Shown piece after piece: positions 1 to 36,517 of a stretch of 36,517 bases of DNA (its first letter is position 1; the number at the start of each line of letters is the position of its first letter). The notes beneath the pieces were generated by a model. That model did not search any database and was not told the DNA's origin. It saw only the letters and a list, made by a program, of their open reading frames with translations. The DNA comes from a virus: positions 1 to 36,517 of IMG/VR virus record IMGVR_UViG_3300006793_005941, one strand, 5' to 3'. The position numbers and the translations under genes are program-made.

Positions 1-1116
1 AGTAATACACTTACAGGTGACTTAACAGGTGATGTTACCGGCGACACAGCAGGTACACACACTGGTGCTGTTGTAGGTAATGTAACAGGTGATGTTACTG
101 GTGACACAGCAGGTACACACACTGGTGCTGTTGTAGGTAATGTAACAGGTGATGTTACTGGCGATGTTGTAGGTAACGTAACTGGTAACGTAGTAGGTGA
201 CTTAACTGGCGATGTTACAGGTGCTATAAAAGGATCAGGTGGTAGTACAGTACTAGCATCAAATACAGGTCCAGCAGATGCAAACTTATCAGTTGATGCA
301 GTTACAGCAACAACACTTTCAGGAACACTAACAGGCAATGTTACAGGTGACTTAACTGGTGACAGTGCAGGTACACATACTGGCGCAGTAACTGGCGATG
401 TTACAGGTAACGTAACTGGTAACGTAACTGGTGATTTAACTGGTAATAGTGCAGGTGTACATACAGGTAACGTAACTGGTGATTTAACTGGTAACGTAAC
501 TGGTAACGTAGCAGGCGAAGTAACTGGTAACGTGTTTACTAGTTTAATTGATAGTACAGACTCAAGTGCTATTACAATTACTCCAGCAGTAGTTATGAGC
601 AGTGACTTAACAGTTGACAATGCTATAAGCGTAGGTGGTATAACTGGTGTTGTTATTAACGATAATTTCATTGGTGCATACAGTGCTAGTAACCCTACAA
701 AACTTGCTGTTAACACTATATGTTCAGACTCAAATGATTACACAACAGAATTAGTAATTGACAATAACGTTCTATTAAATTACGATATGACCGTTACAGG
801 AAAATTACAAGCATTTGGTGAACGTGCAATTACTGCAATTCACAGAACAGAATTAAATGAAACAAATAGTGGTTTCTTTGTAACTGAATATTCAGGTTCA
901 GTAACTGATGCAAATGAGCTACAAGACATTTCAAACTATACAATTAAAACTAAAATTGTAGAAGATGTTGCAGACTTTGGTACTGCTGTTAAATTTGCTA
1001 GTATGACAACTACACAACGTAATGCGCTAACAGCGGCGGCTGGTATGGTTGTGTTTAACACTACAGATACAAAATTACAAGTATACACAGGCTCAGCTTG
1101 GGAAGACTTACACTAA
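1..1116 (+). CDS. Repetitive tail-fibre-like protein, 5' end outside the window
   Basis: The frame is open from the first base to the TAA at 1114-1116, so the true start lies upstream. A GTG at 532 could be mistaken for the start, but the same frame runs uninterrupted through the repeats before it and GTG has no good ribosome binding site. Residues 1-80 and 105-178 of the visible part are made of TG-N/D-V/L tetrapeptides (TGNV, TGDL, TGDV, with variants such as AGTH). The remaining 190 or so residues are non-repetitive, Thr/Ser/Asn-rich and beta-type, ending in an AGMVVFNTTDTKLQVYTGSAW motif that marine phage fibre and structural proteins often carry. No transmembrane segment is seen. It lies opposite to the fibre cluster at 1184-8325 and shares a terminator with it. 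A virion fibre or fibre-associated role is inferred from composition and context; no enzymatic motif is visible. Confidence 0.75.
   Translation, partial: SNTLTGDLTGDVTGDTAGTHTGAVVGNVTGDVTGDTAGTHTGAVVGNVTGDVTGDVVGNVTGNVVGDLTGDVTGAIKGSGGSTVLASNTGPADANLSVDAVTATTLSGTLTGNVTGDLTGDSAGTHTGAVTGDVTGNVTGNVTGDLTGNSAGVHTGNVTGDLTGNVTGNVAGEVTGNVFTSLIDSTDSSAITITPAVVMSSDLTVDNAISVGGITGVVINDNFIGAYSASNPTKLAVNTICSDSNDYTTELVIDNNVLLNYDMTVTGKLQAFGERAITAIHRTELNETNSGFFVTEYSGSVTDANELQDISNYTIKTKIVEDVADFGTAVKFASMTTTQRNALTAAAGMVVFNTTDTKLQVYTGSAWEDLH
24..163 (+). repeat. 60-bp tandem repeat, about 2.3 copies, inside the fibre-like gene
   Basis: The sequence from 24 recurs at 84 and again at 144 with an exact 60-bp period. 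The overlapping parts of copies one and two differ at only about two positions, and the third copy diverges after about 163. Each unit encodes 20 residues, TGDVTGDTAGTHTGAVVGNV, itself five degenerate tetrapeptides. The period is a multiple of three, so unit gain or loss would keep the frame. A weaker, non-identical version of the same pattern continues at about 340-535. Confidence 0.9.
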
Positions 1117-1138
1117 TAATTAAATAAATTTTAGTCAC

Positions 1139-1167
1139 AAAAAAAGGAGCATTAACGCTCCTTTTTT
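1139..1167. terminator. Bidirectional intrinsic terminator between convergent genes
   Basis: A run of seven A (1139-1145) is followed by GGAGC (1146-1150), a six-base loop (1151-1156), GCTCC (1157-1161) and six T (1162-1167). On either strand this reads as a GC stem followed by a T tract. It lies 22 bases after the stop of the plus-strand fibre-like gene and 17 bases past the stop of the minus-strand 877-aa fibre gene, so it can end both transcripts. Confidence 0.9.
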
Positions 1168-1183
1168 ATTGAGTGGATTATTC

Positions 1184-3817
1184 TTAAAGAATTATCATAC
1201 ACTCAACTACTTTTTCTTCTTCAATAGTACTTGTAGTAAGTGCTATAGCAACTTTTTGTGCGCCTTCTTTAATTAGTACACCATCGTAACTTGCATAAAG
1301 TATATCACCTTTATTAACTGCTCCTAGTACACGAGTTGGAACACGACCTTTAAGTGCTATTGCTTGTCCTTCTGCATTTGCGTTCATTAAGTAAGCTGGA
1401 TCAGTAGATATAATTCCTACTGGAAAATCATTTGGTCCACATGCTTTAAGTTCGCTATCTTCATCTGTGCTAACACATACTACTGTGCCTGGTGCTAATT
1501 CTTCATTTGTTGTATATTTCTCAGCCAAGTCAGCAAAGTCTGCTTCTGTTGCTGTACCTATAAATTTAAATCCTGGTTCTAAATCAATACCTGTAGATTT
1601 AACTTTACCAATTGTTGTACTATTATGCGTAAATGTTGTATCGCCGTCATTTGCTACTGTTACACTACTATTACCATTTGATATTGATGTAGTACTAACT
1701 CCGCTAATTGCATTATTAATATTAGATACTGTAGTATCAACTTCGCTTTTACTATAAACATCTAAATTAGTTCTAGCATTAGGAGCAGTTGTTGCGCCTG
1801 TACCACCATTTGCAATAGCAGTTACAACATTGTTAAAGTTAATGTTAGTAGCGTTAAGTGTTCCAACAGTTAAGTTATCAAACCAACCATCGTTTGCTGT
1901 TCCTGATTCGTTTACATGTCCTACAAGTCTAGTACTTGCTGTTATTATACTACCGTCTATAGTAGTAGCAGTAATATCATCTGAACTAATAGGTCCTACA
2001 GCAATAGCGTTAGATGCATCTCTTGCAACTAATGTATTTGAACTTTTAGCTGTACTAGCATCAAGTCCTAATTGTAGTACTGCACTTTCTGCTCCTGCAC
2101 CATCTAATACATTGTTTACATAAACATTAAGATAAGGATCATTGTTGTATGTTGATATATTTTGTACATAGTTACCTGTAGTATCTGTTCCTAAAGCAAC
2201 ACTATTTTGCCCAGATGTTAGTGTTAAAGTAACATCTTGCGATCCATCTATTGTAACTTGTCCTGATAAATCACCGTCTACTGTTATTATTCTTGCAGTA
2301 GTCCATTTATTTGCTGTTGCGGCCGCACCGTTTAATGCGCCTATAAATTCTGTAGCATATAGTTTTCCGTTGCTGTCTCTAACTGCAACTGTATCCGGTT
2401 GTCCTGCTCCGTCTGCAACATGACCAACTCTATATTCATATGCACTTGCACCTGTAGCAACTTGTAGTGTTGCCGCTCTTGATGCTAGTCCACTAAACTG
2501 TGTTGCAGTAATATTACCTGAATTATCTCTAGCAACTAGTGTATTTGCTGTAGCAGTAGTTGCCGCACCAATAAAAGTTGCTCCGCCGTCTACTTGTACA
2601 CCATCTGCTTTAGTAACTCTACCTGTAAGCGCCGCTGTAGCGTCTGTGCTGTTGTATAAGTGCGTTCCGCGGAAACTAGTACCAAAGATATCACCTACAC
2701 TATCTCTTGTTACAAGAGAGTCAAATGTGTTTCCTTTAGTAGCAATTTTGTATGTTCCGTCACTTAATACAGTATTTGCTTCGTCTGCTATACCTCTAAA
2801 GTTTACAGCATGTACTTCGTTCCAACGCTTAGTTGTAGAACCAATATCCATTGTGTTATCTGCATTTGGTATTGGACCAGTTGCTGAAAGTTTTAACGGA
2901 ATAACTGTTGAGCCACCTGCGTCTTTAACTTTAAATGACATATCGGCATTTGTAATAGTTGACTCAAGTATTGTTTCGCCGCCGGATATTTTAACTAGTA
3001 ATTCGTCGTTTGGTCCAATTAATAAACCATCATTATCAGCAATATCAACTTGTGTAACAAACGTTGGATTTGAACGTTGTACAAACTCTGCCGCTAGTGT
3101 TCCGCCTAATTGTAATGCGTTTGAAACAGTACCGTGTAATTGATAGTTACCTGTTGTAACTCCGTTAGTTGAATTTTCTGTATTAAGTAGTGTAATACCT
3201 TTTTTGATTCTATCAAATCCGCTAATTGGATTTGAATCATCTAATGTAAATTCGTCATTACTTACTGTAAAGATAACAACGTCATCTACAAAACCTTTTA
3301 AAATTTTGTGCTTATACGGTGTGTCGTCTGCTTGACCTGCAAATAAGTTATCATAAACTTCATCATCGTCAATCGTTGTTTTAATAGTTTGGTTACCTTT
3401 TGGCCCAACTAATACAAAAGGATCACCTGATGCCGCACCATTATGTGCATATAGTTGACTTGTTACATCGTCCCACCATAAGTCACCTTTGTTAACATTT
3501 GCTGAAGTAATTGCTGAACCACTTGGCTTAGAACCAATGTGAACGTTTCCAAGGGGAACAAAAACGCTTTCACTATTACCATCATACACTTCTATTTTTT
3601 TAGAAGTAGTATTAAACCATAACTGTCCTGCTATTGGTCTCGGTGGTTGATTAGCACCTGCAAAGTTTTCTAGTAAGTAAACAAAATTTTCATTTTGTAT
3701 TTCGCCGTAACCTGCATAGTTTTTACCTATTAGTTTTAGGTCAGTTGTGTTGTCGATCGTTCCATCTTCAACTACTGCTACACTGTTGTTACGAGTATTA
3801 AATATTGTATAAGCCAT
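1184..3817 (-). CDS. Tail fibre protein, paralogue 1 (877 aa)
   Basis: Residues 1-140 match the N-termini of the next two genes: an MAY start, a basic/polar segment, an NY-x-G-[YF]-GE stretch, an N-E-N-x-[VI]-x-L-L-E-N-F-A motif, then two G-[QD]-LW-[FW]-[ND] beta-hairpin motifs. This shared part is probably the baseplate attachment module. The middle is beta-rich with repeated LVARDxSGN-like motifs and, near residues 502-537, a segment of the form TARxIxxDGDLSGxVxxDGSxDVT common in marine phage fibres. From about residue 754 a separate C-terminal domain starts with DFADLAEKY and includes PVGIIST and LKGRVPTRV; its motifs resemble a domain seen at the end of many T4-like marine fibres, function unknown. 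The ATG at 3817 is preceded by AGGGGA. It has its own late promoter and is the last gene of the block. Confidence 0.85.
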   Translation of the reverse strand: MAYTIFNTRNNSVAVVEDGTIDNTTDLKLIGKNYAGYGEIQNENFVYLLENFAGANQPPRPIAGQLWFNTTSKKIEVYDGNSESVFVPLGNVHIGSKPSGSAITSANVNKGDLWWDDVTSQLYAHNGAASGDPFVLVGPKGNQTIKTTIDDDEVYDNLFAGQADDTPYKHKILKGFVDDVVIFTVSNDEFTLDDSNPISGFDRIKKGITLLNTENSTNGVTTGNYQLHGTVSNALQLGGTLAAEFVQRSNPTFVTQVDIADNDGLLIGPNDELLVKISGGETILESTITNADMSFKVKDAGGSTVIPLKLSATGPIPNADNTMDIGSTTKRWNEVHAVNFRGIADEANTVLSDGTYKIATKGNTFDSLVTRDSVGDIFGTSFRGTHLYNSTDATAALTGRVTKADGVQVDGGATFIGAATTATANTLVARDNSGNITATQFSGLASRAATLQVATGASAYEYRVGHVADGAGQPDTVAVRDSNGKLYATEFIGALNGAAATANKWTTARIITVDGDLSGQVTIDGSQDVTLTLTSGQNSVALGTDTTGNYVQNISTYNNDPYLNVYVNNVLDGAGAESAVLQLGLDASTAKSSNTLVARDASNAIAVGPISSDDITATTIDGSIITASTRLVGHVNESGTANDGWFDNLTVGTLNATNINFNNVVTAIANGGTGATTAPNARTNLDVYSKSEVDTTVSNINNAISGVSTTSISNGNSSVTVANDGDTTFTHNSTTIGKVKSTGIDLEPGFKFIGTATEADFADLAEKYTTNEELAPGTVVCVSTDEDSELKACGPNDFPVGIISTDPAYLMNANAEGQAIALKGRVPTRVLGAVNKGDILYASYDGVLIKEGAQKVAIALTTSTIEEEKVVECMIIL

Positions 3818-3833
3818 TCGTTAATATCCCCTA

Positions 3834-3857
3834 TTACGATAATAGTATTTATCGTAT
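3834..3857 (-). other. 8-bp inverted repeat overlapping a late promoter
   Basis: TACGATAA (3835-3842) and TTATCGTA (3849-3856) are perfect inverted copies separated by six bases. The right arm overlaps the TAAATAC promoter element at 3845-3852. There is no T tract, so it does not look like an intrinsic terminator for the upstream fibre gene. It could be an operator-like palindrome or a coincidence. Confidence 0.4.
3845..3852 (-). promoter_or_regulatory. T4-type late promoter element for the 877-aa fibre gene
   Basis: The minus strand reads CGATAAATACTA here, containing ATAAATAC, one base shifted from the T4 late consensus TATAAATA. It lies in the 56-base gap between two fibre genes and ends 27 bases before the ATG at 3817, leaving room for a short leader with the AGGGGA ribosome binding site. 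The same element occurs before three other minus-strand genes. Confidence 0.65.
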
Positions 3858-3873
3858 TTCCCTGTTAATGTTC

Positions 3874-6117
3874 TTACGGAGTTTCACCGTTTGGACCCGT
3901 AGCAGAAGTTACCCATGTCTTTGTTCCGCCTACATCCTCTACTTTAAAGAATCTTTTAACTCGAGTTGTATTTGCTGTAGGTGTTGCGCCGTCATCTGCC
4001 TTTAACGTAACATCACCTGTTGTTGTTCCTGTAAATCCAATGTCTTGTATTAGTTGCTGGTTTGCTGGACCCGCCGCTGTTGGTGCAACACCATACGGTT
4101 CAATAACATTTAAGTCTGAAAAATCTACACCAATCTTTGTTGTACTAATACTTGAACCAATAGCAATGTTACTAACTGCTCCTCTTAACGAAGTAGTAAT
4201 TACTCTTGCATATGTATTAATACGTTTTTCTGACGCTGGATGTAAAAAGTTTATACTGTCAATAACTTGTTCATCTAAACTTGAAAAACCTGTTTGTGGC
4301 ATATCTGTAACATCTATTATTAGTGCTACAGTATCACTTTCCATTTGTGTATCTACATAGTCTTTGTTTGCAACATCAGTTGTTGCACCTGTAGCATAGT
4401 TAGTAGTAGCAACACCTGTAATTTTTACATTGTTAAACACAACTGTTCCGCCACTATTGATTTGAAGACCAGCTGTTGTATCTATAATTGGAGTACCACC
4501 GCTATCACGTATCTCCATAGAAGACTGTATACGCACTCTGTCCATTTGACCAACTTCACGCAAGCCTGACGCTACTTCAATAGCAGATCCTAATTCGTGA
4601 TATGTTCCGCCAACATTTTCTTGTGCTATAACAACATTATTAATTTTGTATGCTTTGCCATCATAAAGATTTAAATGATCACTAACTTGCCAGTTGTCAC
4701 CTTCAGTTCCATCATTTTGCCATTTAAGGTATTTGTCGTTTGCATTTGTATTACTTGGAGCACCTTTAATTATAACACCAGCATTATTTGCTGTTGAGTC
4801 ACTACGTTGTACTACGCTAGATACTACTGCATTTGCTCCGCTTTCTTGATTTAATAAACCAACTGCTGAGCCTGTTAATGTGTCAGCGCCTGAACTAAAT
4901 GTTCCGTTAGTTGGCTCTAATGTAAGTGTAAGTAAGTCTGAACTAATAGTTTTAAAAGTACCTGTTGCTAGTGTGCTTGATTGTGTAACAGTTTCACCTA
5001 CTGTAAGTTGTCCTGCAATAGTAGCATCCAAAGCCGCATTAAGTGTTATTACTGTATCTGCATGTCCTAGTTCAATATTGTAGTCATCAACTGTTAAGTT
5101 TTGTGTTTCAATAGTTGTACTTGAACCTTCAATAGTTAAGTTACCTCTAATAAGTGCATCACCATTAACATCTAATGTAGCAGTTGGTAACTGACCTAAG
5201 TCCATATTAATACCAGCTCTTCTATTATTAGAAGTTAAAACAAATCCATCATATTCAGTAGATCCTAATAAGTTAATTCTAAATCTATCGTCTTTACCAG
5301 TAAGCTCAATACTTGTAAGTTCGTCTGTTGCTTGGAACTTTGCTTCACCTGATTGTCCAATAGTTAAACCGCCGGAGTTTTGAATAAAAATTGTTCCAGT
5401 TGTAATACTGTTAGCATCTGATGCTAGGAACTGTCCTGCTGTTTTTCTAATTCTTAATTGTGTGTCAGGATCAATTTGGTCTGTAATTAGTGAGTTAGAT
5501 GAATCAGCAACACCATAGAATCTAAAATTATCAGCATCAATAATATTAAAGCCACGTTTGATATCTTGTGTGTAATTTAGTCTTGATTGTTCTGCAAGTG
5601 TTGGAGTATACTCATCGTTACTAATAAGAGCAACTGTAGTTTCACCAATAAACAATTTAATTAGTGTATGGTCAACTGATGATTTATCTCTAACTGTATC
5701 AACTTCAAATCCACTCTTGCCTTGAGCATCTGTATATATTGGTCCAACTAGTACAGGATCTCCTGTACCGTCAAAGAACTTCATTTGGTTAGTAGCATTG
5801 TTTATCCAAATATCACCTGCAACCATTTGTGGTTGTGTGTTACTAACTATAGGACCATTTGATTTAAAACCTGTCCCATCATATACTTTTAGTCTACCTT
5901 GTGATTTATCGTACCATAACTGTCCTGTAATAGGAGTTGCTGGTGCCGCTGTACTTGCAAAATTTTCTAGTATCTTGATAAGGTTTTCGTTGAACGCTTC
6001 ACCAAACCCTACGTAGTTACGTCCTATTAATGTTATGTCCGAACTAGTAGTGTCTATTTGGCCGTCAACTAGTTCTGTTAATAGCGTTCCGTCTGTCTTG
6101 TTTAGTTTATAAGCCAT
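3874..6117 (-). CDS. Tail fibre protein, paralogue 2 (747 aa)
   Basis: The first 135 or so residues are paralogous to those of the flanking fibre genes: GRNYVGFGEAFNENLIKILE followed by GQLWYD and GDIWIN hairpin motifs. Residues about 327-353 carry a LTIEGSSTTIETQ...TVDDYNIELG segment, a motif familiar from marine T4-like fibre proteins. A KDYVDTQM segment near residue 582 precedes a C-terminal part (about 590-747) unlike those of its two paralogues and without a domain I recognise. No collar or S74 peptidase motif is visible. The ATG at 6117 is three bases beyond the stop of the 734-aa fibre gene and has a strong AGGGGAA ribosome binding site, so it is probably co-transcribed with it. Likely part of a receptor-binding fibre set attached to the baseplate. 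Confidence 0.85.
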   Translation of the reverse strand: MAYKLNKTDGTLLTELVDGQIDTTSSDITLIGRNYVGFGEAFNENLIKILENFASTAAPATPITGQLWYDKSQGRLKVYDGTGFKSNGPIVSNTQPQMVAGDIWINNATNQMKFFDGTGDPVLVGPIYTDAQGKSGFEVDTVRDKSSVDHTLIKLFIGETTVALISNDEYTPTLAEQSRLNYTQDIKRGFNIIDADNFRFYGVADSSNSLITDQIDPDTQLRIRKTAGQFLASDANSITTGTIFIQNSGGLTIGQSGEAKFQATDELTSIELTGKDDRFRINLLGSTEYDGFVLTSNNRRAGINMDLGQLPTATLDVNGDALIRGNLTIEGSSTTIETQNLTVDDYNIELGHADTVITLNAALDATIAGQLTVGETVTQSSTLATGTFKTISSDLLTLTLEPTNGTFSSGADTLTGSAVGLLNQESGANAVVSSVVQRSDSTANNAGVIIKGAPSNTNANDKYLKWQNDGTEGDNWQVSDHLNLYDGKAYKINNVVIAQENVGGTYHELGSAIEVASGLREVGQMDRVRIQSSMEIRDSGGTPIIDTTAGLQINSGGTVVFNNVKITGVATTNYATGATTDVANKDYVDTQMESDTVALIIDVTDMPQTGFSSLDEQVIDSINFLHPASEKRINTYARVITTSLRGAVSNIAIGSSISTTKIGVDFSDLNVIEPYGVAPTAAGPANQQLIQDIGFTGTTTGDVTLKADDGATPTANTTRVKRFFKVEDVGGTKTWVTSATGPNGETP

Positions 6118-6120
6118 CTA

Positions 6121-8325
6121 TTATTCCCCTGCGTAAATTAAGTAGTTGAGTGTTAAGAATGGATTCATAACATCTATCGGTTGCCCTAATGTACTTTGTG
6201 TATCAATACCACCTGACCCTGCGTATAATGCGCCTGTTCCTGTACCAACTAAGTCTGTCTTTTCTATTGTACCTGATGCGCCTAAGTTAGCAACAGATGA
6301 TGTATCACTAAATGCATAAAACTGTGATCCTTCGCCACCGTCTCTATCATTTATCATATCATGTTCGTGTTCTGGTAAGTTGCTAACACCTAGTGTTACT
6401 TTTTCTGTACCACTGGAAGCACCTAAAGTATCTGCCGCCGCATTGTCTGTAACATTTGCACTACCTCTACCCATGTTATCTTTACCCATTGGTAGTCTAC
6501 CACGTAAGTCTGGTACTGCAAAATATGCATCTGAGTCGCCTGTTTCTGTTTCAATTTGTGATTTTGATTTGAATGACCATTGTACTATTGCATGTAAAGC
6601 AGTTTTGTCAGCAATCAAATAGTTAGTACCGTCACAAACTAACCAACCATCTGGAATAGGAATGTTTACATCATCAATAATACCTGCATAAGGAATAATT
6701 GAACCTACTGGTACAATAGCTTTAACTCCTGCTAGTATTCTATCTCTAGGCATTTTAAATACGCCCGACGGTTTGTTAACTAAAAATTCATCATTCTCTT
6801 CTGATGCAACCGGAGTAGCATTTGCACCATCGCCTATTACGCTAGGTCTGTTTGCAATAAAGTTATTACTAACTGCTGTAGTAAATGTTACACTACCTTG
6901 TTGTCCATCAAAGGAAATATTGTTTGCAACAACATCGCCTGTCATTTGGAATACTGTTGGTGATGACAATCTATCTGCTTGTCCAGCTCTGCCTGATACA
7001 GAACCTTGTACTTCACCTTTTAAACTACCTACAAATTCTGTAGCATACATACTAGCAAACACTTTGTTTGGTGTACCTATAGTTCTTAGGTTATTTTCAT
7101 CTGGTAATAACGCAACATTGTAAGTATTTCTTAAATCATCAATACCTATATCAGATAAGTCTGTACTTGTAAGTGGAATACTATCTGGAGCTCTACCTAC
7201 TATTAACGGACCTGCTACTTTTGCTTGTCCACCAACATTAATATTCTTAGCAATGCCCATTCCGCCAGTTGAAGTAATACTTCCTGTGCTTATTGTTGCA
7301 CTTTCACTTAAACTTGTTGAACGTATTTGGTTGTCTGATTGTATAACACCGCTTACATCTAATGCAACTTCAGGTCCTGACTTGTTAATACCAACTTTTC
7401 TAGTACTATCAACTGTAAGTATTGACTCTAATGGTGCATTTGCTTGATTAGAACTTGTATTCATTCTAATTTGTAAGTTTGCTCCTGGTCCTGCATGTGA
7501 AATAATACCTGCATTACCGTCCATTTGCATTTTTACTAAACTACCTTCGCCAACACTAATACCTTCTGAGTTTTTAACGTTGATTGCAAAGTTAGTAATG
7601 TTAATAGCGTCTTTACGCATAACATTAGCCGCTGTAATTAATACATCTTGTGCTGTTGTTGCGCCTGGTACTGTTAAACCTAATGCTTTTTCTGAAATAC
7701 CATTAAACTGTGGTACACCATCGCCGCCTACATTGGCTGCCGATAAGTTTACACCTGGTTTTATACCACTTTCAAAACCTACTATAGTAGCTTTTGGATT
7801 AAATGCTTCACTTGCTATAACAGCAACCGGGCTACCTTTAACTTCTATGAACACAACATCGTATTCGTTGTTGTCAATCGCTACAACTTTGTCTGGTCTA
7901 GATCCAGTTGCTAGTCCTTCTGCAAACTCTGGACCTACTAATAGCCAACCTGAACCTGCAAATAGGTATAATTGTTGGTTATCAGTGTCAACCCAAAGGT
8001 CACCAATAACTGATGTTTCTGCATCTGGAGCAATATTTGCTTTTTTAAGGCCACCGGCCGCTACCCAAGCACTACCGTCCCATAGTTTTAACTGATCAAC
8101 ACCTGGACTATTGTCATACCATAGTTGACCTTCTACTGGACTACCTGGATTTGAACTATTAGCAAAGTTCTCTAGTAAGTGTAAGAAGTTTTCTGCAATA
8201 CTAGAGCCATACGCTGTAGTATTACGACCTGGTAATTTAAGTGATGTCTCTTGGTTAATAGTGTTGTCTTCAACAGTAATACTGCCTTTATTAACAAAAT
8301 CGGAATATTTAATTGCGTATGCCAT
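6121..8325 (-). CDS. Tail fibre protein, paralogue 3, with C-terminal tail-collar domain (734 aa)
   Basis: The N-terminal 140 residues carry the same module as the two fibre genes downstream (GRNTTAYGSSIAENFLHLLE, then GQLWYD and GDLWVD motifs). The C-terminal 200 residues match the phage tail-collar / microcystin-dependent-protein family (Pfam Phage_Collar): VPVGSIIPYAG near residue 537, DGWLVCDG, PDLRGRLPMG near 606, LPEHEH, and the terminal NPFLTLNYLIYAGE. In T4 the short fibre gp12 carries the collar fold; T4-like marine phages often end one fibre with it. The start at 8325 lies three bases past the stop of the 205-aa gene, with GAGGT as ribosome binding site inside that gene's end. It is likely the adhesin or its chaperoned tip; receptor unknown. 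Confidence 0.9.
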   Translation of the reverse strand: MAYAIKYSDFVNKGSITVEDNTINQETSLKLPGRNTTAYGSSIAENFLHLLENFANSSNPGSPVEGQLWYDNSPGVDQLKLWDGSAWVAAGGLKKANIAPDAETSVIGDLWVDTDNQQLYLFAGSGWLLVGPEFAEGLATGSRPDKVVAIDNNEYDVVFIEVKGSPVAVIASEAFNPKATIVGFESGIKPGVNLSAANVGGDGVPQFNGISEKALGLTVPGATTAQDVLITAANVMRKDAINITNFAINVKNSEGISVGEGSLVKMQMDGNAGIISHAGPGANLQIRMNTSSNQANAPLESILTVDSTRKVGINKSGPEVALDVSGVIQSDNQIRSTSLSESATISTGSITSTGGMGIAKNINVGGQAKVAGPLIVGRAPDSIPLTSTDLSDIGIDDLRNTYNVALLPDENNLRTIGTPNKVFASMYATEFVGSLKGEVQGSVSGRAGQADRLSSPTVFQMTGDVVANNISFDGQQGSVTFTTAVSNNFIANRPSVIGDGANATPVASEENDEFLVNKPSGVFKMPRDRILAGVKAIVPVGSIIPYAGIIDDVNIPIPDGWLVCDGTNYLIADKTALHAIVQWSFKSKSQIETETGDSDAYFAVPDLRGRLPMGKDNMGRGSANVTDNAAADTLGASSGTEKVTLGVSNLPEHEHDMINDRDGGEGSQFYAFSDTSSVANLGASGTIEKTDLVGTGTGALYAGSGGIDTQSTLGQPIDVMNPFLTLNYLIYAGE

Positions 8326-8328
8326 TTA

Positions 8329-8946
8329 TTATACCTCTGTAAAGCCAGTTAAACTCTGTACCCTTACAGTGTAGTCAATTTGAATAAGTCTATTCAACGA
8401 TTTCTGTACTGGATGGAAGATAACGTGTGTTAAAAGTCTACCGTCTGTACCGCCTGCACCAGCACTTATTAGTCCTAGCTCATCGAATACATATAAGTTT
8501 TCTGTATTTGTTGTAGTATCAAATGCATCTTGTCCACTTGGTTCACCATAGTCTAGTAAACAACTAACAAGTATGTCTGTGTAGTTTGTACCACTAACGT
8601 GTCTTGTTTCTATTTTGTTTCTTACAGGATCTGTATTGTTTCCTGCTTGATCGTCTACTACTTTAGCAAACGTTTGGTTGTACAAACTTGCATTTGTACC
8701 TGTACTGTTTGGAGTTAAGTAAGTAATAATTCCTGTTGGATCAACTGCTGTACCGCCGTTACCAAATGCCATTTTGTATATAGGCCCTTGTCCTGCGTTG
8801 GCTAGTGATTCCGCTAGTGCCAAACTCATGTTCTCATAATGAATAGCATTACGCTTATCAATAAGAATCTCGCCACTCTCAGGATCACTAATTTTGATAT
8901 GTCCTTGGAGTAGTACTCCGTTTAAATCTTTAAATGTATCTGTCAT
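8329..8946 (-). CDS. Structural protein of the baseplate/fibre junction, family not recognised (205 aa)
   Basis: A compact acidic protein without transmembrane segments or a signal peptide. It opens with GHIKISDPESGEILIDKRNAI, contains a KMAFGNGGTAVDPTGI segment near residues 58-73 and ends with a beta-type IDYTVRVQS stretch. I recall similar MAFGNGG-type proteins beside fibre genes in marine T4-like phages, but cannot name a T4 counterpart with confidence. It is too short for gp8 (334 aa in T4). It lies between the giant structural gene and the fibre cluster and has its own late promoter, which suggests a role as connector or wedge-tip protein. The start at 8946 is supported by AGGAAG eight bases upstream. 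Confidence 0.6.
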   Translation of the reverse strand: MTDTFKDLNGVLLQGHIKISDPESGEILIDKRNAIHYENMSLALAESLANAGQGPIYKMAFGNGGTAVDPTGIITYLTPNSTGTNASLYNQTFAKVVDDQAGNNTDPVRNKIETRHVSGTNYTDILVSCLLDYGEPSGQDAFDTTTNTENLYVFDELGLISAGAGGTDGRLLTHVIFHPVQKSLNRLIQIDYTVRVQSLTGFTEV

Positions 8947-8963
8947 TTTATCTTCCTGCTAGT

Positions 8964-8971
8964 GTATTTAT
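8964..8971 (-). promoter_or_regulatory. T4-type late promoter element for the 205-aa gene and fibre genes
   Basis: The minus strand reads CTAAATAAATACACTAG, containing ATAAATAC. It overlaps the stop codon of the giant gene (8968-8970) and ends 17 bases before the ATG at 8946, leaving a very short leader that still includes the AGGAAG ribosome binding site. It should drive the 205-aa gene and, through gaps of only three bases, the 734- and 747-aa fibre genes. Confidence 0.7.
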
Positions 8972-11900
8972 TTAGGTAAGTCAGTTGTTGCCTCGCGGAT
9001 GAATTCAGCAATTGAATTATTTGCGTATCTTAACTGCTCCCCTGGTGTTTGCCACGTTTTTCCTATTTTTCTTACTATAACCACCCTAGTACCTGTTACT
9101 GGAGTGTCTACAAGTGTTACTGTTGCTGATGAATCTGTAATATTTAATGTAAACTCTGGTGCTAAAGTAATGTCGCCTTCTGGGCTATCTTTAGCAATAA
9201 GCTCTGTTGTTACAATTCCATTAGCATCAACTACCTGATTTTGGTACATACTGATTGAATTCTTACGTAGTCTGCGTCCTGCTACAAACACTTCGAACTC
9301 GTCTACCCCTTTAGTAGGGATCCAATCTAGCAATATTTGTGTACTTTCGTCATCTAGTGCTATTGAACTTACCATTTCGTCTGTATAAGGAATAGTTTCA
9401 GAATTACTTTGATCCATAATTTCTGTTCCTGCAGGGTAAGTATCAGCAGGTCCTGTTCCTAATGTACCTCTACGTAGTTGTCTTAATTCTTTTCCAACTA
9501 CTTCAAAGTATTCAATTCTTTCTCCGTTAACAAATAATACACCTGGAACGTTTAATTCTTTACTTGGCTGTGTAATACCTTCTGCATCTGTAAGTTGAAT
9601 TACTTGGTCTGATATACTCAACGGCTCTGCTAAGAAGTAAACGTTTGCTTGGTTTAGTCTCTTATAGTGCGTTCTGTTAAGCATGTCTTTAAACATTCTA
9701 TATCCAAACTTTTCACTTGCTTTGTCAGCCGCAAAATGAATTACTTGTATTTTATCATTTGGTTTAACGGGTCTATCTATTTGTACGTAATTATCCATTT
9801 TAACTAACTTGTAGTCAACGTTTGGAGTTAACATTATTCCGTTTAAACTTATCCAAAGGTATGCGGTATCTACTGCTGGCGCACGTAGTTTAACTAAACC
9901 TTTTGTTAGTCTATTAAATTCATAATAGTCATCTGTACCAACTGTAAGTATACTACGTGAAACGTTAGTTTTTGTTTCCATTTGTATATCTTGTAGTTCG
10001 TGTCTATTAAATTTATATACGTCAACTTGTGTACCATCTGCAGGTATACTATCTAATACTAGTCTATCGCCTGCTTCAACAAGTGTTATACTTACAATCG
10101 ATGATGCTGTTGCATTACTTGTTAAGCCTACAATCGGAATACTATTGTCAATGTCAACTGCTTGAGATAGTCCTGGAACAGTACCTACTACAACTAAGTT
10201 ACCTGTACCAGTAGTAAATGATTTTACTGTTGCTGTATAAACTGTACTGTCTCCAGTTCCTATTTCTACAGTTTCGCCTGGTTCAAATGTACCTGTTACT
10301 GTTGGTAGTCCAATTAATGTATTTTTACTAAATTCGTATTCTGCTGAATCTGTAATAACAATTTCTAAGTCATCACCAGTTTCACCTACGTTATCAAACA
10401 AAGTAACTGATGAGTTATTAAAGTTCCAACGATAGTCTTTTAGTAATACTTTTTTAACACCGTTAATGTATACATCAACTGCATCTGGACTTAGGCTACT
10501 TGTCGGATACTGTGATCTATCTAATACATATTCACGTGCTGTAGTAATGTACCATTGTTGTGTATATCCTGGAAATAATATTTTATCATCAACTTTAACA
10601 ATAATGTTATGACTTAGTGGGAGCCTTGAAGCAGGCTCAGGTGACAATTCAAATTGTACTGTACTACCATCTCCAATAAATCTATCAATAATTACTTCAC
10701 TGTATCTTTGTATTGTTTCTTCATTAGTATCAAACAATGAGTAATAAACAAACGCATTATCGTTTGGCGGAATAACAAAGTCTAGTCCAACTAGTCCTGC
10801 TTTATCACCATAGGAACTATCTGTTTTAAATAATGATACTTGAGCATTTGCTCCGTCTACATTAATATAACTTTGTATATCGTCTGCCCATATCACACTT
10901 GTTACAAATGTTCTTGTTGTGCCGTCACCAATAAAGTGATCTGTGTCTAAAATTCTTTCTCCACTGCCTGCCATTGACAATACATTTACTTTGTCTCCTG
11001 CTACTAGTGCATCTCTTAGAGTTAATTTCTTATCTGTAAAGTTTATAGTGTACTCTGGTGTTCCAACTACTGAACTATCAGATCCTGGAACGTCTTCAGA
11101 TTGTAATATTTTTCCGTTAACTTTAACAATAGCACTGAATATGTTGTGTGGTAAAACATCTAAGTCAAAGTCTACTTGTCCATCAGTTGCAGTATAGTTT
11201 CTTGTGCTAATTAAACTACCGCCGTCTGCAGATCTATCATAAACTTTTAAGTCTAGTGTATCATGTAACTGTCCTGGAACTAATTCTTCTGGACCTTTTG
11301 ATGTTGTTGGTGTAACAAATCCGTCACCGTCAAGGTTAATATCACTTGCATCAAGTCCTGTTGCAGTACCATACTGTAAGTTACCACCTTCAATTAAACT
11401 ATCAAAGCCAATGCCTTCTGGTAGGAAGCTACCATCGCTTGTAGACTTTCTAAATGTAATTGTTGGATTAGAAGTAGCAAAGAACTCTTCCCACTCTTCA
11501 ACATTTTGTATATCAATATAGTAGTTTCCATTTTCAACTACATACTCAGTACTGTCTGAAGTAATTGATAACATAATTGCATTTGGATTACCTAATGAAA
11601 GAACTGTTGAACCGTCACCTGCAATATAAGTTTTGGTGCTACCATCATAATTAATATCATCAACTCTTGTAGCATTAACATATACATTGTAAATTGTATC
11701 TTCTTGTAAAGGTTTAGATAACTGGAATCTAAATGTAGGACCAGTTGTTACAAAACTTTCGTCATCAAAGTTTTCATCATATGAGTCCCATGACGTAGTG
11801 TACCATTCTTTACTATCCCAACCTAAGTCTTGACCAAATTCAAAACTCTTAACTTCAACGCCACCGTAGTCGACACCGTCCATTAGTTGTCCTAGGTCTT

Positions 11901-14900
11901 TACCTAACTGTCCTTCAGATGCATTGTAGAATAAGTTAATTCTATCTGCCGCTGTAAGCATACTAACATCTTTGTTGTATTCAACTTTAATTATTGTTCC
12001 AACTAGTTGTGCATTAGTTAATGTAATGTAACCTTGGTTACGAATATGTGTTTTGTTTGTACTAAACAATTCTTTATTATTGAAACTGTACTCACTGCTT
12101 AGTGCTTCAGTGTCGTTAAAGAATACTCTAACATTAGTTCTTGTTAAGTCCATTGGAAACTTGAGTGTTAGTGTAAGTTCAGTACCAGTACTTGTAAATA
12201 CTTCTGTTTCTGGTAAGTTTAATATTTCTAAGTTTGGAGATAGTCTATCAAACTTTTGTGTAACATTTAAACTTCTTACTTTTTTATTTCCTAATACAAT
12301 ACTTACTTTAGGTGCTAGTCCGCCTTCGTCTTGCACACCATCGATTGTAATAGTTGGAATACTTGTAAATCCTGCACCGCTGTTAGTAACAACAATATTT
12401 TTAACACTACCACTACCTATATATGCACTAGCAGTTGCACCTGTGCCACCGCCGCCAGTAATAGTTACTTGTGGAATATTAGTAAATCCTGTGCCGCCAT
12501 TTTCAATTTTAATTTCTTCAACACTGTATGTAAAATTATCAACCCAATGTTTTTGTGGATACTCATCAATATCAAAGTTTATGCCTGACAATACTCCGTC
12601 ATTGATTTGAACTTGTGGACTAACTATTTCGCCACGCTCTGTATCATAGAACGGCGATAGTTCAAAGTCTGTTACAACACTTTGAGTATTATCTGTCTTA
12701 TCATATGCTGATAAGTATTCTCTAACTTTTGTTCTGTAAGGTTTAACTTCTTCAATGTACTTTTCAAAACTTGGTAAGTTATCATTTTGATATGTAGTTT
12801 TTTCTTTTAGCTCGCCTACATTGTGTTTTGCTTTTATGAAACTTGTTTTAAATGCCCAGTCAACATAATTTTGTTCTGTAAACACATAACGCAGTCCTGC
12901 AAAGAACAATTGGTTATATTCATTTGCAAGTTCGTCAATAAATAAATCATCTCTAATAGTTTCTAATATTCTACGTAACTCTAATGATCCACCATCTTGT
13001 GTATAAAGTTTTGATAGGAATTCTAGTGTACCGTTTTCACGTCCAACAGTTTTGTATCCTGAACTATAGTCTGGTGTATCTACGTTTACAATTTTTTCTA
13101 GTAATATCCAGCCGCCTGTGCCGACGCTAGAGATTTTTACAATATCACCAATTTGATCATCGACAATATTCAATTCATAATAGTCATCAATTAAGTAGTC
13201 TACTGAAGTTAATTCACTGTAACCAGATGCATACCAATCTTTATAATTCCAAAATTCTGATACATCATATGACTGTTGACTATCTATTGTCCAATTTCTA
13301 GTTTGACTGTTCCAGCAATAGATTGACCACTTGCCACCTAGTGTACTATCTGACCTTACAAGGGTGCTAAGACGTCTCACAGTAAGCGTTAAGTCGTCTG
13401 TGTAGTTAGTGCCACCATTAACAATAATAACTCTTGTAATAGCGCCTATGTTGTTTAAAACAGGTGTTAGTTCTAGGTCTGAACCAGTTCCGTTAATAGT
13501 AATTTTTGGAACATTTTTGTAGCCTCTTCCTCTAGTTACTACGTTTATTTTGGTTACTGTTCCGTCTATAATAACAGGTTCTAATACTGCTTGCTCTGCT
13601 CTAACAGTACCAACAAATCTTAGTTCTTCTTCGGTATCAATAGCACTATCATACATACCTGATAGTACTGTTGGAAGAGGATCTTTATTAGATAATTTTG
13701 TAAGATCTAAACTATCAACAGCAAGCTCTTTTGAAAGAACTCTATTTACTCTTTCAATAAATTGTTTTAGTGCCTCTTTACGATTTACAAACCAACTCTG
13801 TCTTGGTCTATCTAAGTTACCGTATTTTTGTTTTACACTTAGTTCTGGATCTGGTACTGCTCTGCCATACTTGTCAGTTCCAATTAAACTATCAAACCAC
13901 TTCTGCTCAATATTTGATTTAGGTTTGCTTGATTCAAATCCGTCTGTAATAATTTGATATTCTGTATGAATATTATTGTCTTGATTATCAATAGTCCAGT
14001 AACGGAAATTAATTGCAACGTCTGTATCACTAACTAAGTTATTACAGTTGTATAAAACAAATCTATCATTACCGAGTACAGTAACAAATCTTAATTTCTG
14101 TCCTGCAGGGTCTGTTATGATATTTTGTATATCATACGCTGTTAAATTTCTACCTTCTATTTGTGGTAGTATCTTAGTTGCTTTAACCCAGAAGTAATAT
14201 TTTGTAGTAAACACTTGTCCAACACTATCATATATTTCTCGTGTTGCATACTTTGTATCACCGTATTTAGAAATACCACTTATACCTAATGCTGTACCTC
14301 TATTGGTTCCTGCTAAACTATCCCATGCTGACGGTAATATGTTTGACTCTACCCACTCGTAAATATCAATACTTGCACCTTCTGCAAGTTTGTTAAATGT
14401 ATTTTGTGAATAAGTTATTGAACCTTGATGGTAGTCAATGTATTTTACTGTACTTAGGTCCCACCATAGTTTGCCTATATTTTTATCGTCCCAAGCAATG
14501 TATTGTTCTTTATTATTAGTAAAGCCTACATTATAATTTGCAGGATCATAATATGTTTTATATGATAATTCTTGTTCTGCTGTACCAGGTATCTTACCTA
14601 ATATAGGATCAAGTATATCAAGTCTTGTTAACATAGTGTTTTGTTTAGTGTCGTAAACAAAACTGCCTCTAAACTTGTTTAGGTCTCCAGAGTCAACTGG
14701 TTCTCTATAAACTGACCAAGTACTGTCAATATCATCTTTGATGTATACTGCTACCTGTCCTTGAATATTTCCTGTAACGTCTAGCGCAGGCAATCCTACT
14801 AGTATTGTGTTATTGTTTACAATAACATTCTTACCAAAGTTCTTAACATTAAAGTTTGAATATTTTAAACGCTGTCCAAACACAAGAGTATCATTTATAT

Positions 14901-17900
14901 TTTCATAAACATAAACATTACCACTATCGCTTACACGTTTAACAAATGTGGTAAAGCCATTATCGTAAGTTGTTTGTGCTATATTAAATCCTTTAGTTGG
15001 ATCGTTAACATAGTCATTACGTGTTGTATCTCTTTGCTCATATCTATCAAACGTAGTATCAAGCAGTATGTCACTAGTTGCGCCTGTTACAATTAATTGG
15101 TTACCATCAAATCCTAAAGTTTGTCCAAAGCCTTCAACTAATTCTGCATTAGGACTGTTTAATTCTTGTTGTAAAGAATATGTTCCTGAAACATTTTTGT
15201 AAACGTATACTTTACCTTGCTGTGACTCTCTAGCGTCTGTGCCAGGAGCACTTACAACAATTAAGTTACCGTTATCTGAAACTGTTATACTATTGCCATA
15301 ACTATCTGAGTCTGCAGGTGCAGTAAATTCTGTTACGTATTGGAAGTGCATATCCTTGAGTGTGTATATTACAAGTTTATTGCCACTATCATATTTTGCT
15401 ACTGTTGCTAATACTCTACCATTATCACTAATATCAAATACTTCTCCGTATCCACTAGTTGATAAGTTTATAATACTACTGTCATCGCCTGGAATAACAA
15501 GTCCTGATGTATTTGGTAAGTAACCAACAAAGTCTATATCACTACCTATTACTTGCCATTTGATTGGAGTAAACGTTTCGTTACTTAAATTAGTAAGTGC
15601 CTTGTAGAATACATCATTATAAATTACAATTTGATCTTGATAGTAAGATGAAATACTATTGTATTCACCTTTGAAATTTGGATCTCTACCTAGTGACCAG
15701 TTGTATGTGCCAAACTCACTTGTACCATTTAGTACAAAGTAAAGTCTACCATTACCATCAGTTCCGTCATTAGTGTGTGGCTCTTTGCTGTTGATAACAA
15801 GTTTATAGAAGTTGTTATCTCTAATAAGTTTTACACGCTGTCCTAGTTCGCGGTTGTTTGAACGATTAGGAAGAATGTATCCACTAACTAAATCATATAG
15901 TCCAGTTGTACTGTCTTTTTGGTATACAAAGTATGCACCTTCTTTAGTATAAGAACTTGCATCTCTACCTACGTTAATAGGAATGTTATCTACTTGTGCC
16001 CAGTCATTGTTTTCTGTACTAGGTTCTAATGTTACACGAGGTAAACCTGGTTTGTATTCTTCAATCCATGTTTGATATTCAATACCTGTAATGAATTTTG
16101 TTTCATAGTCAGCAACTTCATCTGTAATACTGTTTAATGCAAATGTTAACTTTGGAGGTATACTTAAATTTGTAGTATGGGTAAACACTGCAAGGTAGCC
16201 GATATCTTCGTCTGCTAGTTGTCTTGATTCAGTAGTACCAATTCTTGTTAAGTTTGCACCTATTTGTTTGTATAACCACATTGATTGCGGTGCTAGTCCG
16301 TCAATGTAACGTGAACCAAAACTAAATTCGCCTGCAACATTTTTAACATACAGTCTTGACTTATCTAAATCTCTTTGTATAAAAGCAATTTCTGCTGATG
16401 CACCTGACTGACCTTCTCTAATAATATCGCCTGGGGCTAAGTCTACTTCAGCAAATACATCATAGTCAATATAACCATTCCATAAGTCTGTTGGACGTCT
16501 TCTGTCTACATTGATAACAGCATACGGGTCTGCACCAAATCCTGTATCAGATATATCTGGTAATACGCCATTTGCTGGAATATCATTTAAGTAAACACCA
16601 ACATACGGATTAGGCGTTGTGCTATCAGCTGTTGCTGATACTGCCTTGTCAGATACGTTTTTAGGTAAGCGTACAACAAATCTTGCATCTAATACATCAA
16701 CTTCAGTAACGTTGCCTGCAACACCTTGACTCTTATGACTAAGCACTCTAATAAGATCAGTTTCTTTCTTAAATGCTTTTGATGTTGATGCAAGAACTTC
16801 AACTGGATGTTCTAAAGTATTTTGTACACTACTCTTATACGGTAGTCTTGCTGTACTTTCTGTCCAATCTGGTCCTGGTAACGTTGCTGGATTGTAATTG
16901 TTTTTAACATCAACAATAACTAGTCCTTCTCCAGAATCTGTTGTTGGAGTATTTGTTAACTGTTCATCTTTAGGTGTAAAGCCTGTTGTTAGTGGTATTT
17001 CCCAATAGCCACCTAGTACAGTACTTCTATCTACACTATCAGCTAATGGTCTTGTATAACTACCTACTAAGAATTGATCATTAATAAACAGCGTACCTGA
17101 CTCATCAAATACACCATTCTTTCTATCTGCATAAATTACTAGACGTCCTAATTCGTTTCTAACACGAACAACGTCAGCATTACCTGTTGCAGTAGTTACT
17201 CTGTCGCCTGCTGAAACGCTAGGAACGTTAACAGGGTCAAGTATATAAAATACTTCTTGTACTTTACGTCTTATAACATGTGGATTCAAACTAAGGAAGT
17301 CTTTGTTAATTCCACTAAACGTATTATCAAAAGGTTTGTTTACTTTATTTAGGTAACCGTTAAAGCCGCCAATATTTGCTGTACCTACAAATCCTACAGT
17401 ACCGTTAACTTTAGTTGTTAATGCTTCGTTGCTGTATAATTCAATTTGTTGATTTGTTAATACTTTAGCATAATATTTTGTGCCTTCAATTCCTTTAACA
17501 CTACTTTGTTGTACTGTATCAAATGGTGTATTAATATCGCTGTTGTCGTACAAGTATGGGAACGCAATAGGTCTAAATGATAAATTATCATTTGGTACAT
17601 CAGTTAGTATAACTTGATCACCGTCTGCTAAACTATGGTTACTATTAGTTGTTAGTCTAACTGGATTAGTTAATTCAATATTAACAATCTCTGGCTTAAC
17701 GTCTGGAGTATAATTTAGACTTAATTCATTCCAATCAAGATATAATGTATCTCCAATGTTACTTCCTTCATATGCATCTAACGGAGCTCTAACTAATATG
17801 TGATCAATTTCAACATCTACTAGTGGTAAATCACCTAATGCTATTAATTGCACATCATCGTATGTGCCATGTATCTTATAAAGATCTGATCTCCAACGAC

Positions 17901-20900
17901 TAGCACTATCAAATGTACCAAACTCTATGTTATCAGTTCTTCCTTTGACAGTTCTTCTTGACTTATATAAGTTACCATTGTATTGTACAATAGATCCTAA
18001 CTTATAGTCAGTAGCAAAATTAAATTCATCTTTATATGCAGTCTTAACATTACTTGAATTAGGAGCAGTAACAACTAAGTACTCACCATCTGGACTCATA
18101 GACATTGCTTGTCCAAACTTACCCGGAGTAGTTGAATAATTAGCAATTGGTTCTAAAGTTTGCTTAGGTTGTAATGTTCCAAATGTTGTACTACCGTCTT
18201 GTTGTCTTTCATAAATGTAAACTTTTCCGTCACCGTCTAATGGTGAACCTACAGCAACTACAGTATTTGCACTATCATTTGCAATACTTTCGCCAAAGGA
18301 TATATTACTCTCTGCAGGATTAATTAAATTTTCATCTAAGTCAAAACTATTACCTGCTTTAATAACATTCCATTTACCTTTGCCATCAGCAGTAATACTA
18401 TCTACCCAAAGTGTTTCTCCAAATTCAATATCTGATTCAGCAAATTTATTTGCATCTGCAAGTGTTGTAACACGATTTGAAATAAACGTTGTAAGTATAC
18501 CTGTTAAGCCTGTAGCTTCTGTTGTTAGTGCTACATCTTCTGGTAATGCTATAGTAATTCTATTCAGCTCTACACTTTTAACTTTGAAAAAGCCCTGTAC
18601 TTCATCAGTAACATCATACAATCCTACAATGTCATCTACTTTTAATGTTGTTAGTCTATCTAAAACTAAAACAGCATCATTGTCTACTGGTAATGCACTT
18701 GTAATAGTACAAGGTGTATCTGTGTACTTGTATACATTCCAATCATTTTTATCAAATGTTACCCAAACATACTGTCCTTGTTGTATAGCATTATGATCAA
18801 TATTTAATATATCATCAAATGATTTTACAATATAGTTTACGTCTTCTTCTCTTACATAACCAGCAGTCTTTAATGCTGGATCATTTACATATTTTACTGG
18901 AAACGGTTTATGTGCATAATTATTAGGTGCTACAAATACGCTTCCTGGTAGTTGACGGTAAATTAAATCTGATACGTCATCTGGTATTGTTTCTGTTAAT
19001 AGTATTGGCTGTGGGCTTAATTGAAACTGTTCTTCGTCTAGTAAAAATTCTAATTCTTCAAAGCCGTCACTGGCACCATATTGTCCTGACCTAACAGCCC
19101 ATTCTTCATAAAACTCTAAACTTTCTTTATCTGCACTACTTAATGCATCAAACAATTTTGTAAGAACATTTTTAGTTCCTTTGTCTGCAATCATTCCTTG
19201 ATAGAATTTATATTGACTTACATCATCATTAATAATGTTTGCCAAGTATTCACGCTTTTGATAACCAATTAAATGCTGTGCAATTTCTTGTTGGTTAACA
19301 TCAAAGTTGTCTGTATCAAGATCATAAAAGTCACCAAACTGATTTGTTTTATATTCAAGGTTAGTAAGTAATTTACTCTGAGGTTTTTCTTCTAGTCTGT
19401 ACCATTGGTTATCAACAAATAATTCTGATCCTGAAACTTTTGTAATAGCCGCATAATAAAATTCTTTATACTTAACAGCATCGCCGATTGCATAGTCTTT
19501 CCATTGTTGCCAAGTTGTAACAATAGCATCATCATATATAAAGCCTGGAATGTTTAAGCCACCTGCCCAATCAGCAGTTCTATAACCTAGTACACGAATA
19601 CGTTCTTGTCTATATCCTGCTTCTTGATCGTAAATAATATCTTTAAATACAGTTTCGTTATCAAGTACAATAACATGTTCTTTTTGTACTAACGGAAGTT
19701 TTAAAGCATATATTCCATCTGCTGTATTTTTAACTGTAAGTGAAAAAGTATTTTCATTTGTTCTTAAAATATTTACAAATTCTTTTCTTAATTTTGTACC
19801 ATTTGCAGATACTAAACCATATTCATAAAATGGATCAAATATATCATCTACTACTGCATAAGATGTTGAAAACTCAATGCGTTGTGCTGAAGGACTTACA
19901 GTAATTAAACTTCCTGAGTCCCAGTTCTGTAATGTCCAGAACATAAATTCTTTTGCACTTAGTTTCCAATTTTCAACTGCTTCTAAAGTAGGATTAAAAT
20001 TATCAAATACAAATCCTGCATTTTGTAAATAGTCCCCATAACCTAACAAAAAGTCAACAACTTCTTGTGTTGTTCTTAATAATGTGCCATATGGTAATTG
20101 TTTTATAAATCTAGAATCAAATCTTGTTCTAAATTGTGCAGAACGTCCTCCTACAACTGGTAAGTCTGGAAGTTTAACAAATTTTGATTGATCAAAAATT
20201 GCAGTACTAGTGTGTCCTACAGTAACTCTATAAAATGTTTCTTGATACTTTACAACTCCGTCTGCAACATAACGCTGATCCGAATCCCATTCAATAAACG
20301 AATCACTTACACCGCCAACATTTACTAACGGATCATTTTGATTAGGCACATAGTTGTAATATTTAAAACTTGGGTTAGAAGAATCATATCCTCTAATAAT
20401 ATAACCTGCTGTTGCTTTCTCAATTACAACACCACTGTAAGTAACAACATCAATTGGGCTACTTGTTTGTAGTGTAACTTGATAGTTTTCTTCTGGAACA
20501 AAAACATTGCCTTGGTTTAAAGGAGTTCTACTGTCAAGTAATAAATTAAATTTACTCTTATCTGTAAATCCGCCTACTTTAAATGCAACTTGGTTTGTAA
20601 TATTTGCAATATTATTTTGATATGTGTCGTAATTAGAAACAACATTACTTGCAAGATAGTTTGCAATAAAGTTTACAAAGCCTGAAGTAAAGACTCTTAT
20701 TGAATCTGAACCTGTTGTACTATTATTTGGAAATACTAAATCTACTAAACGTAAACGCTTACTAGTTGTAGAGTATACAATTTGATTTGAGTTATCTCTT
20801 ACAGTTCTTAGTCTATCAAAACCTAGTCCAATAATTTTTGTAGGTTGATTTAACATCCATGCTTTAAATAATGAGAAAGCATATTCTGAACTTCTGCGCC

Positions 20901-23900
20901 ACGCAGTTTCTACTGGTGCTTCGTCGCCAAATACAAACGAAGCTCTTGTTAAACCATTTACATAATTTTTAGCATAGCCTGAATCTAATGGACTTAGTAG
21001 TTCACCTAAATCATTTACAGGTATATGTGTTGTAAGTCCAGGTCTTTTATATTTTTCTAGTACAACTTTATTTACGCCCGGCTTTGCAAGAATACCTTTT
21101 TCTAAATCTTCCCATAACAACAAGTTATTACTTGTATACGGAGCAGGACCATACACTGTTTCCCACCAGTCTGGCATATTTGTTAGTCCTAGCATTTCCC
21201 ATGGATGAGTATGTGGACGATCAGTATCGTATGCTTGTTTGTATACTCCTCTCCAATAACCTGGTAATGCTGTATCTAATGGAGACTGCATTGAGCTATA
21301 GTTATATGAGAATGTATTACCTCTGTTATAAAAGTCAAATGCTGTATAGTCAACATCATCAATGTTTGTTAACCAAGATGCAAAATCTTTAAGCATCACA
21401 TTATCAATATTTTCTTTAGTTACAGTTGTATTTCTATATGTTCCTGGAATAAAATCATGTATGTCAATAATATCTGAATTATAATTAGTTCTAATATTAT
21501 TATAAATTCTTTTTTCAAATTCAAGTATTAAGTCATCTCTAAAATCGCCATATGCTTTTGTTATAGATCCATCATGTCCTTGAATTACTTCTGTTGGCTC
21601 AGTGTACGAATTGTCAATAAACTTAATAGGAGCAAACTTTGGATACAAACCTAACTTAGTTGGTGTTGGCGGAACATATGATCCGTCAGTAGTTTCATAT
21701 TCGTTAATTGTAATTACTTGACCAGCAGTAAGTTCTTTTGTAATTTCACAAAAGCCGTCTGTGTTAAAGGTATAGTCTTGACCAAATACTAATTGTATAT
21801 CATCTAAGTATACTGTAACTGCTTTTACACTTGGTACAGATATATCATATATTTCATTTAGTGCATAATATATGTTACCCGGTATTGCATCGTAAGTAAT
21901 TGTTCTTGCACCACCTGTAGGTACCATATCACTAAAGTAAAACGGTAAGTTACTTGTTTTGTTTTTATTAAGTTCTGCAAATATTAAATCAACGTGTGCT
22001 TTAGGTGTTCCGTCAAATCCTAAACCTAATGCTGTTTGAATAAACAATCTTTTAAACTTAGCATATTCACGTCTGTTAAAGTCAATTGCTTTAATAATGT
22101 TTGCACTTTTATCTGTAATATGATATAGTGCAAGGTTTGTTGGTCCACTATGTTGTACAAACTTTCTACCAAACGTAGATAAGTTTCCAATGTCTCTTAA
22201 ATTTCCTGGTCCAGGATGTATACCAAAGAAGTCATTTACTTCTTGTACAATACTTGTTACGTGATCGTTAACTTCACCTAGTGTAAATGTTGTAATATCA
22301 TTGTTAAGCGGGTTACGTTCTAAGTTAATTGGTAATTCATATATACCGTTTGCATTTTTAGTAGCACTTGAACGACATCTAAAAACAACTACGTCATCTT
22401 TTAAAAGTGCTGTATTGAATCTAACAATTACATTTGTATCAGTTTTATCAAATACATAGTCTATAGTTTCAAATTTTAAATTATTGTTTACTGTAACCTT
22501 AATATCTAAGTCGTCTAATGACGAACTGTTATCAAATACATCAACTACAAAACTAGTTTGATTATTATTTGCTACATACTGGCGTAAAACTCTTTGTGTG
22601 CTTTGTACGTTTGCTTTTATCCAACCGTTAACACTAGTGTAGTCTGATCTTGTTGTATACTGCTGTAACGTACAAATATCAGTTGATGTTGTTATTGTTT
22701 CAAATGTTGTATCAGTATATGTAAACTCACTATTAAGTAAATTAAAATCAAAAACTATATCACCAATGTTTTCAATACTTCTATATGTAATAGGAAATCC
22801 TAGTTGTGAATCATTATTTCCTGTAGATTCACGATAACTAAAAACTTTATTACCTGTAAACGTAGTATTAGGATATGCACTAGCATCGCCATAACTATTA
22901 CCGTTTGCATCAAACAAATCAAACAATGGTGGTTGATTTACTTTAGTTTTTTCTTGTGTTAAATTCCATGTGTTGCCGTTGTAATAAAACATACGACCTT
23001 TGTATTCTAGTCCATCAAGAGCTAATACAGTTTCGTTTTCTAAAGGAGTAGTATCAGGTTCTTCAATTAAACTAATTTGTCTACGACCTTTTTGTGTAAT
23101 AAATTTAACTTTAAATATTTTGCCGTTTTCACGAATATCTTCTTCAGCAGTAAATAATACACGCATACCTTCTACAAGATCAACGCCGTCTATATTATAA
23201 CCTACTGCGCCTTCAACTGTTGAAAATATATCTTTTGTAAATGTATCAATAACGTTTACGTTACTTTTAGTTGAAGTACCAAAGTTAAATAATTTTAAGT
23301 TTGCATTAAATTCAATAATAGGTCTTGTTGCTCTTGCATTTTGATCAATATTGATCTCTTGCCCATTTATTCTAGCAGACTCTTCAATTACATTTTTGTG
23401 GAACCATCTATTATATCTACTCCACATGTTTCTATCATTACTACTACGATTAACTATAATATAGTCTTTTGTAGCAGGATATCCATTAGCATTAGCAAAT
23501 GGCAATCTATCAAATGCATTTGTATCAAACGCAACTTCTCTATTGTCTGAGTATGAACCTGGAATTGAAAGTTCGCTTTCAGGTACTAATTTAATATTAT
23601 TACCTACACCTTCAACATACCAATCGCCTGTTGCATATTTTTCAGGAGTAACAAATCCTGCAAAAGATACTTTCATGCCTGTTGATAGTTGTACGCCATT
23701 TGAACTTTTATATTTCTTTTTACCTAGTATTTCTTTTTCAACATCGATGTCTGTATTCTCATCTATGTCTTTAATTTGTATTAGGCCACTATTGTTAATA
23801 TCATTTTCTGCAACATAGTATAATACTTCAGGTGCATTAACATCTACTTCAAATGTTACTGTACCTTTTTCAACACCCTGAGCACTAACGCCATCGTTAT

Positions 23901-24591
23901 AATTAAAACTAGATTCTAAAGTTCTTTTTGTTTTAAATGTAATTGGTGTACCAATTGTATCAATGTCAAATGTATATGTTTGGCCTTTGTATAAAATAAG
24001 TGTTGGATTGTTTACTAAGTCATCTGATGAAAACTTGTATGCAACGTTGTCTACATTATTAAATAATGATACTTCAACAGTACTTTCTACGCCACGTTCT
24101 TGTCCTGCAAGTCTTACAGTTTGTGGACCATATGGTAGCCAATAGTATTCACGGAAGTTACTAAACTTATCCCAGTCAATGTGTGGTTGCCATGCATAAT
24201 ATTCTTGTGAATTTAATACTTCTTGATTTTCTGTGTTGCCACCAAAACTTTTAATTTGATTTAGATAGTCATTATAGTCTTTATAAAATGTAACATTGTC
24301 TAGTTCATCTTTTATAAGTGTTACAGGTTCAAACTGATAATTTTCTCTTTGTGTAGATATATCGCCTACATAATTATCGTCAGCATTGTATGCTTTAGAT
24401 ATTTGTCTACCATAGTAACCGTTGAGTTTTTCTGCAACGCCTGGCTGTACTAATTGATCTAATGTTGCTTGTAAAAATTTACTGTTAGCATCAGTTCTAA
24501 AGTACTTAGGAAGTAAGTTTTCACTTTTACGACTTCCTTCATTACCGCCTACTGGTAATGGAAAATCTGATTGGTTATTTTCATACGCCAT
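8968..24591 (-). CDS. Giant virion structural protein (5207 aa), baseplate-associated, multi-domain
   Basis: One uninterrupted 15.6-kb frame. Residues 1-200 contain LPKYFRTDANSKFLQATLDQ, FGGNTENQ and a W/Y-rich HIDWDKF...YYWLPYGP segment; with HPWEMLGL...WWETVYGPAPY near 1124 and HLIGYQKREYL further on, these resemble very large structural proteins of marine T4-like phages, some annotated VrlC-like. FG-GAP-like propeller blades lie at about 2095-2180 and 3045-3285. CBM5/12-like Y-x-x-G-x-x-V-x-Y motifs lie near 1436, 1692, 2189 and 2975. Gly-rich G-x-G-[YF]-x-x-[VI]-P-x-[VI]-T-I repeats lie near 3677-3737 and 4024-4084, and F-[IV]-GDG-[ST]-T fibre motifs near 4549 and 4637. A RTHYKRL...GERIEYF...LRQLRRGTLGT segment precedes the C-terminus (about 4970-5060). 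The gene overlaps gp6 by one base (TAATG) and uses GGAGG inside gp6's Gly-Gly codons as ribosome binding site. By position it replaces T4 gp7 and neighbours; direct gp7 homology is not evident. No enzyme motif was recognised. Confidence 0.85.
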   Translation of the reverse strand: MAYENNQSDFPLPVGGNEGSRKSENLLPKYFRTDANSKFLQATLDQLVQPGVAEKLNGYYGRQISKAYNADDNYVGDISTQRENYQFEPVTLIKDELDNVTFYKDYNDYLNQIKSFGGNTENQEVLNSQEYYAWQPHIDWDKFSNFREYYWLPYGPQTVRLAGQERGVESTVEVSLFNNVDNVAYKFSSDDLVNNPTLILYKGQTYTFDIDTIGTPITFKTKRTLESSFNYNDGVSAQGVEKGTVTFEVDVNAPEVLYYVAENDINNSGLIQIKDIDENTDIDVEKEILGKKKYKSSNGVQLSTGMKVSFAGFVTPEKYATGDWYVEGVGNNIKLVPESELSIPGSYSDNREVAFDTNAFDRLPFANANGYPATKDYIIVNRSSNDRNMWSRYNRWFHKNVIEESARINGQEINIDQNARATRPIIEFNANLKLFNFGTSTKSNVNVIDTFTKDIFSTVEGAVGYNIDGVDLVEGMRVLFTAEEDIRENGKIFKVKFITQKGRRQISLIEEPDTTPLENETVLALDGLEYKGRMFYYNGNTWNLTQEKTKVNQPPLFDLFDANGNSYGDASAYPNTTFTGNKVFSYRESTGNNDSQLGFPITYRSIENIGDIVFDFNLLNSEFTYTDTTFETITTSTDICTLQQYTTRSDYTSVNGWIKANVQSTQRVLRQYVANNNQTSFVVDVFDNSSSLDDLDIKVTVNNNLKFETIDYVFDKTDTNVIVRFNTALLKDDVVVFRCRSSATKNANGIYELPINLERNPLNNDITTFTLGEVNDHVTSIVQEVNDFFGIHPGPGNLRDIGNLSTFGRKFVQHSGPTNLALYHITDKSANIIKAIDFNRREYAKFKRLFIQTALGLGFDGTPKAHVDLIFAELNKNKTSNLPFYFSDMVPTGGARTITYDAIPGNIYYALNEIYDISVPSVKAVTVYLDDIQLVFGQDYTFNTDGFCEITKELTAGQVITINEYETTDGSYVPPTPTKLGLYPKFAPIKFIDNSYTEPTEVIQGHDGSITKAYGDFRDDLILEFEKRIYNNIRTNYNSDIIDIHDFIPGTYRNTTVTKENIDNVMLKDFASWLTNIDDVDYTAFDFYNRGNTFSYNYSSMQSPLDTALPGYWRGVYKQAYDTDRPHTHPWEMLGLTNMPDWWETVYGPAPYTSNNLLLWEDLEKGILAKPGVNKVVLEKYKRPGLTTHIPVNDLGELLSPLDSGYAKNYVNGLTRASFVFGDEAPVETAWRRSSEYAFSLFKAWMLNQPTKIIGLGFDRLRTVRDNSNQIVYSTTSKRLRLVDLVFPNNSTTGSDSIRVFTSGFVNFIANYLASNVVSNYDTYQNNIANITNQVAFKVGGFTDKSKFNLLLDSRTPLNQGNVFVPEENYQVTLQTSSPIDVVTYSGVVIEKATAGYIIRGYDSSNPSFKYYNYVPNQNDPLVNVGGVSDSFIEWDSDQRYVADGVVKYQETFYRVTVGHTSTAIFDQSKFVKLPDLPVVGGRSAQFRTRFDSRFIKQLPYGTLLRTTQEVVDFLLGYGDYLQNAGFVFDNFNPTLEAVENWKLSAKEFMFWTLQNWDSGSLITVSPSAQRIEFSTSYAVVDDIFDPFYEYGLVSANGTKLRKEFVNILRTNENTFSLTVKNTADGIYALKLPLVQKEHVIVLDNETVFKDIIYDQEAGYRQERIRVLGYRTADWAGGLNIPGFIYDDAIVTTWQQWKDYAIGDAVKYKEFYYAAITKVSGSELFVDNQWYRLEEKPQSKLLTNLEYKTNQFGDFYDLDTDNFDVNQQEIAQHLIGYQKREYLANIINDDVSQYKFYQGMIADKGTKNVLTKLFDALSSADKESLEFYEEWAVRSGQYGASDGFEELEFLLDEEQFQLSPQPILLTETIPDDVSDLIYRQLPGSVFVAPNNYAHKPFPVKYVNDPALKTAGYVREEDVNYIVKSFDDILNIDHNAIQQGQYVWVTFDKNDWNVYKYTDTPCTITSALPVDNDAVLVLDRLTTLKVDDIVGLYDVTDEVQGFFKVKSVELNRITIALPEDVALTTEATGLTGILTTFISNRVTTLADANKFAESDIEFGETLWVDSITADGKGKWNVIKAGNSFDLDENLINPAESNISFGESIANDSANTVVAVGSPLDGDGKVYIYERQQDGSTTFGTLQPKQTLEPIANYSTTPGKFGQAMSMSPDGEYLVVTAPNSSNVKTAYKDEFNFATDYKLGSIVQYNGNLYKSRRTVKGRTDNIEFGTFDSASRWRSDLYKIHGTYDDVQLIALGDLPLVDVEIDHILVRAPLDAYEGSNIGDTLYLDWNELSLNYTPDVKPEIVNIELTNPVRLTTNSNHSLADGDQVILTDVPNDNLSFRPIAFPYLYDNSDINTPFDTVQQSSVKGIEGTKYYAKVLTNQQIELYSNEALTTKVNGTVGFVGTANIGGFNGYLNKVNKPFDNTFSGINKDFLSLNPHVIRRKVQEVFYILDPVNVPSVSAGDRVTTATGNADVVRVRNELGRLVIYADRKNGVFDESGTLFINDQFLVGSYTRPLADSVDRSTVLGGYWEIPLTTGFTPKDEQLTNTPTTDSGEGLVIVDVKNNYNPATLPGPDWTESTARLPYKSSVQNTLEHPVEVLASTSKAFKKETDLIRVLSHKSQGVAGNVTEVDVLDARFVVRLPKNVSDKAVSATADSTTPNPYVGVYLNDIPANGVLPDISDTGFGADPYAVINVDRRRPTDLWNGYIDYDVFAEVDLAPGDIIREGQSGASAEIAFIQRDLDKSRLYVKNVAGEFSFGSRYIDGLAPQSMWLYKQIGANLTRIGTTESRQLADEDIGYLAVFTHTTNLSIPPKLTFALNSITDEVADYETKFITGIEYQTWIEEYKPGLPRVTLEPSTENNDWAQVDNIPINVGRDASSYTKEGAYFVYQKDSTTGLYDLVSGYILPNRSNNRELGQRVKLIRDNNFYKLVINSKEPHTNDGTDGNGRLYFVLNGTSEFGTYNWSLGRDPNFKGEYNSISSYYQDQIVIYNDVFYKALTNLSNETFTPIKWQVIGSDIDFVGYLPNTSGLVIPGDDSSIINLSTSGYGEVFDISDNGRVLATVAKYDSGNKLVIYTLKDMHFQYVTEFTAPADSDSYGNSITVSDNGNLIVVSAPGTDARESQQGKVYVYKNVSGTYSLQQELNSPNAELVEGFGQTLGFDGNQLIVTGATSDILLDTTFDRYEQRDTTRNDYVNDPTKGFNIAQTTYDNGFTTFVKRVSDSGNVYVYENINDTLVFGQRLKYSNFNVKNFGKNVIVNNNTILVGLPALDVTGNIQGQVAVYIKDDIDSTWSVYREPVDSGDLNKFRGSFVYDTKQNTMLTRLDILDPILGKIPGTAEQELSYKTYYDPANYNVGFTNNKEQYIAWDDKNIGKLWWDLSTVKYIDYHQGSITYSQNTFNKLAEGASIDIYEWVESNILPSAWDSLAGTNRGTALGISGISKYGDTKYATREIYDSVGQVFTTKYYFWVKATKILPQIEGRNLTAYDIQNIITDPAGQKLRFVTVLGNDRFVLYNCNNLVSDTDVAINFRYWTIDNQDNNIHTEYQIITDGFESSKPKSNIEQKWFDSLIGTDKYGRAVPDPELSVKQKYGNLDRPRQSWFVNRKEALKQFIERVNRVLSKELAVDSLDLTKLSNKDPLPTVLSGMYDSAIDTEEELRFVGTVRAEQAVLEPVIIDGTVTKINVVTRGRGYKNVPKITINGTGSDLELTPVLNNIGAITRVIIVNGGTNYTDDLTLTVRRLSTLVRSDSTLGGKWSIYCWNSQTRNWTIDSQQSYDVSEFWNYKDWYASGYSELTSVDYLIDDYYELNIVDDQIGDIVKISSVGTGGWILLEKIVNVDTPDYSSGYKTVGRENGTLEFLSKLYTQDGGSLELRRILETIRDDLFIDELANEYNQLFFAGLRYVFTEQNYVDWAFKTSFIKAKHNVGELKEKTTYQNDNLPSFEKYIEEVKPYRTKVREYLSAYDKTDNTQSVVTDFELSPFYDTERGEIVSPQVQINDGVLSGINFDIDEYPQKHWVDNFTYSVEEIKIENGGTGFTNIPQVTITGGGGTGATASAYIGSGSVKNIVVTNSGAGFTSIPTITIDGVQDEGGLAPKVSIVLGNKKVRSLNVTQKFDRLSPNLEILNLPETEVFTSTGTELTLTLKFPMDLTRTNVRVFFNDTEALSSEYSFNNKELFSTNKTHIRNQGYITLTNAQLVGTIIKVEYNKDVSMLTAADRINLFYNASEGQLGKDLGQLMDGVDYGGVEVKSFEFGQDLGWDSKEWYTTSWDSYDENFDDESFVTTGPTFRFQLSKPLQEDTIYNVYVNATRVDDINYDGSTKTYIAGDGSTVLSLGNPNAIMLSITSDSTEYVVENGNYYIDIQNVEEWEEFFATSNPTITFRKSTSDGSFLPEGIGFDSLIEGGNLQYGTATGLDASDINLDGDGFVTPTTSKGPEELVPGQLHDTLDLKVYDRSADGGSLISTRNYTATDGQVDFDLDVLPHNIFSAIVKVNGKILQSEDVPGSDSSVVGTPEYTINFTDKKLTLRDALVAGDKVNVLSMAGSGERILDTDHFIGDGTTRTFVTSVIWADDIQSYINVDGANAQVSLFKTDSSYGDKAGLVGLDFVIPPNDNAFVYYSLFDTNEETIQRYSEVIIDRFIGDGSTVQFELSPEPASRLPLSHNIIVKVDDKILFPGYTQQWYITTAREYVLDRSQYPTSSLSPDAVDVYINGVKKVLLKDYRWNFNNSSVTLFDNVGETGDDLEIVITDSAEYEFSKNTLIGLPTVTGTFEPGETVEIGTGDSTVYTATVKSFTTGTGNLVVVGTVPGLSQAVDIDNSIPIVGLTSNATASSIVSITLVEAGDRLVLDSIPADGTQVDVYKFNRHELQDIQMETKTNVSRSILTVGTDDYYEFNRLTKGLVKLRAPAVDTAYLWISLNGIMLTPNVDYKLVKMDNYVQIDRPVKPNDKIQVIHFAADKASEKFGYRMFKDMLNRTHYKRLNQANVYFLAEPLSISDQVIQLTDAEGITQPSKELNVPGVLFVNGERIEYFEVVGKELRQLRRGTLGTGPADTYPAGTEIMDQSNSETIPYTDEMVSSIALDDESTQILLDWIPTKGVDEFEVFVAGRRLRKNSISMYQNQVVDANGIVTTELIAKDSPEGDITLAPEFTLNITDSSATVTLVDTPVTGTRVVIVRKIGKTWQTPGEQLRYANNSIAEFIREATTDLPK

Positions 24592-27500
24592 TAGTAACCG
24601 TATCCTCCGCTATTACTACCTGAACCACTGCTACTTGAGCCGCTACTTGAACTGCTTGAACTGCTTGAGCTACTGCTACTTGAACTGCTTGAGCTACTGC
24701 TACTTGAACTACTGCTACTGCTACTGCTACTTGAACTAGGTGAGTAACTGCTTTGATTCGAACTTACATTGCTTGAACTACTACCTAAGTTCAAACTATC
24801 AATACTTGATGCTACTGCTTGACTAGCAGTTACGTCTTGTGTTGTGCTAACTATTGCACCTTGTGATTTTAATTTAGTTGCTGTAAGAGTTGTAACAACT
24901 TCAATGTTATCAACTGTTGCACTGCTTATAAACACTTCGTCTGCTTCTGACTTGACTTCAAACAAACTACCAAAAGTAAGTGAGTCTTGTGTAGGAACAA
25001 TAACAAATGCCGCTAAGTTCGGAGCAAGTTGTGTCATTACATAAGCACTAAGCTCTGTAAAATAAAATGTATCTCCAAACTCCCAGTTTTCTATAGCAAA
25101 GAATTCATTAATTGCTGTGATAACGCCTGCTTTTAATTCATTTTCATTAACAACTTTATCTGTATTTTTTACAATTTTAAATGATGCTTTCAAGTCGTCG
25201 CTTGCTCCAATACCAAACAGCTCTTTGTACTTAACTGGATGATAAATTACTTCATCACTAATTGACTTAATTTTGTTTATTTGTTCACCAAAGTTAATAA
25301 ACAATACATCACTGCTTGGCGGCAACGGTTTTGTTGCTAGTGCGCCTGCAACATATTGTCTATAAGTTGTATCATATGATCTTGTTAATACATAAGTGTC
25401 AATAATGTTAGAGCTACTTGGATCTATTCTATTGCTTTCGTCTGCTGAATGCTCATATTGAAATATGATTCCATCTCTACCTGTGTAAGCTCTAAAGTTT
25501 ACTGTTAGCTCTAATTTTTCAGTTGTTGTATTATAAATTTTAAAAATATTTTTATCTATAATATAAAACACTGTACCTGTTGCGTAACTTTCAATGCCAG
25601 CATTTGTAATAACTGTTTCTGTTTCTACTGCTGTAATTTTTTCATCTGAAGCATTTACATATCTAAAATCTTCTACAGCATCAGTTGTAGTATATTGTTT
25701 TTGGTATATAAATTTACCTGTGGACGATGTTGTAATAAACTTATCAAAAATTTCTGGATCATCTACAACACCATCATCGTCGCTGTCATAAAATCCAACT
25801 TCAATCTTTTTACTATCTACATAGCCTTCTTTATCTCTATACTCATTTACAATCTCCCAATTGAAAGGAACTGTAAACGGAGTAAGTGCATATCCTGTAC
25901 TAGTTGGCTGTGTGTTAATACTCATTAAACTAATTTTATCTTTTACAACTTCGTTAGTTAATGGATCATATACTTTATCTGAATTGTCGTAATAGAATCT
26001 AATTTCTTTATCGCTTTCAAACACATAACGCTGTCCACGATATGTAATTGTGTATGTTTCTCCGTCTGTTTGGAATAACAATAACCAACTACTGTCTAAG
26101 TTTTGTCCTGTTATGTCGCCTGTTTTACCTGTAGTAAATGCATTTAAGATATCAAGATCGTCTTCTACTACAACACGCCATGTTGATGTTTTAAAATCAA
26201 ATCTTAAACCAAACGTTTTGTAAGTAAACACTTGATCAATAATTTGAGTTTTAATTTGATTTTCGATTGCTGTAGTAAACACAGGTTTAATTTCTTGTAT
26301 AATAGGAGCAGTTGAAAGATCGCCATTAATTGGACCTGGAATAATATCGTTAAGAACAATAGCACCTAAGCCGTCATTTGTATTGTCAACACCTGGACCG
26401 TTAACACTTATAACTTTTGTCCATTTGTAAGTTATTGCATTAGGATGATCTGCATTACCTGCCATAAGTGAATGAGAGCCATCTGACATAAAGTGATACC
26501 CTGGTGGTGCAATAAACTTTATCATACTACCTGGTTCAAGATATTGTAACGTAGAACCTGTAAATGAACCTACTCTTAATTTTGTACTATCAATGTCTGT
26601 TAAGTAACCTGTTGTTAAATTAGTTGCTGACGAAACTTGATTCCATCTTGCACCTAATTCTTCTACAATTATTTTTGCAAACTGTGAGTAATAAAAGTTT
26701 TTAATTTTATAATTTTTAAGAATAACTTCTATTTGATTCTTAATAATACCTTCAATGTCTGTTTTTGTTGTAAAAGAAAATACTTCTTTGCTAGTTAAGT
26801 TCTGTGTATAAAGTATACCGTCTTTACCGTACAAATTAGTTTTACTATATTTGCCAGTAGCGTCAAGTAAATCATAATATCTACTAATACCACTTGCTGT
26901 TCTGTTTACACTCTTAACTTTAATAATTTCTTGACTTACACCTAATGGAGCAACGTTATAGTCTTCGCCTGTAACCATTCTATTTTGTGTATAGTATGTT
27001 GCAGGGGCATTTGCTTTAATACTTGCATTAGTTTCTGAAGTACTTGAATTTTCAATAGGGTATTTTAGTTCTAAGCCTATTGTAAGATTTTCTGATGTTC
27101 CTAATTTACTTCTGTAAGGAATAGTAATTGTAATGTTTATAAGTTCTGCTGGACTTACAACAAATGTTCTGTTATCACTTACACGGTAGTAAACTTTAAA
27201 TGTACCTTTTGGTAATGCACCAAATGTACCATCTGAGAATATTAAACTAATTCTATCTTCAACTCTAGTTAATACTGAATAAATGTTTCTAATATTTTTA
27301 TTTAAACTGTTGTAAACAATGTTGTTACCTTCTACAGCATCAACTTTTGACCATAACTCGTTTTCATTACCAATGTCATCTAATTTGTACAACCAAACAT
27401 CTGTGTCGTTAACATCTACAGCATCGATTGCAACAACTTGGTTTGAACTTGGAGTTGCTATTGAGAAGTTACCTTGATCTAAACGTCCTTGTCTAAAGTG

Positions 27501-28265
27501 TGCAAAGAATCCTGTATTGTTTGATCCAGCACCTTGGCCGTCATCTCTGTAAAGGAATGCAAAATTGTTTCCTGGTAGTGGGGCTTCTTCTACAATGTTA
27601 CCACTTTCAACATTAGTACTTGTAATTTCAAACTGTGTTGATTTACCATCAACGTTTTTACTAAATCCAAATACAGGAATATCTACGTTTACGCCATTAA
27701 CTCTATACTGCTCAACACTAATACCATTAACAGTATCAGTTTTTACAGGACGACCAAACACACTGTTTGCAGGTAGTGCAGAATTCATTACTTTAATAAA
27801 CTGCTCATACCAGTCTTGGTTTGAAACATCATTCCAAATAACTGTTTGTCCAGATAAGTTAGTACCGTTTGAATCATATAGCTCTTCTGTAGAACTAATT
27901 GTTTCAAATTTTAACAAACCATTTGCTGATTGGTTACGTTTTGGATTGTAAGAAAGTAAACGAGCTAAACGTAGTACCGACTCTCTACGTTCTGCTAATT
28001 CTAAAAAGTTTTCTCTTGCATTAAGGTCAACACGGAAAGACATATTTTGACCTAAGAAAGCAATAAGGTCAATCAATGCCAAGTATTCACTTGATTCGAT
28101 GTAGTCGTTGAAATCCTCCGGATAGTTCTGACGGAGGTAATTTATCATTGTTCTGCGCAGGTTATCAAAGTCGTAACTTTGGAAATCTGCATTTCTAAAA
28201 GACTGATATACTCGCTTCCAATCTTCAGCTAGTAATAGTCTGTTTTGTCTGTCGGTTGTTGACAT
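24591..28265 (-). CDS. gp6: Baseplate wedge protein gp6-like (1224 aa)
   Basis: The N-terminus is typical of gp6 in T4-like phages: RTMINYLRQNYPEDFNDYIE, an ALIDLIAFLGQNMSFRVDLN segment, and NFLELAERRESVLRLARLLSY near residues 82-108. A conserved C-terminal region lies at about 930-1130 (FQYEHSADESNRIDP, then VKYKELFGI). In T4, gp6 dimers form the inner ring of the baseplate around the hub and bind gp25, gp53 and gp7. At 1224 residues it is nearly twice T4 gp6 (660). The tail beyond about 1150 is low complexity and includes 32 consecutive serines followed by a Gly/Ser end. Gene order gp5-gp25-gp6 agrees with the T4 family. The start at 28265 has AAAGGAAG upstream and two late-promoter-like elements in the preceding 59-base gap. 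Confidence 0.92.
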   Translation of the reverse strand: MSTTDRQNRLLLAEDWKRVYQSFRNADFQSYDFDNLRRTMINYLRQNYPEDFNDYIESSEYLALIDLIAFLGQNMSFRVDLNARENFLELAERRESVLRLARLLSYNPKRNQSANGLLKFETISSTEELYDSNGTNLSGQTVIWNDVSNQDWYEQFIKVMNSALPANSVFGRPVKTDTVNGISVEQYRVNGVNVDIPVFGFSKNVDGKSTQFEITSTNVESGNIVEEAPLPGNNFAFLYRDDGQGAGSNNTGFFAHFRQGRLDQGNFSIATPSSNQVVAIDAVDVNDTDVWLYKLDDIGNENELWSKVDAVEGNNIVYNSLNKNIRNIYSVLTRVEDRISLIFSDGTFGALPKGTFKVYYRVSDNRTFVVSPAELINITITIPYRSKLGTSENLTIGLELKYPIENSSTSETNASIKANAPATYYTQNRMVTGEDYNVAPLGVSQEIIKVKSVNRTASGISRYYDLLDATGKYSKTNLYGKDGILYTQNLTSKEVFSFTTKTDIEGIIKNQIEVILKNYKIKNFYYSQFAKIIVEELGARWNQVSSATNLTTGYLTDIDSTKLRVGSFTGSTLQYLEPGSMIKFIAPPGYHFMSDGSHSLMAGNADHPNAITYKWTKVISVNGPGVDNTNDGLGAIVLNDIIPGPINGDLSTAPIIQEIKPVFTTAIENQIKTQIIDQVFTYKTFGLRFDFKTSTWRVVVEDDLDILNAFTTGKTGDITGQNLDSSWLLLFQTDGETYTITYRGQRYVFESDKEIRFYYDNSDKVYDPLTNEVVKDKISLMSINTQPTSTGYALTPFTVPFNWEIVNEYRDKEGYVDSKKIEVGFYDSDDDGVVDDPEIFDKFITTSSTGKFIYQKQYTTTDAVEDFRYVNASDEKITAVETETVITNAGIESYATGTVFYIIDKNIFKIYNTTTEKLELTVNFRAYTGRDGIIFQYEHSADESNRIDPSSSNIIDTYVLTRSYDTTYRQYVAGALATKPLPPSSDVLFINFGEQINKIKSISDEVIYHPVKYKELFGIGASDDLKASFKIVKNTDKVVNENELKAGVITAINEFFAIENWEFGDTFYFTELSAYVMTQLAPNLAAFVIVPTQDSLTFGSLFEVKSEADEVFISSATVDNIEVVTTLTATKLKSQGAIVSTTQDVTASQAVASSIDSLNLGSSSSNVSSNQSSYSPSSSSSSSSSSSSSSSSSSSSSSSSSSSSSSSSGSSSSGSGSNSGGYGY
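24642..24737 (-). repeat. Poly-serine codon repeat in gp6 (32 Ser codons)
   Basis: Thirty-two consecutive codons, all AGC, AGT or TCA, encode serine. A 24-bp block (plus strand GCTTGAGCTACTGCTACTTG plus AACT) occurs twice in direct succession inside the tract, and shorter GCTACT units repeat around it. Such DNA is prone to replication slippage in steps of three, changing tract length without breaking the frame. Confidence 0.95.
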
Positions 28266-28289
28266 ACTTTGCTTCCTTTATATGTTACA

Positions 28290-28297
28290 GTATTTAT
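28290..28297 (-). promoter_or_regulatory. T4-type late promoter element for gp6
   Basis: The minus strand reads CTGAATAAATACTGTAAC, containing ATAAATAC, 24 bases before the gp6 ATG at 28265 and in the gap after gp25. It is the better placed of two such elements here and would serve gp6 and the one-base-overlapping giant gene. Confidence 0.7.
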
Positions 28298-28314
28298 TCA
28301 GAACGGTAAAGTGC

Positions 28315-28322
28315 GTATTTAA
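28315..28322 (-). promoter_or_regulatory. Second late-promoter-like element upstream of gp6
   Basis: The minus strand reads GAATTAAATACGCAC just after the gp25 stop codon, containing TTAAATAC. It shares the TAAATAC core with the other elements but is farther (about 50 bases) from the gp6 start, so it may be a second start point or a chance match. Confidence 0.4.
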
Positions 28323-28324
28323 TT

Positions 28325-28771
28325 CTATGATAAAATTGAGTTATCTTCATCAAATTTCATACGCATACTTTCAGAAATATTGTAAGGCAAGTATGTAAGT
28401 GTACACTCGACCATAATACCACTTTCATAAGTGTCTACTGTAACTTGTTCGACGCTTACTCTCGGATCATAATTAATAATATCTGTTACATTACTTGCGA
28501 TAGCATCTCTTAAGCCATCTGTCATTGGTTCAAAAATGACATCCCAAATAATAGTTCCAAATTCTGGATTCTCTAGTCTTTCACCTACTCTAATGTGAAA
28601 GTGGTTTATGATATCCTGTTTAATGAGTGCAATATCGTAAAGATTAAAACTGGTGTTCTCAGGATTTGTTGTAGAAATACCTCTATAGGCTCTACTTTGT
28701 ACCTGCGGTTGCGGTCTTTTATTTGACTTTACTGTAACATCTTTATACAGTTTTTTCTCTTGTGTACTCAT
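28325..28771 (-). CDS. gp25: Baseplate wedge protein gp25 (148 aa)
   Basis: Size and sequence match the gp25/GpW family: an N-terminal extension of about 30 residues, then NLYDIALIKQDIINHFHIRV, the GERLENPEFGT motif near residues 58-70, and a C-terminal ESGIMVECTLTYLPYN strand region. T4 gp25 (132 aa) is a sheath-initiator homologue that binds gp6 and gp53 and primes sheath polymerisation. The widely conserved EPR motif of the family is represented here by FEPM, with Met in place of Arg. The start at 28771 lies 16 bases after the gp5 stop with GTAGGTAA as ribosome binding site. Confidence 0.93.
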   Translation of the reverse strand: MSTQEKKLYKDVTVKSNKRPQPQVQSRAYRGISTTNPENTSFNLYDIALIKQDIINHFHIRVGERLENPEFGTIIWDVIFEPMTDGLRDAIASNVTDIINYDPRVSVEQVTVDTYESGIMVECTLTYLPYNISESMRMKFDEDNSILS

Positions 28772-28787
28772 GTCTATATTTACCTAC

Positions 28788-31250
28788 TTATTGTGGACCT
28801 GATATTGGAGTTTCTACACGTTTTCCTGCTTCAATATTAGTGCCTGCTGGCTCTGTTGTAATGCTATCTCTAGTTACAAGATCACCAGTTATCATTTTAC
28901 TTGCAAAACCTTTACCTAGTCCAATACGCTTGTTAGTTTCTGCACCGCCTTGATTAGCATAACCAACCGCTTTTCTAAATTCGTTTCCTAGTGTATCAAA
29001 ATTGAAACTATCCCAACTTATTGATTTACTATTAATATATGCAGACGCTATTGCAACTGCAATTTCCGGATCATTAACTAAGTCTGGGTTTTCAACAATT
29101 TCAGGATGTCCGGCTTTTCTGCCGTATGTTTCGTAATTGCCTTTAAACGTTAACTGAATAAGTCCTCTACCACGATACTTGTAACCTTCATTTTGTGCGT
29201 TGCCGTATCTGTTACCATATAACGTATTACCTATAGCGGCAGGTCCTGCGGCCGCAAGTTCTTGTGCAAACGCATCGCTTCTAACACGACTTGGATATAC
29301 TTGACGTAAACGTCTAGCACTATAATTTAAGTTTTCACTTCTAGGTTTAAAACTACACTCTGCTTGTATCTGTGCCATAGCCATACCAAGTGCTTCTGCA
29401 TTGCCTGGTGTTTCACCTGGAGCAAGTTTTGAAGCGTCTGCTGTTTTAAGTGCATTAGCAGGATCTAGTCCTGCTTTCTTTATCATTACACTTAAGAAGT
29501 ATTCTTGTAAATCAGTTACTGGTACAGGATTAGCAGGTTGATTTCCTATTGGTCCAACTACACCCGGAGTTACTGATTGTGGCCCGCCTTGGTTAGCCGC
29601 TGACGTATTTGTTGTATTAGTAACAGAAGCATCTGCATCTGTATTAACCAACGGAGTTGTTTCTCTAAGTGCAGGACTTGGCGAAGCACTTGCTTGTGAA
29701 AAACTAGGAACAAATGTTAATGGATCTAAATGTTCATGTGCATTCCAAGGCTCATGTACAGGAACTCTAACAGGCCAAAGTGCTGGTGCCGCAACTACTG
29801 CTGTTGCCGCTGTGCCTGCTGTGGCCGCTGATGTAGCCGCTGGGCCATTCATGTGAATCTGTGCGGCAGTTTCTGTATGATTGCCTCCACTGAGTATATC
29901 AGTATTGCCACCTGCTGTAAGATAGTTATAGCCGCCTGTATTTAGATCTAAGTTTGCTTGTGTATCTTTTCTATCACCTGTTGTATTAATATCAAGTGTT
30001 GCTTTATTACTAATAGTATGTGCGCCTGTTACTATTGTATTTCTAGTTGCACCTACATATAATTTTTGATCAGCACCTACATAGATATCATTATTTGAGC
30101 CAACGTCAATTTTATGATCAACGCCAACTTTAACATCACTGTTATTTGATACAGTAAGTTTATAGTCACGCCCGGCATTCATATTAATATCTCTTGCCGC
30201 GGCTAAATTTATATCTCTATCTGAACTTATATTCAAATCGTTTTGTGTTCTAACACTTACACTGTCCTGTGCATAGATATCAATCTTACCATTAGCAGTC
30301 ATTTCAATCCAAGAACTACCTTGTGCATTAGCAATGTAAATTAAGTCTTCTGAATTATGTAATAATATTTGGTGACCTGTTCTAGTTCTTAAACGTACAC
30401 ATTCACCTTTAGGAACTTGTTTAAGACCAGATGTTGGATTTTCTTCTCCAATTAAATCTGTGTATTGTTGAGCATCGCTTTGAGCAAAACTATTTCTTAC
30501 ATAACGTTCGTCACCGTCATCAAATACTAAACTTGATCCGCCTAGTGTACTTGTAAATCTTTGTGTTCTTGTTTCTGAAGAGCCTACTGTAGCTTTAGGA
30601 GCACCGTCTCTTTTATCTCTTGGCCCTGGTGTTGATATTCCAAACACACTGCTGGGCAAATTACGCCTACTAGAACTGTTAGCAGGGCCTCTTACATCGT
30701 CATTTAGCAGACCTTGTCTACCAAGTATAGTATAGAAGTCTAAATTTGCAGGCTTCTCATATAAACTAGGATCTGTACCTTTACCTGTTTGTAAACGTTT
30801 GTTAAATTCACCTACTGGTAATTTTAAATTAGGATCATAATTGTTTGCTGTTGTGCCGCTCCAAGGATCCGGCGTCATCCAATTCATATATGTATCTTGA
30901 ATACAACCAATCCAATAACCTCTTGCTAGGTTACCTTCAGCAAATACAACAAGAACTTTTGTTCCTGGTGTTGGCGGAACAAACCACATACCGTAACTTT
31001 TTTGTGTTCCTGCAAAGTCATCGTTTGCTGTGTTGCCATTAATAGGTGTTGATCCAGCAAATGGTGACATATACTTTACTTGTACAATTTGTCCACTACG
31101 TTCTGTTTGGTTACCTGATCTACTATTCTTTAATAGTTCAACTGATAGTGTTCCCATCTTTTTTGGATCTAGATGTGATACAACTATTGCTTCATAAGGA
31201 CCTGGGTCCTTAACTAATTGGGGTCTACCACTGCGTCCATCAATTGCCAT
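28788..31250 (-). CDS. gp5: Baseplate hub/tail spike gp5-like with C-terminal GH19 lysozyme domain (820 aa)
   Basis: Residues 1-140 look like the gp5 OB-fold domain (GPYEAIVVSHLDPKKMGTLS; GYWIGCIQDTYMNWM). Residues about 320-470 are VgrG/gp5-type beta-helix repeats of the form D-I-N-[LM]-x-A, with V-G-x-D-x-K-[IL]-x-V units, expected to trimerise into the membrane-piercing needle. Residues about 590-790 match family GH19 chitinase/lysozymes as found in phage endolysins: AQIQAECSFKP with the candidate catalytic Glu near 630, ENLNYSARRLRQVYPSR, NRYGNAQNEGYKYRGRGLIQ, and GYANQGGAETNKRI. It should hydrolyse peptidoglycan during tail penetration. T4 gp5 instead carries a GH24 lysozyme between OB fold and helix. 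The start at 31250 overlaps the upstream stop by one base (TAATG). Confidence 0.92.
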   Translation of the reverse strand: MAIDGRSGRPQLVKDPGPYEAIVVSHLDPKKMGTLSVELLKNSRSGNQTERSGQIVQVKYMSPFAGSTPINGNTANDDFAGTQKSYGMWFVPPTPGTKVLVVFAEGNLARGYWIGCIQDTYMNWMTPDPWSGTTANNYDPNLKLPVGEFNKRLQTGKGTDPSLYEKPANLDFYTILGRQGLLNDDVRGPANSSSRRNLPSSVFGISTPGPRDKRDGAPKATVGSSETRTQRFTSTLGGSSLVFDDGDERYVRNSFAQSDAQQYTDLIGEENPTSGLKQVPKGECVRLRTRTGHQILLHNSEDLIYIANAQGSSWIEMTANGKIDIYAQDSVSVRTQNDLNISSDRDINLAAARDINMNAGRDYKLTVSNNSDVKVGVDHKIDVGSNNDIYVGADQKLYVGATRNTIVTGAHTISNKATLDINTTGDRKDTQANLDLNTGGYNYLTAGGNTDILSGGNHTETAAQIHMNGPAATSAATAGTAATAVVAAPALWPVRVPVHEPWNAHEHLDPLTFVPSFSQASASPSPALRETTPLVNTDADASVTNTTNTSAANQGGPQSVTPGVVGPIGNQPANPVPVTDLQEYFLSVMIKKAGLDPANALKTADASKLAPGETPGNAEALGMAMAQIQAECSFKPRSENLNYSARRLRQVYPSRVRSDAFAQELAAAGPAAIGNTLYGNRYGNAQNEGYKYRGRGLIQLTFKGNYETYGRKAGHPEIVENPDLVNDPEIAVAIASAYINSKSISWDSFNFDTLGNEFRKAVGYANQGGAETNKRIGLGKGFASKMITGDLVTRDSITTEPAGTNIEAGKRVETPISGPQ

Positions 31251-33727
31251 TACTGCGGATTCCCTGTATTAGTTGGTGTAGTTGTTTCAGCTGTAACTGA
31301 TTCTGGATTATTTTTAGTTTCGTTAGGTTTTTTCTCATCTGTTGTTTCAACTGCTGATGTATTGTCTGGAGTACCAGGTATTCCAATATCTGACTCTTGA
31401 TTATTTCTACGTATTAATGAAAGTACTTGTATAAATTTTCCGCCTTCAAATTTATTTTCAACTGTGTTCACTTTATACAATCCACTAAATGATTTAACTG
31501 GTACAGTATCTTCTGGGAATATCATTGATCCGTCTGTTTGGTTATAGTCAATAGGTGTTCTAAAATTTACAACTACTTCTACTTCAGATCTTTGATAGTC
31601 CATTGTTCCATCAGCAGTATATGCTTTTGTTAATGGGGGAGAACTATAATTTCCTTGACCGCTGTCTGCAAGGTAATATGGATCGCCTAATACTGTTAGG
31701 TCCATGCTTACTAAGTCAGTCTCATTATTTACTATAGCTTCATTAAATGATCTAGCAATTTGAACTTCTGGAGTTTCTAAAGTATTACCTCCTCCGGTTC
31801 CTGTATTTTTACTACTAGGATCCTCTTTAAGAGATTTACTACCAGTAGAGCTATTGTTTCCTGCAGACCCTTCTTTGGCCGCTATGTGAGGATTACCTGG
31901 ATTATTAGTAGAATCTTTTGTTGCATTTTTAGAATCGCCTGAACCGTTATAGTTAGAACTTAATGCAGTAAAGAATGATGTATTGAAATTAATTTCAAAA
32001 TCTATAATATCATCATTCTTACCAGTGTATATGTAATTGTATTCTTTTGCCGCTTGTGATACTCTCTTTTGAATTCCAACTGATGGCTGTGTTGCATTAC
32101 TAAAGATACTGCTATGTACTTTGTAAGGCACAACTGCATAAACAAATACTTTTGGATTCTCGCCTGTCTTTGATCTTACATCTTCGTCTGGTACTAAAAA
32201 AGTTTGGGTATGTACTCTAAACCAATCTACCATTCCGTCTGCGTCTGCTTTAACTTCAACTGCGGCATCTTTTGCATAGGTACTTAATATAACTACTTCT
32301 TCAATTATTTGTTCTATACTTGTTGACTGCGGAAACTGTAATGTTCTAAAACTATTAGATATTGTTACACGATCCGAATTAAAAACATCAGTATCTGGAT
32401 CATTTGAAAATGCTTCTCTACCAAACGGTACAGCACCGCCCGTTGCCATTGAACGTGCTATTGTGCCTTTACCTATATCGTTTGCAACATCTTTATTATC
32501 TGCTATACGCTTTATAACTGCTGATAGGTTATTATTACCCGGCTGTAAATTAATGTATGATTCTATAGTTTCTTTAGCCGCATCTTCTTCATAGTCTAAT
32601 AAAGTCTCAAAGGTTCCGCCTGTTAGTTTTTTATAAAACTCTATTTCTTTCATAGACGCTTTATTTTCGCCTGGCGTATCTGCTTTGTTTCCTAGTCCAA
32701 GACTACTTACAAGTTGTGGCGGAAACATAATAAAATATTCATCTTTATTAATTGTGTTAAGTGCTTTTGCCGCTTCGCTATTACGTCTATTAATAATACC
32801 AGTTAAACTTTCAGGACCACCTTGTAAAAGTTCTTGTACTGAATCGCCTGTTATAATTGTATCAGTTTTTGTATGCTGAGAAACCATTGTTAATGCACTT
32901 TCGTTCCAAGCATGTGATCTAATATTATATGAACTACCTGAACCATTTACATCAAAATCCATCTTAGCAATTTTAATAGGAAATACTCGTCGTGTTGTTG
33001 ATCCTGTATCAAGTATATTTCCGTTGTCGTCATATCCTCTAAACTCAATTATTAATGCAAACGGTGCTTTAAGATAGTCTGCATGTCCTGCTTTGTTTGC
33101 CGCAATCATTAAAGTTTGTAGGAACAGTCCCATACTATAAGGTTCATGTACAGTAAAACTTTGTACAGTAGCATTTGAGGTACGTGTTTTACTAGTTGGC
33201 GCAATTACGCTATTCATTACTAAATTATCAATGTAATATTCTAACTGAGCATCGCTACTTTCGTATGCTGTCATTGCTTTTCCAGGAGCGCCACCACCTG
33301 ATCTTAAAACTGTTACTTGCGGAGGAGATATTCTATATGTTGTATCTGGAAAATTTATTTCGTTAACTGTTAAACAAGCAAGTGTAATATTATAATTGTA
33401 TGTTGCATATCTTTTTAGTTGATTTTCAGTTTTACCTAATGCTGGTAAATTCTTAAGTGACTCTTGCAAGTTTGCTAACATTTCATCAAAAGTTATTTTA
33501 CCTGTCGAAGCGGCACTAACGCCTGCTGTTGCACCAGTAAGAGTATCTGTTACACCATTCTTAGCCGCGTCTATAACTTTTAAACTAGCATCACTTACTA
33601 ACCCTTTCATCTGATCTACACCAAATGAAGCATAACTAGAGGCTGTACTTAAAAGATCTTGTCCTTTGCCTACAGACTTTTGTAGTTGTGCATCTATTAC
33701 AGATTTTGTTAGTCTAGTATTTGCCAT
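31250..33727 (-). CDS. Putative baseplate hub structural protein (825 aa), gp27-like by position
   Basis: Not assigned by a diagnostic motif. Residues 1-90 are helix-prone, Ala/Ser/Thr-rich. Next comes a beta-rich domain starting LKRYATYNYNITLACLTVNE and containing RSGGGAPGK, EYYIDNLVMNSVIAP and APFALIIEFRGYDDNGN. A region near residues 480-590 includes WFRVHTQTFLVPDEDVRSK and EYNYIYTGKNDDIIDFEI, which I recall from hub-associated proteins of marine T4-like phages. Residues about 599-648 form a Ser/Asn/Gly/Lys linker, and the last 40 residues are a Thr/Asn/Glu-rich tail. It sits between gp53 and gp5 with one-base or short junctions on both sides, so a hub role bridging tube and spike (the gp27 job in T4, 391 aa) is the best inference. 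Confidence 0.55.
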   Translation of the reverse strand: MANTRLTKSVIDAQLQKSVGKGQDLLSTASSYASFGVDQMKGLVSDASLKVIDAAKNGVTDTLTGATAGVSAASTGKITFDEMLANLQESLKNLPALGKTENQLKRYATYNYNITLACLTVNEINFPDTTYRISPPQVTVLRSGGGAPGKAMTAYESSDAQLEYYIDNLVMNSVIAPTSKTRTSNATVQSFTVHEPYSMGLFLQTLMIAANKAGHADYLKAPFALIIEFRGYDDNGNILDTGSTTRRVFPIKIAKMDFDVNGSGSSYNIRSHAWNESALTMVSQHTKTDTIITGDSVQELLQGGPESLTGIINRRNSEAAKALNTINKDEYFIMFPPQLVSSLGLGNKADTPGENKASMKEIEFYKKLTGGTFETLLDYEEDAAKETIESYINLQPGNNNLSAVIKRIADNKDVANDIGKGTIARSMATGGAVPFGREAFSNDPDTDVFNSDRVTISNSFRTLQFPQSTSIEQIIEEVVILSTYAKDAAVEVKADADGMVDWFRVHTQTFLVPDEDVRSKTGENPKVFVYAVVPYKVHSSIFSNATQPSVGIQKRVSQAAKEYNYIYTGKNDDIIDFEINFNTSFFTALSSNYNGSGDSKNATKDSTNNPGNPHIAAKEGSAGNNSSTGSKSLKEDPSSKNTGTGGGNTLETPEVQIARSFNEAIVNNETDLVSMDLTVLGDPYYLADSGQGNYSSPPLTKAYTADGTMDYQRSEVEVVVNFRTPIDYNQTDGSMIFPEDTVPVKSFSGLYKVNTVENKFEGGKFIQVLSLIRRNNQESDIGIPGTPDNTSAVETTDEKKPNETKNNPESVTAETTTPTNTGNPQ

Positions 33728-33730
33728 ACT

Positions 33731-34033
33731 CTAGTAACCTAAGTACTTTTGTAATGTGTCTGCTCTTGGTAAGTAAATTTTTGCGCCTGCAACTAAATCA
33801 TATACCGGATCTTTTAATACATCCATGTTTCTTTGTGCAAACACCCACCATAGTTTTGAGCTACCGTATACAGAATACGCTAATAAATCTGGTCTATGTG
33901 TAAACTGTGGTTGTATTTCATATAATACATCATCGTCTGACTGAGGTACTGGTCTAATTTCTAATACATTCAAATAGTCTTTGTTTACTATTCGTGTTTT
34001 ACCCCAAGGACTCATTTCACTATAACGTGCCAT
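33731..34033 (-). CDS. gp53: Baseplate wedge protein gp53 (100 aa)
   Basis: A short LysM-like protein: HRPDLLAYSVYGSSKLWWVFAQRN and DLVAGAKIYLP follow the gp53 pattern in which a LysM-like fold ends with a P-rich strand. T4 gp53 (196 aa) clamps neighbouring gp6/gp25 wedges into the ring; marine relatives are often trimmed to the core domain as here. The start at 34033 overlaps the gp48/gp54-like stop by one base, with GGAGGG inside the upstream Gly codons as ribosome binding site. Confidence 0.85.
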   Translation of the reverse strand: MARYSEMSPWGKTRIVNKDYLNVLEIRPVPQSDDDVLYEIQPQFTHRPDLLAYSVYGSSKLWWVFAQRNMDVLKDPVYDLVAGAKIYLPRADTLQKYLGY

Positions 34034-34884
34034 TAAATAAACCCTCCACCGTTGTTACCTTGAGTTCCAAGATACTGACCTTTTACAAATTTGTCTAAAT
34101 TAAACTGTGAAGTTTTTGCTCTTGAGTAAACAGGAGCAACTGTGATTGATACTTGAGATTGTGTTGGTACCCAACCTGCTTTACCTTTTGGATCTTTAGT
34201 AGTTGGACCTGTTTCTATATCACCTGTTGCTTGTGTTTTAATATAGTCAACGTCTGCTGGCAAATCAAAAGTAAAGTTTCTAACAACTACTGGAACATTT
34301 GGAAATACAAAATCTCCATACCCGTTTAAAAATATTAATGGTGGCGGAGCACCGGCATTCTTACCTTGACCGTAGTCCATTTTTGTTACACTACGTAAAA
34401 AGTGTGTCATTGCTACCCAATACTGCGCATCTTTAGCATTTTCTACAAAAAAGTCACCTGTAATTACGATATCTTCAATTTGGCTGTTCTGATACTGGGG
34501 GAACGGATAATTACTATGTGTAGGATGCATCGCGTCATAATTGGCCGTATGTTGTACTAATATTGTAGGAGTATATGGAAATACTAGTCCATTTGTCTCA
34601 ACGAGAGGTTTAAACATTTCATTACCGTCAACCATACTTGGAGGAATACTTAACCGTACACGCCAGTCGTTGGTTGCGGCACCGTCTGTTGCCTGTGCGC
34701 CAGAGCCCGTTGGTGGTATTGAGCTAGGTCCTTTTAAAAGACTTTTCAAAATACCTGCGGCACCGCCGCCTAATACGTTTTCAAGTGCCGAGTTTGCAAA
34801 ATTAGTTGCAGTGGACTTGACAGTATTTTCAATAGACTCTTGAAAGTTGCTAACATTGGATTGGACTATCTTTTTTAAATTCAT
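34033..34884 (-). CDS. Baseplate tail-tube cap/initiator, gp48/gp54-like (283 aa)
   Basis: Residues 1-70 contain a helix-prone start and a GGGAAGILKSLLKGP/Ser-Thr-Pro linker. The rest looks like the tail-tube fold family shared by gp19, gp48 and gp54: DWRVRLSIPPSMV, NGLVFPYTPTILVQHTANYD, IEDIVITGDFFVENAKDAQY, and PPLIFLNGYGDFVFPNVPVV. In T4 gp48 and gp54 cap the hub and start tube polymerisation, and marine T4-like phages commonly have one such gene next to gp53. I cannot decide between the two. It is the first gene of the minus-strand block; the ATG at 34884 has TAGGAGAG upstream and a late promoter element 15 bases away. Confidence 0.75.
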   Translation of the reverse strand: MNLKKIVQSNVSNFQESIENTVKSTATNFANSALENVLGGGAAGILKSLLKGPSSIPPTGSGAQATDGAATNDWRVRLSIPPSMVDGNEMFKPLVETNGLVFPYTPTILVQHTANYDAMHPTHSNYPFPQYQNSQIEDIVITGDFFVENAKDAQYWVAMTHFLRSVTKMDYGQGKNAGAPPPLIFLNGYGDFVFPNVPVVVRNFTFDLPADVDYIKTQATGDIETGPTTKDPKGKAGWVPTQSQVSITVAPVYSRAKTSQFNLDKFVKGQYLGTQGNNGGGFI

Positions 34885-34899
34885 TTCACTCTCCTACAA

Positions 34900-34907
34900 G
34901 TATTTAG
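34900..34907 (-). promoter_or_regulatory. T4-type late promoter element at the head of the baseplate block
   Basis: The minus strand reads CAACTAAATACTTGTAGGAG, containing CTAAATAC, 15 bases before the ATG at 34884. The ribosome binding site begins almost at once, so the leader would be only about ten bases. It directly abuts the -35 box of the plus-strand gp55 promoter. Confidence 0.7.
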
Positions 34908-34936
34908 TTGACAAAATTAAGTATGTAGTTTATAAT
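34908..34936 (+). promoter_or_regulatory. Perfect-consensus sigma70 promoter for gp55
   Basis: TTGACA (34908-34913), a 17-base spacer and TATAAT (34931-34936) match the bacterial housekeeping consensus exactly. The expected start is near 34943, giving a leader of about 17 bases that holds GGAG (34950-34953) before the ATG at 34960. This points to host-polymerase transcription of gp55 before late genes. Confidence 0.9.
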
Positions 34937-34959
34937 AGAGTAATAACCTGGAGAAATAT

Positions 34960-35808
34960 ATGAGAAAAGTAAATTATCTTAATAACAAAGATATGCTAAA
35001 ACAGATTCACAAGTCTAAATCACAGTTTTGTAGTTTCATGGAGCCCGAATTCAATCAATATGACATCATACTAACTGATTTAGACAAAGTAAACATCCGT
35101 ACTGTTGCAGAAGCAAAAAGAAACAAGGCAAAAAGACTGCAACACTTAGATTTTGAAGCTCGTAAACTAGCTGGAGAGAAAGTTAAACTAGCACAGTGCG
35201 AAATTGACTACAGAAAGATGGAAAAAGAAGACTTAATTTTTAGAATTATGACATTTGACCATATACCTGAAGAGCCTGGACGTAAAAAGAATCCTAAAAC
35301 AATAGCAGATACAAAAGTAAAACTAAATTTTCCACCTTTTCAACATTATAAGTTTAATGAAGACGGAGAACTTGTTGTAGTTGGCAAAAGTCATTGGGTT
35401 GGCGGTATGGAAAATGGTTATTTTAGTATGAAACATGCAAAAGCAACAAACGAACTTGCTCGTATGTGGATTAAATTGTGTGAACGATATGCAACTAGAG
35501 GCAATGTACGTGGATATACGTATAATGACGAAATGCGAGGACAGGCAATACTACAATTAGCACAGATTGGACTACAATTTGACGAATCAAAGTCCAACAA
35601 TCCATTTGCTTATTATACAGCCGCCGTTACAAACTCATTTGTACGAGTTATTAACCTTGAAAAACGTAACCAAAACATTAGAGACGACATCTTAGAAATG
35701 AATGACATGAATCCAAGTTATACTAGACAGCACAACGCAGAATGGGAAGCTTCAATGAAGCGTGAAACAGCAAAAATCAATGCGGCTCAGACAACCAAAA
35801 AAGGTTGA
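34960..35808 (+). CDS. gp55: Late-transcription sigma factor gp55 (282 aa)
   Basis: Residues about 150-250 carry the sigma region-2-like core of gp55: HAKATNELARMWIKLCERYA, GYTYNDEMRGQAILQLAQIG, FDESKSNNPFAYYTAAVTN and RVINLEKRNQNIRDDILEM. The N-terminus (KVNYLNNKDMLKQI) resembles T4 gp55's opening. gp55 replaces the host sigma on RNA polymerase and recognises the single -10-like late element TATAAATA. At 282 residues it is about 100 longer than T4 gp55 (185): an insertion of about 125 residues, partly a charged helix (EAKRNKAKRLQHLDFEARKL), separates the N-terminus from the core. The C-terminus (ETAKINAAQTTKKG) shows no hydrophobic LDFLYE-like clamp-binding epitope as in T4. It is expressed opposite to the block it is expected to activate. 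Confidence 0.92.
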   Translation: MRKVNYLNNKDMLKQIHKSKSQFCSFMEPEFNQYDIILTDLDKVNIRTVAEAKRNKAKRLQHLDFEARKLAGEKVKLAQCEIDYRKMEKEDLIFRIMTFDHIPEEPGRKKNPKTIADTKVKLNFPPFQHYKFNEDGELVVVGKSHWVGGMENGYFSMKHAKATNELARMWIKLCERYATRGNVRGYTYNDEMRGQAILQLAQIGLQFDESKSNNPFAYYTAAVTNSFVRVINLEKRNQNIRDDILEMNDMNPSYTRQHNAEWEASMKRETAKINAAQTTKKG

Positions 35809-35833
35809 CCTTGAGTGCAAAAGATAGTATTAT
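35805..35833 (+). promoter_or_regulatory. Sigma70-type promoter for gp47
   Basis: TTGACC (35805-35810) overlaps the gp55 stop codon; after 17 bases comes TATTAT (35828-35833). Each box differs from consensus at one position. The predicted start near 35840 gives a leader of about 20 bases with GGAG before the TTG start of gp47. Confidence 0.7.
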
Positions 35834-35860
35834 GTTTAGTACAAATATGGAGATCTCATT

Positions 35861-36517
35861 TTGTTTAAAAAAGCGGCAGTTTTTACCGATATACATTTCG
35901 GCTTAAAAGGCAATAGTAAAGTACACAATCTAGACTGTGAAGAGTTTGTTGATTGGTATATAGAGCAAGCAAAAGAAAACGGTTGTGAAACTGGTATCTT
36001 CTGTGGTGATTGGCATCACAATAGAAACAGTTTAAATCTTACAACTATGGATGCAACTATTCGCAGTCTAGAAAAACTAGGTGCGGCATTTGAAAAGTTT
36101 TATATGTTTGTTGGTAACCACGACTTATATTACAAAGACAAACGTGACGTAAGTTCAACTATTTTTGGTAAGCATATTCCAGGTATTACTATAGTTGACG
36201 AAATGTACACTGAAGAAGATGTTACATTAGTTCCGTGGTTAGTCGGCGAAGAATGGAAGAAGATTGAAAAGGTAAAATCCAAGTATATGTTTGGTCACTT
36301 TGAACTTCCTAGTTTTTATATGAACGCACTTGTAAAAATGCCCGACCATGGTGACTTAAAACCGCAACATTTTAAACATCAAGAATATGTGTTTAGTGGA
36401 CATTTCCACAAACGTCAAGTACAGGGTAAAATACATTACATTGGTAATGCGTTTCCGCACAACTATGCAGATGCATGGGATGACGAACGTGGTATGATGA
36501 TACTTGATCGTGAAAAT
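35861..36517 (+). CDS. gp47: Recombination nuclease subunit gp47 (SbcD/Mre11-like), 3' end outside the window
   Basis: The 219 visible residues contain the calcineurin-like nuclease motifs in order: D10-I-H12 (FTDIHFG), GDWHH at 49-53, GNHD at 85-88, GHFE at 145-148 and GHFHK at 180-184. With gp46 (SbcC/Rad50-like) it forms the exonuclease that resects ends for recombination-dependent replication in T4. The reading frame has no ATG before residue 63, which would remove the first two motifs, so translation must begin at TTG 35861, eight bases after GGAG (35849-35852). An ATG at 35847 is in another frame and soon closed. T4 gp47 has 339 residues, so about one third is missing at the window edge. 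Confidence 0.92.
   Translation, partial: MFKKAAVFTDIHFGLKGNSKVHNLDCEEFVDWYIEQAKENGCETGIFCGDWHHNRNSLNLTTMDATIRSLEKLGAAFEKFYMFVGNHDLYYKDKRDVSSTIFGKHIPGITIVDEMYTEEDVTLVPWLVGEEWKKIEKVKSKYMFGHFELPSFYMNALVKMPDHGDLKPQHFKHQEYVFSGHFHKRQVQGKIHYIGNAFPHNYADAWDDERGMMILDREN

Follow-up and report, generated by a model that had tools for sequence, protein, structure and literature searches.

A 5,207-residue protein in the gp7 position of an uncultured T4-related virus: a probable baseplate wedge scaffold displaying binding modules

The giant protein of 5,207 aa described here (8968-24591, minus strand) probably takes the gp7 position in the baseplate wedge of a T4-related, RaK2/PA5oct-like phage lineage, with a scaffold shared with jumbo phages that displays a series of binding modules. 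It is encoded in a 36.5-kb virus record, analysed over its whole length (the window), which carries a run of T4-type tail genes on the minus strand. The protein is probably one arm of the host-docking plate of an uncultured T4-related bacterial virus; we know of no cultured phage of exactly this lineage. Giants in the gp7 slot are already on record, and size alone is not new. What appears to be new is the layout, which according to sequence profiles and predicted models combines a conserved scaffold with a cupredoxin lacking copper, CBM5/12-like modules and a seven-bladed FG-GAP propeller split by an insert. The initial annotation supposed this layout to be undescribed, and no account of a propeller, a cupredoxin or a comparable giant layout in a phage baseplate was found in the open-licence papers searched; in the available part of a 2026 jumbo phage review, the word 'baseplate' occurs once, for phiKZ (PMC13282480).

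The frame spans 15.6 kb and 5,207 codons without an internal stop, exactly as first annotated; at its GC content of 33%, the probability of so many open codons arising by chance is ~10^-192. Its start codon overlaps the stop of gp6 as TAATG, with a GGAGG upstream. Among 65 records carrying the giant or a relative, 35 (the window included) were found with residues 1-2000 and contain no stop within the match; in the 30 further records, frames of at least 4,459 aa are present in 27 and short ones in three, one of which (G041) reaches the contig end. Two records (G054 and G062) have two overlapping frames each, with continuing homology but broken at different places, so that a single frame is found in 63 of the 65 as far as the contigs reach, frame lengths being lower bounds where contig ends cut them. 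The breaks lie at 13579-13741 of L205 and 15199-15229 of L226 and may be sequencing slips or true splits. The 3' end is closed in 17 of 18 extracted relatives, at lengths of 4,472-5,624 aa, and open in G019. A separate record, G012, is 100% identical over residues 1-2000 and encodes a giant of the same length. Comparison with a relative at 95% identity (G002) gives a dN/dS of 0.138 along the frame, indicating purifying selection; in 200-residue bins, the ratio peaks at residues 3601-3800 (0.43) and 401-600 (0.38), and no rise is seen in the binding modules, where the bins of residues 2201-3000 give 0.11-0.23. The open codons, the intact relatives and the dN/dS rule out a chance frame. The initial annotation had also asked whether relatives might encode several proteins that an error fuses here. 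The two-frame records are what speaks for such a sequencing or assembly error, or for a frame that is not translated whole, and with 63 single frames against them this reading is extremely improbable. Because the frames are intact in relatives, the length is equal in G012 and the dN/dS is low, the frame is real and fusion by sequencing error is excluded.

Gene order confirms the position first assigned to the giant, after gp6 and before the fibre genes. The minus-strand run comprises genes for a gp53-like protein (33731-34033), a structural protein (31250-33727), a gp5-like hub protein (28788-31250) with a Gp5_C match, gp25 (28325-28771) and a gp6-like wedge protein (24591-28265; phrog_10646, E 6.5e-295), whose stop overlaps the start of the giant. 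The gp5-like protein of the window carries a GH19 chitinase-type domain; T4 gp5 is a tail lysozyme. The gp6-like protein has 1,224 aa, about twice the length of T4 gp6 (660 aa). It ends in a Ser/Gly-rich tail with short tandem repeats (24626-24738, minus strand), the length of which seems variable, the frame being 1,188 aa in relatives at 95% identity. A fibre gene with a collar domain lies downstream of the giant, and a late sigma factor gene (34960-35808) is on the plus strand, opposite the tail genes. Also on the plus strand, a partial ORF at 1-1116 contains TGDVTGNVTGD-type repeats with periods of 12 to 84 bases; it probably encodes a fibre, on the strand opposite the other fibre genes. 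Megablast found no similar DNA in the phage collection.

By profile comparison, the giant belongs to phrog_10938, annotated 'virion structural protein' (3,324 profile positions; E 1.3e-252 for residues 1-2600 and 2.7e-83 for a second, overlapping piece), and is kin of proteins of RaK2-, PA5oct- and Atu_ph07-like jumbo phages. A tblastn search of 50,697 phage records returned 67 records matching residues 1-2983 and 57 matching residues 2401-5207, all at less than 60% identity and none spanning 80% of the query; the best matches came from five groups of jumbo phages (PA5oct, Atu_ph07, Phosso, SCTP-2 and RaK2). Coliphage Sharanji, whose record gives E. coli K12 MG1655 as host, is a culturable relative. 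Ten extracted jumbo-phage giants have 3,326 to 4,555 aa, against 5,207 in the window. As in the window, the gene directly follows gp6 in most of these phages: a homologue lies directly behind a gp6 relative in PA5oct, RaK2, Atu_ph07, GAP32, Phosso, Vibrio 2.275.O, XaC1, PBECO4, CBB and XacN1. In Munch the preceding gene is annotated as hypothetical (by annotation rather than a sequence check), and SCTP-2 is an exception, with its gp6 relative located elsewhere. The gene order of PA5oct is that of the window, with late sigma factor, structural proteins, hub/lysozyme, two wedge subunits, giant, small proteins and fibre. Two relatives have been detected in virions: the record of the PA5oct homologue, gp355, bears the note 'ESI-MS/MS', and the CBB homologue, gp236, is listed as CBB_236 in the virion proteome table with 21 peptides and 7.72% coverage (PMC5259590). 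For Atu_ph07, 131 virion proteins have been reported, and gp180 is not named among them in the part of the paper available (PMC6102473); nor is RaK2 ORF070 named in the available part of PMC3622015. The initial description of the giant as a virion protein is thus supported by these two relatives.

An alignment of 29 giants shows a scaffold held in common with the jumbo phages at approximately residues 1-2000 and 3300-4000, with scaffold blocks present in every relative aligned, while most of residues 2000-3300 are confined to aquatic metagenomic relatives, the Atu_ph07 group aligning partly and at low identity. One conserved block (residues 1060-1360, with the motif HPWEMLGF; 20512-21414, minus strand) was aligned in 12 sequences, and a second (residues 3306-3622; 13726-14676, minus strand) matches phrog_10938 at E 1.2e-85. 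Sequence searches of the PDB gave no credible match for the conserved block (E 0.45), residues 1-1200 (0.75) or residues 3300-5207 (0.054). Structure models cover residues 1-820 (pLDDT 85.0) and 2100-3299; the folding alignments A4 and A5 contained 40 and 39 diverse relatives selected from 123 and 65 candidates. A protein of an uncultured Caudovirales virus, A0A6J5L0K2 ('YHYH domain-containing protein' in BFVD, without known function), is similar to the 1-820 model (47% identity, TMq 0.77); the matching BFVD model is 1,165 residues long.

Several modules are set into or onto this scaffold. Residues 167-280 (23752-24093, minus strand) are predicted to adopt a cupredoxin fold, with a Z-score of 10.7 to nitrite reductase as the highest (102 residues aligned, 2.3 Å) and a match to phrog_677 (E 4.4e-10). 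Type 1 copper is bound by His, Cys, His and Met; residues 160-285 contain no Cys, His or Met and therefore lack these ligands. Cyanophage proteins annotated as 'baseplate wedge tail fiber connector' contain a similar domain. Among the jumbo phages, the domain is unaligned in RaK2-like relatives, and residues 201-300, which make up most of the cupredoxin, show an occupancy of 0-23% in PA5oct, SCTP-2, RaK2-like and Vibrio relatives but of 66% in the Atu_ph07 group. There are four candidate CBM5/12-like modules. One, at residues 1434-1464 (20200-20292, minus strand), exceeds the Pfam cut-off (26.9 vs 26.2 bits); the others score 21.8, 13.1 and 12.6 bits. A possible second module at residues 1693-1716 (19444-19515, minus strand) has an E-value of 0.14, below the cut-off, and its segment is absent from the eight jumbo-phage relatives aligned. 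Towards the C-terminus, a Gly-Gly beta repeat occurs in two copies, at residues 3678-3776 (13264-13560, minus strand) and 4023-4115 (12247-12525, minus strand; E 1.8e-7 to the first copy), followed by a C-terminal region (residues 4486-5203; 8983-11136, minus strand) with related copies at residues 4486-4559 and 5118-5203.

A further module is an FG-GAP propeller in two parts, an N-terminal part at residues 2100-2190 (18022-18294, minus strand) and a C-terminal part at residues 3046-3290 (14722-15456, minus strand), the latter scoring 39.1 bits with FG-GAP_2 against a cut-off of 23. The two are separated by 855 residues (2191-3045; 15457-18021, minus strand) that carry CBM5/12-like modules near both ends (E 0.0002 and 0.1, below the cut-off). 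Neither part was found at E 1e-3 in any of ten jumbo-phage giants, whereas the window protein has both. When residues 2100-3299 were folded with 41 sequences, a propeller resulted (pLDDT 81.6, pTM 0.69). The first 14 Foldseek matches of this model are integrin alpha chains (best E 2.9e-8); VIA-align gave a Z-score of 26.6 to integrin alphaM, with 336 residues aligned at 3.1 Å and distributed over model positions 1 to 1189, and 24.4 to a designed seven-bladed propeller. A PDB sequence search with the same residues returned tail fibre, tail spike, integrins and a chitinase domain. The predicted model thus points to a seven-bladed fold, an assignment made on the fold as a whole rather than by counting single blades. 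Both a propeller and carbohydrate-binding-like modules had been proposed from the sequence at the outset; the former is borne out by FG-GAP_2 and by the integrin-like model, the latter by Pfam CBM5/12, with one module above and three below the cut-off.

That both parts belong to one propeller follows from the existence of relatives without the insert. Across 117 rows, which include near-copies and some records twice and leave six rows with the N-terminal part only uncounted, the insert is shorter than 100 residues in 21, 215-219 in two, 437 in one, 673-792 in 45 and 855-969 in 48; the value of 437 (L163) and seven values below 0 rest on weak matches of the C-terminal part. For a tree, 99 of the 117 rows were taken and 71 kept after removal of those at least 97% alike. 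On this unrooted tree the four length classes require six changes, which does not support rapid swapping of the insert, and the insert-less forms make up one cluster of 14 rows, one of them with a small insert (SH-aLRT 89). Insertion and loss are indistinguishable, because the tree is unrooted. Integrin alpha chains (alphaM, alphaX, alphaL) likewise have an FG-GAP propeller carrying an inserted domain: of their seven blades, the second and third are separated by the ligand-binding I domain. The insert of the window protein differs from the I domain in its 855 residues, which are mostly beta structure, and the parallel would be one of form, with no evidence of common function.

The giant shares its slot after gp6 with proteins of very different size, namely T4 gp7 (1,032 aa), a compact gp7-type protein of Stenotrophomonas phage BUCT608 (503 aa) and the giants of cyanophages. 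Directly after gp6, P-SSM2 encodes a gp7 of 5,195 aa; the S-SSM7 gp7 has 3,007 aa and the protein in the gp7 slot of S-BM3 3,849 aa. S-SSM7 has two proteins of ~3,000 aa, each called gp7, whose genes flank a connector gene (L147, 162-19256); together they may represent a giant gp7 divided over two genes. The cyanophage proteins (gp7 or 'baseplate wedge initiator') resemble the window protein in slot, size and the presence of Gly-Gly repeats. However, they match PHROGs 2885 and 4406 rather than 10938 and are linked by sequence to T4 gp7 (tested with all of S-SSM7 gp7 and residues 1-2000 of the others), and neither blastp nor HMM searches gave a full-length match to the window protein. By blastp, the similarity of three proteins to the giant (S-SSM7 gp7 and, from S-BM3, both the gp7-slot protein and the 'virulence associated protein') is limited to the Gly-Gly repeats, P-SSM2 gp7 matches these repeats in the giant's twin from G012 (E 0.010), and the phrog_2885 match is restricted to 71 residues within the repeat. 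T4 Gp7 has been described as absent from pelagimyophages and cyanomyophages and apparently substituted by VrlC (PMC7029224). The label VrlC is used loosely, naming a relative of the S-BM3 gp7-slot giant in ACG-2014h. The N-terminal part of the giant had been called VrlC-like, which was not borne out: similarity of the S-BM3 'virulence associated protein' to the window protein is confined to residues 4008-4084, hhalign found no match between the N-terminal profile and the cyanophage gp7 N-terminus, and a VrlC identity of this part was rejected.

T4 gp7 forms a heterotrimer with two gp6 chains. A motif, FY..KG......LF, recurs in T4 gp7, in the giant gp7 proteins of cyanophages and in compact gp7-type proteins from phages of Stenotrophomonas and Xanthomonas. 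The BUCT608 protein, annotated as hypothetical, overlaps the preceding gene by four bases (L242, 1-1512). A ten-core gp7 profile, for a core picked after the families had been read, was moved stepwise along the giant-family profile (79 overlapping segments). It scored highest, 22.9, at residues 1756-1885, at the site FYQGMIADKGTKNVLTKLF, where several columns are invariant in the family; the second independent place in the forward direction reached 14.5, and a reversed core gave at most 15.2. The corresponding P is 0.0015 per segment and ~0.12 over the 79 segments, or 0.00037 and ~0.03 with a deeper query. A four-core profile scored 23.6 at the same place (next independent segment 17.6), with a whole-chain E of 0.042. 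The possible core itself (FYQGMIADKGT...KLF, residues 1793-1835; 19087-19215, minus strand) lies ~1,800 residues from the N-terminus, whereas in BUCT608 the motif is at residue 91. No match was found between T4 gp7 alone and this region, or between the giant and the Pfam models Gp7_helical, Gp7_5th and Gp7_6th (ten slices and whole chain); Gp7_helical also misses the annotated gp7 of P-SSM2 and S-SSM7, as well as S-BM3, and is thus a narrow model. In two comparisons of the 1-820 model with the PDB, cupredoxins fill the 50 matches listed, which makes the absence of wedge proteins there uninformative. The N-terminal motif LPxYFRT (residues 25-50; 24442-24519, minus strand), at the site where gp7-type proteins carry LPxFxRxDxP, ranked first of the 79 segments at the expected place, but as a sign of gp7 it was rejected, scoring no better than the reversed control (17.8 vs 17.9). 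The FYQGxIxxKGT...LF stretch, the best though weak match of the giant to the gp7 core, is therefore a hint rather than proof of membership.

With gp7 homology short of convincing, the giant could serve peripherally in host recognition or fibre attachment and simply occupy the gp7 slot, the role of gp7 being filled by another protein such as the C-terminal extension of gp6. The doubled length of gp6 fits this reading, as does the large share of the giant taken up by outer modules, but the presence of scaffold blocks in every relative aligned, the TAATG overlap with gp6 and the KG-motif hint speak against it, and it is considered unlikely. The initial annotation went further in the other direction and had the giant replace several T4 baseplate genes, the functions of gp7, gp8 and gp9-gp11 being united in one chain. 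In favour of this, gp8 was matched in all four T4 and cyanophage records but, at E 0.1, in none of the 11 records bearing a homologue (ten complete genomes and the partial Vibrio 2.275.O), nor in ten long aquatic contigs, which are possibly fragments; the cyanophages with a giant gp7 (P-SSM2, S-SSM7 and S-BM3), unlike the homologue-bearing records, keep a separate gp8. A match to gp9/10 exceeded the cut-off in none of the 11 records, with two sub-threshold. However, loss of gp9/10 can be divergence, because its model, which matches in T4 and S-SSM7, misses two of the three cyanophages (P-SSM2 and S-BM3), and a relative, G054, has a 249-aa frame (L235, 110720-111016) with a match to the N-terminal domain of T4 gp9/10 (27.3 bits). 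A fibre gene with a collar domain is also retained downstream of the giant. Within the giant, the Pfam models of gp7, gp8, gp9/10 and gp11 gave no match at E≤5 in ten slices (which omit residues 1061-1379, 1501-1689, 1791-2099 and 2301-2849) or at E≤1 over the whole chain, PF09215, PF07880 and PF08677 being unmatched while the T4 control proteins matched. By sequence, some wedge genes appear to be missing or unrecognisable in the group, and the giant is not seen to hold their folds, which makes a true fusion of this kind quite unlikely.

The reading of a gp7-position wedge scaffold displaying binding modules would assign distinct tasks to the parts of the chain. The scaffold (approximately residues 1-165, 285-2000 and 3300-4000), which is common to the jumbo phages, is probably the part that docks on gp6 and forms the wedge; next to gp6 it would be present, by symmetry, in six copies per baseplate. 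The cupredoxin lacking copper, one to four CBM5/12-like modules, the interrupted seven-bladed propeller and the Gly-Gly repeats would most likely face outwards, touching host polysaccharide or holding fibres. Host contact and the sheath trigger would then reside in one polypeptide, with a link from the one to contraction. A bolder version, itself rather improbable, sees the structural core of a gp7-type wedge protein dispersed along thousands of residues and interspersed with modules that read the receptor. Its split propeller would display a large binding segment in the manner of the integrin I domain, and ligand contact could then pass straight to the wedge that triggers sheath contraction, without separate trigger or fibre-connector proteins.

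A single query with the conserved block at residues 1060-1360 returned at least 595 related stretches from IMG/VR, so that such giants are common among uncultured viruses. Since the propeller exists in relatives both with and without its insert, comparing the two forms could help to identify what the insert binds. Should the scaffold be a diverged gp7, the wedge proteins of this family would range in a natural series from 503 aa up to the giants, and would test how far the contraction trigger and host recognition can merge.
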